Assembly: GCA_946548895.1 (NCBI GenBank) | Contig: CAMNQF010000006.1 | Span: forward strand, 1 to 64,000 | DNA from: an uncultured bacterium | GTDB taxonomy: Bacteria > Bacillota > Clostridia > Oscillospirales > Oscillospiraceae | Length of the DNA stretch: 64,000 nucleotides | Direction: 5' to 3' | In this document: positions 1 through 64,000 of the stretch, piece by piece | Layout: the number at the start of each line of letters is the position of its first letter | How positions within the stretch are numbered: position 1 is the stretch's first letter | Translations under genes and position numbers: made by a program | Notes under the pieces: generated by a model | The model's input: the letters and a program-made list of their open reading frames with translations, nothing else | Database searches by the model: none | Told to the model about the DNA's origin: nothing

Positions 1-150
1 GGTCCTGGCCGTTAGCACTTCCGTCTGGCTGAGCTAAAGGGATAACCACTTTATATAAATATAGATAAATAGGGGGTACATATACCGCCTAATCCGCCTG
101 TGTGCGTATGTATTACGCGCACGCGCGCGAGGTTACACGAAGGTGAGAAC
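1..150. other. Left edge, leader of the nuclease gene
   Basis: No complete gene is visible. One forward frame stays open from the window edge to a TAA at 35-37 and could be the last codons of an upstream phage gene, but 11 codons are too few to identify. AT-rich sequence at 50-80 and a ribosome site (AAGGTGAG, 140-147) precede the nuclease start at 151. Confidence 0.35.
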
Positions 151-447
151 ATGAAAGAAAGCCAAATTGAGAGCTACATGGTCCGCAAAGTGAAAGAGCA
201 CGGCGGCCTGTGTTTCAAGTTTGTTTCTCCTGGCAATCCCGGGGTACCAGACCGCATCGTCGTCACACCCGCCGGAAAGACCATCTATGTGGAGCTCAAA
301 ACAGAAATCGGGAGGCTAGCCAAAGTGCAGAAATGGCAGCGGAGCGAACTGGAAAAACGGGGGGCGGATGTCCGGGTACTGTTTGGGTTGGACGCCGTGA
401 AAGACTTTTTGAGGGAGGTTTTTGGGGATGCAGTACATACCGCATAG
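151..447 (+). CDS. VRR-NUC domain nuclease, phage replication region
   Basis: A 98-residue protein of the VRR-NUC family, stand-alone PD-(D/E)XK nucleases common beside phage helicases. The core is visible: GVPDRI with Asp34, then VELK with Glu48 and Lys50. The ATG at 151 is chosen over the GTG/ATG starts further upstream because AAGGTGAG sits just before it and the protein then begins directly with the conserved helix. It overlaps the start of the helicase gene, so the two are probably translated together. In this family the role is thought to be processing of branched or nicked DNA during phage replication or recombination; that role is inferred from family and position only. Confidence 0.9.
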   Translation: MKESQIESYMVRKVKEHGGLCFKFVSPGNPGVPDRIVVTPAGKTIYVELKTEIGRLAKVQKWQRSELEKRGADVRVLFGLDAVKDFLREVFGDAVHTA

Positions 448-1828
448 CTATCAGGATTACTGCATTCGGCTTGTGACAGAGCTTCCCGCCGTTGGATTGT
501 TTCTTCGCCCTGGCCTGGGCAAAACGAGCATCACGCTTTCCGCCATCAACATCCTCAAGTATTTCCGCTGGCAGGTGTCCAAGGCGCTGGTGGTGGCGCC
601 CAAAAAAGTGGCGGAGGCCACTTGGCAAAAGGAGGCGGCACGGTGGGACCACACACAGCACCTGCGGATCTCCACAGTGCTGGGGAGCGCGGTTAAGCGG
701 ATCAAGGCCCTCAGCACTCCGGCGGACATCTACGTCATCAACCGGGAAAATGTGGAGTGGCTGGTGGACTACTACAAGCAGGCATGGCCCTTTGACATGG
801 TGGTCCTGGATGAGAGCACCAGCTTTAAGAACTCCCAAAGCAAGCGCTTTAAGGCCATGCGGCGGGTCCGGCGTTTTGTCAAACGGATGGTCCTGCTGAC
901 CGGCACGCCGTCCTCCAAGGGCCTCATTGACCTGTGGGCCCAGGTGTATCTCCTGGACGGCGGTGAGCGCTTGGGGCCGTCCCTGAGCGCCTACCGGGAA
1001 CGGTATTTTGATCCGGACCAGCGGAGCCGGACCCAGATTTTCAGCTATAAGGCCAAGGATGGAGCGGAAAGCGCTGTGCTGGCGGCCATCTCTGATATTT
1101 GCATCTCCATGAAAGCGGAGGACTATTTGCAGCTGCCGGATTTCATCCAGCACGAGATCCCCGTGGTGCTGGATACCAAGGCCAAGCGGGACTATGATCA
1201 ATTTGAGCGCGACCTGCTGCTGGAGGTGGATGAGGATATCATCACGGCGGGCACCGCCGGGGTGCTGGTGGGAAAACTCTTGCAGTACTGCAACGGAGCT
1301 GTTTACAGCAATGACGGAAAAGCGGTCCCGGTTCATGACTGCAAGCTGGATGCCTATGTGGAGCTGCTGGAACAATTCGATGGGGAGCATTGTTTGACGT
1401 TCTACGGCTACCAGCACGATAAGGACCGCATCCTGGAACGGCTGGAGAGGTATAACAGGAGCCGCCGGGACAAGCTGCGGGTACGGGTCTACAAGGGCAC
1501 GGAGGATGAGGATGCCTGGAATAATGGGGAGGTGGACGTGCTGCTGGTGCATCCGGCGAGCTGTGCCTACGGCCTCAATCTCCAGGCCGGAGGCCGTCAT
1601 GTGGTGTGGTACGGCCTCAACTGGTCCTTTGAGCTGAACGATCAGGGAAACTGCCGTCTATACCGCCAGGGCTCCCCCTTTGACAAGGTTTTTGTGCACT
1701 ACCTGGTGGTCCAGGGATGCGAGGACGAGGACGTTATGGAGACCATCCGGGACCGGGCGGACACCCACGAGGCAGTCATGCGGGCACTGAAGGCCAGAAT
1801 TAAGAAAGTCAGGGAGGCAGCGCCATGA
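428..1828 (+). CDS. SNF2-type DEAD/DEAH helicase, phage
   Basis: A 466-residue superfamily 2 ATPase of the type encoded between primase and terminase genes in Firmicute siphophages. Motif I is RPGLGKTS near residue 30, motif II is DEST (VVLDEST) near residue 130, and motif III is LTGTPSS near 158. The C-terminal RecA-like half contains HPASCAYGLNLQAGG and a QGNCRLYRQGSP stretch resembling motifs V and VI. ATG 428 has GGGAGG (413-418) nine bases upstream; a TTG at 422 is too close to that site. It overlaps the nuclease gene by 20 bases and the XRE gene by four, indicating one operon. Likely acts in phage DNA replication or recombination. Confidence 0.9.
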   Translation: MQYIPHSYQDYCIRLVTELPAVGLFLRPGLGKTSITLSAINILKYFRWQVSKALVVAPKKVAEATWQKEAARWDHTQHLRISTVLGSAVKRIKALSTPADIYVINRENVEWLVDYYKQAWPFDMVVLDESTSFKNSQSKRFKAMRRVRRFVKRMVLLTGTPSSKGLIDLWAQVYLLDGGERLGPSLSAYRERYFDPDQRSRTQIFSYKAKDGAESAVLAAISDICISMKAEDYLQLPDFIQHEIPVVLDTKAKRDYDQFERDLLLEVDEDIITAGTAGVLVGKLLQYCNGAVYSNDGKAVPVHDCKLDAYVELLEQFDGEHCLTFYGYQHDKDRILERLERYNRSRRDKLRVRVYKGTEDEDAWNNGEVDVLLVHPASCAYGLNLQAGGRHVVWYGLNWSFELNDQGNCRLYRQGSPFDKVFVHYLVVQGCEDEDVMETIRDRADTHEAVMRALKARIKKVREAAP

Positions 1829-2037
1829 CCGATGGGTTTCCACAGCGGCTGAGGAAGCTGCGGGAGCGGAAGGGGATCAGCAGGCGGGTGCTGGCTGATT
1901 TCTGCCAGGTCAGCAAAAGCAACATGGCGCGTTATGAACGTGGAGAACGCGAACCTACCGTTGGCGCCCTCTGCCGGATGGCGGACTATTTCGAGGTCTC
2001 AGTAGATTATCTTTTGGGCCGTGCAGAAAATTTTTGA
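1825..2037 (+). CDS. Small XRE-family HTH regulator
   Basis: A 70-residue protein that is almost only a Cro/C1-type helix-turn-helix: SRRVLADFCQVSKSNMARYERGEREP is the HTH, followed by a typical VDYLLGR end. It overlaps the helicase by four bases and sits just before the terminase genes, a position often held by a late-gene regulator. A perfect 20-base palindrome begins two bases after its stop codon and may be its operator. No effector domain is present, so it probably acts as a DNA-bound dimer. Confidence 0.88.
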   Translation: MTDGFPQRLRKLRERKGISRRVLADFCQVSKSNMARYERGEREPTVGALCRMADYFEVSVDYLLGRAENF

Positions 2038-2038
2038 A

Positions 2039-2058
2039 GTGTCCCCAATTGGGGACAC
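2039..2058. promoter_or_regulatory. Perfect palindrome, probable XRE operator
   Basis: GTGTCCCCAATTGGGGACAC is a perfect 20-base palindrome directly after the XRE stop and about 75 bases before the small terminase start. XRE dimers bind such sites, so control of the terminase and structural operon is the natural reading. There is no T-run after it, which argues against an intrinsic terminator. The pairing with this regulator is inferred from proximity. Confidence 0.5.
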
Positions 2059-2134
2059 GCACCCTCAAAGCCGCGCTATCATTACCGTGAGGGAGTTTGT
2101 GTCCCGCTGTGATTGAGACGGAGAGGTGGTGAGC

Positions 2135-2560
2135 GTGGCCCGCGGTAAGTTTGAATACTGGCTGACTGAGGACGGGCTGACGCTGCTGGAGGGCTGGGCA
2201 CGGGAGGGCCTGACGGACGAACAGCTGGCGGGAAAAATGGGAATTGGCGTGAGAACGCTGTATGACTGGAAGCTCCGTTATTTGCAGATTTCGCAGGCCC
2301 TAAAAAAGGGCAAGGAGATTGTGGATATCCAGGTGGAAAACGCTCTGCTCAAGCGGGCGCTGGGTTATAACTATCAGGAGGAAAGGATTGAAAAGTCGAA
2401 AAAGGACGGCGTCAAGATCGTGCAGACGGTAAAGCATATCCCGCCGGACCCCACCGCCCAGATCTTCTGGCTAAAGAACCGCCGCCCGGATAAATGGCGG
2501 GATAAGCCGGAGCCGGTCCATCCAGATGGGGGAGGCGTGCAGATCATTGACGACCTGTAG
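2135..2560 (+). CDS. Terminase small subunit
   Basis: A protein of about 141 residues with an N-terminal helix-turn-helix (GLTDEQLAGKMGIGVRTLYDWK) and a C-terminal part containing PPDPTAQIFWLKNRRPDKWRDK, the usual signature of small terminase subunits in Firmicute phages. It recognises the packaging site and recruits the large subunit. Three in-frame GTG codons (2126, 2129, 2135) follow GAGAGG; 2135 gives the best spacing. The end overlaps the large-subunit gene. Confidence 0.85.
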   Translation: MARGKFEYWLTEDGLTLLEGWAREGLTDEQLAGKMGIGVRTLYDWKLRYLQISQALKKGKEIVDIQVENALLKRALGYNYQEERIEKSKKDGVKIVQTVKHIPPDPTAQIFWLKNRRPDKWRDKPEPVHPDGGGVQIIDDL

Positions 2561-3785
2561 ACTGTCCCAGCTGATCTCGCCGGCGTTTTCCGAATCCCAC
2601 CGGGCGGTCAAATCCGGCGCAGTCAATGAGCTGGTGGAGAAGGGCGGGCGCGGCAGCGCTAAATCGTCCTATATCTCGCTGGAGCTGATCCTGCTTTTGC
2701 TTCAGCATCGGGAATGCCATGCCGTAGTGCTGCGCAAGGTAGGCAACACCCTGCGCACCTCCGTGTACGCCCAGGTCTGCTGGGCCATCGCCGAGCTGGG
2801 GCTGTCCAGCCGGTTCAAGTGCACGGTGAGCCCCATGGAGTGCACGTATCTCCCCACGGGACAGAAGATCCTCTTCTTCGGTCTGGACGATCCCGGCAAA
2901 CTGAAATCCATCAAGGTGCCCTTCGGCTACATTGGTCTGGCCTGGTTCGAAGAACTGGACCAGTTCGACGGCCCGGAGCAGGTGCGGAATGTGGAACAGT
3001 CTCTGTTCCGCGGCGGGCCCTACTCCTTCTGCTTCAAGTCTTTCAACCCACCGGCCATGGCCCGGAACTGGGCCAACAAGTACGTGTTGGAGCCCAAAGC
3101 GGGCCGCATGGTCCACCACAGCACCTACCTGACCACACCGCCGGAATGGCTGGGCCCGAAATTCCTGGCGGACGCGGAGCACCTGAAGGAGACCAGCGAT
3201 ACCGCTTACCGCCACGAGTATCTGGGCGAGGTGGTAGGCAGCGGCTCCGCGGTGTTTGATAACCTGCGGATGGAACCGATCACCGGCAAGCAAATCGCGG
3301 ACTTTGACTATCACTATTTCGGCCAGGACTGGGGCTGGTACCCGGATCCCAACCACTTCGCCGGCTGCGCCTATGACAGCGGGACACGGACGCTGTACAT
3401 CTACGAGGAATTTCGGGGCTGGCGGCAGTCCAACGCCGCCTGGGCGGGAAAGATCCGCCACCACATGGACGATCTGATCCTGGCCGACCCCGGCAGCGGC
3501 GGCGACCGCAATGTGGGCGACTTTCGGGACTATGGCTTTCGTATGCGCGAGGCGCAGAAAGGCCCCAACTCCGTGGCCTACGGGATTCGCTGGCTCCAGG
3601 CTCTTACGGCCATCGTCATAGATCCGGCGCGGTGTCCTGAGACGGCCAAGGAGTTCAGTGAGTATGAGTATGAGCGGGACCCCAAGACCGGCGAGGTGCT
3701 GGAGGGCTACCCGGATGCGGCTAACCACAGTATCGATGCGGTGCGCTACGCTTTGGAACCTGTGTGGAAGAGGAGAGGAAAATGA
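2526..3785 (+). CDS. Terminase large subunit, PBSX type
   Basis: The packaging motor ATPase and nuclease. Walker A is GGRGSAKS (about residues 40-47) and the acidic Walker B lies in LAWFEELDQF. The C-terminal RNase H-like nuclease has Asp-containing segments GQDWGW, LADPGSG and NHSIDAVRYALE, matching the usual three acidic clusters. Length (up to 419 residues) is normal for the family. The start is uncertain: ATG 2526 overlaps the small subunit by 35 bases, and TTG 2547 in the same frame would give a shorter overlap. Confidence 0.93.
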   Translation: MGEACRSLTTCRLSQLISPAFSESHRAVKSGAVNELVEKGGRGSAKSSYISLELILLLLQHRECHAVVLRKVGNTLRTSVYAQVCWAIAELGLSSRFKCTVSPMECTYLPTGQKILFFGLDDPGKLKSIKVPFGYIGLAWFEELDQFDGPEQVRNVEQSLFRGGPYSFCFKSFNPPAMARNWANKYVLEPKAGRMVHHSTYLTTPPEWLGPKFLADAEHLKETSDTAYRHEYLGEVVGSGSAVFDNLRMEPITGKQIADFDYHYFGQDWGWYPDPNHFAGCAYDSGTRTLYIYEEFRGWRQSNAAWAGKIRHHMDDLILADPGSGGDRNVGDFRDYGFRMREAQKGPNSVAYGIRWLQALTAIVIDPARCPETAKEFSEYEYERDPKTGEVLEGYPDAANHSIDAVRYALEPVWKRRGK

Positions 3786-3985
3786 GACACGTTCGGAAGT
3801 GGCTGCTGGAGCGGTTCCTGCCCGCCTGGGCCAAGGATTCGGTCTACCGGGAGAACAGGGCGCTGCGGGACAAGCTGGAAAGGCAGGAGCGGGATATCCG
3901 GGAGCTGAACGCCTACATTGACGGTTTGGAAACCGCTCTGCGTTCCGTGCGGCGGATTGTCATCCAGAACGGGGCGAAACCATGA
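3782..3985 (+). CDS. Small coiled-coil phage protein
   Basis: A 67-residue charged protein starting at ATG 3782 (AGAGGAAA upstream) overlapping the terminase stop, and overlapping the portal start by four bases. The centre (RENRALRDKLERQERDIRELNAYI region) has heptad-like Leu and charged spacing typical of a short coiled coil. Small proteins at this position are common in gut siphophages, but no function is known to me. Confidence 0.7.
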   Translation: MRHVRKWLLERFLPAWAKDSVYRENRALRDKLERQERDIRELNAYIDGLETALRSVRRIVIQNGAKP

Positions 3986-5348
3986 GTATTTGGAACGCGC
4001 TGAACAGCGCCTATAGCTTTGAGGACGCTTTCGGAGTGAAGGATTGCACCTCCCAGGCCATGCGGGAGACCGTTCGGGAGTGGTTCCGGCTGTACTACCA
4101 GCGGGAAGCCACCGAGGAATCCGACCCCTGCCAGCAGATCGCCTATACGATCGTCCATAAGCTGACCAAGACCTCCTTTGGGGAGTATAAAGCTGTCGGC
4201 AATGACGAATTTGCCCAGCAGGTGCTGGACGCCCTGGACACGGTGCGGAAAAAGGCCATGCAGCTGGCCCTTGTGGGCGGGGAGTCTTGGCTGAAGCCGG
4301 TGCCCACGGGGGACAGTTTCAGTTTTTCGGTCGTCAGCCGGAACAATGTACTGATCTTTGGCCGGGACGCTCAGGGTGTGCCTATGGATATCGGGGCGGT
4401 AGAGCAGACGGCGGAGGGCCGCCAGTGGTACACGCTGCTGGAACGGCGGACAGTGGACCGCTCCGGGAAGCTCACCATCCGAAACCGGCTCTATTGCTCC
4501 GAGCTTTCTGACACGCTGGGCCGGCCGGTCCCCCTGGCATCACTGGCCCGGTATGAGTTCCTGCCGGAAGAGTACACCTTCCAGGAGCCCCTGGGGGGTC
4601 TGGGTATGGCCCGGCTGGTCACTCCGCTGGAGAACTGTGTGGACGGCTCCCAGGATGGCGTCAGCGTTTACGCGCCCGCGGTGGGGCTGATCCGCAACAT
4701 CGACAGGAATGAAGCTCTGTTGAACGGCGAGTTTGAACGGGGCAGTCCCGGATTATCGCCTCCGCCGACCTGTTCCGCAGGGGCAGGGACGGCCGCCGGC
4801 GGCTGTCGGACAAGCTCTTTGTGGGCATCGACGACAACCCGGAATCGGTAGGACTGACCATCTTCTCCCCGGAGCTTCGGGAGCAGTCCTTTCTGGCCCG
4901 GAAGCAGGAGTATCTGCGGTCCGCCGAGAACATCATCGGCCTGAAACGGGGCCTGCTGTCTGAGGTTGAGGCGGCGGAGCGAACCGCCACAGAGATCACT
5001 TCCAGCGCCGGGGATTACAATCTCAGCATTATTGATTTTCAGCAGATGTGGGAGAGCGCAGTCAGAGAGACCGTCCGGCTGTGCGGAGTGCTGGGGCCGC
5101 TTTACCACATCCCCGGCGCCCATGCGGTAAATTCGGACGCTGTCTCCATCGACTGGGGCAACGGTATTCTCTACGATGAGGACAAGACCTGGGCAGATTA
5201 TCTGGACATGGTGGGCCGGGGCCTGCTCAAGCCGGAGATTGCCCTGGGCTGGCGCTTCGGGATGCCCACGGAGACGGAGGAGGATCTGGCCGCCATCCGG
5301 GCAAAGTATATGCCTACGCTGAAGCAGATGGCCGATGGGGATGAATAA
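3982..5348 (+). pseudogene. Phage portal protein, one-base frameshift
   Basis: The A118/SPP1-like portal protein, which forms the head vertex ring for DNA passage. The first frame runs 3982-4851 and reads as portal to GEFERG (4722-4742), then leaves the family. The frame one base later continues naturally as QSRIIASADLFRRGRDG and runs to 5348 (ending LKQMADGDE). One missing G in the run at 4739-4742 explains the break; the repaired protein would be about 455 residues, normal for this family. A strict reading makes the portal non-functional and the prophage unable to package. The alternative is a homopolymer base-calling error, made more likely by two other single-base breaks at short homopolymers in this window. 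Confidence 0.88.
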
Positions 5349-6614
5349 ATGCTTACGGCCCAGCAGACCGCCGCCCTGCGGGACGCGGCGTATCAGATCA
5401 CCGGCCCGATCACGGAATATCTGATCCAGGACATTGTCCGGCGGGTGGCGGCGGCCGGACAGCTCACCAGTACCGCCCAATACCAAGTCTGGCGGGCTCA
5501 ACAGCTGGGCCTGTCTCAGCGGCAGCTCAAAAAGGAGCTGCGCCGCCTGTTGGGGCTGTCCCACCGGGAGATCAGGCGGATCATGTACCAGTCCGCCCAG
5601 TCCGGGTACGAACTGAATGTGAGCCGGTTTCCGCAGATCCAGGCGGTGCGGTTTGAACAGAACGCCGTCCTTCAGCGGATCGTCTCCGCCGCCGTGGAGC
5701 TGGCGGAGGCCGATTTCACTAACCTGACCCAGACCCTGGGCATGGTGGACCCCTATGGCAGCGCGCTGCCCCTCCAGGATGCTTACCGCTCCTGCACCGA
5801 CTTCGCGTTCAAGCAGGTCATCACCGGGGCGGCCAGCTATACCGAGTCCGTCCGGCAGGCAACCAGGAACCTGGCGGTCAAGGGGGTGCGGGTCATCGAC
5901 TACGAGAGCGGAGCGCACACTTCCCTGGAGGCCGCTGTCCGGCGCAACATCATGGGCGGGCTGGGGCTGATGCAGGAGCAGGTCAGCCAGATAGTTCACG
6001 ATCAGCTGGGCTGTGACGGCTGGGAGATCACCGCCCACGCCAACAGCGCCCCGGACCACGAGCCGATCCAGGGCAGGCAGTACCCGGACGGGGCATATCA
6101 GGCGCTGAACAGCAGCCTGGTGCGGCGCATCGGAACACTGAACTGCGGCCACGCCGCCTTTCCCATCATCCTGGGCGTCAACCGGCCTCAGTACACACCT
6201 GAGGAGCTGGAGAAGTTCCGAACGGACAACGAGAAGGGCGTGGTGGTGGACGGCGTCCATTATACCGGCTATCAGGCCACCCAGATGCAGCGCAAGCTGG
6301 AGCGGGCCATTCGGGCCCAGAAGCGGAAGGTTATGGTGGATGAGACCGCCGGGGACAAGGAGAAGCTGGCGCAGGACAAAACCAAGCTGACCATTCTGCG
6401 GCAGCGGTATGCTGAGTTTTCCAAGGCCGCGGGGCTGCGCACGCAGTACGAGCGGACGGAGGCGGCGGGGTTTGGGGAAAAGGCATCCCGTTCCCTTGCA
6501 AGTTCGTCGGATTCTGGTATAATGGGGGCAAATGTGCCGAGGGAGATACCGAAGATGATTGAAGCGCCCACGCCTGCTCAGGAGCCGGGGCTCCAACCAA
6601 AGCGATATCTGTAG
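5349..6614 (+). CDS. Phage minor capsid protein 2, MuF-type head protein
   Basis: A 421-residue minor capsid/head morphogenesis protein following the portal without a gap. The N-terminal 250 residues are helical and Arg/Gln-rich; the conserved core includes GCDGWEITAHANSAPDHEPIQGRQY and LNCGHAAFPIILG, typical of the A118-like minor capsid protein 2 family with its His/Cys residues. The last 20 residues (after IEAPTPAQEPG) look out of frame: restoring one G in the run 6587-6590 would join this protein directly to the toxin-like domain at 6617. In MuF phages such C-terminal toxins are carried in the head. As read, the protein stops before the toxin. Confidence 0.85.
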   Translation: MLTAQQTAALRDAAYQITGPITEYLIQDIVRRVAAAGQLTSTAQYQVWRAQQLGLSQRQLKKELRRLLGLSHREIRRIMYQSAQSGYELNVSRFPQIQAVRFEQNAVLQRIVSAAVELAEADFTNLTQTLGMVDPYGSALPLQDAYRSCTDFAFKQVITGAASYTESVRQATRNLAVKGVRVIDYESGAHTSLEAAVRRNIMGGLGLMQEQVSQIVHDQLGCDGWEITAHANSAPDHEPIQGRQYPDGAYQALNSSLVRRIGTLNCGHAAFPIILGVNRPQYTPEELEKFRTDNEKGVVVDGVHYTGYQATQMQRKLERAIRAQKRKVMVDETAGDKEKLAQDKTKLTILRQRYAEFSKAAGLRTQYERTEAAGFGEKASRSLASSSDSGIMGANVPREIPKMIEAPTPAQEPGLQPKRYL

Positions 6615-6616
6615 AT

Positions 6617-7048
6617 GTGACGGAGGAATATCTGAGCACCGCTATACCGGGGCAAGGTTCGGTTACATACGACAAAGGCTATTCCGAGGAACTCCATCGA
6701 GCGGAGATCAATTTTTCCAAATGGGTACATGATACGTTTGGTGGAGATATTCACCTGCTCAATGAAGTGAATCAGGAAAACGTGCTGACGCCTGACTATT
6801 TGTGGCGTGGTAAGTTATGGGATTTGAAAACGGTGTCTACAGAGAAGGCCGCTAATGCCGCTGTCAGACACGGGTTGCAACAAATCCGCAAAAACCCTGG
6901 AGGTATCTTCCTGGATTACAGGGGAAAAAGTATTGATTTAGATGTTTTGCTGTCTGTCATTGGCAAGAGAATGCAATGGAGACGAGACAATGCTATCGTG
7001 GATATAGCTGTTATTCTGGATGATGAGTTCCACATCTGGAGGTATTGA
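6617..7048 (+). CDS. CdiA_C-like nuclease toxin domain, probable C-terminus of the minor capsid protein
   Basis: A 143-residue domain resembling the CdiA C-terminal nuclease family used in polymorphic toxins. The segment LNEVNQENVLTPDYLWRGKL followed by WDLKTV gives the Asp ... Asp-x-Lys core of a PD-(D/E)XK fold. Its frame is open upstream back to about 6563, and reads GAPTKAISVDVTEEYLS into the domain, so the GTG at 6617 is probably not a true start. A single-base deletion in GGGG (6587-6590) would split an original minor capsid-toxin fusion of about 565 residues. Temperate phages of Firmicutes are known to carry such MuF-linked polymorphic toxins. No clear immunity gene follows. Base composition is more AT-rich than the capsid gene. 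Confidence 0.7.
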   Translation: MTEEYLSTAIPGQGSVTYDKGYSEELHRAEINFSKWVHDTFGGDIHLLNEVNQENVLTPDYLWRGKLWDLKTVSTEKAANAAVRHGLQQIRKNPGGIFLDYRGKSIDLDVLLSVIGKRMQWRRDNAIVDIAVILDDEFHIWRY

Positions 7049-7049
7049 A

Positions 7050-7093
7050 AAAGAGGTGCCCCCCCACCCAAAATAGCGGAGGTTCACCTCTTT
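7050..7093 (+). terminator. Hairpin after the toxin domain
   Basis: AAAGAGGTG and CACCTCTTT form a perfect nine-pair stem around a 26-base loop, starting two bases after the toxin stop. The long loop and the lack of a following T-run make it a weak terminator; it may protect or attenuate the transcript before the scaffold and capsid genes. Confidence 0.4.
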
Positions 7094-7211
7094 CGTGGAA
7101 CTGACCGCAGCCCAGCTGCCAAAGGCGGGCTTTGGGGGCCACGACCAACTCCATCTATAATCATTATACACAGTAAGTGCGAATTATGCAAGAGGTAGTG
7201 AGAAAATTTTG

Positions 7212-7364
7212 TTGGACAAAAAGACGATAGAAGCCATCGAGGCCATCTTAAAACGGGGCAATGACGCAAAAGTCCGCCGGAAGGGCGGCGGGTACGTGGT
7301 CATCGAGCTCAAAGAGACAATCAAATACAGCCCTCCGCCGATTGTGGCGGGGGAAGGGCAATAG
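7212..7364 (+). CDS. Small phage protein between minor capsid and scaffold
   Basis: A 50-residue reading frame from TTG 7212 to TAG 7364, beginning MDKKTIEAIEAILKRG and containing a KGGGYVVIELKETIKY strand. Small proteins of this form are usual between minor capsid and scaffold genes in gut phages. The ribosome site is weak (GAGGTAGTGAG about 15 bases upstream). It is unlikely to be a toxin immunity protein because similar genes occur without toxins; the role is unknown. Confidence 0.55.
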   Translation: MDKKTIEAIEAILKRGNDAKVRRKGGGYVVIELKETIKYSPPPIVAGEGQ

Positions 7365-7429
7365 GAGCCAACAGTCGGGGAACACCTGGCGGTTGGTTCT
7401 TTTTATTTTAAAATCAGGAAGGAGAAAAC

Positions 7430-7990
7430 ATGAAAGCGGAATTTTTGCAGAACTTCAAGGTTGGGGACGCACCCCTGCCCAAGGAGATCATCGACGCCAT
7501 CCTGGCGGAAAACACCCGTGACGTGGAGGCGGCGGTGAAGCCTTTCGCGGACTATGAGTCCATCAAGAAGCAGCTGGATACCGCCACCGAGGGGCTGAAA
7601 GCCTTTGATGGGGTGGACGTGAAGGACCTCCAGGGGCAAATCACGACCCTCCAGGGCAAGCTGGACACCCAGGCCCGGGAGCACGCGGCCCAGCTGGCCG
7701 ACCTGGCCTTTGACGGCGTGCTGAAGGACGCCATCACCGCCGCTCGCGGCCGGAACGATAAGGCCATCCGCGCTCTGCTGGACGTGGAAAAGCTGAAGGC
7801 CAGTAAGGATCAGACCGCCGATATCAAGGCCGCCCTGGAGGAGCTGAAGAAGGACAGCGGCTACCTCTTCGAGAGCGAGGAAACCCCGCCCCCCTACGCC
7901 GCCGGGACCGGGACAGGAGGCGGACGCCCCGCCACCGGCCTGGATGCCATCCGTGCAGCCGCCGGCCTCACCGCCGGCGAGAAAAAGTAA
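7430..7990 (+). CDS. Phage scaffolding protein, GP20 family
   Basis: A 186-residue acidic, helical protein of the phage minor structural protein GP20/scaffold family. It begins MKAEFLQNFKVGDAPLPKEIIDAI, has a long central coiled coil (GLKAFDGVDVKDLQGQ through QLADLAFDG) and a conserved region with LKDAITAARGRNDKAIRALLD. A GAAGGAG site precedes ATG 7430. It should form the internal core for procapsid assembly and leave before DNA packaging. Direct placement before the major capsid gene supports this. Confidence 0.9.
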   Translation: MKAEFLQNFKVGDAPLPKEIIDAILAENTRDVEAAVKPFADYESIKKQLDTATEGLKAFDGVDVKDLQGQITTLQGKLDTQAREHAAQLADLAFDGVLKDAITAARGRNDKAIRALLDVEKLKASKDQTADIKAALEELKKDSGYLFESEETPPPYAAGTGTGGGRPATGLDAIRAAAGLTAGEKK

Positions 7991-8004
7991 AGGAGATCTG
8001 AACT

Positions 8005-8913
8005 ATGCCTAACGCGATTGAACTGGCAAAACAATTCGTACCCATCCTGGACGAGGTGTACAAGAACGCCTCCCTCACCGGCGACCTGGACGGCGCCGCC
8101 GAGCTGGCCCGTCAGGGGGCCAACGCCAACGAGCTGATCATCCCCATGCTGTCCATGCAGGGGCTGGGGGATTACTCCCGCAACAGCGGCTATGTGGACG
8201 GCGACGTGACTCTGACCAATGAGACCGTCAAGTGTAACTTCGACCGGGGCCGGCTGTTCACTGTGGACACCATGGACAATCTGGAGACCGCCGGCATCGC
8301 CTTCGGCCGCCTGGCCGGGGAGTTCATCCGCACTCAGGTGGTGCCCGAACTTGACGCGTTCCGTTTCGCCTGCTACGCCGGCAAGACGGGGATTTCCAAG
8401 GTGAGCACCGGGGCCACCCTGTCCGACGGCTCCGCCGTCCTCAAGGCCATCCGGGCCGCCAACGACAAGATGGACGAGGACGAGGTGCCCCAGGAGGGGC
8501 GGTACCTCTACATCACCCCCACTCTGCTGGGCATGGTCCAGGACCTGGACACCACCAAGAGCCGGGAGGTGCTCCAGAACTTCGCCAAAACAGTGAAGGT
8601 GCCTCAGACCCGGTTCTACACCGCTATTCAGCAGAAGTCCGGCAAGCTCATTACCACCGGCTCTGGGGAAAATGCGGTCACCAGTGATGAGACCGCCGGC
8701 GGGTACGCCAAGGCAACCAACGCCAAAGACATCAATTTCATGATCATCCACAAGCCCGCCGTCATCCAGTTCCCCAAGCACGTGGCCCCCAAGATCATCA
8801 CCCCCGAGCAGAATCAGACCGCCGACGCCTACAAGTTCGGCTACCGCAACGTGGGCATCGCCGATATCTACGCCAACAAGCTGGCGGGAGTTTACCTGCA
8901 CCACAAGGCCTGA
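8005..8913 (+). CDS. Major capsid protein
   Basis: A 302-residue major head protein, 14 bases after the scaffold gene with AAAGGAGATC upstream. It starts MPNAIELAKQFVPILDEVYKNASLT, a form typical of non-cleaved capsid proteins in A118-like gut phages, and contains VKCNFDRGRLFTVDTMDN and a C-terminal TADAYKFGYRNVGIADIYANKLAGVY. The HK97 fold is expected from the family, not shown directly. It is presumably the most abundant virion protein. Confidence 0.92.
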   Translation: MPNAIELAKQFVPILDEVYKNASLTGDLDGAAELARQGANANELIIPMLSMQGLGDYSRNSGYVDGDVTLTNETVKCNFDRGRLFTVDTMDNLETAGIAFGRLAGEFIRTQVVPELDAFRFACYAGKTGISKVSTGATLSDGSAVLKAIRAANDKMDEDEVPQEGRYLYITPTLLGMVQDLDTTKSREVLQNFAKTVKVPQTRFYTAIQQKSGKLITTGSGENAVTSDETAGGYAKATNAKDINFMIIHKPAVIQFPKHVAPKIITPEQNQTADAYKFGYRNVGIADIYANKLAGVYLHHKA

Positions 8914-8918
8914 GCGCC

Positions 8919-9281
8919 ATGACCGGCTATGACTTCTACACCGGCGCCTACCACGGCGGCGCCATCTCCGCTGAGGAGTGGCCCGCCTATGAGGGGCGGG
9001 CGGAGGCCCATCTGGCGCGGTACCAGCGCATTTATACCGTGACCGCCCCCGGGCCGGACAGCGAGGCCATGGCCGTGTGCGCCATGGCGGAGGCCTTGTA
9101 CGGCTTCGATCTGCTGGCCAGCGGAGAGGGCGGGCCGGTGCAGTCCGCCTCCATCGGCAGCGTGTCCGCCAGCTATGGCGGCCCGGCGGCCCAATCCATG
9201 GACCTGAGCCCCGGAGGTCAGGGGCGGGAGCTGTACCGCTGCGCGTCGCTGTACCTGGACATATACAGGGGGTGCGGCTGA
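8919..9281 (+). CDS. Head-tail connector protein
   Basis: A 120-residue protein in the slot of the gp6/gp15-type adaptor that binds the portal ring. It contains an EEWPAYEGRAEAHLARYQ helix and a Ser/Gly-rich SIGSVSASYGG segment that is common in such adaptors. It overlaps the next start (TGATG, 9279-9283). Family placement rests on gene order and this pattern. Confidence 0.75.
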   Translation: MTGYDFYTGAYHGGAISAEEWPAYEGRAEAHLARYQRIYTVTAPGPDSEAMAVCAMAEALYGFDLLASGEGGPVQSASIGSVSASYGGPAAQSMDLSPGGQGRELYRCASLYLDIYRGCG

Positions 9282-9658
9282 TGGTCCGTATCAAGCGGCG
9301 GGGGAGCCCGGTAGACTACCGGCTGTGCAATCAGACCGTTACCCTCTACCACTGGGACGGCAAGGATACCGTTATCCGGCGGGTCATAGAGAAGGGCGCG
9401 TTCCTGGACTTTAAAAAGGTGCAGGATGTGTCCAAGACGGGCAGCATGGAGGTCAACAGCTTCCTGCTGGTGATCCCCTGCTCGGAGATCCCGGTGGCGG
9501 TGGGGGACAAGGTGTTCCACGGCGAGGGGCCGGAAATCGCCTCCCGGGAGGACTGGGCGGGGCTCATCCCCTCCAGGGTCCCCGGGCTTGTGGTGGTGAA
9601 GTGGGTAGACCCAAAGTATTGGAAGGACCGGCTGGTCCACGTGGAGGCGGGGGGATAG
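9281..9658 (+). CDS. Minor capsid protein, head-closure type
   Basis: A 125-residue protein beginning MVRIKRRGSPVDYRLCNQTVTLY, matching the first of three small minor capsid/connector proteins in this phage group. The end carries VVVKWVDPKYWKDRLVHVEAG, typical for these proteins. It starts within the previous stop codon and ends one base before the next gene. It probably sits at the head-tail junction as stopper. Confidence 0.8.
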   Translation: MVRIKRRGSPVDYRLCNQTVTLYHWDGKDTVIRRVIEKGAFLDFKKVQDVSKTGSMEVNSFLLVIPCSEIPVAVGDKVFHGEGPEIASREDWAGLIPSRVPGLVVVKWVDPKYWKDRLVHVEAGG

Positions 9659-9659
9659 C

Positions 9660-10124
9660 GTGAACGTCGTCGGGCACATCAAGGTGGACATGGTCCCGGT
9701 CAGCACCGTAATGAAGCGGCTGGGGGTCACGGCCCAGGGGGATGTGCAGCGGTTTCACACCGCAAACGCGCTGCGCCGCATCCAACGGTATATGCCCGAC
9801 CGCTCCGGGGCCATGATCAAGCTGATGATTGTGCAGAGCCCAACTGATGAGCCGTTTATCCACGTGGACGCACCCCAGGCCCGGATGCTGTACTATGGCA
9901 AGGTTATGGTAGACCCGGTGACCCACGCGGCGGGCTTCCTGACATCTAACGGCTGGCGGTCCCGGAAGGGAGTGCCCAAGGTGGCCAGCGGCCGGGACAT
10001 CCAGTATGACCAGACCAAGAATCCCCAAGCGGGCCCCTTCTGGGACCGCCGCCTGATGGCCGCGGAGGGGGACGCCATGCGGCAGGAGCTCCAGGACTAC
10101 GTGGACAGGAGGGCGGGAGGATGA
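9660..10124 (+). CDS. Minor capsid protein 2-type connector
   Basis: A 154-residue protein starting at GTG 9660. The segment VSTVMKRLGVTAQGDVQRFHTANALRR and the later GPFWDRRLMAAEG are features of the phage minor capsid (connector) family that also resembles HK97 gp10. It overlaps the following gene by four bases. Function in tail joining is inferred from its place in the conserved three-gene block. Confidence 0.8.
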   Translation: MNVVGHIKVDMVPVSTVMKRLGVTAQGDVQRFHTANALRRIQRYMPDRSGAMIKLMIVQSPTDEPFIHVDAPQARMLYYGKVMVDPVTHAAGFLTSNGWRSRKGVPKVASGRDIQYDQTKNPQAGPFWDRRLMAAEGDAMRQELQDYVDRRAGG

Positions 10125-10579
10125 ACGCGCTGGAAAAGATCACAGTTTTTGTGCGCAGCTACCCCGGCGCGGACATTCTCCAGACCTTCCGGGTGGACTA
10201 CACCGACCAGATCCCCGCCAACGGCGGTATTTTTCCCTCGGGCCTGGTGGAGGTCAGCCGGAAGACGGACCTGATGGGCAACATCACTGTTACCAACCAG
10301 TACAATTTCGGGCTGTACTATGTGTTTGAGAAGGCTCCCGGCGACGGAGAGGGGGCGGCGGTGAACGCCGACTGGCTCATGGATTTCCAGGAGTGGGTGC
10401 AGGAGCGCTCCGCGCTGGGGGCGGCCCCGGTGTTCGGAGACGATCTCCGGCAGGAGCGCATCAAAGCCCAAAACGGCGTGCTGTACGCCGCCGGGGACGA
10501 GGGACTGGCCACGTATATGGTTCAGCTTTCCGTCCAGTTCGTAAAGCATTTCCCAACCACGGATCCGTGGTTTATCTGA
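10121..10579 (+). CDS. Minor capsid protein / tail terminator
   Basis: A 152-residue protein, third of the connector block. It begins MNALEKITVFVRSYPGADIL and ends with FVKHFPTTDPWFI, a pattern seen in phage minor capsid proteins placed before the major tail gene, where the tail-terminator usually lies. It overlaps the upstream gene by four bases (ATGA), so translation is likely coupled. Confidence 0.78.
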   Translation: MNALEKITVFVRSYPGADILQTFRVDYTDQIPANGGIFPSGLVEVSRKTDLMGNITVTNQYNFGLYYVFEKAPGDGEGAAVNADWLMDFQEWVQERSALGAAPVFGDDLRQERIKAQNGVLYAAGDEGLATYMVQLSVQFVKHFPTTDPWFI

Positions 10580-10599
10580 CACGAAAGGGATGTAAAATC

Positions 10600-11136
10600 A
10601 TGGCTTTTAAATTCAAAACCCCGCCTGGCCAGACCATCGACCGAAAGCTGTACCTGTGCTGCGGCAACTACGGCACCGCCGCGGCTCCCCAGTGGGGCAA
10701 GCTGGGCAAGCGGGTGGAGGACAGCTCCGCCGAGATGGACTGGAGCGAGGAGACCAAGCAGGACATTTTGGGCGACACCCACAGCACCATGAAAAAGCCG
10801 GTGATCTCCCAGACCTTCGACCCCTGCGAGCTGGACGCCGGGGACCAGTACCAGCAGAAGGTGTGGGAGCTGGCGGTGGTGGACCAGGACGCCCCCGCGC
10901 TGTGCAACCAGGATCTGCTGCGCATCCACCTGTATGCCGTGGATGAGGATGGCAGCGCCTTCGCGGAGCGCTATCCCAGCTCCATGGTGAAGCCCTCCGG
11001 CCTGGGCGGCGCGGGGGGCGGCTCCCTGACCATGCCCATCGACATCACCTTCGGCGGCACCCGGGAGATTGGCACCGCCTCCGTGGCGGCGGACGGCACA
11101 ATCACCTTTACCCCGAAAGGAGCGGCCGGCGCCTGA
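10600..11136 (+). CDS. Major tail tube protein
   Basis: A 178-residue protein starting at ATG 10600, with CGAAAGGGATG upstream. It starts MAFKFKTPPGQTIDRKLYLCC, has the DWSEETKQDILGDTHSTMKKP segment typical of tail tube proteins of this phage group, and a Gly-rich turn before the last beta strands (FGGTREIGTASVAADGTITF). Longer upstream starts in the same frame run through the previous gene and are not credible. Confidence 0.85.
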   Translation: MAFKFKTPPGQTIDRKLYLCCGNYGTAAAPQWGKLGKRVEDSSAEMDWSEETKQDILGDTHSTMKKPVISQTFDPCELDAGDQYQQKVWELAVVDQDAPALCNQDLLRIHLYAVDEDGSAFAERYPSSMVKPSGLGGAGGGSLTMPIDITFGGTREIGTASVAADGTITFTPKGAAGA

Positions 11137-11579
11137 TGAAGGAACTGAACTTTGAAACGGGCCTGGTGGAGATGGCGGTCAACGGCGGGCGCGTCATCCG
11201 CTTCAACCCCGCGGACGTGGGCTTCATGGACACTCTGTACAGCCTGCTTGCCAAGATCGAGGCCATCGAGGCGGAGACCAGGAAGAAGCAGGACAAGGGG
11301 GACGATCTGGCCAAGCTGTTCGACCGCTCCCGGGCCAGCGACAAGCGGATGAGGGACGCGGTGGACTTTGTCTTTGGCGAGGGGTTCTGCGCCGATGTGT
11401 TCCCGGGCATCCGGCTGACGGCCCTGGCGGACGGCCTGTCCGTGCTGGAGAATTTTGTCTTTGCCGTTGTGGACGAGATGGATGAGAGCGTCCGGGACAA
11501 CCTGGCCAAGCGGGAGGGCCGCATCGCCAAATACACGGCCAAGTATCAGGCCCGAAAGAATGCCGTCCCCCTGGCGTGA
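11136..11579 (+). CDS. Tail assembly chaperone, first protein
   Basis: A 147-residue acidic protein beginning MKELNFETGLVEMAVNGGRVIRFNPAD, in the position of the gpG-like tail chaperone before the Gp15-family protein. It starts inside the tail-tube stop codon (TGATG). In many siphophages a frameshift fuses this protein to the next; here the two frames overlap by 20 bases (11560-11579), and the run of five C (11567-11571) could allow slippage, but the second gene also has its own ATG. Confidence 0.78.
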   Translation: MKELNFETGLVEMAVNGGRVIRFNPADVGFMDTLYSLLAKIEAIEAETRKKQDKGDDLAKLFDRSRASDKRMRDAVDFVFGEGFCADVFPGIRLTALADGLSVLENFVFAVVDEMDESVRDNLAKREGRIAKYTAKYQARKNAVPLA

Positions 11580-12126
11580 GCTGCTGCCCACCAGCGTGGA
11601 GGTAGGCGGCGCGGAGTACGCGATCCGCTCGGACTACCGGGCGGCGCTGGACATCTGCGCCGCCCTCTCCGACCCGGAGCTGGAGCTGGATGGCCAGGAG
11701 CGGGCTGTCGCAGCCCTGACCATCTTTTACCCGGATCTCTCCGCCATGCCGCCGGAGCACTATCAGGAGGCCATAGACCAGTGCCTGCGCTTCATCAATG
11801 GCGGCGGGGAGGACGCGCCCCGCAAAGTCCCCAAGCTGGTGGACTGGGAGCAGGATTTCCAGCACATCATAGCTCCCATCAACCGGGTGCTGGGGCAGGA
11901 GGTCCGGGCGGTGGAGTATATGCACTGGTGGACCTTCCTGGCGGCGTTTTACGAGATCGGGGACTGTACCTTCGCCCAGATCGTCCGCGTTCGGGACCGG
12001 CTGGCCCGGGGGAAGCCATTGGATAAGCAGGACCGGGAGTGGTACCAGAATAACCGGCATTTGGTGGATTTCAAACGGAAATACACCAGCGCGGAGGATG
12101 AGATGGCGAAGTCATGGGGGTTCTGA
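11560..12126 (+). CDS. Phage Gp15-family tail chaperone
   Basis: A 188-residue protein of the bacteriophage Gp15 family: ELLPTSVEVGGAEYAIRSDYRAALD near the start, MHWWTFLAAFYEIGD and the conserved DREWYQNNRHLVDFK at the end. The ATG at 11560 begins exactly where family members usually start, although the ribosome site is poor; translation may depend on coupling or frameshifting from the upstream gene. It lies just before the tape measure, as expected for the second tail chaperone. Confidence 0.85.
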   Translation: MPSPWRELLPTSVEVGGAEYAIRSDYRAALDICAALSDPELELDGQERAVAALTIFYPDLSAMPPEHYQEAIDQCLRFINGGGEDAPRKVPKLVDWEQDFQHIIAPINRVLGQEVRAVEYMHWWTFLAAFYEIGDCTFAQIVRVRDRLARGKPLDKQDREWYQNNRHLVDFKRKYTSAEDEMAKSWGF

Positions 12127-12159
12127 CGGGTGAACTCCGCGCGAAGGGAGGCGAACGGT

Positions 12160-14508
12160 GTGCATGACGGTTCCATTACCTTCTCCACGGCGTTGGACAA
12201 CGCGCAGCTGGAGAAGGATCTGGCTGGCCTGACCAAGAAAATTGAGAAGCAGGAGCGGAAAATCGCCGACCTCAGCGCCAAGCGGGACAAGGCGAAGGAG
12301 AAGGGCCTCTTCGACATGGGCGTACTGGACGCCGAAAAGGCCAAGCTCCAGGAGATCAAGGACCGGCTGGCGGAAATCCGCGTCCTGGCAAAAGACAAGG
12401 GTTACAGCGTGGAGCAGCGGGAGAGCTATGCCGCACAGATCCCCGTGGTCCGGCAGGAGCTCAAAGACCAGCAGACACGGGTCAACGCCCTCCAGGCGGA
12501 GTGGAATAAGACGGAGAACGCCGTTGAACGTTATTCCACCCAGCTGAGTGATGCGGAAAGCACATTAGACCGCCAAAAGGCAGAGGCGGGTGAGCTGGTC
12601 CAAAGGATTGAGACGGCCAATGGCGCCGCGGCCCAGATGGCGGGGGCTGTGGATCAAGCGGGGACCTATATGGCCCGGTTTACGGCAAGGGTGAAAAAGC
12701 TGGCTTCCCGGGTATTTGTGTTCACTCTCATTACCACGGCCCTGCGCGGGATGCGCACATGGATGGAGAAAGTCATCAAGACCAACAGCGAGGCCCGCCA
12801 GTCCATCGCCATGCTGAAGGGCGCGCTGCTCACCCTGGCCCAGCCCCTGGTGGAGGTCATCATCCCGGCCTTCACGATACTGGTTAACGTGCTGGCGCGG
12901 GTGGTGACTGCGGTGGCGCAGTTGGTCTCCGCCCTGTTCGGGAAAACGCTGAAACAGTCCAAGGACAGCGCAAAAGCGCTGTACAAGGAGGCCGGCGGAA
13001 TCCAGGCCGTGGGCGACGCGGCGAAGGACGCCATGGGCTCCCTGGCGGGCTTTGATGAGATCAACACCATCAGCACGGAAAACGCAGGGGCCGCCGGTGG
13101 CGGAGCCGCGGGGGAGGCCGTCGCGCCGGACTTCTCCTGGGCGGACGATATGGACGGCATGATGGACCGGCTCAAGGAGATCGCGGACCTGGTGGGGCTT
13201 ATCGCGGCGGGGCTTGCCCTGTGGAAACTCAGTGATCTGCTCCCTGGGGCGCTGGGGACCATCGCGGAGAAGCTGGCGGGGATTCTGCTGACGGCCGGTG
13301 GTCTGCTCCTCTATTGGACGGGCCTCACCGACGCCTGGGAGAACGGCGTGGACTGGCTGAACCTGATTGAGATGATCGGCGGACTGGCCGCGGCCGCTCT
13401 GGGGCTGTATCTGCTGTTCGGCCCCATCGCCGCGGGCATCGCCCTGGTTGTGGGCGGGCTGGGAATGCTGGTCACAGGGTTCCGCGACGCCATGAAGAAC
13501 GGCTGGAACCTGCAAAATGTGCTGTTATCCATCGCGGGGCTCCTGGCGGCAGGGCTGGGTATTTCCCTCATCACCGGGTCCTGGATTCCTCTGCTAATCG
13601 CGGGAATCGCCTCCGTCCTGCTGGCCCTGACCGTAGCCACAGGACACGGCGAGGAGCTGATTAATGGTGTCCGCACTGTCTTTAAGGGTTTTTCCGAATT
13701 TTTTAGTGGGGTTTTTTCCGGCGACATTGAAAAGACCGTTGATGGTATCGCAAAAATCTTTGATGGACTGAAAACCTCTATTTTTGCGGTTCTCGACGGG
13801 GTGAAGGACAGCTTGCTCAGTTTCTTGGGCTGGCTGGACGAAAAAACGGGCGGTCGATTCCACGGAATTATCGAGACGGCAAAGGGGTTTGTCACTGGGT
13901 TCTTCGACAGTGTAAAAACCACTTTGGGCGAAACATTGGACGCGGTCAAGCAGATCTTTACAGGGATCGCGCAGTTCATTGGCGGCGTTTTCATGAACGA
14001 TTGGGACCTGGCCTGGGAGGGGATCAAAAATATCTTTAAGGGCGCTTGGAACGGAATCGTTTCCCTCCTGGAGGGCGCGGTCAACTTGATTATCAAGGGC
14101 CTAAACTGGCTGATCTCTCAGATGAACAAGATCAGCTTTACAGTGCCCAGCTGGGTGCCGGGAGTTGGCGGAAAGAGCCTGGGGATCAGCATCCCGTCCA
14201 TCCCGGAGGCTAAAATCCCCCGCCTTGCTCGGGGCGCGGTGATCCCGCCCAACCGGGAGTTTATGGCGGTGCTGGGCGACCAGCGCAGCGGCAACAACCT
14301 GGAGGCCCCGGAGGATTTGATCCGCCAGATCGTCCGGGAGGAATCAGGCGGAGGGAGCGCGGAGCTGGTCCAGCTGCTCCAATCCATCCTGAAAGCAATC
14401 AAGGACGGACACAGCATCATGGTGGATGGCACTGTGTTCGGCAGGACTGCCATCAAAACAATCAACGGCGTGACCACCGCCGCCGGGAAACAGCTTCTGC
14501 TCTTGTGA
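12160..14508 (+). CDS. Tape measure protein
   Basis: A protein of about 782 residues that sets tail length and later helps DNA entry. GTG 12160 with AGGGAGG upstream is preferred to GTG 12130. The first 170 residues are a charged coiled coil (LAGLTKKIEKQERKIADLSAKRDKAK), followed by a RVFVFTLITTALRG helix, then several hydrophobic segments around residues 340-490 (LVGLIAAGLALWKLS, GLLLYWTGL, GIALVVGGLGMLVTG) that may insert into the host membrane. The end carries a WVPGVGGKSLGISIPSIP segment usual for these proteins. The size predicts a short tail of about 110-120 nm by the usual 1.5 angstrom per residue rule. Confidence 0.88.
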   Translation: MHDGSITFSTALDNAQLEKDLAGLTKKIEKQERKIADLSAKRDKAKEKGLFDMGVLDAEKAKLQEIKDRLAEIRVLAKDKGYSVEQRESYAAQIPVVRQELKDQQTRVNALQAEWNKTENAVERYSTQLSDAESTLDRQKAEAGELVQRIETANGAAAQMAGAVDQAGTYMARFTARVKKLASRVFVFTLITTALRGMRTWMEKVIKTNSEARQSIAMLKGALLTLAQPLVEVIIPAFTILVNVLARVVTAVAQLVSALFGKTLKQSKDSAKALYKEAGGIQAVGDAAKDAMGSLAGFDEINTISTENAGAAGGGAAGEAVAPDFSWADDMDGMMDRLKEIADLVGLIAAGLALWKLSDLLPGALGTIAEKLAGILLTAGGLLLYWTGLTDAWENGVDWLNLIEMIGGLAAAALGLYLLFGPIAAGIALVVGGLGMLVTGFRDAMKNGWNLQNVLLSIAGLLAAGLGISLITGSWIPLLIAGIASVLLALTVATGHGEELINGVRTVFKGFSEFFSGVFSGDIEKTVDGIAKIFDGLKTSIFAVLDGVKDSLLSFLGWLDEKTGGRFHGIIETAKGFVTGFFDSVKTTLGETLDAVKQIFTGIAQFIGGVFMNDWDLAWEGIKNIFKGAWNGIVSLLEGAVNLIIKGLNWLISQMNKISFTVPSWVPGVGGKSLGISIPSIPEAKIPRLARGAVIPPNREFMAVLGDQRSGNNLEAPEDLIRQIVREESGGGSAELVQLLQSILKAIKDGHSIMVDGTVFGRTAIKTINGVTTAAGKQLLLL

Positions 14509-14515
14509 GGTGCCT

Positions 14516-14878
14516 ATGAACATCTTGATCATTGATGGACACGATTATACCCGCTGGATCGAGGACGGCGGCTATGACTGGAGCCGGGATGATCTGGACA
14601 GCGAGAAGACCGTCCGGGTCAAAACCGGGCATATGCGCCGGGATAAAATCACGGAAAAGCGGAACTTGTCCTTCAAAATGCTGCCCATGCCGGAGGATCT
14701 GGCCGCCCAGCTGGACACGGACCTGCACGCTGAACAGTTCAGTGTGCGTTACCACGATCTCCACGGGGACCAGACCAGAAAATTTTACTGCTCCAAGCTG
14801 CCCGCGAAGCTCCAGCAGGTAACCAGAGATGGGGTGCTGATGTGGGCGGGCATCTCCTTCAATCTGCATGAAATCTGA
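14516..14878 (+). CDS. Phage tail protein, distal-tail position
   Basis: A 120-residue protein starting at ATG 14516 (TGTGAGG upstream). It begins MNILIIDGHDYTRWIEDGGYDWSR and includes the segment RNLSFKMLPMPEDLAAQLDTDL. This follows the tape measure directly, where the distal tail component sits, but the protein is smaller than a usual Dit. I do not recognise the family with certainty. Confidence 0.65.
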   Translation: MNILIIDGHDYTRWIEDGGYDWSRDDLDSEKTVRVKTGHMRRDKITEKRNLSFKMLPMPEDLAAQLDTDLHAEQFSVRYHDLHGDQTRKFYCSKLPAKLQQVTRDGVLMWAGISFNLHEI

Positions 14879-14886
14879 GGTGTGAC

Positions 14887-15588
14887 ATGGCCCAGATAAC
14901 CAGCGCCCTGTGGAAAACCCTCTGGCGTACGCCGGGGACCACCAGGGAATATCAATTCGACATTGCCGGGACGGTGTACGGCCCTGATGTGGAGGTATCC
15001 CACCACGTGGACAGCGGCCTGTATGAAAAGTTCGGCATCGGTGGCGCCGCCGCGGCGAAGCTGACCCTCTCCCTGTTCGCGGACGGCATCCCCAGGGCGG
15101 CGGAGATCAAGCGTTACATACGCCTGCGCAACGGCGGGCGGGTGTCGGAGTGGCTGCCCAAAGGCGTGTTCTTCACCAGCAACCGAAGCGAGGAGGACGG
15201 GTACTGGACCATTGAGGCCTTTGACGCCATGCGCAAGGCGGAACAGCCGTGGGAGCCGGACCAAAGCCTCAACTTCCCGCTGCCTATGCCGGCAGCCGTG
15301 GAGGAGTTCGCCCGGATCATGGGGGTGGAGATCGACCCCAGGACCCGGCTCAACCCGGATTACACCATCGACTACCCGGCCAGCGACCCCGCCAGCGAGA
15401 CGGGGGATTACTACAGCATCCGGCAAGAGCTTCAGTGGATCGCCGCCGCCCACGCGGGCAACTGGATCATCACCGGGGAGGGCAGGCTGCTGCTGGTGCC
15501 CCTGCTGTCCATCCCGGCTGAGACAAATTACCTTGTGACGGAGTACGGCGACGCCATCACGCTGGGAGGGGTGAGGCTCCTTGTCTGA
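14887..15588 (+). CDS. Tail hub-like protein, N-terminal part
   Basis: A 233-residue protein resembling the first part of the baseplate hub of gut siphophages: EYQFDIAGTVYGPDVEVSHHV, FFTSNRSEEDGYWTIEAFDAM, and a QELQWIAAAHAGNWIITGEGRL segment. It ends GDAITLGGVRLLV and its stop overlaps the next start by eight bases. The next protein could be its continuation: removing one T at the junction (15585-15586) would fuse LLV to DKFFVGLDL. As read, they are two genes with a start (TTG 15581) placed after GTGAGG. Confidence 0.65.
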   Translation: MAQITSALWKTLWRTPGTTREYQFDIAGTVYGPDVEVSHHVDSGLYEKFGIGGAAAAKLTLSLFADGIPRAAEIKRYIRLRNGGRVSEWLPKGVFFTSNRSEEDGYWTIEAFDAMRKAEQPWEPDQSLNFPLPMPAAVEEFARIMGVEIDPRTRLNPDYTIDYPASDPASETGDYYSIRQELQWIAAAHAGNWIITGEGRLLLVPLLSIPAETNYLVTEYGDAITLGGVRLLV

Positions 15589-17095
15589 CAAGTTTTTTGT
15601 GGGCCTTGACCTCACCCGCGTGGAGGACAACGGCATACAGAGGCCCATATCCCGGGTGACACTGCTGCTGGATGACGAAAATTCTATCACTGCCGGGGAC
15701 GACACAGGCGCGGAGCTGCTGGCGGACTGCCCCCATGCCACCCAGGCCATGGCGGACGCCATATTGGCCCAGGTGAAGGGCTGTCAATACCAGATGTTTG
15801 AGGCGGATGACGCGGCTCTGGACCCGTCCGCGGAACTGGGAGACGGCATTACGGCTGGAGGGATGTACTCCGTCATCTCCCGGCTGGACGACGATGGCAG
15901 CGGTTACTCCGGCATTTCCGCCCCCGGCAAATCGGAATTGGAGGACGAATACCCCGCGGCAGGCCCCATGACGCGGGCGTTTAACCGAACAATCGCCCAG
16001 ACCAACTCCCGGATTACCAAAACGGCGGAGCAAATCCGCCTTGAGGTGACAAGCGCGCTCAACGGCCTGTCCAGCTCAATTGCAATTGAGCTAGATAGGA
16101 TCACACAGCGGGTGGATGACAATGAGCAGGGATTGTCCCAAACCCTGCGGATCGCCGCCGACGGTGTGACCATCACCAACGCCCAGGGGAGCACCCTGAC
16201 CATTGACGGCGGGCAGATCAACGCCAGCAAAATCAAGGCGGAAGATCTGGACGCCAGCAAGATCAATGTGAACGACCTTCGGCTGACCGGGGCCATCACT
16301 TGGGGAGACCTGGCAAGCGATGCGAAAAGCCAGGTTACAAGCGCACAAAACACGGCGGCATCCGCTTTGTCCAGCGCCAGCGCCGCCCAGAGCACGGTGA
16401 GCGGGTGGGTATATCCAGGGTCTACCTACATGAATGGAGCCATGCTTATGACCGGGACGGTTAAGGCGTCCACACTGCAAGGCGGATCGATCCAGCTCAT
16501 TGATTTTGGCGGCGGGCTCGCCGGGGCAATGGCTCTCTCCGGGGCGTCGTCCGCGGGGTACGCCGTCGATATCACGAGCTATGGCGCAATGAGGCTTACC
16601 GCACAATCCGGCGACGTCTACATACAGTCCAGCCAATACGGCCATTACCTGTGGGTAAGTGACAATGCGTATGTAAACTGCCCGTTTGTGTCCCGAAATG
16701 TGTCGTCTCTCGGGACAAGCTATTACAAATGGAGCGATGTATATGCCAACAACGCTACCATTCAGACTTCGGACCTCTCCCTGAAAAAAGACGTTCAGTA
16801 CGGCCTGAGCGGCTATGACGCATTGTTCGACGCGCTCAGGCCGATGAGCTTTATCTTTGTCGATGGGGAGAGCGGCAGAAGGCACTTAGGCATGGGCGCC
16901 CAAGACGTTGAAACAGCCATGAAGCAAGCGGGGATATCGAGCATGGATTTCGCCGGATTCATCAAGTCTGAGCGCCCGGAAGGGGGCGGTTACAATTACG
17001 CCCTGCGCTATGGAGAGTTCATCCCGCTGTGCATCGACCAGATCCAGCGGCTGAAGGCCCGCGTGGATGAATTGGAGAGGAGGGATTCCCGGTGA
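15581..17095 (+). CDS. Tail tip/fibre protein with C-terminal S74 chaperone domain
   Basis: A 504-residue protein. Residues 1-125 look like the end of a hub domain; residues 125-175 form a helical linker (QTNSRITKTAEQIRLEVTSALNG); then beta-rich repeats (ADGVTITNAQGSTLTIDGGQINASKI). The final ~110 residues match the peptidase S74 intramolecular chaperone of endosialidase: TSDLSLKKDVQYGL, then FDALRPMSFIFVDGESGRRH and LGMGAQDVETAM. This domain trimerises the fibre and usually cleaves itself off at the Ser just before the conserved LKKD. TTG 15581 is the start. Confidence 0.85.
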   Translation: MSDKFFVGLDLTRVEDNGIQRPISRVTLLLDDENSITAGDDTGAELLADCPHATQAMADAILAQVKGCQYQMFEADDAALDPSAELGDGITAGGMYSVISRLDDDGSGYSGISAPGKSELEDEYPAAGPMTRAFNRTIAQTNSRITKTAEQIRLEVTSALNGLSSSIAIELDRITQRVDDNEQGLSQTLRIAADGVTITNAQGSTLTIDGGQINASKIKAEDLDASKINVNDLRLTGAITWGDLASDAKSQVTSAQNTAASALSSASAAQSTVSGWVYPGSTYMNGAMLMTGTVKASTLQGGSIQLIDFGGGLAGAMALSGASSAGYAVDITSYGAMRLTAQSGDVYIQSSQYGHYLWVSDNAYVNCPFVSRNVSSLGTSYYKWSDVYANNATIQTSDLSLKKDVQYGLSGYDALFDALRPMSFIFVDGESGRRHLGMGAQDVETAMKQAGISSMDFAGFIKSERPEGGGYNYALRYGEFIPLCIDQIQRLKARVDELERRDSR

Positions 17096-17247
17096 ATGAT
17101 CTGCAGAAGGCGCTGGACCAGGCGTTCCGGGTGCTGTCCGCCATCCCTGTGAGCGGCGACAATGTGGAGCTGATGGCCATGGCACGGGAGAGCCTGCGCA
17201 CGGCCTACCACCTGGCAGGCGGAGAGGAGGAGTGCCCCGATGGCTGA
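17092..17247 (+). CDS. Small phage tail-region protein
   Basis: A 51-residue frame from GTG 17092 to TGA 17247. It overlaps the fibre gene stop by four bases and the next start by eight, so it is part of the translational chain. The sequence is helical (NDLQKALDQAFRVLSAIPVSG, then VELMAMARESLRTAYHLAGG). AGAGGAGGG lies upstream. The family is not known to me; it may be a small assembly factor for the fibres. Confidence 0.65.
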   Translation: MNDLQKALDQAFRVLSAIPVSGDNVELMAMARESLRTAYHLAGGEEECPDG

Positions 17248-17767
17248 CAAAACCACCGGCGGGCTCACTGCGGTCACCGAGGCGGCGATCGGCAGTTTGC
17301 CCAGCATCGCGGACCTGTATGACGATACCCTCCTCCCGGTGGAGCAGCAGGGCGAGGCCCGCCATATGACAGGGGCCCAGTGGAAACGATACGCCCAGGC
17401 CGCGGTATCTGTTTATGTGGACGGCGCAAAAGACGCGGCGGACGCGGCGGCGGACAGTGCGGAAAGTGCGGAAAGGTCCGCGCAGGATGCGGCGGACAGC
17501 GCCGCGAATGCCGCCGGCAGCGCCCAATCCGCCCAGCAGTACAGCGGCAAGCCCCCCATCATCCAAAACGGCACGTGGTGGACCTGGAACGCTGCAAAAC
17601 AGGAGTATGTGGACACCGGCGAGGCTGCCCGGGGCAATTTGATGTATGCCACGTTTTACGTGGACGCGGCCACGGGGACGTTGTACATGGTCACAGATAA
17701 TGAGTACACCGGGCCGCAATTCCGGCTTGACGGCGCAGATTTGGAGGTTGTATTGAATCATGGCTGA
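17240..17767 (+). CDS. Tail fibre-associated protein with Ala-rich coiled coil
   Basis: A 175-residue protein. After a 60-residue start ([33 protein letters not shown]), residues 62-98 are an Ala/Ser/Asp-rich helix with regular spacing ([19 protein letters not shown]) typical of fibre shafts, then a beta-rich domain ([17 protein letters not shown]) of the kind seen in collagen-like phage fibres. Overlaps both neighbours by eight bases. Confidence 0.75.
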
Positions 17768-18623
17768 AACAAGCACAAAGCTGGGGAGGGTGTCCCTGGT
17801 TCCACGCGGAAAATATGACCCTGCCGCGGCCTACGACCGCCTGGACCTCGTGGAGTACGAGGGTTCCAGCTATCTGGTCCTCATGAACGGGATCACGGGC
17901 GTAACGCCGGCAGAGGGCCCTTCCTATATGCTGGCCGCGTCAAAGGGAGGAGAGGGCGGCGTCGGTCCGGCGGGACCGCAGGGCCCCCAAGGCGATACTG
18001 GCCCGCAAGGTCCACAGGGTAATACCGGCCCGCAAGGTCCACAGGGTGATGCAGGCCCGCAGGGACCAAAAGGCGACCCCGGCGCGGACGGCACGTCCTT
18101 CACCGTTTTGGGCCGCTATGACACGCTGGCCGCGCTGAAAGCGGCCCATCCCACCGGCAGTGAGGGAGAAGCCTGGGCCGTGGGCAGCGCGGAGGACAAC
18201 GACATCTACCTCTGGGATGTGGACGCGGGCGACTGGAACAGCGTCGGAAGCTTGCAGGGACCGCCCGGCCCGCAAGGCCCGGCAGGTCCAAAGGGTGATA
18301 CGGGCGCGGAGGGCCCCACTGGGCCACAGGGCCCTCCTGGAGCGGGCGGAGCCCAGGGTGAACCGGGTCCAAAGGCCAGCGAAATCACAGTGACCCTTCC
18401 GGCTTCGGGATGGTCTAATGGCACGCAAACGGTCAACAATGCCGGTCTGCTGGCCGATGGATACGGCTATATTCCGGCCCCAGACGCGCAAAGCTTTGAG
18501 ATGTACGCGGCCTGTATGGTTCGGGCGGGCGATGTGGAGACGGACGGAGAGGTCACCTTCCGCTGCTCCGATACACCTACGGAAAATCTGACCGTCAACA
18601 TCATGAGAATTGAGGTGGAGTGA
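17760..18623 (+). CDS. Collagen-like tail fibre protein
   Basis: A 287-residue protein. Residues 1-60 form a carbohydrate-binding-like head ([36 protein letters not shown]), followed by two blocks of Gly-X-Y repeats near residues 66-118 and 163-205 ([19 protein letters not shown] type). Between them is a small globular domain ([20 protein letters not shown]). The end is a beta domain ([18 protein letters not shown]). Collagen-like stretches are common in gut phage fibres and vary in repeat number by recombination. Here the repeats include near-identical 18-base units. Confidence 0.85.
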
Positions 18624-18626
18624 TCT

Positions 18627-20687
18627 ATGGGGACCGCGTATAACATGACAGGCGGGGGAGCCGGCGGGGGCATCAAGCTGCAATCCATCGCCATCACCGC
18701 GCCCCCCGCCAAGACCAGCTATCTGGCCGGGGAGGTGTTCGACCCCGCCGGCATGGTGGTGACCGCCGCATACTCCAACGGGGCCACCCTGGCCGCCACG
18801 GGGTACGCTGTGGAGCCCTCCGGGCCGCTGGCGGACGGCGTGGAGGCGGTGACGGTGCGGTACACCGAGGGCGGGCGCAGCGCCGCGGCCACCCAGCCCA
18901 TCACGGTGGTCCACCGGCTGACGGGCATATCCATCGAGACGCCCCCGGCCAAAACGGAATACCAGGCGGGGGAGGTCTTTGACCCCGCGGGCATGGCGGT
19001 GCTGGCCGCCTATTCCGACGGCGGCTCCGCGGCGGTGACGGGCTACACCGTCCCCACCGAAGCCTTTGCCGTCCCCGGCCCCCAGACGGTGGCGGTGACA
19101 TACACCGAAAATGGCGTAACCGCCTCCGCCTCCGTTTCCGTCACGGTGGCCCGGCTGGTGATCGAAACGGTTCCGAGTCAGAGCGGGAGCCCCACCTATA
19201 CCGGGGAGGCCATCACGCTGGAGCTGGAGAACTATGATCCGGCCCAGCTCACCCTGGGCGGGACGACCTCGGCGGTGAACGCCGGGGAGTACGCCGCCAC
19301 CGTCACCCCCACGGAGAGCTGGCAGTGGAGCGACGGCACCACCGGGGCAAAGCCCGTGGTCTGGACCATCGGGAAGGCGGCGGGGAGCGTGAGCCTTTCC
19401 CCGGCGTCGGTGACGCTGGACAAGGACCACCTTACGGCGGAGATCCAAGTGGCCAGGGCCGGGGACGGCGCGGTATCCGCCGTATCCAGCGATACCGGCG
19501 TGGCCGCGGTGAGCGTGTCAGGCACGGTGGTGACGGTGTCCAGCGTGGGCCAGGCCAGCGGGACCGCCACAGTGACGGTAGCAGTGGCCGAGGGGTCCAA
19601 TCACCTGGCGGCCAGCGGGATGGCGTTGGTGACGGCCTCCTTTGTCATGATCTACGGCGTGGAGTGGGACTGGACCGACAGCGGCCCCACAAAAGGCACC
19701 CGCACCGACGCGGCGGCGTTTTTCACGGACCCTGTCCCCGCGGTGAACAATGGGACGGGCAGCTCTCCCTTCGACGGCATTATGCCTTGGGCGGGCATGG
19801 TGAGAGAGAACCGCGCCGGCGGCGTTGAGGTCAAGGAGCCGAAGTATTGGTTTAAGTGGACTAAGACGGGAAAGAAACTGAAGCTCCAAATCGCGGCTGG
19901 ACCCGTTGATGGATTCCATGTGGACCCGGTGAACATGGACCGGGGAGACGGCCTGGGGGAGTTGGACTTCTCCTACATCGGAAGGTACCACTGCGCTACA
20001 AGTACCTACAAATCTGAGACCAACAAGGCCCAGCAGGTAAGCATTACTAAAAGCACGGCCCGGACCAAGATTCACAGCCTGGGCGCAAACTTCTGGCAGA
20101 TCGACTTTGCCCAGTTCTGGTATGTTGGGATGCTATATCTGGTGGAGTTCGCTGACTGGAACGGAAATCGAATCGGCCCAGGCTGTTCTATAAACAACTC
20201 CGCAGCAAACAACGGCACTACGGATGATATGCCGTACCACACCGGCACCATAAAATCTGTCCAATCTACTTACGGGTTTGTTCAGTATCGCAACATTGAG
20301 GGCTGGTGGTCTCATATGATGGATTTTATGGATGGCTGCTACTTGAATAGTAATGGTCTGAATGTCATCTTGAATCCCGATCAGTTCAGTGACAGTGCTA
20401 ATGGTGTCCTGGTTGGTAAGCCGGCAAGTGGTTTTCCGTCTGATTTTGCAATTCCAACTCAGGGCGGTTTAGAGTGGGCATTGTATCCCATTGAGGCATC
20501 TGGCAGCACCGAGACGTATGTCCCGGATTCCTGGGGGTTTCCCGGTGCTAATACGTGTCTGACCCACGGTGGGCCTTATAAGTGGAATCAGTTTTATGGT
20601 ATATTTTGCATTGAATTCGTAGCTGCGTCGAACGCTAACATCTTAACCGGCTGCCGCCTCCAGGAACGCCCGCCGAAGACGACATAA
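18627..20687 (+). CDS. Tail fibre/receptor-binding protein with Ig-like repeats
   Basis: A 686-residue protein. Residues 10-170 hold two tandem group-3 bacterial Ig-like repeats (PPAKTSYLAGEVFDPAGMVV and PPAKTEYQAGEVFDPAGMAV), then an MBG-type domain (PTYTGEAITLELENYDPAQL) and a further Ig-like domain (GSVSLSPASVTLDKDHLTAE). The C-terminal 340 residues (from YGVEWDWTDSGPTKGTRTDA) are Trp/Asn-rich and unlike the repeats; base composition falls after about 19860, with more AT, which suggests a swapped receptor-binding module. Likely binds the host surface. Confidence 0.82.
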   Translation: MGTAYNMTGGGAGGGIKLQSIAITAPPAKTSYLAGEVFDPAGMVVTAAYSNGATLAATGYAVEPSGPLADGVEAVTVRYTEGGRSAAATQPITVVHRLTGISIETPPAKTEYQAGEVFDPAGMAVLAAYSDGGSAAVTGYTVPTEAFAVPGPQTVAVTYTENGVTASASVSVTVARLVIETVPSQSGSPTYTGEAITLELENYDPAQLTLGGTTSAVNAGEYAATVTPTESWQWSDGTTGAKPVVWTIGKAAGSVSLSPASVTLDKDHLTAEIQVARAGDGAVSAVSSDTGVAAVSVSGTVVTVSSVGQASGTATVTVAVAEGSNHLAASGMALVTASFVMIYGVEWDWTDSGPTKGTRTDAAAFFTDPVPAVNNGTGSSPFDGIMPWAGMVRENRAGGVEVKEPKYWFKWTKTGKKLKLQIAAGPVDGFHVDPVNMDRGDGLGELDFSYIGRYHCATSTYKSETNKAQQVSITKSTARTKIHSLGANFWQIDFAQFWYVGMLYLVEFADWNGNRIGPGCSINNSAANNGTTDDMPYHTGTIKSVQSTYGFVQYRNIEGWWSHMMDFMDGCYLNSNGLNVILNPDQFSDSANGVLVGKPASGFPSDFAIPTQGGLEWALYPIEASGSTETYVPDSWGFPGANTCLTHGGPYKWNQFYGIFCIEFVAASNANILTGCRLQERPPKTT

Positions 20688-20699
20688 AGGAGGCCCACT

Positions 20700-21362
20700 A
20701 TGGAACTTGAATACATATTCGGAACCCTTAACGGTTCGGAAACCCTCCGCGTGAAAGGCCCGTCCCACACCGAGCTGTCCGGCTTCCAGCAGGTGGCGCA
20801 GGAGTCTCCCGGCGAGACGGTCACCGACCGCTTCCGGGTGGTGCGCAGGCTGAAAAGCGCGGAGGATACAGCGGGCCACTGCTACGACTGGTACGAGATC
20901 GACCGGCATTACCGCACGGTGGACAAGACCCCCGGAGTGTCCGCCCGGGTGGATAAGCTGGCCCCCGGCGTGGAAGCGGCGGCGGTGGCATTCTGCCTTA
21001 TGGCGGAGGCGGGACAGATCGACGCCGCCACCGCCGGGGAGCGGGCGGAGCTGTTCTCCCCGTGGGCCCCCGGTGTGGACTACAAAACAGGCCAGCTGCG
21101 GCGGCGGGAGGGGGCGCTGTACCGCTGCCTCCAGGGCCACCGCTCCCAGGAGGGGTGGGAGCCGGAGAACGTCCCCAATCTCTGGAAGCTGGCCCACGAC
21201 CACGCGGAGCGGTGGCCGGAGTGGTCCCAGCCCATCTGCGCCGGGGACGAATACGGCCAGGGGGCGGAGGTGACCCATGCGGGGGATCACTGGATCAGCG
21301 ATGTGGACGGCAACGTCTGGGAGCCGGGGGTCTACGGCTGGTCCCGGGCGGAAAACGAGTAA
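20700..21362 (+). CDS. Phage protein with carbohydrate-binding-like module
   Basis: A 220-residue protein with AAAGGAGG before ATG 20700. Residues 1-90 resemble small tail proteins that follow fibres in gut phages; the C-terminal half contains a CBM5/12-like pattern (REGALYRCLQGHRSQEGWEPENVPNLWKLA) with spaced aromatics, the usual chitin/GlcNAc-binding signature. It could help bind cell wall glycan, for entry or together with the endolysin. Confidence 0.72.
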   Translation: MELEYIFGTLNGSETLRVKGPSHTELSGFQQVAQESPGETVTDRFRVVRRLKSAEDTAGHCYDWYEIDRHYRTVDKTPGVSARVDKLAPGVEAAAVAFCLMAEAGQIDAATAGERAELFSPWAPGVDYKTGQLRRREGALYRCLQGHRSQEGWEPENVPNLWKLAHDHAERWPEWSQPICAGDEYGQGAEVTHAGDHWISDVDGNVWEPGVYGWSRAENE

Positions 21363-21374
21363 GGAGGATCTGAG

Positions 21375-21848
21375 ATGGAACACGTGAACAGAATCAAGGC
21401 GGCGGTGGCCGCGGTGGCGGGCCTGCTCACCGGCCTGTGGGGCTGGCTGGGCTGGCTGGTGGTGGGCTGGATCGTGTGCATGGTGCTGGACTATGCCACC
21501 GGCTCCATGGCGGCCGCCAAGGAGGGGCAGTGGTCCAGCGCCAGGGCCCGCGAGGGCATCTGGCACAAGTGCGGCATGATCGTGGTGGTCATCGTGGCGG
21601 CGGGCGCGGATCTGCTGCTGGCCACCGTGCTGGCCAACCTGCCGCTGGTGACGCTGCCCTTTGAGTACGCGGGGCTGGTGTGCCCGGTGGTGCTGGTGTG
21701 GTACATCGTGACAGAGCTGGGCTCCATGGCGGAGAACGCCGCCGTCATGGGGGCCCCGGTGCCCCAGTGGCTGCTGAAGCTGCTGGCCCTGAGCAAGGGG
21801 GCCGTGGACGGCGCCGGGGAGCAGATCGGCGGGGATGGCCATGAATAA
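21375..21848 (+). CDS. Phage holin
   Basis: A 157-residue membrane protein of the toxin-secretion/phage-lysis holin family. Hydrophobic segments lie near residues 12-45 (AAVAGLLTGLWGWLGWLVVGWIV), 68-95 (MIVVVIVAAGADLLLATVLA) and 98-120 (YAGLVCPVVLVWYIVTEL). The LDYATGSMAAAKEGQWSSA loop is the family signature. It forms membrane pores that release the endolysin. Overlaps the endolysin start by 14 bases; AAGGAGG is upstream. Confidence 0.92.
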   Translation: MEHVNRIKAAVAAVAGLLTGLWGWLGWLVVGWIVCMVLDYATGSMAAAKEGQWSSARAREGIWHKCGMIVVVIVAAGADLLLATVLANLPLVTLPFEYAGLVCPVVLVWYIVTELGSMAENAAVMGAPVPQWLLKLLALSKGAVDGAGEQIGGDGHE

Positions 21849-23133
21849 CGAGCGCCTGATCTGGGACAAGCTGCTCGCCGCCGGGCTCACCCCGGCGGGG
21901 GCGGCGGGGCTGCTGGGCAACCTCCAGGCGGAGAGCGGCTTGAACCCGCGGAACCTCCAGAACAGCTATGAGGGCAGGCTGGGCATGGCCGACGCTGAGT
22001 ACACCGCCGCCGTGGACCGCGGGGCCTATACCAATTTTGCCGCCGACGGCGCGGGGTACGGGCTGGCCCAGTGGACCTACCCCAGCCGCAAAGCCGCCCT
22101 GCTGGCCTATGCCGGGGCCAGAGGGCGGTCTGTCGGCGACCTGGACACGCAGGTGGGATATCTGCTCCAGGAGCTTCAGACGCTGTTCAAGCCGCTGTGG
22201 GACAAGCTCCGCACCACGGACAGCGTCCGGGAGGCGTCGGACTGCGTGCTGCTCCAGTTTGAGCGGCCCGCCAACCAGAGCGCGGAAAACTGTGCCCGGC
22301 GGGCGGCGTTGGGGGAGCGTTTTTTTGAACTGTACGGAGGAGGGAAGGACATGGAGTACATCATGACGGCGGAGGAGTTCTGCGCCCAGCTCATTGACAT
22401 TGAGCAGAACCGCAAGACGGCCTATATGCTGGGCCCCTGGGGCTGGCCCGCCAACGACAAGATGATTACCCGGGCCACCACCCAGGGCGGCAACGCCAAG
22501 ACCAACCGGCAATGGCTGGGCAAGGCCAACGCCATCAAGGGGCAGGGCTACCTGTTTGACTGCGTGGGGCTCATCAAGGGCGTCCTGTGGGGCTGGAGCG
22601 GCGATATGAGCCGCACCTACGGCGGGGCAGGGTACGCCTGCAACGGCGTGCCCGACTACGACGCCAAGGGGATGATCGACCACTGCCTGGAGGTGTCCAC
22701 CGACTTCACCAGCATCGTCCCCGCTGAGGCTGTCTGGATGGACGGCCACATCGGCGTCTACGTGGGCGGCGGCATGGTGGTGGAGGCCACGCCCAAATGG
22801 GAGGGCGGGGTGCAGCGGTCCACCTGCTCCAATGTCTCCACCCAGCTGATCGGTGGCACCGCCGGGAGCCGCCGGTGGACCAAACACGGCAAGCTGCCCT
22901 GGGTGGACTACTCGGTGGCGAAGAATAAGGAGGGGAACGAAATGCTGACCTATGAGCAGTGGAAGGAATACATGGACCGCTACCGCAAGGAGCAGGCCGG
23001 TCTGCCCGCTTCCGGCTGGGCCAAGGAGGAGCTGGCCGCCGCCGTGGCCGCGGGCATCACCGACGGCAAGCGCCCGCACGACTTTGTGACCCGCGAGGAG
23101 GCCGCTGTCATGGCTGTGAGGAGCGGGCGATAA
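21835..23133 (+). CDS. Multidomain endolysin: lysozyme-type plus NlpC/P60-like plus SLH-like end
   Basis: A 432-residue lysin. Residues 3-165 match the phage tail lysozyme domain (AGLLGNLQAESGLNPRNLQ with the catalytic Glu, YGLAQWTYPSRKAALLAYA). Residues 175-365 resemble an NlpC/P60-type amidase/peptidase: Cys in YLFDCVGLIKG and His in GHIGVYVGGG. The last 60 residues (WKEYMDRYRKEQAGLP to FVTREEAAVMAVRSG) look like an S-layer-homology/wall-binding module. Two predicted activities on one chain would cut both glycan and peptide bonds. Terminates the late operon at a strong hairpin. Confidence 0.85.
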   Translation: MAMNNERLIWDKLLAAGLTPAGAAGLLGNLQAESGLNPRNLQNSYEGRLGMADAEYTAAVDRGAYTNFAADGAGYGLAQWTYPSRKAALLAYAGARGRSVGDLDTQVGYLLQELQTLFKPLWDKLRTTDSVREASDCVLLQFERPANQSAENCARRAALGERFFELYGGGKDMEYIMTAEEFCAQLIDIEQNRKTAYMLGPWGWPANDKMITRATTQGGNAKTNRQWLGKANAIKGQGYLFDCVGLIKGVLWGWSGDMSRTYGGAGYACNGVPDYDAKGMIDHCLEVSTDFTSIVPAEAVWMDGHIGVYVGGGMVVEATPKWEGGVQRSTCSNVSTQLIGGTAGSRRWTKHGKLPWVDYSVAKNKEGNEMLTYEQWKEYMDRYRKEQAGLPASGWAKEELAAAVAAGITDGKRPHDFVTREEAAVMAVRSGR

Positions 23134-23142
23134 GGCAATAAA

Positions 23143-23172
23143 GGAGGACGCCTGACCGCTCAGGCGTCCTCC
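23143..23172. terminator. Strong hairpin ending the late operon
   Basis: GGAGGACGCCTGA, loop CCGC, TCAGGCGTCCTCC: a perfect 13-pair stem ten bases after the endolysin stop. It also contains the stop codon of the leftward gene at 23160, so convergent transcripts are probably separated here. Confidence 0.75.
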
Positions 23173-23327
23173 AATTCGATTTTATCCACTTCCGCTTCAA
23201 ATTTTCGCACCCATTCTTTACACGCCCACTCGATCTCTTTGATCCTGGACCGGCCATAGTATTTTCCGATATAGCTCATTTTTCGGGCCAGCGTCTCATC
23301 CATGACCATGGTAAACTTCAGTTCCAT
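23160..23327 (-). CDS. Small Arc/RHH-like phage protein
   Basis: A 55-residue protein starting at ATG 23327 with GAGGTG upstream. It has a short strand (MELKFTMVMDETLARKMSYI) followed by two helices (YGRSRIKEIEWACKEWVRKFEAEVDKI), a ribbon-helix-helix-like layout. It would be a DNA-binding protein of the lysogeny region. A separate terminator divides it from the genes at 23485-24161. Confidence 0.6.
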   Translation of the reverse strand: MELKFTMVMDETLARKMSYIGKYYGRSRIKEIEWACKEWVRKFEAEVDKIELEDA

Positions 23328-23431
23328 GCAAATCACCTCACGGAAATTGTACCAGCATGAAATGGATACAAGACTTATTAAGTATTGAAACAGTATTGAC
23401 ACATTGAAATAAACGTGATAAAGTAAAAAAT

Positions 23432-23461
23432 ACCTGGCAGAAGCTGTAACTCCTGCCAGGT
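23432..23461 (-). terminator. Rho-independent terminator of the lysogeny operon
   Basis: Read leftward: ACCTGGCAG, a 12-base loop, CTGCCAGGT, then ATTTTTTACTTT. Perfect nine-pair stem with T-run, about 25 bases downstream of the Spo0A-like gene. Confidence 0.75.
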
Positions 23462-23484
23462 AACGTGTGGGACGCGCCGTTCCG

Positions 23485-23829
23485 CTATAGGATGATCCGG
23501 GTGCAGAAATCGGTCAGGATCGCCAGAAACTGAGCATTGGTGGGCTTTCTTTTCAAGGGAAAGCCCGCCAGCTCAGACAGCATCAGTGGATCGTTTTCCC
23601 AGGCCACGGAAACCAACGTACGGATATTGCGCTCCACCGCCTTCCAGTTGGTGCCGCAGTGCGCCGCTACGTCCGGGTAAATCAGCTTGGTAATGAGCCG
23701 GAGCCGCTCCGGGTCACCAATCGAGAGCTGGATGGCGTATACGGCTGGAAAGAAGCCGTTGTAATTCTCTGTGGCGCCCAGACTGTGCAGCAGCCACTGG
23801 ATCAGCTTGGAGTAGCTGGGTGAAATCAT
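23485..23829 (-). CDS. Stand-alone Spo0A C-terminal-like DNA-binding protein
   Basis: A 114-residue protein that aligns by eye with the Spo0A effector domain: LLHSLGATENYNGFFPAVYAI (first helices), LRLITKLIYPDVAAHCGTNWKAVERNIRTLV (the helix-turn-helix with Tyr-Pro-x-Val-Ala and the VERxIR recognition helix) and KRKPTNAQFLAILTD (final helices). No receiver domain precedes it. In Spo0A this part binds 0A boxes (TGTCGAA). The gene overlaps the upstream XRE gene by four bases, so both are co-expressed. A phage-borne copy could tie lysogeny to host sporulation state; this is inference. The host Spo0A is not in the window. Confidence 0.8.
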   Translation of the reverse strand: MISPSYSKLIQWLLHSLGATENYNGFFPAVYAIQLSIGDPERLRLITKLIYPDVAAHCGTNWKAVERNIRTLVSVAWENDPLMLSELAGFPLKRKPTNAQFLAILTDFCTRIIL

Positions 23830-24161
23830 CGGTGCAGCACCTCCAATATTCCGTGGAAGTGGGCAGATACCTCTTCCTGCTCACTGGCTGAGAGTGCCTG
23901 AAACCACTCTACAGCCTGAAGCAGGTATTGCGTGGTGCTGATCTTTTGCACGAGCAGATCGTCGCTGACCAGACTGTCCAGAGAGAGGCCCAGCCCGTCA
24001 GCGATGCGCATGGCGGTATCCAGCGTGGTGTTGCCGCTGATGCGCGCTGATTGCAGCGTGGATTTTGGCACGCCGATCTCGCCAGCGAGCTCTGAAATGG
24101 ACTGTCCCTTGTAAATACGAATGGCCTCCAAATTCCTTGCAAATATCTCATGCTTCTCCAA
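23826..24161 (-). CDS. XRE-family repressor of the lysogeny operon
   Basis: A 111-residue regulator. Residues 8-62 form the helix-turn-helix (SISELAGEIGVPKSTLQSARISGNTTLDTAMRIADGL), with a C-terminal helical dimerisation part (QYLLQAVEWFQALSASEQEEVSAHF). The start codon ATG 24161 is preceded by GGAGGGATTC. It is the likely prophage repressor, first gene of a two-gene leftward operon with the Spo0A-like protein. Confidence 0.85.
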   Translation of the reverse strand: MEKHEIFARNLEAIRIYKGQSISELAGEIGVPKSTLQSARISGNTTLDTAMRIADGLGLSLDSLVSDDLLVQKISTTQYLLQAVEWFQALSASEQEEVSAHFHGILEVLHR

Positions 24162-24202
24162 CAGAATCCCTCCTGTCCCTACTTCATAAGAATAGCGGAT
24201 TC

Positions 24203-24209
24203 TGTCGAA
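24203..24209 (+). promoter_or_regulatory. 0A-box-like heptamer upstream of the repressor
   Basis: TGTCGAA, identical to the Spo0A box core, lies 42 bases before the repressor start. A heptamer alone occurs by chance about once in 8 kb per both strands, so its value comes from its place in the promoter region of an operon that encodes a Spo0A-type DNA-binding domain. Confidence 0.35.
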
Positions 24210-24329
24210 TTGTGGCGGCCGGATGTTCGGATTTCTGTGCGGGCTTTCGCACGGAAGATAGTGTTTTATACTTGATTTCCATAACGCGCTTCCTCTCTAT
24301 ATTGATACAGATTAGCGTTATGGATCTGG

Positions 24330-24361
24330 GAGGCCCACGGCACGCCGGGGGGCCTCTTTTT
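24330..24361 (+). terminator. Terminator-like hairpin at the prophage/element boundary
   Basis: GAGGCCC and GGGCCTC pair around a GC-rich loop and are followed by seven T residues. It faces rightward although no rightward gene precedes it nearby, so it may shield the recombinase region from phage read-through. Confidence 0.5.
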
Positions 24362-24556
24362 TGTGCCCCGAAGTTTGCCCCGAACTGCCCCCAAAGTGCC
24401 CCGAAAACCTGCTTTGCGTTTGGCGTAAAAGCAAGTCCAAAGCGCAACAAAAAACCCCTCAAACCATTCTGTTACTGTTCACAGGGACACAAGTTGAACC
24501 TACCCCAGTTACTGTGGAGCGGGCGGTGGAAGCCGTCCGCTCCCTTCGTTTTAGAC

Positions 24557-26158
24557 TTACGCCAGCATTTTCACGAGTTCCTCAATGGAGGGCAGAGACG
24601 TGATATGCGGCTGGCGTTCACCCGGCTCCATCGGGCTGTCCATGTTTCCAACATCCCGGTAGATGATCTTGACGCTCTGGGCCGAGCTGCGGGAATACTT
24701 GACCGTCCGCTCCCCAATCTCAATGCGCTGGATGAACAGCCGAACCAGTTCCGGCGTCAGCTGGTCAATAACGGTGAACCGCTTGGCCTTTTCAATGAAC
24801 GCTTCTACATTGGCGGCGGACGCTTTCAGCTTTTCCAGCCTGCCCTCCTTCTCTGGGATAGCCTCTTGTAGCGCTTTCTGCTCAGTGTTATAATCGGCGG
24901 AGAGCATTCGGAACTGCTCGGCGGTGATTCGTTGGAGGACATGATCCTCATAGAGACGCTTGAACAGCACGGACAGCTCACCATCCCGTTTCCGCATAGC
25001 GTCCAGTTCCTTTTGGAGCGCGTTCATCTCCTGGCGCAGCTCTTTGCTGTTCTTCTGATTGATGTAGGCTGCAAACTGCCGCTCCTTCATCCGGGCAAAG
25101 TGGGTCACCCGCTGGAGATCGTCCAGCACAATTTTGCACAGCTCATCCTCCCGGATATGGTGGGGAGAACACGCGGTTTTGCCCCGTTTTCCGTAGGTGT
25201 AACACGTAAAATTGTACCTGGCCTTTTTCATCGTGCTGGCCCGGTGGAGTACCATAGGCTTGCCGCAGTCGGCGCAGAAGGCTAACCCAGAGAAGATATT
25301 CGGCTCCTCCATCTGCTTTGGGATGCGCTTTTTGTGTTTCCTCACATCCTGTACGATGTCCCACAGCTCCTGGCTGACCAGCGCCGGGTGGGTATTTTCT
25401 ACCGTGATCTGCTCATCTTCCGGCCTGCGGATCAGCTTTTTGTTTTTGTAGGAGAGTGAGGTGGATCGTAAGCCCACCGTGTGCCCAAGGTAAGCCCTGT
25501 TGTCCAGGATACCCGTCACCGAGCTGCCGCTCCAGTCATAGGGACGAGTGATGTCCACATGGTTATGGGACTTTCCCTCTTTTTGATAGGCGTAATTTGC
25601 AGGTGTCAAAATCTGTTCCTCGGTTAAAATGCGGGCGATTTGGTTCGGGCCTTTCCCGCCGGCACACAACTGGAAAATGCGCTGGACGACGGGAGCGGTG
25701 TCCTCGTCTGGGACGATCTCTTTGCTGTCTGAGGACTTTTTGCGGTAGCCGTAGGGCGGCCTGCCGCCCAAGCGCTCACCCCGCTCTGCCTGCATCTTTT
25801 TCACCGCCCGAACCTTCTTGCTGGTGTCCTTGGCGTGCAGCTCGTTTGCCCAATTTCTGATGGGATTGAAATCGGTGCTGCTCTCCACCAGAGAATCCAC
25901 CCCATCATTGATGGCGATGAAACGGACGCCCTTCGTGGGCAAGTAGAGCTCCGTCAGCTGGCCCACCTGCAAATACTCGCGGCCCAAGCGGGACATATCC
26001 TTAACGATCAGCGTTTCCACCTCGTCCGCTTCGATCATTTCGATGACCTTTTTCCAAGAGGGGCGCTCGAAATTTGTCCCGCTGTACCCATCATCTGCCA
26101 GGAACAGTGCGTTCTCAAATCCATTGTCCTGTGCGTATTTTTCCAACAGCAGGCGCTG
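24557..26158 (-). pseudogene. Large serine recombinase of the outer element, C-terminal fragment
   Basis: About 532 residues of a large serine recombinase. It keeps the end of the resolvase domain (GYSGTNFERPSWKKVIEM, DMSRLGREYL), the recombinase domain (RLGGRPPYGYRKK, GPNQIARILTEEQ), the zinc-ribbon (FCADCGKPMVLHR) and the coiled coil. The catalytic Ser and first 29 residues are missing. Upstream of QRLLLEKYAQDNGF the frame runs into unrelated sequence. The missing start is at 38361-38447, after a 12.2 kb insertion. Internal ATG 26146 could give a product but it would lack the nucleophile. Confidence 0.9.
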
Positions 26159-26298
26159 AGAGGTAATATGTAGAGGGTGGTTTCTGCCACCAAATACATA
26201 TGACTGCGGCTCATTTGTGGTGAATGGAACTTGCAGTTGTAGGAAAGGAGAAAAAAGTCCGTAATTGCAGGCATTTCAACACGAAAGGAGCCGTTTTT

Positions 26299-26685
26299 GT
26301 GAAATCATTGTATGAACGCATGGGTGGTACATACCGCCAGGAGGGCGATTACTTCGTCCCCAACCTTGCCCTGCCGGACACCGGCGCATACCCCCTCGGC
26401 AAGTATGGCCGTATGCGCCGCCGCTACCTGAAAGCGCATCGCCCCGCCCTCTACAGTACCATGCTCTTGAATGGCACTCTAAGCCAGCACCTTGCCGAGA
26501 TTGACGAGACCTGCCATGAGCGCATGGAGCGCATCTGCGCCGCTATGGCGGCGCGGGAGGGCGTGACCGAGGCCCTGAAAACCTCCGACCAAATGGAGTG
26601 GGTGCGCCGTATGAACGGCATCCATAACCGCGCAGAGGAAATCGTCATGGCTGAATTGGTCTATACGGAAGATGGGAGGGCTTGA
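26299..26685 (+). CDS. Transposon-encoded protein TnpV
   Basis: A 128-residue protein with the TnpV signature: SLYERMGGTYRQEGDYFVPNLALP, a YGRMRRRYLKAHRPALY basic helix and HLAEIDETCHERMERI. TnpV proteins accompany Tn4451-type serine recombinases; the exact role is not established. GTG 26299 has GAAAGGAG upstream. First gene inside the inner element, on the same strand as the recombinase. Confidence 0.88.
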   Translation: MKSLYERMGGTYRQEGDYFVPNLALPDTGAYPLGKYGRMRRRYLKAHRPALYSTMLLNGTLSQHLAEIDETCHERMERICAAMAAREGVTEALKTSDQMEWVRRMNGIHNRAEEIVMAELVYTEDGRA

Positions 26686-26687
26686 AG

Positions 26688-27320
26688 ATGAAGAAAAATG
26701 TGCTATCGTTTGCATCCGGCGCAATCGCCACACTGTTGTTGGTGGGCTTGTCTGTTACCGCACTGGCGGTAAGCGGAACAATCACAATCGAGGTCAGCCC
26801 CATCAGCGTCCTTGTGGATGGCGAGGTATTCCAGCCCAAGGACGCCAAGGGAAACGATGTGATGGTCTTTACCTACAACGGCACAACCTATGCCCCCCTC
26901 CGGGCGCTGGCAGAAGCCTACGGACTGGAGGTGGGCTACGATGGGGAGAGGAACATCGCCACCGTCAGCAAGCAGCCCACGCAGACGCAGGCCCCCATCG
27001 CGGACACAGGCTATGCCGACTTTGAGCGGCAGTGGACGGTCAAGGAAAAGCCCGTCACCCACTACGGCGATGAGAAAATCTTTACCGTAACCTACTCCGG
27101 CGGCCTGAGCAGGAGCGAGTTCAAGGCATGGTGGAAATCCTACGACCTGTCCACCATCAAGGACTACGCCGAGCGAATGATGGCGGAGGTACAGAGCGAG
27201 GTCCCCGGCTATATCGTGACCGCCTACTTCTCCTATGGGCAGTACAACCTCGGCAGCGTCCACGCCGAGAGCGACTTTACCGGCAGCAACTTTGACGCCG
27301 CCGGCGTGTGGATCAAGTAA
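26688..27320 (+). CDS. Secreted stalk-domain (copper amine oxidase N-type) protein
   Basis: A 210-residue protein with a signal peptide (MKKNVLSFASGAIATLLLVGLSVTALAV) and a stalk domain (ISVLVDGEVFQPKD, TTYAPLRALAEAYGLEVGYD). The C-terminal 100 residues (FTVTYSGGLSRSEFKAWWKSYD) are not recognised. ATG 26688 lies seven bases after GGGAGGG. It is an exported passenger of the inner element, placed between tnpV and the recombinase genes; a surface role is likely but unknown. Confidence 0.8.
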   Translation: MKKNVLSFASGAIATLLLVGLSVTALAVSGTITIEVSPISVLVDGEVFQPKDAKGNDVMVFTYNGTTYAPLRALAEAYGLEVGYDGERNIATVSKQPTQTQAPIADTGYADFERQWTVKEKPVTHYGDEKIFTVTYSGGLSRSEFKAWWKSYDLSTIKDYAERMMAEVQSEVPGYIVTAYFSYGQYNLGSVHAESDFTGSNFDAAGVWIK

Positions 27321-27342
27321 AATTCATAAAGCAGCATAACAG

Positions 27343-27381
27343 GAAAACCCGTTTTCGGCAACCAGTCGAAAGCGGGTTTTC
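27343..27381 (+). terminator. Terminator after the stalk gene
   Basis: GAAAACCCG and CGGGTTTTC arms with extra TTTCG/CGAAA pairing, followed by TGCTTTTTCTG. It ends the tnpV-stalk transcript 23 bases after the stop. Confidence 0.7.
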
Positions 27382-27383
27382 TG

Positions 27384-27744
27384 CTTTTTCTGTCAATAGC
27401 GGTGCCTGCGAGGGCGACAAAAGGGGCCTGCAAGGCTGTTTTCAGGCAAGGGAAAATGCGTTAAGCTGAAATTGCCAAATAGAATGCCGATGCGAGAGTA
27501 ATTTACGTCCCTGTTTTCCTCCTACATAACGAAAATCCAAAAGCAGAAAGGTGGCACAGGCTGACAACTGAATGACCGTCCGAGCAGCTAAACCGCCATG
27601 ACCTCTCTTTATAGAGAGTGAGCGTCCCGCATGGGGACGACACAGCACTGGCTGGAGGATATGCCTGTCAGGAAACTGCTTCGGGAAAACGGCAGCCCAT
27701 ATTGAATTTCTATCTTTGGAGAATCAATATGAGGAGGAATGCCT
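27384..27744 (+). other. Long leader before tnpW, possibly structured RNA
   Basis: No protein gene is supported in these 360 bases. Several short stems are visible: CTCTCTTTATAGAGAG (27602-27617), CGTCCC GCAT GGGGACG (27623-27639) and GGCTGGAGG...CTGTCAGG-type pairings further on, before GAGGAGG at 27731. Its length and density of stems suggest a regulatory leader for tnpW and the recombinase. I could not assign an RNA family. Confidence 0.35.
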
Positions 27745-27960
27745 ATGGTAAAAAACAGCGCGAATCAAGAGTATCAATATATGACCCGCCGCATTGGCTC
27801 CACCACCTACAAGGTCAAGGTGTTTTTTAGCGATGGCGGCGAAACTCTGGAAGAAAAAATATTGCGGATGATCCGAAATGAGGGTAGCGCAGCCGCCCCT
27901 CCCTGTGGTATAATGGGGACACCACAAATGAGTCGTCAGTCTGAAAGGAGCGCGTCATGA
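27745..27960 (+). CDS. Transposon-encoded protein TnpW
   Basis: A 71-residue protein with the TnpW pattern YMTRRIGSTTYKVKVFFSD, then EKILRMIRNE. TnpW always lies directly before a Tn4451-type serine recombinase; it overlaps that gene by four bases here (ATGA). ATG 27745 sits seven bases after GAGGAGGA. Role unknown, possibly a recombination directionality or regulatory factor. Confidence 0.85.
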   Translation: MVKNSANQEYQYMTRRIGSTTYKVKVFFSDGGETLEEKILRMIRNEGSAAAPPCGIMGTPQMSRQSERSAS

Positions 27961-29975
27961 GCGCACAGACTGAAAGCAAGATCACCGCTTTGTACGAACG
28001 CCTCTCCCGCGACGATGACCTCGCTGGGGACAGTAACTCCATTATCAATCAAAAGAAATACCTCGAAGGCTACGCTGCCGACCATGGATACACAGGCTGT
28101 GTCCATTATACGGACGATGGCTGGTCCGGGGGAAATTTTGAGCGCCCCGCATGGAAACAACTCATTGCCGATATTGAGGCCGGAAAGATCGCCCATGTTT
28201 TGGTAAAGGACATGAGCAGAATCGGGAGAGACTATCTCCAAACCGGCTTCTATACGGAGGTTGTATTCCGGCGTCATGGCGTTCATTTTATTGCCATCGG
28301 CAACGGCATCGACAGCAGCGACCCCAACAGTGGGGAGTTCGCGCCGTTCATCAACATTATGAGCGAATGGTACTTACGGGATCTGAGCCGCAAGCAGCGC
28401 ACCGCCATCCGTGTCAAGGGCGAGTCCGGCAAGCCCACCACCAACTGCGCCATCTATGGCTATGTGAAAGACCCGGCGGATAAATACCACTGGGTTGTTG
28501 ACGAAGAAGCGGCGGCGGTAGTGCGGCGCATCTTCCAACTTACCATTGAAGGCAAAGGCCCTTATGACATCGCTCGTATCCTCCATGACGAAAAGGTAGA
28601 AGCGCCTGCTGTTTATCAGGCGCGGCAAGGGCGTGGGACATGGAAAACCAAAGAGGACTTTCCGCATCCTTACAACTGGAGCGGCTTTGTGGTGGGACAG
28701 ATACTTTCCAAGCCAGAGTATATGGGGCATACGGTCAACTTCCGTTCTCATAAGGAGTCGTACAAGGACAAAATCGCTGTCCGCAACACGCCGGAAAACT
28801 GGCTTATCTTTGAGAACACCCACGAAGCCATCGTGGATAAGGAGACTTGGGAGCTTGCCCAGAAGCTGCGGCAAACACCCCGCCGCCATGAACCCTTTGA
28901 AGAGGCCAATCCGTTCACCGGCCTGCTCTACTGCGCCGATTGCGGAGAGAAGTTGTACAACCATCGCAATCGCGGCACCAAGGACAAGCCCTACCTCACC
29001 GACGGTTTTAACTGCTCCAGCTACACCCTGTCCCGTCAGAAGCACTACAAGGCTTGCAGCAACCACCACATCTCCACCAAGGCGCTGCGGACGCTGGTGC
29101 TGGAGACCATCAGGGCCACCGCCGCCTACGCCATCTCTAACGAGGCCGAGTTTATCCGCAAGGTACGGGAAGCCTCCGCAGTACAGCAGGAACAGGCGGC
29201 AAAGGATGTCCGGCGCAGGCTGAACAAGGAGCGCAAGCGGCACACCGAGCTGGATGGGATTATCAAGAAGCTCTATGAATCCTTTGCAACGGGGCGTATC
29301 TCTGATGAGCGGTTTGACACACTGCTTGCCGGTTATGAGCAGGAGCAGAAAACGCTAAGTGAGTCCATTTCCGATGCGGAGATTTCTCTCGCTACTTTCG
29401 AGAAAGACACAGCAAGGGTTGACCGCTTTCTGGAGCTTGCGAAGAAGTACACAGATTTCTCGGAGCTGACTACGCCAATGATAAACGAGTTTATTGACAG
29501 GATCATCGTCCACGCCCCTGACCGTTCCGAGGGCGACAGGACGCAGGAAGTGGAGATTTACCTGAAGTACATCGGCAGATTTGAAGCGCCAATGCCGGAG
29601 CTTACCCCGGAGGAAGTCAAGCGGCAAGAACAGCTCCGCCGGCACCGTGTCAAGAGCAGGGAACGCTACCAAATGATTAAGGCAGGGGATCACACTGTCG
29701 GCCGGCCGTTCAAACTGACCTGCAAATGCTGCGGGAAAGAGTTTGAGTCCAAGAGAACAAACACCCTGTTCTGCGGTCCGAACTGCCGCACGAAATTCTA
29801 CCGGCAGGAGGCTGCGGAAAACAGGAGCCGCGAATGTATCTGCGAAAACTGCGGTGCGGCTTTTACTGCGGCGAGGAAGAATGTCAAATACTGCTGTGAC
29901 GCTTGCAGGGACGAGGCCCATCGGAAAATGCAGCGGGAGCGCAACGCGGCAAAGAGGGCGAAGAAAATTGCATAA
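27957..29975 (+). CDS. Large serine recombinase (TnpX-like) of the inner element
   Basis: A 672-residue integrase/transposase. Resolvase domain at residues 6-150 with catalytic Ser in YERLSRDDD, then SNSIINQ, DMSRIGRDYL; recombinase domain with NCAIYGYVKD and YDIARILHDE; zinc ribbon YCADCGEKLYNHR near residue 325; long coiled coil near 400-470. The C-terminal 90 residues carry two tandem CxxC...CxxxC zinc knuckles (CKCCGKEF...FCGPNC and CENCGAAF...CCDAC), beyond the usual family end. It should move the inner element by cut-and-join at a dinucleotide core. Intact, so the element may be mobile. Confidence 0.93.
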   Translation: MSAQTESKITALYERLSRDDDLAGDSNSIINQKKYLEGYAADHGYTGCVHYTDDGWSGGNFERPAWKQLIADIEAGKIAHVLVKDMSRIGRDYLQTGFYTEVVFRRHGVHFIAIGNGIDSSDPNSGEFAPFINIMSEWYLRDLSRKQRTAIRVKGESGKPTTNCAIYGYVKDPADKYHWVVDEEAAAVVRRIFQLTIEGKGPYDIARILHDEKVEAPAVYQARQGRGTWKTKEDFPHPYNWSGFVVGQILSKPEYMGHTVNFRSHKESYKDKIAVRNTPENWLIFENTHEAIVDKETWELAQKLRQTPRRHEPFEEANPFTGLLYCADCGEKLYNHRNRGTKDKPYLTDGFNCSSYTLSRQKHYKACSNHHISTKALRTLVLETIRATAAYAISNEAEFIRKVREASAVQQEQAAKDVRRRLNKERKRHTELDGIIKKLYESFATGRISDERFDTLLAGYEQEQKTLSESISDAEISLATFEKDTARVDRFLELAKKYTDFSELTTPMINEFIDRIIVHAPDRSEGDRTQEVEIYLKYIGRFEAPMPELTPEEVKRQEQLRRHRVKSRERYQMIKAGDHTVGRPFKLTCKCCGKEFESKRTNTLFCGPNCRTKFYRQEAAENRSRECICENCGAAFTAARKNVKYCCDACRDEAHRKMQRERNAAKRAKKIA

Positions 29976-30032
29976 GCCATTTGGGGCGGGTCAGGTTTTC
30001 TGGCCTGCCCTTTACCGACTGTAATTGAATCC

Positions 30033-30167
30033 AAGTGGCCAAATTGGCCACTTGAAGGACGAGCATGAATCAGTGGGCCGATTTGACCCGCTGATTTTAT
30101 TTGTGACGGAGTTCATCACAAGCACTTCACACCGCTAAAGTGGTGGGGGTCAATTTGACCCCCACCA
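30033..30167. repeat. Three inverted repeats, oriT-like cluster
   Basis: Three palindromes in 135 bases: AAGTGGCCAA-A-TTGGCCACTT (30033-30053, perfect); an imperfect AATCAGTGGG ... CCCGCTGATT (30068-30096); and TGGTGGGGGTCAA-T-TTGACCCCCACCA (30141-30167, perfect). All share a centre close to GGYCAAATTGRCC, so they look like repeats of one binding site. They lie upstream of a mobC remnant, where origin-of-transfer or relaxosome sites usually are. Confidence 0.65.
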
Positions 30168-30203
30168 AATCGTCGCCGCCTCTGGCGGTGGGAAGGAGTC
30201 GAT

Positions 30204-30344
30204 ATGAGTTCCGAAAATGGAGAATCCAAACGCGAGACTTTACTCCATTTTCGTGTATCCGCGGAAGAGGAGATACTGCGTTGGCGGGAGAAACTGTGGC
30301 AGTGCGCCAACGATATTTTGAAGAAGTTGGCCGCCATCGTCTGA
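30204..30344 (+). pseudogene. Remnant of a MobC-like relaxosome gene
   Basis: A 46-residue frame with a good ribosome site (GGAAGGAG) and a start like MobC proteins (KRETLLHFRVSAEEEILRWREK, where the family has FRVSxEEx.LIxxKM). It stops after LKKLAAIV, where full MobC proteins run on for another 60-70 residues. The inner element thus seems to descend from a mobilizable element that lost mobC and relaxase genes, with the defence operon now in their place. Confidence 0.5.
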
Positions 30345-30437
30345 CAATGTGTTTTGGAAAAAGCGCCGGAACGGCGCGCAGCCGCAGATGCCAATCTGCG
30401 AAAAAGGGGTTTGGGGGCGGGAGCCTCCAACAAGCTA

Positions 30438-30497
30438 AATCGGGGATTTCTGCTCCGGCAGAAATCCCTGATTTTCCGCATCTGTATATACAGATGC
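30438..30497. repeat. Strong hairpin and adjacent palindrome
   Basis: AATCGGGGATTTCTGC and GCAGAAATCCCTGATT pair over 16 positions with one mismatch and a four-base loop (30438-30473). Five bases later GCATCTGTATATACAGATGC (30478-30497) is a perfect 20-base palindrome. There is no T-run, so these are more likely transfer-origin or protein-binding remnants than a terminator. The stretch 30345-30672 has no supported gene. Confidence 0.6.
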
Positions 30498-30672
30498 CCA
30501 GCTTGCACAGTTGCAAAGTTTTCGTTGACGCAACGAGGAAAGTAAAAACACACTTCTATAGTGTGGATGCCCAATTTGCAAGGCCATAAGTTTTTCCCTC
30601 AAAAAAGCTTGACCAAGTTCGCTTAAACGAATATAATATAAGAGTCTTATTGTACATTTTGAGGTGCTTTCA

Positions 30673-30858
30673 ATGAATGGATACATTACAGTCCAAGAAG
30701 CTGCTGTAAAATGGGGAATCACCCCCAGGCAAGTTCAAATTCTATGTAAGGCAAATCGTGTTGACGGTGCCACTCGTATGAGTCGTATTTGGATTATTCC
30801 CGAAAATGCAGAAAAGCCGACAAACGACAAAAGAAAGGCAGCACACAACAATGACTAA
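30673..30858 (+). CDS. Small HTH protein, probable controller of the restriction operon
   Basis: A 61-residue protein with a MerR/excisionase-like helix-turn-helix: GYITVQEAAVKWGITPRQVQIL followed by a wing-like RMSRIWIIPENAEKP. ATG 30673 with GAGGTG upstream. It overlaps the restriction gene by eight bases. Such small DNA-binding proteins often head restriction-modification operons and delay nuclease expression after entry into a new host. This function is inferred. Confidence 0.75.
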   Translation: MNGYITVQEAAVKWGITPRQVQILCKANRVDGATRMSRIWIIPENAEKPTNDKRKAAHNND

Positions 30859-33844
30859 CCTAACTGAATTGCAGAACCTTGTAGAACGGTTTCAAGCTAA
30901 TATTGACTTTTACAAGGATTCAAGAAATGCGTACAATGAGCATTCTTGCAGAATTGAATACATTGATCCTCTGTTGAAGGTTTTGGGATGGGATGTCGCA
31001 AACGAAAAAGGACGGGCACCTCAATATCGAGAGGTCATTGCAGAGAATTATTCCACCCGTACAGATCGTCCCGATTACACTATCACACTCAGAGGTGTGC
31101 CCAAATTTTTTGTAGAAGCAAAGAAGCCAGCAGTTGATATTACCAAAGATGCAGCTCCTGCAGTCCAGACCAGAAAATATGGTTGGAACGCAAAACATCG
31201 ACTGGCTGTCCTCACAAATTTTGAATATCTTGCAATCTACGACACCTGCTATATTGCCCACGAGGATGACGGATGTGCTGTGGCCAGATACCGCCTGTAC
31301 CATTATACTGAGTATGTAGAAAAAATCGAAGAAATTGCGAGATTGATTGCGAGGGATACTGTCTACTCCGGTGATTTTGACGCTTATTTGGATGAAAATT
31401 TCCCTGCAACTGGGGGACAGACCCAGCAAGTTGATACACTCTTTCTTTCTCAGATCAACGAATGGCGTGTAGCCCTTAGCAACGAGCTTTATGCCCAAGG
31501 TGGTCGATATACATCGTTGGAAGTGTTGAACGATGTTGTACAGGAATTCATTAACCAGATTGTTTTTCTGAGAATCTGCGAAGATAAGAATCTGCCGCTG
31601 TACCACAACCTGAAATATACAATTACAGATTCCGCTCAGTTGAAATCAAATCTGGAGGAATTATTCCGTTCCGCTGACCGGCGCTATAACTCTGGAATGT
31701 TTTCTGGCAACGACATTATTTTCGATCTTTCATGTGAAGTTATTAAGGACATGATTGAGGGGCTGTATTATCCTCAGAGTCCGTATTTGTTTAATATTAT
31801 TGAACCTAATTTGCTCGGGAAAATTTACGAGATGTTCTTAACTGAGCAGTTGGTACTGCTTGAAAACAATACAATTGGTCTTAGCAAAAAGAAGGATTGT
31901 CAGAACAGATCTGTTGTTACCACCCCAACAGAAATCGTTAAGTACATGGTTGATAAGGCACTTTCCAAAGTGTGTGCGGGAAAAACACCAGCTGAGATTT
32001 TGAACATCAGCGTCGCTGATATTGCATGTGGTTCGGGTATTTTCTTGGAAGAAGCATTTGCCTTTTTGCAAGATTACTGTGTACAGTGGTATATGTGTAA
32101 CGGGCAAGCGGACCACTTGATTGAGATAGGTATCGATTTATACAAGCTGCCCCTCCAAGAGAAAAAAGACATTCTTTGCTCCTGTATTTACGGCATAGAC
32201 ATTGACATCCATGCGGTTGAAGTAACCAAGTTTTCTTTATTAATCAAGTTAATTGAAGATGAAACCTCACCTTCGGTGGCAGAAGTCGTTCCAATTCTTC
32301 CTGATCTGGGTGACAATATTCAATTTGGAAACTCTCTTGTCAGTCAAGCCGAGTTGAATGGGATCAGCGGTGCTAACCATCAGATGATGGAGATTATTCC
32401 CTTTGATTGGAGCGCAATCAACAATGGATGTGGCTTTGACGTGATTATTGGCAATCCCCCGTATGTGAATACTGAGGGAATGCACACACTGTTGCCGAGT
32501 GCAGAAGTAGAAATCTACAAAAAGAAGTACAAGACGTCGCACAAACAGTTTGATAAATACTTCATTTTCATAGAGCAGGCAATCAACAAGATCAGGGAAA
32601 ATGGATTGGTATGCTACATTGTTCCTAACAAATTCTTTAAAATTGGTGCTGGCGAAAAATTGCGTAGCCTGATTGCAACAGAAAGGATGCTCGTTAGCCT
32701 GGATGACTTTGGCGATGCACAGTTGTTCGAGGACAAAACCATTTACAGTTCGATTATTCTGCTTTCCAAAGAAAAGCAGGCAACATTTGTTTACAGTAGC
32801 ATCGATTCTGCTAACAAACTGTGGGCAGGTGAAACAATTGATGTTGTAGAGCTTTCTTCTACTGTGCTCAATGAATTGCCGTGGAGATTGACCACTGACT
32901 TGGAGTTTCTAAAGCTGCTCAAAAAAATAGATACTGTCGCAGTTCCAATCACCAAACATGCAGATATTTTCACCGGAATACAGACCAGCGCGGAAAAGAA
33001 GCGTACTTATTGGTTCTCTGATGAAGAAATAATCAGCGAGACGGAAGAATGCTATACGATTCAAAGAGATGGAAGAACATTTTCTATTGAAAAGAGGATC
33101 CTTCGTCCATATTTTAAGCCAGTCAAAAAATCTGAGAAGAAGCAAAACACATATAGCTATCTAACAACAAACAAGCATATTATTTTTCCTTATGATTTTA
33201 CTGGTAAAGTTATTCCCTTGGACGAACTTCAAACGAATTATCCGGGAACATACGAATATCTTGTGGCAAACTATGACATTTTGGCTCCCAAAGGGATTGT
33301 CTCAGGCGGAAAACGAGATGTTAATTATGCAACGGCGGATACATGGTATCGCTATGGTCGCCACCAGGCACTGACAGCATTCAATAACAGAAGGAAGCTC
33401 ATTGTAGGAATTTTAAGCAAAGAACCTATGTATGCTCTCGATACAAATGATTATTTGATTGCGTCGGGAGACACCGCTGGATACTGTGCTGTTTGTGAGC
33501 AAGAGGATAGTCCTTATGCATTGGAATACATTCAGGCTTGGTTAACAAACGAGTATACTGAGAAAATCTTGCAAATCATTGGTAGCGATTTTGAAAATGG
33601 TTTTTATTCCAGAGGTCGGTCTGTTCTGGTAACACTGCCATTTGTAGAGTTGAATTTCGGTGATTCAAAGCAAAAAGCCATCTACGATAGAGTTGTCGAA
33701 GCCACACGAGAAATTTATCGCATTAATGAAGAATTGAACGGACAGCCCGCAAAACGTATTGCGGCTACATTACAAAGGCAGAAAGAAAGTCTGATTTCTG
33801 AAATTCAAAGATTGATTGGCTCTGTATATCGACTTGAATTCTAA
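30851..33844 (+). CDS. Type IIG-like restriction enzyme/N6-adenine methyltransferase fusion
   Basis: A 997-residue protein from ATG 30851. Residues 1-150 resemble the HSDR_N nuclease domain: RIEYIDPLLKVLGWDV, then RPDYTI with the Asp and FFVEAKKP with Glu and Lys of a PD-(D/E)XK site. The middle is an N6-adenine methyltransferase: motif I DIACGSGIFLEEAF near residue 390 and motif IV NPPY near 534. The C-terminal 350 residues hold a TaqI-like specificity domain (GIVSGGKRDVNYAT, IGSDFENGFYSRGR). Eco57I-like enzymes cut and modify with one chain. AT-rich, unlike the flanks. Confidence 0.9.
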   Translation: MTNLTELQNLVERFQANIDFYKDSRNAYNEHSCRIEYIDPLLKVLGWDVANEKGRAPQYREVIAENYSTRTDRPDYTITLRGVPKFFVEAKKPAVDITKDAAPAVQTRKYGWNAKHRLAVLTNFEYLAIYDTCYIAHEDDGCAVARYRLYHYTEYVEKIEEIARLIARDTVYSGDFDAYLDENFPATGGQTQQVDTLFLSQINEWRVALSNELYAQGGRYTSLEVLNDVVQEFINQIVFLRICEDKNLPLYHNLKYTITDSAQLKSNLEELFRSADRRYNSGMFSGNDIIFDLSCEVIKDMIEGLYYPQSPYLFNIIEPNLLGKIYEMFLTEQLVLLENNTIGLSKKKDCQNRSVVTTPTEIVKYMVDKALSKVCAGKTPAEILNISVADIACGSGIFLEEAFAFLQDYCVQWYMCNGQADHLIEIGIDLYKLPLQEKKDILCSCIYGIDIDIHAVEVTKFSLLIKLIEDETSPSVAEVVPILPDLGDNIQFGNSLVSQAELNGISGANHQMMEIIPFDWSAINNGCGFDVIIGNPPYVNTEGMHTLLPSAEVEIYKKKYKTSHKQFDKYFIFIEQAINKIRENGLVCYIVPNKFFKIGAGEKLRSLIATERMLVSLDDFGDAQLFEDKTIYSSIILLSKEKQATFVYSSIDSANKLWAGETIDVVELSSTVLNELPWRLTTDLEFLKLLKKIDTVAVPITKHADIFTGIQTSAEKKRTYWFSDEEIISETEECYTIQRDGRTFSIEKRILRPYFKPVKKSEKKQNTYSYLTTNKHIIFPYDFTGKVIPLDELQTNYPGTYEYLVANYDILAPKGIVSGGKRDVNYATADTWYRYGRHQALTAFNNRRKLIVGILSKEPMYALDTNDYLIASGDTAGYCAVCEQEDSPYALEYIQAWLTNEYTEKILQIIGSDFENGFYSRGRSVLVTLPFVELNFGDSKQKAIYDRVVEATREIYRINEELNGQPAKRIAATLQRQKESLISEIQRLIGSVYRLEF

Positions 33845-33858
33845 AAGAGGTATTAACA

Positions 33859-35484
33859 ATGAGACTCAAAAAGGACAGCACTGAGCAAAAGCTAAGAGGA
33901 GCATATTACACACCATTACAGCTTGCAGATGCTATGGTGAGCCTTTTTGCGTCTCAAAATATCTCTACCATTTTGGAACCAAGTTGTGGAGATGGAGTAT
34001 TTCTTGACGCACTACAAAACCTTAATCTTCTGAATAAGGTGGAAAAAGTAACGGCTGTTGAAATCGAACCTGATGAGGCCGAAAAAGTTCGTGCCAGGTA
34101 TTCTGAGGTTGAGCAGATCGAAGTTTTCACCGAAGACTTTTTCGACTTCTATAATCGTGTTCTTGGCAAAGGACAGTACGATTTGATTTTGGGTAATCCC
34201 CCTTACATTCGCTATCAATATCTGAAAGAAAGTCAGCGAGAAATGCAATCTCAAATTTTGACTTCACATGGAATGAAAGCGAATAAGCTGATAAATGCGT
34301 GGGTTGCATTTATTGTGGCCTGCGTACAGCTGCTGTCTGAAAAGGGCAAGATTGCGTTTGTGATTCCAGCTGAAATCCTTCAAGTTGCGTACGCAGAGGA
34401 TTTGCGCCTATATTTGACTAATAATCTTGCGAAAATCACTTTGATTACATTCGAGCAACTTGTGTTCCCTGACATTGAACAAGAAGTCGTTGTGTTTATT
34501 GGTGAAAAAGGTGAAGAAGAGAAAGGCATTCGTATTATTGAAATGAATGATCTTGGCGGTTTTTCTCAATTAGATCTATCTCAAAATGGCTTCCAAAAGC
34601 TACAACATGTCAGGGAAAAATGGACAAAATACTTCGTAACTCCAGAAGAGATGGCGCTTATTCAGGAGCTACGTACAGATAAGCGTTTTGCCAAATTTTC
34701 TGAATATGGAATTATCAATATTGGAATAACCACAGGAAATAATAGATACTTCTCCATTACAGAAGAAACATCTGAGCACTACCAACTGGGCGAAGTCACT
34801 CTCCCTCTAATTGGAAGAAGTTCTCACGCTCACGGAATATACTTCACATCGGAAGATTGGGAAAATAATAAGCTTTCAAGGAAGCGAGCTCGACTAATTT
34901 ACTTCCCTGATATTCCGTATGATGAATACCCCGCTAAACATAAAGAGTACATTATGCTTGGTGAAACAAACGGTGAACATGAAGGATACAAATGCTCTAT
35001 TAGAGAACGGTGGTACATTATTCCTTCTGTGTGGGTTCCAGATGCGTTTTTTCTCAGGCGCAATAACTTATATCCGAAGTTCGTGCTTAATTGTTGCGGT
35101 GCGGTTTCAACTGACACTATGCACAGGATGAAATTCAATGCTAATGTGGAACCAGAAAACATCCTTCTGGCGTATTACAATAGCGTTTCTTTTGCTTTTA
35201 CAGAAATATGTGGCAGAAGCTATGGTGGCGGAGTTCTCGAAATTCTCCCTGGGGAGATGGGCAATATCCTTTTGCCCAAAATAGAACATATTGATTCCAG
35301 CCTACGCAACAGCATTCTTGAAGAAGTTGATAGAATTGTTCGGAATGATGAGAATATCGAAAAAGCACTTGACCTTGTAGACCAAGAGGTTCTGGTTAAT
35401 CTACTTAAGATTGAGCCGGATATTTGTAAGCATTTTAGGCGGATTTGGAAAAAGATGCAGAAGCGAAGATTAGGACGAGGATAA
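33859..35484 (+). CDS. Second N6-adenine DNA methyltransferase, Eco57I/TaqI-like
   Basis: A 541-residue methyltransferase 14 bases after the first enzyme. Motif X/start RGAYYTPLQLADAMV, motif I ILEPSCGDGVFLDAL near residue 38-52, motif IV ILGNPPYIRYQYL near 110, motif VIII-like KIAFVIPAEILQVAYAEDLR, and a C-terminal specificity domain (GIINIGITTGNNRYFSI; CGRSYGGGVLEILPGEMGNI). It lacks a nuclease domain. It may protect host DNA at the second strand or a second site. Low GC like the rest of the operon. Confidence 0.88.
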   Translation: MRLKKDSTEQKLRGAYYTPLQLADAMVSLFASQNISTILEPSCGDGVFLDALQNLNLLNKVEKVTAVEIEPDEAEKVRARYSEVEQIEVFTEDFFDFYNRVLGKGQYDLILGNPPYIRYQYLKESQREMQSQILTSHGMKANKLINAWVAFIVACVQLLSEKGKIAFVIPAEILQVAYAEDLRLYLTNNLAKITLITFEQLVFPDIEQEVVVFIGEKGEEEKGIRIIEMNDLGGFSQLDLSQNGFQKLQHVREKWTKYFVTPEEMALIQELRTDKRFAKFSEYGIINIGITTGNNRYFSITEETSEHYQLGEVTLPLIGRSSHAHGIYFTSEDWENNKLSRKRARLIYFPDIPYDEYPAKHKEYIMLGETNGEHEGYKCSIRERWYIIPSVWVPDAFFLRRNNLYPKFVLNCCGAVSTDTMHRMKFNANVEPENILLAYYNSVSFAFTEICGRSYGGGVLEILPGEMGNILLPKIEHIDSSLRNSILEEVDRIVRNDENIEKALDLVDQEVLVNLLKIEPDICKHFRRIWKKMQKRRLGRG

Positions 35485-35526
35485 AGCGATGGTTGGGCCT
35501 AAATTTGAACGAAGGGAGGAAAATCT

Positions 35527-36525
35527 ATGGAATGGAGCGGCTGTATGAGTTTACTCCAAGGATATTTGGAAAATAGCCCTTTGATAGTTTTAGGCTCAGG
35601 TGCATCTATGCCATACGAGCTTCCTTCTATGAGTGGGCTTGCAGAAAAAATAAGGAAATCCAATATTGTGATTTCCGATCCTAATTATAATACCTTTTGT
35701 GCGGCAGTAGACAATTCAGGACTGGAAGGCGCAATAGATGCTGTGACTCTTCTTCCTGAAACACTAAAAGAAATTCGTAAAGTGGTCTGGAAAACTGTCA
35801 ACGAGAAGGATCTTCTCTATTTTGATCAACATCCTATGAACCCACCACAAGCATTGGTTGAGCTAATTAGAAAGGTACTTGCCCCCACTCCTAATAAAGC
35901 ATCTATTGTAACTACCAATTATGACAGATTGGCAGAATATGCCGCTGATGGAGTTGGCGCAACCACAGTTACTGGATTTGAGGGTTCCTTAATTAAAAGA
36001 TTAGAACTCCCTTCGGTCCCGTTAAAAGCAAAACGAACACGATCTCGTGAAAGAGTTGTTGACATTTGGAAAGTTCACGGTTCTCTGGACTGGTTTATTG
36101 CTCCCGATGGAACGGTTACAGCATTCCCGCTTACTCGAACAATTCCTAATGATTTTCAGCCCCTGATTATTCCTCCCGGTAAAGAGAAATACAGTAGCAC
36201 ACATGATGAGCCATATCGAACTGTTATTGCGGAGGCAGATAATGCTTTTGTGCAAGCTGGTGCATACTTATGCGTAGGCTATGGTTTTAACGATGAACAT
36301 ATTCAGCCAAAGCTTTTAGCGCAGATTTCTAAAGGTAAACCTATTGTTATTCTTGCCAGAACTATGACCCCAGCTTGTAGAAAGCATATTGTGGAAGCAG
36401 GGATAAGCAAATACCTTGTTTTTGAGTTTTCAGATTCCACCCATACCAAAGTATATGGCAATGGGTGGGAAGAAATATATGAAGGTCAATATTGGCTCTT
36501 GGATAACTTTATAGAAATTTGGTGA
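35527..36525 (+). CDS. SIR2-domain defence protein, partner of HerA
   Basis: A 332-residue protein of the SIR2/Rossmann type. NAD-site motifs: VLGSGAS (residues 21-27), TTNYDRL (129-135, Asn131 and Asp133), KVHGSLDW with His184, and VGYGFNDEHI (250-259). This is the catalytic set of defence NADases rather than deacetylases. GGGAGG precedes ATG 35527. It is followed at 11 bases by a HerA ATPase; SIR2-HerA pairs are a known anti-phage system in which the complex depletes NAD+ on infection. Here it is in one operon with two methyltransferases. Confidence 0.88.
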   Translation: MEWSGCMSLLQGYLENSPLIVLGSGASMPYELPSMSGLAEKIRKSNIVISDPNYNTFCAAVDNSGLEGAIDAVTLLPETLKEIRKVVWKTVNEKDLLYFDQHPMNPPQALVELIRKVLAPTPNKASIVTTNYDRLAEYAADGVGATTVTGFEGSLIKRLELPSVPLKAKRTRSRERVVDIWKVHGSLDWFIAPDGTVTAFPLTRTIPNDFQPLIIPPGKEKYSSTHDEPYRTVIAEADNAFVQAGAYLCVGYGFNDEHIQPKLLAQISKGKPIVILARTMTPACRKHIVEAGISKYLVFEFSDSTHTKVYGNGWEEIYEGQYWLLDNFIEIW

Positions 36526-36536
36526 GGAGGGGTACA

Positions 36537-38246
36537 ATGAGCATATTCGAATATACGCCCGAAGAACTACTTGGTACTGTTGAAAGCGTAGATACATCTA
36601 CTGTGATAGTAAAAGTTGAGAATGACGATAAGCTGCGTGGATTACAGGTAAACCATTTAATCTCTATTCAAAGCTCAAAAATAGGACAGCACCTAATAGG
36701 TTTGGTATCCAAAATAATCCGCAAGTCAGCGTACAGTGATCCGGTTGCAGAATTATCTCCTGAATTGGGTTTTAATATTATTAAAGTGATTCTAATCGGA
36801 ACACATTTTGACAAGGATGCCGGAAAAGATAATGTCTTTCGTCGTTCTTTAGCTACCATTCCAACCATAAATGCTGAATGCCATCTTATACATGGAGAGA
36901 GATTAAAGCGATTCATGCAAGCAATATCTTCTATTCCGGAAGGTGAAGATGCAGTTAGTTTGCAAATCGGTAATTATTCTATTGATGAAGATGCTACGGC
37001 TTGGCTTAATGGAAATAAATTGTTCCAACGCCATGCAGTAATTGTTGGTAGTACAGGATCAGGAAAATCATGGTGTGTAGCTAAAATACTTGAACAGGTT
37101 GCAGTTCTAAAATCAGCAGATGCAATATTGTTTGATATACATGGCGAATACTCTACTTTGCAAAGTGATAGTTTTACGCACCTTAAGGTTGCGGGACCGA
37201 ATGATGCAATAGGCGAAGGGATGCTTTTCCTTCCATATTGGTTGCTTACTTATGAAGAAATGCTATCACTCATGCTTGATAGGAGCGACAATAATGCTCC
37301 GAACCAAGCTATGATGTTCAGCAGCGCTGTTATTGAAGGGAAAAAGCAATTTCTGACTGATGCAGGGAAAGCCGAGATGGAGGCAAATATCACTTTGGAT
37401 AGCCCTATCCCTTATAATCTTAATGCGTTGCTTTCTTTTTTGAAATCGAAAGATGAGGAAATGGTACCTGGAGCTAAAGCGAATACTGAAAAGCAAGGCC
37501 CATACTTCGGAAAGCTTACTCGTTTCATTCAGCGTTTGGAAACCAAGCAAAAAGACAAACGTTTAAATTTCATGTTTGCATCAGAGGCCGATTTGCTTAG
37601 TTATGATTACATGTGTGTACTCTGTAGCAAGTTAATGTTGCCCGCTGAAGAAGGCAAAAAAGGTGTAAAAATTATTGATTTTTCCGAGGTGCCGTCAGAT
37701 ATTCTTCCGTTAATCGTGTCTCTTATTGCTCGTGTTATTTTTTCTGTTCAGCAATGGACGACTGTTGAACATCGACATCCTATTGCAATTTTCTGTGATG
37801 AGGCACATTTGTATATCCCAGCAAACACCGAAAAAAGCATTGATGATGCCAGTTTAATCACTTTTGAACGTATTTCAAAAGAAGGTAGAAAATACGGAAT
37901 CGGTTTAGTTGTCATTTCGCAACGACCGTCAGAAGTCAATAGAACGGTTCTTAGTCAAAGTAATAATTTTATTGCGATGAGATTGACAAATGTTGATGAT
38001 CAATCTGTTGTTAAGCGTTTGCTACCAGATAGTTTAGGCGATTATGCTGAAATGCTCCCCATTCTTGATATTGGAGAAGCTTTGGTTGTTGGAGATGCAA
38101 GTCTTTTGCCAAGTCGTATAAGAATTTCACCCCCTACTCTAAAACCTCGCAGTGCAACAATTGATTTCTGGGACGAATGGTCTAAGCCCACCTCTACTGT
38201 TGATATTTCAGGAGCTATCGAGGCATTACGAAAACAATCGAAATAA
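36537..38246 (+). CDS. HerA/FtsK-like ATPase of the SIR2-HerA system
   Basis: A 569-residue hexameric ATPase starting at ATG 36537 (GAGGAGGGG upstream). The N-terminal HAS-barrel-like domain (LLGTVESVDTSTVIVKV) is followed by Walker A GSTGSGKSW near residues 171-179, Walker B IAIFCDEAHLYIP with Asp421, and the sensor VISQRPSEVNRTVLSQ. The C-terminal end has PSRIRISPP, usual in HerA. It would assemble with the SIR2 protein into the effector complex, and might move along or sense DNA ends. Last gene of the operon, then a strong terminator. Confidence 0.9.
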   Translation: MSIFEYTPEELLGTVESVDTSTVIVKVENDDKLRGLQVNHLISIQSSKIGQHLIGLVSKIIRKSAYSDPVAELSPELGFNIIKVILIGTHFDKDAGKDNVFRRSLATIPTINAECHLIHGERLKRFMQAISSIPEGEDAVSLQIGNYSIDEDATAWLNGNKLFQRHAVIVGSTGSGKSWCVAKILEQVAVLKSADAILFDIHGEYSTLQSDSFTHLKVAGPNDAIGEGMLFLPYWLLTYEEMLSLMLDRSDNNAPNQAMMFSSAVIEGKKQFLTDAGKAEMEANITLDSPIPYNLNALLSFLKSKDEEMVPGAKANTEKQGPYFGKLTRFIQRLETKQKDKRLNFMFASEADLLSYDYMCVLCSKLMLPAEEGKKGVKIIDFSEVPSDILPLIVSLIARVIFSVQQWTTVEHRHPIAIFCDEAHLYIPANTEKSIDDASLITFERISKEGRKYGIGLVVISQRPSEVNRTVLSQSNNFIAMRLTNVDDQSVVKRLLPDSLGDYAEMLPILDIGEALVVGDASLLPSRIRISPPTLKPRSATIDFWDEWSKPTSTVDISGAIEALRKQSK

Positions 38247-38292
38247 GAGGAAGAACGGATAAGTACGAAAATCGGGCATAGTAGGTAAAAGT

Positions 38293-38332
38293 GGCGGCAT
38301 GGGATACCAAAATCCTGTGCTGCCGTTTTTTT
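38293..38332 (+). terminator. Terminator of the defence operon
   Basis: GGCGGCATGGGAT pairs with ATCCTGTGCTGCC (three G-T pairs) and is followed by seven T residues. It lies 46 bases after the herA stop and about 30 bases before the right end of the inner element. Confidence 0.8.
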
Positions 38333-38360
38333 GGCGAAATTATCCTTGACAAATGGCGTC

Positions 38361-38447
38361 TTGGTTGATGATGGAATTCGAATCGCCCAACCGGGCATCC
38401 TCCTGACTGAGCCGTCCGTAGAGGATCGTATATTTTTGGCTTGCCAT
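38361..38447 (-). pseudogene. Large serine recombinase of the outer element, N-terminal fragment
   Basis: A leftward start, AAAGGAGG then ATG 38447, encodes MASQKYTILYGRLSQEDARLG then DSNSIINQ: the first 29 residues of a large serine recombinase, including the catalytic Ser14 in GRLSQED. After Gln29 the frame enters the inner element (DAICQG, stop at 38343). The remaining 532 residues lie at 24557-26155. Joined, they make a normal protein of about 561 residues. Position directly after the relaxase and small gene is the expected place for the outer element's recombinase. Confidence 0.88.
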
Positions 38448-38530
38448 TTTTATGATTTCCTCCTTTCCGGGGGCAAGCCGGTACGGTACACACACTATAC
38501 CGCACCGGCCCGCCGAAGTCTACTGAAACC

Positions 38531-38809
38531 TTACCCGGTGCGGGTATCTTTTTTCAACTCGACGTCAATGAGTTCCAGCATTTTGTCTGTGGGAGTGGCG
38601 GTGGGGTGGCTGGGGAATACGGAGGAGATGTGGAAACACTTTCCTTCAATGAGCATCTTCCGTTCGCGGACATAGTGCCCCTCGCGCCGCCAAGAGTCCG
38701 TGTCACGAAAAATCGTATTGACGCCATCTTCCTCCTGCTGCAAAATCGCGCTTTCCGGGTGGTAGGCACCCAGCATCCCGGTGGTCATGTATTCCTGCAA
38801 TTCGGTCAT
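38531..38809 (-). CDS. Small protein of the mobilizable element
   Basis: A 92-residue protein starting at ATG 38809 with AAAGGAG upstream, between relaxase and recombinase. It begins MTELQEYMTTGMLGAYHPES and has a conserved-looking KMLIEGKCFHISSVFPSHP core followed by DKMLELIDVELKKD. Similar short genes are regular between relaxase and recombinase in Clostridial mobilizable elements; their role is unknown. Confidence 0.75.
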   Translation of the reverse strand: MTELQEYMTTGMLGAYHPESAILQQEEDGVNTIFRDTDSWRREGHYVRERKMLIEGKCFHISSVFPSHPTATPTDKMLELIDVELKKDTRTG

Positions 38810-38829
38810 AGAACTCCTTTCCCCCTGCT

Positions 38830-39825
38830 TCACAGGGTCTGTTCAAAATGGTATTCTTCGCCGCCAAACTTCTGGCCCATGGCCAGCTTTTTCAATGCTT
38901 CCCGGCGGCGCTGTTTGCTGTCCGTCCAGACGGGAGGTGCGGGGAGCTGCCACTCCTCATCGCGCTCCAGGTCGGTTGCTACCCGGAACCACCCGGCGGC
39001 CAGCTCACCCAGCCAGCCCTCGTCTGGCTCCACCGTTTGGGGACGGAAGCCTGTGGCCTGACGGTAGAGGAACAGCATCTCAAGGTTTTCCTTGAGGAAG
39101 GTTTCATCATGGAGGCTGCTGTCCCGGCACTTGCGCCCGTTGGGACAGGTGAAGGTGATGTGCTTCCGGGTGTCCGACCAGGAAACCTCATAACCCTCCA
39201 CCTCCATGTTTTCGATGAAGCTCTCCCGGCTGGTGGCGTATTCCAGCGCTTCGTTGATGGCCTGGATCAGATCCAGCTTCCAGCTGTCACCGCGCAGACC
39301 GGCCTGGTATTCGCCGGGCTTCATGCGCCTCTTTTTGGTACGCAGTTCGCACTCGTCCAGCACCCGAAGACCGTGGGCCAGACAGATTTCATCGTTCACT
39401 TTACGGTGCGTCAGCAGGTCGCAGGGGCTTTGATGGAGCTTGTGGCCGTCCTTGTGGCTGACGCTGTTTACCACCATGTGGTTGTGCAAATGGCCGGTGT
39501 CAACGTGGGTGGCGATCACCACCTCGAAGTTCGGGAACTGCCGCTGGGCAAACTCCAGACCGATGGCGTTGACCTCCTGGGGCGTGATGTCGTCCTCCAC
39601 GGAGAAAGATTGGACGAAGTGGTAGAACTGCGTCCCTCCTGTTTTGCGAAAGCGTTCCTTGGTCATCTGCATCTCGATGAATGCGGACTGTGGAACACAG
39701 TTGTTGCCGGTGACCAGCCACATATCGCCCCAGCGGGTCTTTTCTTCCTTCTCCACGTAGTCGAGCACGCCGCGCATGGAACTGGCGGACTGTTTTTTGC
39801 ATTGGATCGCGGTGAAGGTCGCCAT
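38830..39825 (-). CDS. Relaxase/mobilization nuclease (MobA/VirD2 type)
   Basis: A 331-residue relaxase that nicks the transfer origin and stays on the DNA end. It begins MATFTAIQCKKQSASSMRGVLDYV, with a likely catalytic Tyr in this N-terminal part, and has the metal-binding His cluster in ATHVDTGHLHNHMVVNSV. ATG 39825 overlaps the mobC stop (TGATG), so the pair is coupled. The C-terminal part is shorter than in conjugative plasmids. It is intact, so the outer element could still be mobilised if excised by other means. Confidence 0.9.
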   Translation of the reverse strand: MATFTAIQCKKQSASSMRGVLDYVEKEEKTRWGDMWLVTGNNCVPQSAFIEMQMTKERFRKTGGTQFYHFVQSFSVEDDITPQEVNAIGLEFAQRQFPNFEVVIATHVDTGHLHNHMVVNSVSHKDGHKLHQSPCDLLTHRKVNDEICLAHGLRVLDECELRTKKRRMKPGEYQAGLRGDSWKLDLIQAINEALEYATSRESFIENMEVEGYEVSWSDTRKHITFTCPNGRKCRDSSLHDETFLKENLEMLFLYRQATGFRPQTVEPDEGWLGELAAGWFRVATDLERDEEWQLPAPPVWTDSKQRRREALKKLAMGQKFGGEEYHFEQTL

Positions 39826-40139
39826 CAGCGCACCTCTCGAATGAGCATCCCCAGCGTATCGCACAGCCGGGTGTACTCTTGAACGAGGTCGTCCCCTCGC
39901 AGAACAGTGATCCGTCCCATGTTGGCCAGCGTGGTGAGCTGGTTGAGGTTGCGGCCCTGGGCTTTCAGCTCAGAGAGCAGACCGTCCAGCCCGTCTACCC
40001 GGACAATCTCCTTGCCGAGGGCGCAGGTGGTGAGGTAGTCCGTGACCGTCATACCTGCGGCCCTGGCCCGCTGGTGGATGGCCTTTTTGTCCGCCGCCGT
40101 CATCCTGGCGGTGATGATCTCGGTTTTTCTTTTCTGCAT
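39825..40139 (-). CDS. Relaxosome accessory protein MobC
   Basis: A 104-residue MobC family protein: ribbon-helix-helix start (KTEIITARMTAADKKAIHQRARAAGMTVTDYL), then the family core LKAQGRNLNQLTTLANMGRI. It binds near oriT and helps the relaxase open DNA. Its gene starts next to a 267-base region rich in hairpins (40140-40406), the likely transfer origin. Confidence 0.9.
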   Translation of the reverse strand: MQKRKTEIITARMTAADKKAIHQRARAAGMTVTDYLTTCALGKEIVRVDGLDGLLSELKAQGRNLNQLTTLANMGRITVLRGDDLVQEYTRLCDTLGMLIREVR

Positions 40140-40406
40140 TTATGTCCTTTCTCCCCCTTTAGGGGGCAGGGGGTGCCGGGGCATCACCCCGGCGAGTGCG
40201 GCACGGCGTATAGCCGGACGCGATGCTTGCCCTACCCAAAAGGGTAGGCTTCCGCCCCAGCGGGGCGCTTCTGCCATGCCCTAAACTGGACGCTCCCCAC
40301 AAACGGCCCACAAAGGCCGCACACCGCGCCCGAACCGTTTTGCGGGTCATTCCCCGCCTCACCCCGCAAAAGCGGGCACAGGGCCGCACACGGGCCAACG
40401 CGGCGG
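40140..40406. other. Candidate transfer origin (oriT) region
   Basis: No gene is supported. Short hairpins are dense: GCCGGGG/CCCCGGC near 40173-40193, CTACCC-AAAA-GGGTAG (40233-40248), CGCCCCAGCGGGGCG (40254-40268) and CCCGC-AAAA-GCGGG (40364-40377). Together with its place before mobC and relaxase this suggests oriT. The nick site cannot be read from sequence alone. Confidence 0.5.
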
Positions 40407-41447
40407 TCACACGGCAACAGGGTCAACAGGGACGGTATTTCCGGCCCCGGCATTACCGGCACTATCGGCACGGCGCAGTTCGATCAGCCGCTTTCCGTTG
40501 CTCCGGCGCACTGCCGCCGTGATACCGATTTCGCTTAGAGCCGCAACGCTTTGCAGAATTTTTCGGGACACGTTTTTCGGCGTGACGCCCTCCTGTCCGT
40601 CAGGGTCGATGCGCTGGGCCAGCTCGGTGGGAGTGCCGATGAATCCGGCGCTGCCGCGCAGCAATTCAGAGAGGAGAAAAATGATGCGGCCACCCAGCAA
40701 TTCCGGGCGCTGGTAGCTGTCCGCTGTCGCCTCCCACACGTTGTCGGCGTTGCGGCGCAGCTCCAGCTCCCGGTACTCGATGTCCCGACCAATGCAGCTG
40801 AGACGCGCCCTGCCGCTTCCCCGCTGTTCCTCCACCAACGTAAAGCTGGCGTCCACCGCGCCGCTGATGGCGGTGGTACCGGAGATGCGGTTGAACACAT
40901 CGTCTGCCTTCTCCTTGCGCAGATGATGGACGAGCAGGATGGCGATACCGTGGGCGTCGGCCAGCTTTTTCAGCGCGGACAGGTCGCGGTAGTCATTGGC
41001 GTAAGTGTTGTCGTAGGTTGTGCCCCGGATCATCTGGAGCGTGTCGATGATGACCAGCACCGTGTCCGGGTGTTCCGCCAGGAACTGCCGGAGCTGCTCC
41101 TCCAGCCCGTCGCCCAGGATGCGGCTCTCGGTGCAGAAGTGGACGTTGGACGGAGCATCCTCTGTCACACCGAACAGCCGGTTCTGGATGCGCAGCTGGG
41201 AATCCTCCAGGCAGAGGTAAAGCGTGGTACCCTGCTTCACCGGCAGACCCCAGACAGGTTCGCCCTTGGCCACGGTGACGGCCAGCCACAGGGCTAACCA
41301 GGATTTGCCCACTTTGGGCGAACCCGCCAGGATGTGCAGGCCCTGGGAGATCAGCGTGTCCACCACGAAGTTCAACGGCTGGAGCGGCTGGCCCATCAAG
41401 GTCTCGCCGTCAATGGTGGGCAGGCGGTTTGGATACGTGTTGTTCAT
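40407..41447 (-). CDS. RepA-like AAA ATPase/helicase
   Basis: A 346-residue hexameric RecA-type ATPase resembling RSF1010 RepA. Walker A is AGSPKVGKSWLALWLA near residues 41-56, Walker B is VLVIIDTLQMIRG near 130, and ILLVHHLRKEKADD is the following motif. The C-terminal 100 residues form a winged-helix-like part (GTPTELAQRIDPDGQEGVTPKNVSRKI). Such proteins are regular in Clostridial mobilizable elements and probably unwind or prime the element after transfer. Confidence 0.88.
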   Translation of the reverse strand: MNNTYPNRLPTIDGETLMGQPLQPLNFVVDTLISQGLHILAGSPKVGKSWLALWLAVTVAKGEPVWGLPVKQGTTLYLCLEDSQLRIQNRLFGVTEDAPSNVHFCTESRILGDGLEEQLRQFLAEHPDTVLVIIDTLQMIRGTTYDNTYANDYRDLSALKKLADAHGIAILLVHHLRKEKADDVFNRISGTTAISGAVDASFTLVEEQRGSGRARLSCIGRDIEYRELELRRNADNVWEATADSYQRPELLGGRIIFLLSELLRGSAGFIGTPTELAQRIDPDGQEGVTPKNVSRKILQSVAALSEIGITAAVRRSNGKRLIELRRADSAGNAGAGNTVPVDPVAV

Positions 41448-41533
41448 GTGTTATCCTCCTTAAGTGTATTGAGAGGATCACCCTCTCATTTCCATAGGAC
41501 ACTCGGAAACGGTTTGTAAACCATGGAAAACAA

Positions 41534-41575
41534 AAAATTGAACCGCGCTGTCAACTGACAGCGCGGTTCAATTTT
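41534..41575 (-). terminator. Very strong terminator after the sigma-like gene
   Basis: AAAATTGAACCGCGCTGTC, loop AACT, then GACAGCGCGGTTCAATTTT: a perfect 19-pair stem that overlaps the last codons of the sigma-like gene and is followed leftward by TTGTTTTC. It separates this gene from the RepA-like gene, so the latter needs its own promoter or read-through. Confidence 0.8.
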
Positions 41576-41937
41576 CGGTTCAGCGTTCTCAGCCGCTTTG
41601 AGATGGCCATCCTGGACACACCTAAACGCCTGCCAATCTCCTCCATAGACAGTTCCTTGTCATATCGAAGGAAGATCAACTCTCGCTCCCGTTCTTCCAG
41701 TCCAGCCACGGCTTCCCGCAGTGTTTCAAGCTGGAGGTTCTTCAAAGCGACGTCCTCCGTCACACGCTCGGCATCTCCATAGCTGGACAGCACCGTTTCA
41801 AAATTCCTTTTACTCAGGTGTCTTTGATCCCGCTTGTACTGCGCCCGCATACGGCGGCGGTCTCGCTCTAAAAAGTCTGCGACCTCCTTTGGCACTGATA
41901 CTTGCTGGCCTTGATAAGTAACGACTGTGTCGTTCAT
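41551..41937 (-). CDS. Sigma-70 region 4-like regulator
   Basis: A 128-residue protein whose C-terminal 60 residues are a sigma region 4 helix-turn-helix: LEERERELIFLRYDKELSMEEIGRRLGVSRMAISKRLRTL. The N-terminal part is charged (DFLERDRRRMRAQYKRDQRHL) and lacks region 2, so it is more likely an accessory DNA-binding protein than a full sigma factor. First gene of the leftward outer-element set. Confidence 0.82.
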   Translation of the reverse strand: MNDTVVTYQGQQVSVPKEVADFLERDRRRMRAQYKRDQRHLSKRNFETVLSSYGDAERVTEDVALKNLQLETLREAVAGLEERERELIFLRYDKELSMEEIGRRLGVSRMAISKRLRTLNRKLNRAVS

Positions 41938-42140
41938 TGACGTCCTTTCCGCTTACACGAAAAGGCGCACACCCGCGCTGCCGGCACAGCGCCAAATACT
42001 GTGGAACACTCATGGATATTTCATCGTACAGTGGGGTTCAAATGCCCTGTGCGGCCCATGAATGTCAGAGGTCACACATCGGTGTGGACCTCACCGGAAA
42101 GCTGCAGATATTGGCTTCCGCCTATTTGGTATTATATCCC

Positions 42141-42185
42141 TGTCGACAGAATTTGTCACGCGAATTTTGTCGACAAATACCAGCA
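42141..42185. promoter_or_regulatory. Two TGTCGACA palindromes upstream of the element genes
   Basis: TGTCGACA occurs at 42141-42148 and 42178-42185, 37 bases apart, inside an AT-rich stretch with a third partial TTTGTCAC between. It lies between the sigma-like gene (start 41937) and the end of the gene at 42192, in a promoter-like region of 254 bases that holds no gene. Probably an operator pair for the element's regulator; the binding protein is unknown. Confidence 0.4.
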
Positions 42186-42191
42186 GAAAAA

Positions 42192-42476
42192 TTATTTGAG
42201 GAATGATTCTCCCTTGCCAGCTGGATGGCTTTTATCATACGAGCTCAATTCATAGGACAGTTTCCATGCCAACTCAAAACCGCAGATGAAACTGTCAATG
42301 GAGCGCTCCTCTGCGGCATGGTCTTTCGCATCAATGATACGTAGTATCAGTTTTCGCTCCGGCTTATCCAGTTTCTGAATGAGCTGGCGATGTGCATCTT
42401 CGACTTCTCGCTGGATATCATGCATGGGCAAGGGTGTGTAAAAGCTATCGTAGAGCGCTTTCATCGTTTCATCCAT
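42192..42476 (-). CDS. DUF6809-like small protein
   Basis: A 94-residue protein with AGGAGGCG upstream of ATG 42476. It reads MDETMKALYDSFYTPLPMHDIQREV and continues with LDKPERKLILRIIDAKDH and SIDSFICGFELAWKLSYEL, a helical pattern recurrent in mobile elements of Clostridia and, as I recall, named DUF6809. Function unknown. It is the last leftward gene before chromosomal genes, so the right end of the outer element probably lies just past 42476. Confidence 0.65.
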   Translation of the reverse strand: MDETMKALYDSFYTPLPMHDIQREVEDAHRQLIQKLDKPERKLILRIIDAKDHAAEERSIDSFICGFELAWKLSYELSSYDKSHPAGKGESFLK

Positions 42477-42559
42477 GTGTCTCGCCTCCTGTTAGCAAGA
42501 CACAATAGCACAGTCCAGAGAAAATAGCTATACTATTTTTTAATCCTGCTGGACATCTG

Positions 42560-42790
42560 TTACGTTTCGTTGAATGTTTCCAACGCGTTTTTCAGTTCCT
42601 CGCAGTCATCGCTGTAAATCAGCACCTGCAGCGGCTTGCTTAAATCCAGGCTATATATCCCCAACATGGATTTTGCGTTTACCGTATACCGACCGGATAC
42701 CATATCCACATCAAATGGAAATTGATTGACCAGGTTGACAAAATCCTGCACCTGGCTGACCTGGGTAAGCGAAATCGTTACTGTCTGCAT
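42560..42790 (-). CDS. HPr-like protein without the active-site histidine
   Basis: A 76-residue HPr-fold protein from ATG 42790 (AAGGAGGTG upstream). The second half is clear HPr: VDMVSGRYTVNAKSMLGIYSLDLSK with the NAKS Ser46-like site. The usual GLHARPA loop with the phosphorylated His is replaced by TQVSQVQDFVN. It cannot carry PTS phosphate but could be a Ser-phosphorylated, Crh-like regulator. It is the last gene of the polyol operon, overlapping none but separated from fructokinase by two bases of spacing. Confidence 0.8.
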   Translation of the reverse strand: MQTVTISLTQVSQVQDFVNLVNQFPFDVDMVSGRYTVNAKSMLGIYSLDLSKPLQVLIYSDDCEELKNALETFNET

Positions 42791-42792
42791 GA

Positions 42793-43755
42793 CTACACCT
42801 CCTTGCCTTGGCATTGACGGATCTGCTCCATATTCGGCATGGCAGGGATAGCCCCGCTGCCAGTTGTCGTCAGCGCCCCGGCGGCGTTTGCAAAGCTGAC
42901 GATCTGCCTCAGCTCCACGCCCGGCATGAATTTAAGCTCCTCTTTCATCATGCCGCGAACCTTCCAGAGAAACGCGCCCACGAAAGCATCCCCGGCCCCT
43001 GTTGTGTCTACAGTGTTCACCTGGTAGGAGGGAACATAGCCGGAACAGGTGTGGTTCCGATAATAGGCTCCCAGCTCGCCCAGCGACACCAGCACCAGAG
43101 CGGGGCCCATACCCAGTAGCTTTTGGGATGCGCCGGCCGGGTCTTTGTCCCCAGTGATCAACTGCGCCTCCTCCTCGGACACCTTCAGAATGTCCGCGAT
43201 GGCAATGCCCTTTTTGATCTGCTCCAGGGCCTTCTCCTCGCTGTCCCACAGCATGGCACGGTAATTGGGATCGAAACTCACCAGCTTGCCTTGCTCTTTC
43301 GCGTATTGCGCGGCATAGAAGGTGGCGCTGCGGCTGGGCTCGTGGGTCATGGACACAGAGCCGAAGTGAAAGATCCGGCAATCGCCGATGAGCTCAGGCT
43401 TGATTTCCCCGGTGGTAAGCATACGATCCGCGCCAGGATCGCGGTAAAAGGTGAAGGAGCGGTCTCCGTTTTCATCCAATTGGACGAATGCCAGGGTGGT
43501 GGGAGCGGCCCCATCCACGGCCAGCCCGGAACTGTCAATCCCGTTCTGAACCAGCACGCCGCGCAGAAAATCCCCGAAGGCATCCCGCCCCACCTTGCCG
43601 AGAAACGCGGTTTTGCCGCCCAGCCGGGAGGCCATCGCCAATACGTTGGCTGGCGCGCCGCCAGGGTTTTCCGCAAACAGTTGCACCCCGCGCTCATTCT
43701 TTCCACAGGGAGTGAAATCAATTAGAAGCTCCCCAAGTGCCGTAATGTCGATCAT
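42793..43755 (-). CDS. Fructokinase, PfkB family
   Basis: A 320-residue ribokinase-family sugar kinase. Substrate-site motif at the start (ALGELLIDFTPCG), FAENPGGAPANVLAMASRLGG near residues 27-47, and the C-terminal signature VDTTGAGDAFVGAFLWKV with catalytic Asp. Sequence type and operon context favour fructose to fructose-6-phosphate. It overlaps the transporter stop by four bases. It would phosphorylate the fructose made by the upstream dehydrogenase. Confidence 0.88.
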   Translation of the reverse strand: MIDITALGELLIDFTPCGKNERGVQLFAENPGGAPANVLAMASRLGGKTAFLGKVGRDAFGDFLRGVLVQNGIDSSGLAVDGAAPTTLAFVQLDENGDRSFTFYRDPGADRMLTTGEIKPELIGDCRIFHFGSVSMTHEPSRSATFYAAQYAKEQGKLVSFDPNYRAMLWDSEEKALEQIKKGIAIADILKVSEEEAQLITGDKDPAGASQKLLGMGPALVLVSLGELGAYYRNHTCSGYVPSYQVNTVDTTGAGDAFVGAFLWKVRGMMKEELKFMPGVELRQIVSFANAAGALTTTGSGAIPAMPNMEQIRQCQGKEV

Positions 43756-45134
43756 GCCTGCTCCCCCTTCCTGGCGCTGAGCTCCTCAATGATGCGCTGA
43801 TAGGAATTTTTGTTGATCTGATAGAAGAACAGCACCACCGCCGTGACGATCCACAGCACGCCGGGGATCGTAGAGAACGCATGGTGGATGACGCCCTGAA
43901 CCGCCGCATTCTGCACCTGATTGGCCTGGAAGCCCAGCTGATCCAGCACTGCCGCCAGGGCGGCGGTGCCAACGGCCATGCCCACCTTATTGCCCAGGGA
44001 GACAAAAGCGTACTGGAAGCCGTCGTTGCGGATGCCGGTTTTCCACTCGCCGTACTCCACACAGTCGGGGACAATGGCGTAGATGGCGGTATTGAAGCCA
44101 CAGAAGAACAGCTGGGACAGGGCCGCGCAGGCATAGAAGGGAATGGGGGCGGTCACCGGGCTGAAGAAATACAGGGCCAACACGCACACGCCGGTGCCCG
44201 CGGCGAACAGGGAGGCGGTGCGGCCCTTATTCCCCAGCAAACGGAACACAAAGGGAAACGCCGCCGCGCCGATGATGGAGGGGATCATGAGCACCATGGA
44301 GTAGGTGGTGAACAGGCCCTCGTTCCCCTCCACGTATTTGAAGTAGTACATCAGGTTGGCGCTGCGCCCGTAGTGGACAAGGCCGAACAGGAGCTGCCCC
44401 ACAAGGGCGATGAGGTACGGCTTGTTCTGCGCCGCCGCCTTGAGCTGCACCCCGATGGGAATGCTCTTTTTCTCGGCGGGCGCCACGATCTCTTTCGTTT
44501 TAGCGAAGCAGAACCAATGGCAGGCGGTGAAAATCACACCGTACAGCACCGTGACCAGCAGATACCCCTTGGCCTGATTTTCTCCGCCAAAAACGGCGAT
44601 CAGGGGCAGGGTGATGATATTGATGATGTTGATGGCGACCATGGCGCACACGGAACGGGAGGTATTAATCTGGGCCCGCTCCTCAATATTCTGGGTCAAT
44701 GCCCCACACAGGGTGCCATAGGGGATGTTGACGCAGGTGTAGCCCAATACCAGCAGGCAGTAGGTGACATACATATACACTGTTTTGGACGTGTCCCCCC
44801 AGGTGGGATGGGCCCAGAATGTGAGCACCAGGACAAGGGCTGTCAGCGGTGCGCCAATGAGCAGCCAGGGGCGGTAGCGGCCCCAGCGGGTGTTGGTGCG
44901 GTCGCTGAGACTGCCGATGAGGGGGTCGTTGATGGCGTCCCAGAAGCGGGAGAGGAGCATCAGCAGGGACACCGCCGCCATGGGAATACCGCACACGTCG
45001 GTATAGAAGATCATGAGGAAGTTGCTTACGAACATCCAGCTGAAGTTACAGCCCACGTCGCCAAAACCGTAGGCGATTTTGCTGATGAGGGGGACTTTGA
45101 TGTTGGTATCCTGCTGGGGCGTATTGGCGGCCAT
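43752..45134 (-). CDS. GPH-family sugar/polyol:cation symporter
   Basis: A 460-residue MFS protein of the glycoside-pentoside-hexuronide family, with about 12 membrane segments. Signature parts: KIAYGFGDVGCNFSWMFVSNFLMIFYTDV at the start, SRFWDAINDPLIGSLSDRTNTRWGRYRPW in the first cytoplasmic loop, and CVEYGEWKTGIRNDGFQYA. It probably imports sorbitol or a related polyol with Na+ or H+. The start is two bases from the dehydrogenase stop. Confidence 0.9.
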   Translation of the reverse strand: MAANTPQQDTNIKVPLISKIAYGFGDVGCNFSWMFVSNFLMIFYTDVCGIPMAAVSLLMLLSRFWDAINDPLIGSLSDRTNTRWGRYRPWLLIGAPLTALVLVLTFWAHPTWGDTSKTVYMYVTYCLLVLGYTCVNIPYGTLCGALTQNIEERAQINTSRSVCAMVAINIINIITLPLIAVFGGENQAKGYLLVTVLYGVIFTACHWFCFAKTKEIVAPAEKKSIPIGVQLKAAAQNKPYLIALVGQLLFGLVHYGRSANLMYYFKYVEGNEGLFTTYSMVLMIPSIIGAAAFPFVFRLLGNKGRTASLFAAGTGVCVLALYFFSPVTAPIPFYACAALSQLFFCGFNTAIYAIVPDCVEYGEWKTGIRNDGFQYAFVSLGNKVGMAVGTAALAAVLDQLGFQANQVQNAAVQGVIHHAFSTIPGVLWIVTAVVLFFYQINKNSYQRIIEELSARKGEQA

Positions 45135-45136
45135 GT

Positions 45137-46192
45137 TCAGCCCTCCTTCGCGATCTTCACCACCGCTTTGACGATGTTGGCCTTGTCGGACACGCTCTGA
45201 TCCATGGCATTCTGGATGTCGTCAAAGTCGAAGATGTTGGTTACGATGCCCTTCAGATTCACCTTCCCGGCGGCTACGGCGTCGATGGCCATGGGGTAGA
45301 TGTGGTGGTAGCGGAACACGGTCTTGAAGGTGAGCTCCTTGTCCAACACCAGGCTCATGGGCAGGGTCATCTCGCCGGTTTTGGAGTAGCCCACCAGCAC
45401 CAGGTTGGCTCCCTTCTTGGCCATGTGGATGGCCTGACGGGTGGTGATCTCAGTGCCGGCGGTCTCAATGACCAGGTCGCAGCCCGCGCCCCCGGTGAGC
45501 TTCCGAACGGCCTCCACCGCGTCCTCGTCCTTGCCGTTGATGACGCCGTCCGCGCCCAGCTCCAGGGCCTTGTCCAGCCGCTTCTGCATCACGTCCACCA
45601 CGTAGACCCGGCTGACGCCCTCGGCCTTCAGCGCCATCATGGACACCAGGCCGATGCAGCCCGCGCCCATGACCACGGCGGTCTGACCCGCGTGGGCCCC
45701 GCCCTGGTTGGCGGCGTGGAAGCCCACCGCCAGCGGTTCGATCAGCGCACCCTCCAGGGTGCTCACGTTGTCGGGAAGCTTGAAGCACAGGGCGGCCTCG
45801 TGCGCCACGTACTCCTGGAACACGCCGTCCACCGGGGGGGTAGCGAAAAACACCACGTCGGGGCACAGGTTATACTTGCCCTGGCGGCAGAACTCGCAGT
45901 GGCCGCAGGTCTTGCCCGGCTCCAGCGCCACCCGGTCGCCCACCTTCAAGTGCTTCACATTGCTGCCCACTTCCACCACGGTGCCACCGGGCTCGTGACC
46001 CAGCACGAAGGGGGGCTTCACCACGTAGTCGCCGATGGCCCCGGTCTCGTAGTAGTGCATATCGCTGCCGCAGATGCCCACGTACTCCAGTTTGACCAGC
46101 ACCTCGTCGTCCTTGGGGGTGGGGATGGGCCGCTCCGTGTACCCCATCTTGCCGATGCCCTCCATCACTGCTACCTTCATGGTTCCGTTCAT
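45137..46192 (-). CDS. Zinc-dependent sorbitol/polyol dehydrogenase
   Basis: A 351-residue medium-chain dehydrogenase. Catalytic zinc residues: CGICGSDMHYYETG (Cys) and GHEPGGTVVEVG (His-Glu). Structural zinc Cys quartet: CGHCEFCRQGKYNLC. NAD site: VMGAGCIGLVSMMALKAEG, then VVDVMQKRLD with an acidic residue that favours NAD. Closest to sorbitol/xylitol dehydrogenases. It would oxidise sorbitol to fructose for the downstream kinase. First gene of the operon; AGGAGG precedes ATG 46192. Confidence 0.88.
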   Translation of the reverse strand: MNGTMKVAVMEGIGKMGYTERPIPTPKDDEVLVKLEYVGICGSDMHYYETGAIGDYVVKPPFVLGHEPGGTVVEVGSNVKHLKVGDRVALEPGKTCGHCEFCRQGKYNLCPDVVFFATPPVDGVFQEYVAHEAALCFKLPDNVSTLEGALIEPLAVGFHAANQGGAHAGQTAVVMGAGCIGLVSMMALKAEGVSRVYVVDVMQKRLDKALELGADGVINGKDEDAVEAVRKLTGGAGCDLVIETAGTEITTRQAIHMAKKGANLVLVGYSKTGEMTLPMSLVLDKELTFKTVFRYHHIYPMAIDAVAAGKVNLKGIVTNIFDFDDIQNAMDQSVSDKANIVKAVVKIAKEG

Positions 46193-46216
46193 TGCTGTGA
46201 CCTCCTCATTTTTATT

Positions 46217-46284
46217 TTACATTACTTTTATAATGTATTTATGTAAGTGATTATATAAATAGCACCTCCCAATCGTTTTGTCAA
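46217..46284 (-). promoter_or_regulatory. Promoter and possible operator of the polyol operon
   Basis: Leftward: TTGACA (46284-46279), a 17-base spacer, TATTTA as -10, with TATAAT slightly further on. Downstream is an AT-rich inverted repeat, TTACAT (46217-46222) and ATGTAA (46241-46246), between the promoter and the dehydrogenase start. The ROK regulator next door is the likely binder. Confidence 0.5.
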
Positions 46285-46345
46285 TATAGGTTAGGCATTT
46301 TCGGCGGTATACACATTTTTGCGGCCGCGTTTTTGTGCAAAAAAG

Positions 46346-46378
46346 AAGTCCGCCGTCTTACTGCAAGACAGCGGACTT
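46346..46378 (-). terminator. Terminator of the ROK regulator gene
   Basis: AAGTCCGC ... GCGGACTT with inner TCTT/AAGA pairing, followed leftward by CTTTTTTGC. It lies nine bases beyond the regulator stop and separates it from the polyol operon. Confidence 0.75.
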
Positions 46379-46386
46379 GGTATGTG

Positions 46387-47511
46387 TCAAAGCCCTCGAA
46401 TGAATTCCTCCACCTGCACCAGGGCCGTACCGACGGCGGCGGCCTCCAGCTTGTAGCGGCAGAAGCGAAGATAGGAAGAGTCCCGCCGGAAGGTGTTGCG
46501 CTCCTCCAGCAGTGTGCGCAGCGGTGCGCCGAATTCCTCCAAAAACGCGCCCACGTAGCCGCCCACAATCACATCGCAGTCGAAGCTCATGTGGAGGTTG
46601 TTAACGGCTACCGCCAGATATTGCAGGTATTCCTTCCAGATCTGCTCCAGTTGAGGATCGCCGGCCCGGAGGCGGTCAAAGAAATCTGCCAGCCGGCCCT
46701 GTGTATAATCGGCCAGCACCCGGGCAGAGCAGTAGGCGTCCAGGCAGCCCTCTTTCCCGCAGTAGCACCTCCGCCCGCCTGGAACCAGGGTGTTATGGCC
46801 AAACTCTCCAGCCCGAAGGTGGTTGCCGGTGTAGAGCGCCCCGCCGTTCAAAATCGCGCCGCCCACACTGTTGCTGAGGGAGAGGTAGACGAAGTCCCCG
46901 GCGTCCGGCGTTCCGTAGACCTCCGCCAGCCCGGCGGCGTTGGCGTCGTTGATAAAGCGGCAGGGATAGGGAATATACCGGCTGAAAAACCCGGTGGGCA
47001 CGTCTTGGATGCCCAGGATGTGGGAGTGGCGCAGTACGCCTTCCTCCTCCGCCACAATGCCGGGGAGGGAGACGCCAACCCCTAACAGGCGATCCTGTGC
47101 TTTATGCTCCTCCACGAACTGTTCTGCCAGCTCGCCCAGTCCCTGAGCATAGCCGTCGTCCAGAGAAAAAGGACGGGTTTTTCGGACGGAGCGTACCACC
47201 TGTCCGCTCAGATCCACCAGCACCACGCTCACATGGTTTCGGGTGATGTCTACCCCCAGCGCCAGCTTCGCGTCCCGAACCGGGGCATAGGCCTTTGCCT
47301 TGCGCCCCCCGGTGGACTCATAAGAGCCGGCCTCCTTGATCAAACCCAATTCGGAGAGCTCCTTCACATTTTGCAATACAGTGGGCCAGCTCAGCGACAA
47401 CCGCTGGGACAGCTCCATTTGGGAAATGTGGTCACAGGTCAAAATACAGCGCAGGGTGTTGGATCGATTGCGCCGCTTCACATCCATGTTGCTGGCTGGG
47501 CCCGCTGTCAT
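46387..47511 (-). CDS. ROK-family transcriptional regulator of the polyol operon
   Basis: A 374-residue NagC/XylR-type regulator. The N-terminal winged helix is NTLRCILTCDHISQMELSQRL through LSELGLIKEAG; the sugar-kinase-like part has LALGVDITRNHVSVVLVDLSG and the zinc site GHNTLVPGGRRCYCGKEGCLDAYCS. Such proteins repress sugar operons until sugar binds. Its gene is transcribed in the same direction just upstream of the polyol operon but ends at its own terminator. GAGGGG lies before ATG 47511. Confidence 0.88.
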   Translation of the reverse strand: MTAGPASNMDVKRRNRSNTLRCILTCDHISQMELSQRLSLSWPTVLQNVKELSELGLIKEAGSYESTGGRKAKAYAPVRDAKLALGVDITRNHVSVVLVDLSGQVVRSVRKTRPFSLDDGYAQGLGELAEQFVEEHKAQDRLLGVGVSLPGIVAEEEGVLRHSHILGIQDVPTGFFSRYIPYPCRFINDANAAGLAEVYGTPDAGDFVYLSLSNSVGGAILNGGALYTGNHLRAGEFGHNTLVPGGRRCYCGKEGCLDAYCSARVLADYTQGRLADFFDRLRAGDPQLEQIWKEYLQYLAVAVNNLHMSFDCDVIVGGYVGAFLEEFGAPLRTLLEERNTFRRDSSYLRFCRYKLEAAAVGTALVQVEEFIRGL

Positions 47512-47817
47512 AGGTTACCCCTCATTTCTATATATACTGTTTTATAAAGCTTCTACATTTATGATAGCAGATAAGCCCGCAGATGGCAAGGACTTTTATC
47601 AGTTTATTACAATCATTCGATGGTGCTGCTGTTGCTTGGATTGCGATCCATGGATGAAAAAGCTAAAGCACAGCAGGAGAATTTAATCTCCTACCGTGCT
47701 TTATGCCGCCGTACCTGCTTGCTACCCCTCGGTTCACTTTGTGTCCCTGTGGGGTGTAACCCTTCTGGCGCAAGGGTCTTCCGTTTTGTCTCACGCCATC
47801 AGCAATTTGTATGGCTA
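47512..47817. other. Intergenic region before the ROK gene
   Basis: About 305 bases without a supported gene. It holds the ROK promoter region (AT-rich 47520-47570) and the terminator at 47664-47704. Nothing else is recognised. Confidence 0.5.
47664..47704 (-). terminator. Terminator of the flavin reductase operon
   Basis: Leftward TAAAGCACGGTAGGAG, loop ATTAAATT, CTCCTGCTGTGCTTTA, then GCTTTTTC. A 16-position stem with two mismatches, about 115 bases after the NAD(P)H reductase stop. Confidence 0.7.
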
Positions 47818-48366
47818 TCAGATTGATTTGCCCAGCTCACGGGCGTCGTCCAATTCCTTGCGGCCCTTGTTGTCACCCACGTTCATCACGCCGCCGCAAA
47901 GCACTTTTCCAAGGTTTTTCCACCGCAGATGCTCCATCAGATGGTCATAATAGAGGGTCACATCCTCGAAACCGTTCCCCTCCGCGGCCATCAGCAGGAC
48001 GCCGCCCCGGCCATGGCCCCGCAGCAAATTTTCGCCGCCCTCTTCCAGGGCAAACAGACGGTCAGCAGCAGTTCTGATCTGACCGCTCATATTCCAGTAA
48101 TAGAGGGGCGTGGCAAAGACCACTACGTCACAATCCCTGATTGCCGGATAAATTTGTGCCATATCGTCCTTTTGAACGCAGGGACACTCCCGGTCGCTGT
48201 GTCCGCCGAAGCAGCCCTTGCAGCCGTGGATATCCATGCCGTCCAGGAAAAACTCCGTCACTTGATGGCCGGCACCTTCCGCCCCTTGGGTAAACGCTTT
48301 GACCAGGGCCGAGGTATTCCCATTTCTTCTGGGGCTTCCGTTTAAGATTACAACGCTCTTGCCCAT
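47818..48366 (-). CDS. NADPH-dependent FMN reductase/flavodoxin-family protein
   Basis: A 182-residue protein with the flavin-binding loop GSPRRNGNTSALVKAF near residues 10-25, the metal/Cys-containing segment CKGCFGGHSDRECPCVQKDDM, and FATPLYYWNMSGQIRTAADR. This is the iron-sulfur/FMN quinone-reductase-like group of Clostridia. It probably moves electrons from NAD(P)H to quinones or other acceptors in stress response. Thirteen bases after the flavin reductase gene in the same operon. Confidence 0.87.
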   Translation of the reverse strand: MGKSVVILNGSPRRNGNTSALVKAFTQGAEGAGHQVTEFFLDGMDIHGCKGCFGGHSDRECPCVQKDDMAQIYPAIRDCDVVVFATPLYYWNMSGQIRTAADRLFALEEGGENLLRGHGRGGVLLMAAEGNGFEDVTLYYDHLMEHLRWKNLGKVLCGGVMNVGDNKGRKELDDARELGKSI

Positions 48367-48379
48367 GATGATCCTCCGC

Positions 48380-48952
48380 TTATTGTTTCATCAGATCCGC
48401 ACCGCTGTGCCACGCCTGCCCCACTCGCTCACCGATGGCGTAATAGCCGTTGCGCATCTGGTCAAAGGCAAAGGCATGGAGCTTCCCCGCGTCGATCCGG
48501 CCCTTCTCATCCAGTACCTTTTCGTCCGCAATCACGTTGACGATCCTGCCCAGTACCCGCAGGCCGTAGGGTTGCTGCTGCATCTCCACCACCTCGCACT
48601 CCAAGGTGACAGGGTACTCGGTGATCACCGGAGCGTCTATCCGCCCGCTCTTGACGGCGTGCAACCTGGTGCGGGCAAACTTGTTCGGCATTTTGTTGGC
48701 GCTGGCAATGCCCAGAAAGTCGGATTCCCGCAGGGTGTCCGTTCCCGGCACAGCCAGAGTAAACGCTTTCCTGACCTCGATATTTGCTACGGTCTTATGC
48801 TCCGCCTCCAGGTTCAGCGCCACCATATCCTCCGCGCAGATGCCGCCCCAGGCCATCATCATCACATCCACGGTGTCATCCTCGTTGTAGGTCCCAATCA
48901 TATAAGTGGGCATGGGGAACAAATAGGGCTTTACGCCAAGATCCTTTGTCAT
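48380..48952 (-). CDS. Flavin reductase-like FMN-binding protein
   Basis: A 190-residue protein from ATG 48952 (GAAGGAG upstream). It begins MTKDLGVKPYLFPMPTYMIG and contains EDMVALNLEAEHKTVANIEVRKAFTLAVPG and SDFLGIASANKMPNK, the split-barrel flavin reductase pattern of Clostridia. First gene of a two-gene leftward operon, divergent from the HxlR regulator. It probably binds FMN and supports the neighbouring reductase. Confidence 0.87.
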   Translation of the reverse strand: MTKDLGVKPYLFPMPTYMIGTYNEDDTVDVMMMAWGGICAEDMVALNLEAEHKTVANIEVRKAFTLAVPGTDTLRESDFLGIASANKMPNKFARTRLHAVKSGRIDAPVITEYPVTLECEVVEMQQQPYGLRVLGRIVNVIADEKVLDEKGRIDAGKLHAFAFDQMRNGYYAIGERVGQAWHSGADLMKQ

Positions 48953-49098
48953 GTTGATTACTCCTTCCTGATTCACGGGATTGACATTTCCCGCCGCTGA
49001 TACTATCATTATAGCCAGAGCAGTCAGGAAAACAAGTACGCACATGAAAGTGCGATACTTACATTAGCTTAATATACTTACCTGGAGGATAGTGAGCT

Positions 49099-49431
49099 AT
49101 GAGTGTTACGTGTATCAAGGATGCCAAGCTGGAAACGACCGGATTTCATTACACCATGTCGCTGATCCAGGGGAAATACAAGATGTTCATTTTGTATGCC
49201 CTGATGGGTTTTGAAGTGGTGCGGTTCAATGAATTGAAAAAGTACATCGGCACCATCTCCTACAAAACGCTCAGCGCCACGCTGAAGGAGCTGGAGGCTG
49301 ACGGTCTTGTTCACCGGGAGGAGTACCCCCAGATCCCGCCGAAAGTGGAGTATAGCCTGACAGAGCGGGGGAAATCCCTTATCCCGATTTTGGATCAGAT
49401 GTGTGACTGGGGAGAGAGAAACAGACGGTAG
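49099..49431 (+). CDS. HxlR-family regulator
   Basis: A 110-residue winged-helix regulator: QGKYKMFILYALMGFEVVRFNELKKYIGTISYKTLSATLKELEADGLVHREEY with the IPPKVEYSLTERGKSLIPIL wing. It is divergent from the flavin reductase genes across a 146-base gap, so it probably senses redox or electrophile stress and controls them. HxlR proteins of this group often use a single conserved Cys; Cys5 is present. Confidence 0.88.
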   Translation: MSVTCIKDAKLETTGFHYTMSLIQGKYKMFILYALMGFEVVRFNELKKYIGTISYKTLSATLKELEADGLVHREEYPQIPPKVEYSLTERGKSLIPILDQMCDWGERNRR

Positions 49432-49824
49432 TTCTCAAGCGGCCTTTTCATTTTCGGCAGAGTCGGGATGCCGGTATGAAAATGCGGGGCACACTGTCCT
49501 GGCTCACAATTTTTTTACAGTTCCTTTACAGCTTTTTCCCAATTCCTTCAGCACAGGTTCAGAAATTGCCGGTATGATATGCTCAACAGGCTGACAGACG
49601 GCAATTTCACTGTGAAAGGGAAAACTTCCGGCTATATATGGCGCTGATGCCGCGGCGGGCGCCGCGGATAAAGCCGACAGCGCCATATGGTTGGCAATAG
49701 CGTCACGGTGTACCCATAGATATAACCACTTGAGCGCAGTCCAAAAGGCGGGCTGCGCTCAAGACGACTTTTTGGGGGAATTGAAGCGGCCCTGCGCTTC
49801 GTAATAGGAGCGCAGGGCCGGTTT
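49432..49824. other. Intergenic region with hairpins
   Basis: No gene is supported in 393 bases. It has an 11-pair inverted repeat CTTGAGCGCAG / CTGCGCTCAAG (49729-49763, then ACGACTTTTTGG, so possibly a terminator on the + strand) and the terminator at 49788-49819. The GC-rich stretch GCCGCGGCGGGCGCCGCGG near 49650 is also self-complementary. It may mark the border between chromosomal genes and the replication-like module. Confidence 0.5.
49788..49819 (-). terminator. Hairpin after the XRE gene
   Basis: GGCCCTGCGCT, ten-base loop, AGCGCAGGGCC: a perfect 11-pair stem, six bases past the XRE stop when read leftward. The following sequence is GCTTCAATTCC, without a strong T-run. Confidence 0.6.
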
Positions 49825-50082
49825 CTATTCGTCATCTTCTGCGTCATCATCAAAAGAAAACTCATTTAGGCTGGGGAAATCAAGAAATTCGGAAACCGTC
49901 ATATTAAACGTCAGCGCGATTTTGTGTAGCGTCTGAATGCCCGGATTTTTAGACGCGCCATGCATAATATTGTCTATTGTGGATTGCTTGACATTGCTCA
50001 TGGAGGCTAACCGATTGATGGAAAGCCCCCGCTCTTTACATAGAGTGGCAATTCTATTTGCAATGATTTGATAATATTCCAT
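49825..50082 (-). CDS. XRE-family regulator divergent from the unknown gene at 50209
   Basis: An 85-residue regulator. The helix-turn-helix is ERGLSINRLASMSNVKQSTIDNIMHGASKNPG; the end is acidic (LNEFSFDDDAEDDE). It faces the gene at 50209 across two identical palindromes, so it probably controls both genes. Codon use is more AT-rich than neighbours. Confidence 0.85.
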   Translation of the reverse strand: MEYYQIIANRIATLCKERGLSINRLASMSNVKQSTIDNIMHGASKNPGIQTLHKIALTFNMTVSEFLDFPSLNEFSFDDDAEDDE

Positions 50083-50138
50083 TCAAATTCCCCGCTTAAT
50101 GGTATTTTCACCATGATAACAGAGAACTATTCAAAGTT

Positions 50139-50194
50139 ACCTATATATAGGTTGACTTGCAAATTATGCTGTGCTAACCTACCTATATATAGGT
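50139..50194 (+). promoter_or_regulatory. Twin palindromic operators flanking a promoter
   Basis: ACCTATATATAGGT, a perfect 14-base palindrome, occurs at 50139-50152 and 50181-50194, 42 bases apart (four helical turns). Between them is TTGACT (50152-50157), a 17-base spacer and TAACCT as a possible -10, for the gene at 50209. This layout fits repression by the XRE protein binding both sites cooperatively. Confidence 0.65.
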
Positions 50195-50208
50195 AAGCCG
50201 GTGAAGAT

Positions 50209-51072
50209 ATGACTGACGAACTGTTATCTCTGCTCAACTATGAGCTGGGCCAAATATTGGATTGGGAGGAACTGTACCCCGGCGTGTACTCCCTCACCGT
50301 CCAGCCGGACCCGGACAGCGCATACCCTTGCAGCGAATACTACCTGGTATTGCCGGGTGCACCCATCTCCCGGGAAGCCCTCGCCTTGGGCAGGGCCTTG
50401 GACGGCATACCCGGCCTGCTGTACGCCATCGACCCGCCAGATGAGGGCGGGTGGACGGCCATTCTATACGAGTTGTGCAAGAACCAATCCCGCCATGGCA
50501 GCCCACCCCTTGAGGGCTGGTCGCTGTCCGATGCCGCCATGGAAGGGATGGAGCTGTGTCCCTCCTACTTTGGCTCGTTCCCGGTGCCGCCTTACACCCC
50601 ATGGGGATGGACGCTTCGGTACAAGGCATTGGACAATGGGGTGTACTGGCTGGAAACCAGCCAATGTGAAACCGTTTTGGCGGTCTGCCACCCTATTTGG
50701 ACTACGGAGCTTTCGGACGGCGTGGCCCAGGCCGGGAAGAAATTGGCCCACAGCAAGGCCGATGATGTGGAGCTGGGCTACCTGTTTTTTGAAGAAAGGG
50801 CCAGCTGTACCGCGATTTTTGAGTTGCTGAAGGTGCGCCCTGAGTGGTTGAAAACGGGCCTGATACGCAGGCCGGAGCTGATGAACGCCATCTGGAAGTA
50901 TGCACCCATGTATGCCACGGCCTATAACGCCCAGGAACAGGCGGGGCTGCACGACGGCCTGGGCATCCTGCTCCAAATGCTGGGAGAGGACAGCGAACCC
51001 CAGGGCTCGCCGGAGCACATGATCTCCCTGGTTCCGAATGCCGGGACAGATTTCATCGGGTTCTGGCGGTAG
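50209..51072 (+). CDS. Unknown protein under XRE control
   Basis: A 287-residue soluble protein without a recognised domain. Features: LSLLNYELGQILDWEELYPGVYSL at the start, several aromatic and Pro-rich stretches (SYFGSFPVPPYTPWGWTLRYKALD), LFFEERASCTAIFELLKVRPEW and a C-terminal ATAYNAQEQAGLHDGLGILLQML. No signal peptide or membrane segment. It has its own operator-flanked promoter and no obvious partner apart from the regulator, a layout often seen with stress or phage-defence genes. Function not assigned. Confidence 0.75.
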   Translation: MTDELLSLLNYELGQILDWEELYPGVYSLTVQPDPDSAYPCSEYYLVLPGAPISREALALGRALDGIPGLLYAIDPPDEGGWTAILYELCKNQSRHGSPPLEGWSLSDAAMEGMELCPSYFGSFPVPPYTPWGWTLRYKALDNGVYWLETSQCETVLAVCHPIWTTELSDGVAQAGKKLAHSKADDVELGYLFFEERASCTAIFELLKVRPEWLKTGLIRRPELMNAIWKYAPMYATAYNAQEQAGLHDGLGILLQMLGEDSEPQGSPEHMISLVPNAGTDFIGFWR

Positions 51073-51181
51073 CGCCGCCATGGTGGAACCCCTCCACCTA
51101 TCCGCCCGGGCCCCGGCGTGGTACAATAAACCTGTATTTCAGGGCGGAGTAAGTTAGGGCGGAGTAAGAGAGGGAGGAACG

Positions 51182-51343
51182 GTGTGGAAAGGGGTGAAGT
51201 CTGCCCTCCGCCGGACTAAAGCGGCCTGGAAGAACAAAATACGGACGTGCGAAGACTGTGAGTTGCCCAGCAGGGCGGTCACGGTCTTTTTTTGCGTCCA
51301 GAAAGGGAGTACGCAGATGAATGTCAGAAAGCAGATTGATTGA
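51182..51343 (+). CDS. Possible small leader protein with Cys pair
   Basis: A 53-residue frame from GTG 51182, with AGGGAGGAAC just upstream, to TGA 51343. It is basic (WKGVKSALRRTKAAWKNKIR) and has CEDC followed by SRAVTVFFC. It overlaps the helicase start (51321) by 23 bases. The good ribosome site favours a real gene, perhaps a leader coupled to the helicase. No homologue is known to me. Confidence 0.4.
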   Translation: MWKGVKSALRRTKAAWKNKIRTCEDCELPSRAVTVFFCVQKGSTQMNVRKQID

Positions 51344-54300
51344 GCTGTCCTATTTCGATCCCAAGTCAAGCGTCCGGCTCACGGCCTACGCGGATACTGT
51401 TGTTTTGGAGAACACCGAAGGGGACAGCACCATCGTCGCCATCCGCTTCGGCGGCTACCCGGAGATGGTGCGGGCTATGTCGGACGCCATCTATGGCGGC
51501 GGCGCCGTTGAGGCGGTGCGGAACGATACGAAGCGGCTGCTCAAAAGCAGGCCGAGGGGCTACCGCAGGCAGCTGAACCACGATGGCGTCTACGCCGCCG
51601 CTACGCTGATGGCCGATGACGATGCCCTCACCGCCGAGCCCCAGGGCGATGAGGAGGACGATGAAGCGGAAGCCGGAACCCAACAGGAGATCCAGCCCCG
51701 GAGGTGCTACCTGTTCTGCCCCGCCGGGGATCAGAACCGCCTGTTTGAGGAGCTGGATCACAAAACCGCCGCGCCGCTCATCCCGGAGTTCCGGGACTAT
51801 GTACTGCGGGAACTCACCGCCAAGGGCGACCTGTGCCAGCTGGAGGTGCTCTCGCTGCGCGAAAAGCTGGACGCCTTTGTCCTGAGCCTGAAGCCGGAGG
51901 ATGCCAATGTGGTGGAGATCCTGGAGGGCGGCCTGAAAAGCGGGGGCATCGCCATCCCCGGTGCTGTGTCCGGCCAGCCCGACGGGTTCAACGGCGTGGA
52001 GAACGTCACCGGCTACCTCAACACCTTTGGCACCACCGTGGCCCAGCGCATCCGGGAGCAGTTCAAGCCCCTGTTCGACCCGGCCACGGAACCACTCAGC
52101 GAGGAAGTCCTGGCAATCAATGACTACGTCCAAGCCAAGGCGGGCTATTCCCTGTATGACGCCCAGCTGGCTGTGGCGGAGGCCACCAAGCGGCAGCTTG
52201 GCCGCAAAAAAACCGCCCTGATCGTGGCGGAATGTGGCAGCGGCAAGACGAAAATAGGCGCTACCGCCCTGGGCGCGCTCCAGGGGATGCACGCCGCCCT
52301 TTCTCCCAGGGGCAAGACCTTCAACCTTGTGATGGCCCCGTCCCATGTCACGAAAAAGTGGGTGCGGGAGATCGGCGAGACCCTGCCCAACACCTTTGCC
52401 ATGGTGGTCAGGAGCATCACAGACTTTGACCGGCTGTACCGGGCCTATGAGGCCGGGGATAAAAACGTGTATGCCGTGTTCAGCAAGGAGAAGGCCCGGG
52501 ATGGCTATATGCGCTACCCCGCCGTCTCCTATGACCGCATGGCAAAGGGCTTCCGCTGCCCGGACTGCGGTGAGGTGGTGCGGATGACCATCAGCGACGA
52601 CGGCACAAAATACGAGGTGAACGCGGACCAGTTTTATTTCCAGAAAGAGCACCGGGGCAACCATACTTGCAAAAGTTGCGGAAGCCAGCTGTGGTCCGCC
52701 ATTAACCCGGGACGCCAGCTCAAATGGGCCAAGATTACCGATTACGGCTGGGTGTACCGGGAAATGGCCGCGCAGCACAAAAACCGGACAAAAAATGAGC
52801 GTATCCTGTCCCGGCTGGAGGAAATCGCGTCACACCCGGACGGTTATGAGCCGGTGCAGGGCGCCTGCCGCCGGTACGCCCTGAGCACCTTCATCAAAAA
52901 GAAGTACCGGGGCCGGATTGACGCCATGCTCTGTGATGAACTCCACGAGTACAACAACGCCAGCGGCCAGGGGGACGCCATGGGCGAGCTGTACGGCGTG
53001 TCCAGGCTGTTCGTGGGCATGACCGCCACCCTCATCAACGGGTACAGCTCAGGCATTTTCCACCTGCTCTACCGCCTGACCCCCAGCCTGATGCAGAAAG
53101 ACAACAAGCCGCACCGCAAGCCCGCCTGGTTTGACGCGGAGTACGGCGTGGTGGAAACACCTATGAGATCGTGGACTCTGACTACAACTCCAACCGCCGC
53201 ACCACCAAACGCAAGATTAGAAGCAAAAAGCTGCCCGGGGTATCGCCGCTGGTGTACTCCCGGTTCCTGCTGGAGTACACGGCGTTCCTCTCCCTGTCCG
53301 ACATGGGGAAGGATCTGCCGGACTATGAGGAGATCCCGGTTCCGCTGGATATGCCGGGGAAGGTGTGGGACAGCTACAAACACGCCGAGCAGATTTTGCA
53401 GAAGGTGCTGAAAACAGACCGGAAGGCGGCCAACAAGCTGCTGTCCGCCTATCTGAACCTGCTCACCGTCTACCCGGATCAGCCCTATGACCAGCCGGAG
53501 ATCGTCCACCCCATTGACGGCGATGTGATTGTGAAGCCCGCTAACGCGGCCTGTTTTGAGGACATCCTACCTAAAGAGGAAAAGACGCTGGAACTTGTTC
53601 GGACGAAGGTGGCCGCCGGTGAGCGGGTGCTCATTTACACCAGCTGGACCCGCACCGATTCCCAGCAGAAGCTGCTCAAGCTGCTGACCCAGGAGGACTA
53701 CCGCACGGAGATCCTGTCCCCCACGATCCCGCCGGCAAAGCGGGAGGAGTGGGTGGAGAAGCGGGTGCGCTCCGGCGTCCAGGTGCTTATCACCAACCCC
53801 CGCTGTGTGGAAACGGGACTCGACCTCAATGCCTTTACCACCCTCATTTTTTACAGCATGGGCTTCAACCTGTTCACCCTGCGGCAGGCATCCCGCCGGA
53901 GCTGGCGGATCAACCAGACCGCGCCGAAGGTGGAGGTCTATCTGCTGTACTACAAGGACACCATGCAGGCCAAGGCCATGAAGCTGATGGCCTCCAAGCT
54001 GGCGGTGGCGGGCATCATCGAGGGCACTCTGTCTGAGGAGGGGCTGGCCGCCATGAGCGACGTGCGCGACTTGACCTCCCAGATGGCGAAGGAGCTGTCC
54101 CTGGGGATCAAGGATAATGTGGAAGATATCGCCGCCGCGTTCAAAAAGATGGCGGTCATCAACCCCGAGCGGCGTGTTCGGCCTGCGGCCCAGCCTGCGG
54201 CGGAAACCCCAGCCTTGGAAGAACCCAGCATCAGGGACACCAGCACCCGTGCCCGCCGGAAGGAGTTCGACGGCCTGCTGGAACGGACGCTGGAAGAACA

Positions 54301-54373
54301 AAAGAAGAAAAAGAAATCGAAGAAGCCTGTCGTGGACGAAAATCAATTCACCCTCGACGGCTTTGCCGCGTAA
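51321..54373 (+). pseudogene. Large SF2 helicase, one-base frameshift
   Basis: Intact this would be about 1,017 residues. N-terminal 280 residues are not recognised; then motif I VAECGSGKTKIGATA near residue 308, a Cys4 zinc knuckle (RCPDCGEV ... CKSCGSQ) near 415-455, motif II LCDELHEYNN (DELH) near 535, motif III VGMTATLINGY. The first frame reads to YGVVE (53156), the second from NTYEIVDSDYNSNRR to 54373 with C-terminal motifs LIYTSWTRTDSQQ, TNPRCVETGLDLNAF and RQASRRSWRINQ. One A missing in the run 53155-53157 explains the break. It could be a base-calling error. First large gene of the rightward module. Confidence 0.85.
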
Positions 54374-54384
54374 AGGAGGAAATT

Positions 54385-55581
54385 TTGAACATCACGATAA
54401 ACCGGGCGGAGTTGTTGAGCGCCGTCCAGAAGGCCGCGGCCATCGCGTCGGAGGACGCCCCCCTGGAACCGCTGAAGGGGGTGCTCTTGGAGGCTGACGC
54501 CGCCGCGGGCACGCTCACCCTTACCGCCACCAATATCGAGACTTCCCTGGAGCAGAAGCTGGCTTGTACGGCTGGGGAAGATGACGCGCTGGTGATGAAC
54601 GCCAAGCTGCTGGCGGGGATGCTGGGATTGATGTCCGGCGACACGGCGCAGATGCGCCGCCGGCTGGGAACCCGCTTGCTCACGCTGAGCAGCGGGGAGA
54701 CCGTCTACAACTGGGCCATTGGTGAACGGGGCGAGTTCCCCAAAATAGAGCTCCCGTTCCCGGAGGACACCGTGAAGGTGTCCGGCATCCCGTCCATGGC
54801 CCGGCAAACCATGTTCGCCACGAAAGAAGATAAAAGCAATCCCCTGATGCGCTGTGTGAACCTGATGTTCACTCAGGAGGGGCTGAAGGGCGTGGGCTAC
54901 AACGGCCGGTGCCTGGTCACCGCCAGGGGCGACGACAAATCCACCGGGAACATCAGCCTGCTGCTGCCCGCCAACTCCCTGGAAAAGCTGGCTGGGCTGT
55001 GTTCGGACGGAGATGAGTTCTATGTGGGCGTGGCCGGGAGGTTCCTGGTGTTCCAGCGCCCGGGGCTCACGTTCGGGGCCCTGCTGATGGAGGGCGACTA
55101 TATGGACACAGACCGGCTGATGAACAACATCCGCAACCAGTTCACGCTGCTCACCGATGTGGCCGACCTGCGCCGGACGCTGAAGACTGTGGCGGCGGTA
55201 GACCCCAAGGGCCGGGTGAAGCTGGCCTTTGACGGCGGGCGAATCACCTTTTCCTGCAAGGGGGAGCTGGGCGAGGCCTGCCAGGAGCTGGAGACCGCCC
55301 CGCTGACGGGAACGCCCCAGGGCGGATACTGGTATCAGATCCCGGATTTGATGGCCTGCCTGCGCTCGCTGTCCGGCACCGCCACTTTGGGGATCGCCCA
55401 GGCGGGGATGCTGGATCTGTCCACCGAGGGAGCCTACTATATGCAGACCGCCATGCGGGAACCCGCTGCCGCCCCGGTGGTGGTGCGGGAGACGCCAAAA
55501 GCCAAGCCGGAGAAGGCGGCAAAGACCAAATCTCCCAAAGCCAAATCCTCCAAGGCCAAAACCGCCAAAAAGGCGGCGTAG
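54385..55581 (+). CDS. Sliding-clamp (DnaN-like) homologue with lysine-rich tail
   Basis: A 398-residue protein from TTG 54385 with AAGGAGGA upstream. Three clamp-like repeats: MNITINRAELLSAVQKAAAI, the DAAAGTLTLTATNIETSLEQKL strand region, KLLAGMLGLMSGDTAQMRRR; second part with SNPLMRCVNLMFTQEGLKGVGYNGRCL; third part DLRRTLKTVAAVDPKGRVKLAF. Normal clamps end at the third domain; here about 30 residues follow (KAKPEKAAKTKSPKAKSSKA region), rich in Lys/Ala/Pro like histone H1 tails. It may tether polymerase, helicase or sigma-like protein to DNA. Confidence 0.8.
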   Translation: MNITINRAELLSAVQKAAAIASEDAPLEPLKGVLLEADAAAGTLTLTATNIETSLEQKLACTAGEDDALVMNAKLLAGMLGLMSGDTAQMRRRLGTRLLTLSSGETVYNWAIGERGEFPKIELPFPEDTVKVSGIPSMARQTMFATKEDKSNPLMRCVNLMFTQEGLKGVGYNGRCLVTARGDDKSTGNISLLLPANSLEKLAGLCSDGDEFYVGVAGRFLVFQRPGLTFGALLMEGDYMDTDRLMNNIRNQFTLLTDVADLRRTLKTVAAVDPKGRVKLAFDGGRITFSCKGELGEACQELETAPLTGTPQGGYWYQIPDLMACLRSLSGTATLGIAQAGMLDLSTEGAYYMQTAMREPAAAPVVVRETPKAKPEKAAKTKSPKAKSSKAKTAKKAA

Positions 55582-55593
55582 GGGGTGGGGCGC

Positions 55594-55989
55594 TTGAAAG
55601 AGAACGATATCTGTAGATATTGCGGCGGCGTCATCAAGCTGATTCCCGCCAAAATGGTCTACGGCGAGTCCACCCGGCGGCTGGGCATGGAGGGCGAGTA
55701 CGTCTACCAGTGCCAGAACTGCAACGCCAGGGTGGGCTGCCACAAGGGCACGGCCCGGCCTCTGGGCAATGTGGCCAACGAGGTGCTGCGGCTGAAGCGG
55801 ATGGAGGCCCACCGCGTGTTCGACGCCCTCTGGAAAAGCGGGCGCATGACCCGGTCGGGGGCGTACCGCTGGCTGGCGGGAGAGCTCCATCTGCGGCCAG
55901 ACCGCGCCCACATCGGCGGGTTTGAGATGGATCAGTGCCAGAAGGTCATTGAGCTGTGCGAAAGAATAAACAACGAGGAGGCAGCATGA
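55594..55989 (+). CDS. Zinc-finger protein, DUF3268-like
   Basis: A protein of about 131 residues. Two Cys pairs, DICRYCGG and YQCQNCNARVGCHKG, frame a beta hairpin; a helical C-terminal half (ANEVLRLKRMEAHRVFDALW) follows. This matches phage zinc-finger proteins of the DUF3268 type. TTG 55594 fits the GGGGGTGGGG site better than GTG 55585, but either may be used. Four-base overlap with the next gene. Likely binds nucleic acid. Confidence 0.8.
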   Translation: MKENDICRYCGGVIKLIPAKMVYGESTRRLGMEGEYVYQCQNCNARVGCHKGTARPLGNVANEVLRLKRMEAHRVFDALWKSGRMTRSGAYRWLAGELHLRPDRAHIGGFEMDQCQKVIELCERINNEEAA

Positions 55990-56417
55990 TGCGGGATTGT
56001 GATCGCGAGGATATGTTGTGTACCTGTGTTGACTGGGGAAAAGACGATCTGGCCGCACGGATACACCATATTATTTGCAATTTTGAGTTTACCGGCTTTG
56101 AGCTGGAATATACCACATTGGAGCGGCCGGAAGGCCGCCGCCTGTGCCGGATTGGGCGGTGCCGCATCTGCGGGAAGCGCCTGTGCTACGGGGATGATCT
56201 GCCCGCCCAGTCCACCCCGGACGATTTGCTGGCGGATATCTTCCGCCGGACATTCCAGATGTGGAACGCCGGCGATAAGAACCTGCCGGCTGGCGTGGAC
56301 ACATTTACCGATCTGTTCCTGTCCCTGTTCCACGAGCCTGACCGGGAGTTCGTCGGCGAATGGGTGAAGCGCCTTGCGGCGGATGCCCGCCTGCGCATGA
56401 GCGAGGAGGGCACATAA
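55986..56417 (+). CDS. Unknown Cys-containing protein
   Basis: A 143-residue protein. The N-terminal part has DREDMLCTCVDWGKDDLAARI, the centre RLCRIGRCRICGKRLCYGDD with a CxxC and nearby Cys residues that may bind zinc, and the end is helical (FHEPDREFVGEWVKRLAADARLRM). Overlaps the upstream gene by four bases and abuts the next one. No family recognised. Confidence 0.7.
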   Translation: MMRDCDREDMLCTCVDWGKDDLAARIHHIICNFEFTGFELEYTTLERPEGRRLCRIGRCRICGKRLCYGDDLPAQSTPDDLLADIFRRTFQMWNAGDKNLPAGVDTFTDLFLSLFHEPDREFVGEWVKRLAADARLRMSEEGT

Positions 56418-56984
56418 ATGGCAAAGCAGAAATACAGCTTCCCAGCGCCGTTCTGTCCCGGCTGCCAATATCACCAATCCGTGGGAGAGGGATTGAATCG
56501 GACCCGCTACTGCAATGGCTTTGACAAAAAGCGGAAGCCCAAGCGGTTCCGCTCGTCCGATCCCAAGTACAAGCCGCCCAAGTGGTGCCCCCGGCTGATC
56601 TCTCCGCCGGTGTGTCGCGTGTATGGCTTCGCGGATGAGGAAGCTTCGATTATGAATTGGCTGTTCAATCGTGAAGCGGCTGCGGTTCAGAGCGGGTATG
56701 AGCGGGATACGTATCTCTCAGTCTCGGCAAACCATTACAGGCTGCGCCTTGAGCTGCCGCTGGGCCTGACTGCCAAACAGTTCTACGATGAGATGCAGTC
56801 TGACCTTACTACCTGCGTTACCGCTTTAATCAGCGGGCAGGTGGAGTATGGGGAGGTCATTGAGATCGACGATGGCCTGAAGCCCTACTATTTCTACTAC
56901 AGCGGCTTTCGGGTGGTTCCGCTGACGTATTTTAACCGTTCGCAGGTACAGCCGTCTGAACCTGCCCCATCCAAGGAGACATGA
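56418..56984 (+). CDS. Unknown zinc-binding-like protein
   Basis: A 188-residue protein directly after the previous stop. It starts with APFCPGCQYHQSVGEGLNRTRYCNGFDKKRKP and later PKWCPRLISPPVCRVYGF, a Cys-rich N-terminal half (five Cys) that may bind zinc, then a YRLRLELPLGLTAKQFYDEMQSDL helix and a beta-rich end. No family recognised; the operon position suggests a nucleic-acid role. Confidence 0.7.
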   Translation: MAKQKYSFPAPFCPGCQYHQSVGEGLNRTRYCNGFDKKRKPKRFRSSDPKYKPPKWCPRLISPPVCRVYGFADEEASIMNWLFNREAAAVQSGYERDTYLSVSANHYRLRLELPLGLTAKQFYDEMQSDLTTCVTALISGQVEYGEVIEIDDGLKPYYFYYSGFRVVPLTYFNRSQVQPSEPAPSKET

Positions 56985-56986
56985 AC

Positions 56987-57877
56987 ATGGTAAATAGATA
57001 CTGCAAATGCTGCTATCATCTGGCGGGCCGGCCCGATGCCGCCGCCAATTTTTACAACGACCACTTTATTCCCGACCGCTGGGCGCTGTCCTATTTCAAT
57101 CTCAGCGAGTGCTGGGGTGTCAGCCTGGTGGGCCGCTGTAAGGACTGCGACGGTGGGCTGGAGGAGGTTATCCCGCTGCCGAAGGGGTTGACCGGGGACG
57201 CCCTGTTCCAGGCTGTCTATGACACTGTGCAGACGGCCCATCCCTATGACAGCTTTTCAAAGCAGGTGGGGTACTACGGCCGCTGTGAGGAACGCAGCAG
57301 GTTTTATGCGGGCCGGAATGAGCGGCGTCAGTTCCGGCGCAGCCGGCAATTTCTTGAGCTGTTTAACGACTGGGATCGAGAGCAGGCCCGGCTCTGGCTG
57401 GAAAAGAACTTCCCACCGGAGAAGCCCACCGAGGTCTTTCGGGACACCGGCGGCGGCCTGTTCAGCAGCGTCATCCGCATGGCAAAAGCGGGCGGTGATT
57501 TTGACAGGGCCGGGGCCATTCTGGACTACTACCTGCCCTGCGAGCACGAAAGCGGCATCAGGGAAGGGGTGGTACTCACCGCCTATGAATTTGATTTCGT
57601 GCCCATCCTCAATTACGGCAGCGAGGGTATCTACATCGACTGCTATCTGATGGGCAAGTTCGACGAATCCGGGCGGTGCTCCCTCCATGTGGGCACGCTG
57701 AAGACGCTGAAGCGGGATCTGGAGAGCGCCAAGGTCATGGGTGAGCTGTGCGGCACGCTGATGCACCACGCCGGCGAATATGTCAATCAGAATTTGCATC
57801 GCTATGCCCCGCAGAAGGAACTGGAAGCGGAATACCAGCGGCAACTTGAACGGGAAGCGGAAAAACAGGACAACTGA
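56987..57877 (+). CDS. Unknown protein of the replication-like module
   Basis: A 296-residue protein. ATG 56987 is placed eight bases after AAGGAGAC, better than ATG 56981. Features: a CKCCYHLAGRPDA pair at the start, GVSLVGRCKDCDGGLEEVIPL, a basic YAGRNERRQFRRSRQFLELF stretch, and GEYVNQNLHRYAPQKELEAEYQRQLE at the end. The centre (LTAYEFDFVPILNYGSEGIYIDCYL) is beta-rich and ordinary. No domain recognised. Confidence 0.7.
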   Translation: MVNRYCKCCYHLAGRPDAAANFYNDHFIPDRWALSYFNLSECWGVSLVGRCKDCDGGLEEVIPLPKGLTGDALFQAVYDTVQTAHPYDSFSKQVGYYGRCEERSRFYAGRNERRQFRRSRQFLELFNDWDREQARLWLEKNFPPEKPTEVFRDTGGGLFSSVIRMAKAGGDFDRAGAILDYYLPCEHESGIREGVVLTAYEFDFVPILNYGSEGIYIDCYLMGKFDESGRCSLHVGTLKTLKRDLESAKVMGELCGTLMHHAGEYVNQNLHRYAPQKELEAEYQRQLEREAEKQDN

Positions 57878-57946
57878 CCGCTGCCTTGAACCATCATCAC
57901 ACATGGGGCCATTCTACGGCCCCCAAAATACAAAGGAGAAATCAAA

Positions 57947-58306
57947 ATGGGTGATATTTATTATTTATCCGAGCGCAACCGTATTGTGGAGGAGCACCTT
58001 CACTGTATCAACACCGTGATTTGGCAGAACTGGTCGTTGATTCAGGCCGCCCGCCTGGAGCGGGACGATGTGTACCAACAGCTGGCCATCCGGCTGATCC
58101 GCTGTGTGGACACCTACAACCCGTCCAAGGGGTCGCTGAAAAAGCGCATCTACGCCCAGCTGAAGTATGAGCTGCTTAACTGCAAGGAGGTTCGCCGCCT
58201 GACTGGCATTACCGGGGCGCCAAAGGATTTCCGCGGGGGAAACGTCATCTCCCTGGACGCCATCCGGGAGGATAGCGAACTGTACCGGGAATATCTGGCG
58301 GCGTAA
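57947..58306 (+). CDS. Sigma-70 region 2-only protein
   Basis: A 119-residue protein with AAAGGAG upstream. RIVEEHLHCINTVIWQNWSLIQAARLERDDVYQQLAIRLIRCVDTYNPSKG followed by LKKRIYAQLKYELLNCKEVRR is a sigma region 2 (core-binding and -10 recognition helices). Regions 3 and 4 are absent. Small region-2 sigma proteins are known in phages such as T4 (gp55), where a sliding clamp activates them. A clamp homologue is encoded 2.4 kb upstream in this same operon. Confidence 0.75.
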   Translation: MGDIYYLSERNRIVEEHLHCINTVIWQNWSLIQAARLERDDVYQQLAIRLIRCVDTYNPSKGSLKKRIYAQLKYELLNCKEVRRLTGITGAPKDFRGGNVISLDAIREDSELYREYLAA

Positions 58307-58327
58307 CAGCCTGAGAGGAGAAAAGTC

Positions 58328-59722
58328 ATGCCAAATCAAAATACCCAGACCCTGCGTGACCATATGCTGGCCGTCATGGCCGACGTGAACGCCCAGGTGG
58401 CGGAGCGGGAGGAACTGGTGGAGGCCATCGCCATCGCCCTGCTCACCCGGAAGAACTTGTTCATCCTGGGCGCGCCCGGCCAGGCCAAGAGCTACGCCAT
58501 CAACCAGTTCCGTGCCCGGATCACCGGGGCCAGGCAGTTCGAGCGCCTGCTCTCTAAGCAGACCGATGAGGAACAGCTTTTTGGGCGCGTTGATCTGTCC
58601 AGCCTGCTCCCCGGCTCCGTCCCGGAGTCCGTTGTGAGCGGTGATGAGCTCTACCAGCATCTGCGTTCAAAGCTGGAGTGCTTTGTAGAAAGCTTTTCCG
58701 GCCAAAAGGATTCGCCGTCAACTTATGAACTGCTGAGGGCGCACACGGCGGCGCTGGCAGATTATCGGGCGGCGCTGGCGGCGCTCCATGTCGGTGAGCC
58801 CCAGGTGAACACTTCGGGCAAGCTGCCGGAGGCGGACATCGTGTTCTTGGACGAGATTTTCAAGTGCAATGACGGGGTGCTCAACTCCCTGCTCACCGCC
58901 CTCAACGAGCGCAAGTACACCAATGAAGGCCGTACTTATCCCATCCCCACCATCTCTTTCTTTGCGGCGTCCAACGAGATCCCCAATTTCAGCGATCCCC
59001 AGGAGGAGATTTTGGAGGCCCTGTACGACCGCTTGGAGCTGAAGGTGGTGACGGACAACATCTCAGACCGCGCCAAGCGGCTGGCGGTGCTGGCGGACAA
59101 GCAGGCGGGGCGTGCCGGACAAATTACTGCGTCCATCACGCTGGATGAACTGGGGCAGATGCAGGCGGAGGTGGCGGCGATCCCGGTGCCCGACGCCGCC
59201 AATGAGCTGGCGGACGACATTCTGTGCCAGCTCCGCAAGGACGGCGTATCGGTATCGGATCGAAAGTACCTCAACTATTATCCCATCGCCCAGGCCAAGG
59301 CGTGGCTGTCCGGCCATGCCCAGGTGGAATCCCAGGATCTGCTGGCGTTGAAGAACTATCTCTGGCAGAAGCCCGCTGACCGGCCTGCGGTGGAATCGAC
59401 GCTGAACCGTATGTGCGTCAACCCCATGCAGGACAAGGTAAACAGCGTCCGGGCCATGGCCATGGATGTGCAGATGGAGTTTGACGCCAACCGCGCCGAT
59501 CCCAACAAGCCCAACGCGGGCAGCAAGGCACTCATCAAGCTGCGGGGCGAGCTGGTGCGGCTGTACGGCGAACAGCAGAAGCTGGCCGCGTCTGCCCAGT
59601 CGGACAGCGAAACGGCGCTGACGGACGAACTGCTGGCGGACATGGAGCAGATCAGTCGGAAGGCCCACGAGGCCGTGGGCTTCACCTACACGCCGCTGGG
59701 GCAGCTGGCGGCGCTGCAATAA
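58328..59722 (+). CDS. MoxR/RavA-type AAA+ ATPase
   Basis: A 464-residue AAA+ protein. Walker A LGAPGQAKSYAINQF near residue 50, the RavA-like QTDEEQLFGRVDLSSLLPG loop, Walker B DIVFLDEIFKCNDGVLNSLLTALNERKY near 180, sensor 1 FFAASNEIPN. The C-terminal 150 residues are helical with VRAMAMDVQMEFDAN and KALIKLRGELVRLYGEQQ. It pairs with the VWA protein at 61104, as RavA does with ViaA. Such pairs act as chaperones or remodelling factors for complexes. Confidence 0.88.
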   Translation: MPNQNTQTLRDHMLAVMADVNAQVAEREELVEAIAIALLTRKNLFILGAPGQAKSYAINQFRARITGARQFERLLSKQTDEEQLFGRVDLSSLLPGSVPESVVSGDELYQHLRSKLECFVESFSGQKDSPSTYELLRAHTAALADYRAALAALHVGEPQVNTSGKLPEADIVFLDEIFKCNDGVLNSLLTALNERKYTNEGRTYPIPTISFFAASNEIPNFSDPQEEILEALYDRLELKVVTDNISDRAKRLAVLADKQAGRAGQITASITLDELGQMQAEVAAIPVPDAANELADDILCQLRKDGVSVSDRKYLNYYPIAQAKAWLSGHAQVESQDLLALKNYLWQKPADRPAVESTLNRMCVNPMQDKVNSVRAMAMDVQMEFDANRADPNKPNAGSKALIKLRGELVRLYGEQQKLAASAQSDSETALTDELLADMEQISRKAHEAVGFTYTPLGQLAALQ

Positions 59723-59743
59723 AAATGTAAGGAGGTCAAAATC

Positions 59744-60202
59744 ATGTTGAACCACATCGTAATTATGGGCCGTCTGACCCGTGATTCGGAGCTGCGGCAC
59801 ACCCAGGCGGGCACAGCCGTGGCCAGCTTCACCGTGGCGGTGGATCGGGATTTCAAGGACAAGGAGACCGGCGAACGCAAGACCGATTTCATCGACTGCG
59901 TGGCCTGGCGCTCCACCGGCGAGTTTGTGGACAAGTATTTTGCCAAGGGCCGCATGGCCGTGGTGGAGGGCAGGCTGCAGCTTCGGGACTGGACGGACAA
60001 GGAGGGGAATAAGCGACGCAGCGCAGAGGTACTGGTGTCCAGCGTCTACTTCGGCGACAGCAAGCCCAAGGACGGCGGCAGCGCCGGGGGCAAGCCCAAG
60101 GCGGGGAAGGATGACGATTTCCAGCTGCCTGGTGATTTTGGCGCCGGCTCTGACAATGGCTTCGCGGATCTGGAGGATGACGACGGCGATCTGCCGTTCT
60201 GA
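59744..60202 (+). CDS. Single-stranded DNA-binding protein
   Basis: A 152-residue SSB: LNHIVIMGRLTRDSELRHTQAGTAVASFTVAVDRDF, then DFIDCVAWRSTGEFVDKYFAKG and the VEGRLQLRDWTDKEGNKRRSAEVLV strand. The last 40 residues are Gly/Asp-rich and end DDDGDLPF, the acidic tip that binds replication partners. AAGGAGGTC precedes ATG 59744. Its place in the module supports a DNA replication role. Confidence 0.95.
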   Translation: MLNHIVIMGRLTRDSELRHTQAGTAVASFTVAVDRDFKDKETGERKTDFIDCVAWRSTGEFVDKYFAKGRMAVVEGRLQLRDWTDKEGNKRRSAEVLVSSVYFGDSKPKDGGSAGGKPKAGKDDDFQLPGDFGAGSDNGFADLEDDDGDLPF

Positions 60203-60238
60203 GAAACAGCGGCGGGAGGGGGCAACCCTCCCGCCGTG

Positions 60239-60826
60239 CTACACATCTGCCTCTATAAAATGCTTATCATAAAGATTCCAATATTTTTGATAGACGCGAT
60301 CATTCTGACCGTCCAAATTCAGTTGATACATTCGAAACGTGACCAAAATATCCTTCGGTTGCCACCGTTCTTCATAGGAATAGCGATATTTCATTCCCAG
60401 CCGTTTCATGACTTCGCCGCTTCTCGGGTTATTGATGTCATGGGTTGCTGTTATGTAGGGAATACCATCCCTTCTTAATTGCTCAATTACGGCCTTGCAC
60501 GCCTGGGTCATGATTCCCCTATGCCAGAACTCTCTGCGCAGCCCATAGCCAAAGTCGCGGCTGTCATCCGTATCAACATTCACATATCCCATCGGATCAT
60601 CTGCCCCCCTCAGGCAGACCGCGTAGCTGTAGGCGTGCTCCTGACCGTACTTACGTTCAAAATGTTCTTCGTAGAATTTTTGCGTATCGTCAAAGGTATT
60701 TAAGGGAAACCATGGCAAAAAACGATTGACCTCCTTGTCGCTGAAGATTTGGAATATGGATTCCAAATCATCTGTTGTAAATTTTCTCAGAATCAAGCTT
60801 TCGGTTTCTATTTGAGGAGTGTTCAC
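60239..60826 (-). CDS. GNAT-family N-acetyltransferase, antisense in the operon
   Basis: A protein of about 195 residues. NTPQIETESLILRKFTTDDLESIFQIFSDKEVNRFLPW is the usual RimJ/RimL-type start, then CLRGADDPMGYVNVDTDDS, GYGLRREFWHRGIMTQACKAVIEQL (acetyl-CoA loop) and YITATHDINNPRSGEVMKRLGMKYRYSYEERW. The start is uncertain: GTG 60826 gives a normal N-terminus, longer starts run to 60940. It lies on the opposite strand and is more AT-rich than the flanks, so it looks like a later insertion. Confidence 0.85.
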   Translation of the reverse strand: MNTPQIETESLILRKFTTDDLESIFQIFSDKEVNRFLPWFPLNTFDDTQKFYEEHFERKYGQEHAYSYAVCLRGADDPMGYVNVDTDDSRDFGYGLRREFWHRGIMTQACKAVIEQLRRDGIPYITATHDINNPRSGEVMKRLGMKYRYSYEERWQPKDILVTFRMYQLNLDGQNDRVYQKYWNLYDKHFIEADV

Positions 60827-60931
60827 ATTTTCACATCCAAAATTCAAGTTTGCTGTATGGATTATATCATGTATTTTAATTCTGCACAACCGTATGGTGT
60901 CAGCAGAAATGGTCGAGAGGAAAGATAAAAT

Positions 60932-61129
60932 ATGAAACAATACTTTGATTATTTAGACTTTCTGCGGGAATCCGGCGTCACCAATATGTACGGCGCGGTT
61001 CCCTATCTCCAGCAGGAGTTCCCGGAGCTGGGCTTCAACCACGCCCAGGCCGTCTATGTCCTGCGGGAGTGGATGGAATACCGTCAGAAGGGGGGGATGC
61101 GTAATGCGCAAGCCCTACCGAACTATTGA
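60932..61129 (+). CDS. Small protein before the VWA gene
   Basis: A 65-residue protein with GAGAGGAAAG upstream of ATG 60932. It reads MKQYFDYLDFLRESGVTNMYGA with LQQEFPELGFNHAQAVYVLREWMEYRQKG, a compact helical domain with a winged-helix look. It overlaps the VWA gene by 26 bases. Small proteins of this type occur beside phage-like RavA/VWA pairs; function unknown. Confidence 0.7.
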   Translation: MKQYFDYLDFLRESGVTNMYGAVPYLQQEFPELGFNHAQAVYVLREWMEYRQKGGMRNAQALPNY

Positions 61130-62687
61130 GGATGTACTGCGTTCCCCGTGGGCTGCCGCTGGGCAGCCCATGGAGCGGGCCGCCACCGACCGGGTGCTGC
61201 GTTCCACCAAGCTGGAGGACAGCATCTATGCCGATCTGCGGGATGGGGACGACAGTTTGGAGCAGACCGAGGGGGAGGCGGCAAAAAAGCTGCCATCCTT
61301 CCCGGCGCTGTCCCGGGACGTATTCCAGTCCTTTTATTCCCTGATGCCCAGGAGGAACGACAGCGATCTGCTGTCCACGGCCGCCCGGAAGTTCAATGAC
61401 CCGATTTTGGAGTACATCACCCAAAACGAGGACTACCCGACGCTGAAAGCGGTGTGCGAGGGACGGGAACTGCCTGCCTATGAGGCGGCATCCGAGTTTG
61501 TGGCCCGCACCGCCGGGGAACTGGACAGCCTGCTCTCCAACATCAGCGGCGAGAAAAACGCACTGAGCACCCTGGAAAAGCTGGAAAATGTCGAGCAGGA
61601 AGCACGAAAAGAGCTGGCCGATTTGCTGAAGCGGATGCAAGCCATGAAGGAACGCGATCAGGATCTGGAGCAGTCCGTAGTGGACGCCGCCAACCAGGCG
61701 GAGGGCAAGCGCCGCCAGGTGGAGGCCGTGGGTAAGCTGGTAGATGCCAGCACGGCCAGGAACGAGGACGATGTGGCCGCTGTGGTAGCCATGGCGGTGA
61801 GCGCCGCCGCTGAAAAGGCGGAAGAAGTACAGAGCATCATCGGCGCCTGGAGCGACGAGCCCGGTAACATGGTAAAAAACGAGGCCAACGCTGAACTGCT
61901 GGCACTGGTGCGAAAAAGCCCGGTTTTGCGGGATATCTCCAAGTATCTGGGCCGGTTCCGGGAGATCTTCGCCCAGGGCAAGCGCAATGGTTACGCCTAT
62001 GGCCGGGGTGAGAAATACTCCCTGGAGCTGGGCCGGGATCTGTCCCGGGCCCTTACCTCGGAGCTGGCCATGCTGGCCTCACCCCAGACCACGCCGCTGT
62101 TCCTACGCAAGTATCAGCGGGGGCAGATCAAGCAGTACCAGCGCCGGGAGCCCATCTACAAGGGCATGGGGGATATCATCTGCTGTCTGGATGAGTCCGA
62201 CTCTACCGAGGGCGACCCCGCTGCCTGGGGGAAGGCCGTGGCGCTGACCCTGCTGGAGATCGCGGCGGACAGCGGGCGGCGCTTCGCCCTGATCCACTTT
62301 TCTGGGCCGGGGAGCTTCAAAACGGAGGTGTTCCGACCCGGGGGCTATGCCATGGCGGAAAAGGTAAACGCCGCGGAAACCTTTTTAGGCGGCGGCACCG
62401 ACTTCCAGACGCCCATGAATGACGCCCTGCGTCTGATGGATGAGGAGGGCCTTGAAAACGCCGACATCATTTTTATCACGGACGGCGAATGTGCTTTGCC
62501 GGACGCTTATGTGGAGCGGCTTCGGACGGAGCAGGCCAATCGGCGGTTCACTGTCACCGGGGTGCTGCTGGACAAGGGCAGTCCGGGAATGACGTTCAGC
62601 CTGGAGAAATTCTGCCAGAATATCTACCGTACCAGCGAACTGCTGGGGGATGAGATCGTGGCGGAGTTGGTGTGCAAGCGAGTATAA
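61104..62687 (+). CDS. VWA-domain protein, ViaA-like
   Basis: A 527-residue protein starting at ATG 61104. Residues 150-240 are a long coiled coil (LEKLENVEQEARKELADLLKRMQAMKERDQDLEQS region). The VWA domain has a MIDAS set: CLDESDSTEG (Asp-x-Ser-x-Ser), GGGTDF (Thr) and FITDGECA (Asp). It is the natural partner of the MoxR ATPase at 58328, with SSB and GNAT genes between them. The start overlaps the small gene by 26 bases. Last gene of the module. Confidence 0.88.
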   Translation: MRKPYRTIEDVLRSPWAAAGQPMERAATDRVLRSTKLEDSIYADLRDGDDSLEQTEGEAAKKLPSFPALSRDVFQSFYSLMPRRNDSDLLSTAARKFNDPILEYITQNEDYPTLKAVCEGRELPAYEAASEFVARTAGELDSLLSNISGEKNALSTLEKLENVEQEARKELADLLKRMQAMKERDQDLEQSVVDAANQAEGKRRQVEAVGKLVDASTARNEDDVAAVVAMAVSAAAEKAEEVQSIIGAWSDEPGNMVKNEANAELLALVRKSPVLRDISKYLGRFREIFAQGKRNGYAYGRGEKYSLELGRDLSRALTSELAMLASPQTTPLFLRKYQRGQIKQYQRREPIYKGMGDIICCLDESDSTEGDPAAWGKAVALTLLEIAADSGRRFALIHFSGPGSFKTEVFRPGGYAMAEKVNAAETFLGGGTDFQTPMNDALRLMDEEGLENADIIFITDGECALPDAYVERLRTEQANRRFTVTGVLLDKGSPGMTFSLEKFCQNIYRTSELLGDEIVAELVCKRV

Positions 62688-62760
62688 ATCAGGCTGTAAA
62701 ACAGGGGACAGTTTCATTGATTTGCCATTATACATATTTGTGTAGCTATAGACAAAAAAG

Positions 62761-62792
62761 GGGTGGCCGGTTTTGAGCAAAACCAGCCACCC
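62761..62792. terminator. Terminator between the module and the glycosidase
   Basis: GGGTGGCCGGTTTT, loop GAGC, AAAACCAGCCACCC: 14 pairs with one mismatch, A-run before it (62754-62759) and thus a T-run for leftward transcripts. It ends the leftward glycosidase gene and perhaps the rightward module. Confidence 0.7.
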
Positions 62793-62868
62793 TGTGAATG
62801 AGGAGGCGGAGTTTCGGCATACCGCCTCTGTCATCGTCCAGCACGCAAATGCCGGAGATGCAGCGAGA

Positions 62869-64000
62869 TCATTGCTGCGCTTTCGATTCCTTGCGCAGTT
62901 TGTGATCGATTACGAGGAATCGGATGCATAGCGCAATAAGCGCCACGCCTAGCGCAATGACCACATAGATGAGAGGCTGGATAATGCCTAGACCGCTCTC
63001 TTTGTAGGCCGGACGTATGATACTTACGTCACCGGCGGTTTCACTGTAGTTCCTATTGGTAACGCGAACGTGGAGGGTCATGTAGAGCACCTCTTTGGCC
63101 GCACGACGCAGAGCCTGATGGTAACTGTTGGACGATGTTTCTTGGACAAACTCACCGCCCATAACACCGCTCATCCACAAACTGGTGCCTGCCCGAAGGG
63201 ACTGGTCGCCGTTCATAAATGTATGGTGGTCGCAATAGTCAGTGATGAGCCCGCCGTGGAAACCCCACTCACCTCGGAGCACATCGGTGAGAAGCGCCTT
63301 ACTGCCACCTGCCCATACCGCGCCAATACGGTTGTAGCTGCTCATTAAGCCGTTGGCATCGTAGTCCTCTACCAATGTGCGGAAAGGCTCCAGGTAGATT
63401 TCCCGAAGTGTCTGCTCTGTCATCCAGGTGTATACGCTATCCCGGTAGACACCACTCTCGCCATCGTTGCAAATAAAGTGTTTTACGTAAGTGTATACGC
63501 CTGCCTCGCTGGCACCTTGGACCGTATTGCCGCACAGTACCCCGGATAGCACGCTGTCTTCAGAATAGTACTCATAGTTGCGCCCATTGAAAGGAGAGCG
63601 GTGCATATTTACGGCCGGGGCATACCAGCCACAGTAACCGTTCTGTATGGCCTGCTGACCAATGATGCGTCCCTCTTCGCGGGCAAGGCTGGCGTTCCAG
63701 GTCTGGGCAAGCGTACTGGAGCTGGGGAAACCAGTACCTGCTCCCATACCGGTGAAGCCGCCAATCTGCGCAGGGCCATCGGCATCTTTGAAACGCATCT
63801 TGCCCACGCTGGGCAGTTCAACGGTACCACCGTAACCAAACACAAACAGCTCCTGCATTTCCTCCACAGTAAGCTGGTCCAACAAAGCATCCCATTGAGG
63901 GTCATTGAAGTCCGCGCCTAGTTGATAGCCCAATTCGGTGGTGAGACCGTTTTCCTCAATTTTGAGACCATTCTTCGCTCCAGTAGTTATGGGGCTATCC
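62869..64000 (-). CDS. GH3 glycosidase, permuted and membrane-anchored, 5' end outside window
   Basis: The last 377 residues of a leftward gene; the frame is open to the window edge, so TTG 63933 is not the start. The visible part is the GH3 N-type TIM barrel: WDALLDQLTVEEMQELFVFG, VGKMRFKDADGPAQIGG, NMHRSPFNGRNYEYYSED, YVKHFICNDGES and the nucleophile region GFHGGLITDYCDH (Asp). After it comes a membrane segment (IQPLIYVVIALGVALIALCIRFLVI) and a basic tail. Barrel at the C-terminal side means the GH3 C-type domain precedes it, as in permuted Clostridial beta-glucosidases. Likely cell-surface enzyme on beta-linked glycans. Confidence 0.85.
   Translation of the reverse strand, partial: DSPITTGAKNGLKIEENGLTTELGYQLGADFNDPQWDALLDQLTVEEMQELFVFGYGGTVELPSVGKMRFKDADGPAQIGGFTGMGAGTGFPSSSTLAQTWNASLAREEGRIIGQQAIQNGYCGWYAPAVNMHRSPFNGRNYEYYSEDSVLSGVLCGNTVQGASEAGVYTYVKHFICNDGESGVYRDSVYTWMTEQTLREIYLEPFRTLVEDYDANGLMSSYNRIGAVWAGGSKALLTDVLRGEWGFHGGLITDYCDHHTFMNGDQSLRAGTSLWMSGVMGGEFVQETSSNSYHQALRRAAKEVLYMTLHVRVTNRNYSETAGDVSIIRPAYKESGLGIIQPLIYVVIALGVALIALCIRFLVIDHKLRKESKAQQ

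Follow-up and report, generated by a model that had tools for sequence, protein, structure and literature searches.

The window analysed here is a 64,000-nucleotide stretch (positions 1 to 64,000) of contig CAMNQF010000006.1 from an uncultured bacterium of the Oscillospiraceae (assembly GCA_946548895.1). The genome comprised 3.8 Mb in 116 contigs, and the contig carrying the window was 128 kb. The window contained a large serine recombinase (LSR) gene in two pieces, with one element (the inner element) between them and further genes of the element that owns the split gene (the host element) beyond the N-half. The features were as follows.

24557–26158, minus strand: host LSR, C-half of the split gene: 532 codons starting at 26155, following what remains of the Gln codon
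26157–26158, no strand: left TG core copy, which reads CA in the gene and supplies positions 1 and 2 of the NSIINQ Gln codon
26159–38361, plus strand: inner element, 12,203 bp between cores, delimited by the cores and by both ends, which are repeated in other genomes
26159–26270, plus strand: left end (AGAGGTAATATGTAGAGGGTGG...), imperfectly matching the right end in inverted orientation and recurring in other genomes
26224–26685, plus strand: TnpV-family protein (PF14198, E 1.5e-45)
26682–27320, plus strand: copper amine oxidase N-terminal-type domain protein (PF07833)
27957–29975, plus strand: TnpX-like LSR of 672 aa (Resolvase, Recombinase, Zn_ribbon_recom, DUF4368)
30806–33844, plus strand: type IIG restriction enzyme-methyltransferase (PDLC03604, E 2.3e-258; Eco57I, HSDR_N)
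33859–35484, plus strand: type II DNA methyltransferase (PDLC03267, E 1.4e-178)
35527–36525, plus strand: SIR2 protein, SIR2-HerA type (PDLC04087, E 3.3e-107)
36519–38246, plus strand: HerA ATPase, SIR2-HerA type (PDLC04105, E 8.8e-234)
38330–38361, plus strand: right end (...TTGACAAATGGCGTCT), the same end as in relatives
38362–38363, no strand: right TG core copy, from the sequence
38362–38447, minus strand: N-half of the split host LSR (catalytic Ser side), with a ribosome site upstream
38531–38833, minus strand: small ORF of the host element, adjoining the LSR in relatives too
38830–39864, minus strand: relaxase of the host element (PF03432, E 1.2e-36)
39825–40139, minus strand: MobC-like mobilization protein of the host element (weak NF041264 MobA matches, below cut-off; conserved place in relatives)
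40407–41447, minus strand: AAA ATPase of the host element (PF13481; conserved place in relatives)

The N-half started at 38447 with GGAGG upstream, and 38447..38362 encoded MASQKYTILYGRLSQEDARLGDSNSIIN (...LGDSNSIIN) and the CA of the next Gln codon. The C-half ended with a stop at 24557; its Pfam domains were Recombinase, Zn_ribbon_recom, DUF4368 and the greater part of Resolvase. The two TG cores were 12,203 bp apart. With one core retained, the codons on either side of the insertion were in frame and read Asn-Gln-Arg-Leu-Leu-Leu, as in uninterrupted relatives, the two halves being read separately and not joined. This agreed with the original prediction, which had an inserted element splitting an LSR gene after SNSIINQ (residues 1–29 at 38361–38447, the remaining 532 at 24557–26155), with a shared TG through which the halves could be rejoined in frame. 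The intact TnpX-like recombinase that it assigned to the inner element was present as an open 672-aa frame (27957–29975).

The ends of the inner element were imperfect inverted repeats (right, TTGACAAAT-N4-TCT; left, AGA-N4-AT.TGTA.AGG). No relaxase was found by Pfam among the seven inner-element proteins scanned. The cargo between 30806 and 38246 was defence-like, consisting of the type IIG restriction enzyme, the methyltransferase and the SIR2-HerA pair. An altered inverted copy of the left-end motif (ATGACTGCGGCTCATTTG) lay directly upstream of tnpX at 27922–27940, and many of the named loci described below had weak matches resembling this motif in front of tnpX; it is possibly a regulatory or binding site. 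The window's own genome contained a second left end and TnpV gene (G000:C96, L003, 2931–3443), with no adjoining LSR code. An apparent 430-bp insertion in the tnpX genes of L156–L164 and others turned out to be a further ORF, with a zinc finger, downstream of the gene.

The surroundings of relatives of the split host LSR were read in nine stretches. The N- and C-parts were contiguous in four of them (L235–L238), with a C-part 71–72% identical to that of the window, and the order AAA-MobC-MobA-small ORF-LSR was kept in L236–L238 (L235 stopped within MobA). L239 was cut at another place, and L240–L243 showed the C-part only. Thus the split gene has intact relatives next to the same mobilization genes, and its N-half is of the same LSR kind, so that neither observation named as refuting the original prediction was made; one LSR element does lie inside the integrase gene of another, as had been proposed. 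Among 300 genomes of the family, no uninterrupted copy of this LSR closer than ~71–73% DNA identity (over long stretches) was found. Together with an assembly of 116 contigs, this would leave some room for a chance insertion or an assembly artefact limited to the window's genome; the same junction type was present in independent genomes, including L174, and such an accident is hardly credible.

With positions 24000–42500 of the window as query, plasmid records gave no match and phage records gave one short match (L019), whose flank was an LSR N-half. A prophage-like stretch with a phage terminase (422–23133) adjoined the host element. The right part of the window contained a MoxR-type AAA protein at 58328–59722 (bpMoxR, of MoxR-vWA-beta-propeller systems) and a GNAT acetyltransferase at 60.2 kb. 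No drug-resistance protein was named among 20 window proteins, a subset of the window's genes, scanned against Pfam.

Matches to the left end were detected in 32 of 300 genomes of the family (the window's own included), 23 of 394 at the order level and 6 of 391 at the class level, these three draws overlapping. LSR code ran right up to the left end in 16 of the first 36 loci read, one being a duplicate and one having only 18 nt. In a collection of named genomes, TnpX as query then gave 325 relatives, the best 80 being kept as loci, and left ends were placed in 57 of these 80 with a left-end profile. The left flanks were classed by reading frame, judged by eye (L186 had a flank of only 30 nt). 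TnpX relatives were present in all placed elements, the set itself having been gathered with TnpX. Among these best 80 of 325 relatives, 31 of the 57 placed left ends were at the same LSR dinucleotide: 24 followed an N-half whose end was NSIxNQ or closely similar to it, in the gene sense and with core CA, and seven abutted a C-half in reverse, antisense and with core TG. The remaining ends were at another LSR site (3 of 57) or in other DNA (23 of 57).

A pattern search for right ends covered the 37 genomes that contain 38 of the 80 loci; the hosts are accordingly not independent. There were 46 matches, compared with three for the reversed pattern. Thirty-five matches became loci, of which two had another core and one had no flank; 21 of the 32 assessable right ends abutted an LSR half in frame and 11 were not in LSR genes. 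The window's genome contained 28 matches to PF07508 in 3.8 Mb, so that landing on an NSIxNQ spot by chance would be very unlikely. The original prediction had proposed a search for the same inner element in other recombinase genes, and the same junction was found in many different LSR genes; the split in the window is therefore more than chance. What the first reading of the window missed is the specific, recurrent targeting of the NSIxNQ site by the inner element's family.

The left end of CA-type elements was beside the N-half and, in TG-type elements, the right end was. By itself the core fits this reversal, TG being CA when read from the opposite strand. In a tree built from 79 recombinases, without L183 and L196 (too short or not located), two changes were needed to explain both orientations of the LSR-inserted rows. 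The clade of the window comprised 47 rows, 26 at NSIxNQ, nine elsewhere and 12 unresolved, and near-identical recombinases were found at both LSR and non-LSR sites.

One element was found in five named genomes of four genera (Faecalibacterium hattorii, Faecalibacterium sp. I4-1-79, Agathobaculum sp., Hominifimenecus microfluidus and Brotaphodocola catenula). Its length, calculated from both end positions and including the cores, was 19,849 bp in each, and the copies were 99.86–100% identical to that of L174, a record titled complete chromosome, over the 16.3 kb compared. The five ORFs of this element scanned in L174 included a MobA_MobL relaxase and a response regulator. No two copies shared an LSR gene, and coding sequence from both halves was visible in all five, the Brotaphodocola copy having only 29 C-half codons before the contig end. 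Identity to L174 began at most 70 bases before the core.

Placement of an attachment site inside a gene, as described in the available text on ICEs in rumA (PMC4701971), would allow the LSR halves to belong to the element itself and to travel along with it. This reading is very improbable, as copies at least 99.86% identical were flanked by halves of five different LSRs and intact relatives of the window's split LSR adjoin the same mobilization genes. Relaxed specificity combined with survivorship would be another explanation: many CA/TG sites would be used, and LSR genes would be in excess only because hits in mobile elements cost the cell nothing. The 23 of 57 left ends located elsewhere, even for near-identical recombinases, are in keeping with this, as is the description of DUF4368 LSRs as multi-targeting in the part of PMC10083194 available. 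Under survivorship, insertions should be scattered along LSR genes and other mobile genes, yet one dinucleotide accounted for 31 of the 34 LSR insertions, and five copies of one element were at that base in five different LSR genes. We therefore consider it an unlikely explanation.

Uninterrupted target sites were found as well. For one LSR gene family (...LITALYPRLSHEDELQGESNSISNQ), 22 loci were examined. Five rows were cut at the same base, representing four insertions by different elements (L151/L244 at one place, L175, L179 and L208); 16 loci were uninterrupted, the code continuing over the 45 bases shown, and one locus had no usable hit. Four of the 16 uninterrupted loci matched L179 exactly over the 42 bases that precede the cut, and two of the 16 genes (in G202 and G066) had open frames of 548 codons.

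Very probably, then, the TnpV/TnpX-type family of the inner element, which occurs in gut bacteria, has the NSIxNQ code of other LSRs as its preferred attachment site, the host integrase being disabled until excision. The joined ends would recombine with LSR-coding DNA at CA/TG, where the Gln codon begins, and a core that is CA in some lineages and TG in others would fit landing in or against the gene sense. The recombining enzyme is presumably the element's own TnpX, perhaps acting with TnpV. Insertion separates the catalytic Ser from the rest of the protein, so that the host element would lose its integrase and would be unable to leave by itself. Because the catalytic Ser is severed and a search of the 128-kb contig with the inner TnpX gave no additional LSR relative, the host element can soundly be expected to be immobile while interrupted; the two elements might thereby stay linked, as the original prediction supposed. 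The inner element could itself still leave, and an exact excision would restore the LSR frame. No joined ends or circular attP were found in the viral contigs searched.

The inner element has in common with clostridial mobilizable transposons of the Tn4451/Tn4453/Tn6104 type a TnpX-like LSR (Resolvase, Recombinase, zinc ribbon, DUF4368), TnpV and a 2-bp core at both ends. The core of the Tn4451 type is GA, whereas here it is TG/CA. Unlike that type, the copy in the window lacks a relaxase in the genes scanned, although the 19.85-kb relative in L174 has MobA_MobL. Low integration specificity has been described for the Tn4451 group (PMC5704250, available text), in contrast to the preference for one LSR codon here (31 of 57 placed ends, with 23 elsewhere). 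Nested TnpX/TnpV transposons are on record in C. difficile, where the available part of PMC3158075 describes Tn6104–Tn6106 inside the conjugative transposon Tn6103.

Site-specific disruption of a conserved gene of another mobile element by an LSR element is also common to serine-integrase IMEs. From the sections available, these interrupt traG, snf2 and maff2 of streptococcal ICEs (PMC5357655, PMC5704250), and IME_Rho_tet is largely in maff2 (PMC12904643). The oriT of ICEs is also a target of known relatives. The IMEs use transfer or unknown genes of particular ICE families, whereas in the present case it is the integrase gene itself that is hit, across many LSR families and in both orientations. 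Skin-type elements split sigK, and their exact excision would restore the frame (PMC5025042, available text); the gene split here belongs, in contrast, to another mobile element. The inner TnpX carries DUF4368, as does the multi-targeting LSR clade. In the part of PMC10083194 available, target-gene enrichment considered only LSRs outside that clade, so a preference such as NSIxNQ targeting would not have shown. In the literature searched, whose reach left out many subscription papers, no report of LSR or integrase genes as a preferred target was found.

The arrangement would amount to a systematic conflict between mobile elements at the integrase gene, in which the most conserved mobility-enzyme code of rivals serves as the landing site. 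For target and direction choice by serine integrases it offers a resource of natural attachment sites, two core variants with opposite orientations and one element in five targets. It is also suggested that some truncated-looking LSR genes in gut Firmicutes are split rather than lost. Insertion may, in addition, hold defence cargo in place (in the window's copy, type IIG restriction and SIR2-HerA).

Targets resembling the element's own recombinase were also hit: the N-halves at L037/L068, L089 and L230 looked like the inner element's own recombinase type, indicating that siblings are not spared. A T at position −7 was present in 50 of 51 own-type recombinase genes, 7 of 41 targets and 1 of 15 other LSRs. 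Own-type genes thus differed from the targets, but the targets were no different from the 15 other LSRs (Fisher P 0.43) and the own-type genes are one lineage, so that self-avoidance remains a lead only.

Other LSR lineages were found at other LSR motifs. The three LSR insertions off NSIxNQ shared a different motif and belonged to a sister clade of TnpX elements (L218, L219 and L220), located in LSR genes at coiled-coil code ending ...LYE; L222 lay in a topoisomerase gene, at an LYE motif resembling this one. In G246 (L239:6244–12940), a relative of the window's host LSR was cut within ...GQYTE/IYFP by a 6.7-kb insert carrying a distantly related LSR. A search with the end of this insert gave 4 of 200 genomes, one of them G087, in which the same C-side junction recurred (L241:1–70). 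A broader interpretation, which we offer tentatively and which may well be too strong, is that of an integrase-hunting family: its attachment site would be the catalytic code of serine recombinases including close kin (L037/L068, L089, L230), competitors and siblings would be disarmed as it spreads, its insertions serving as a removable lock on host mobility, and at least two other LSR lineages would follow the same strategy at other LSR motifs (the coiled coil and the motif before YFP).

Several loci departed from the common arrangement. L063/L168 had an LSR half on the left flank and none on the right flank. The left ends of L047 and L080 were in genes not reading as LSRs: one of these flanking genes presumably encodes an IS3-type transposase (...RYIHFYN), and the flanking DNA of the other was close to an LSR target. 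When 12 C-halves were measured, eight were open for at least 511 codons and four were broken within 35–123 codons, indicating that some host LSRs are damaged further. The C-halves of two different loci (L138:8245–8460 and L158:8487–8702) both stopped after 72 codons with identical final residues (...IGLNQKDLENQGILA), suggestive of another insertion within the LSR gene that is common to the two.
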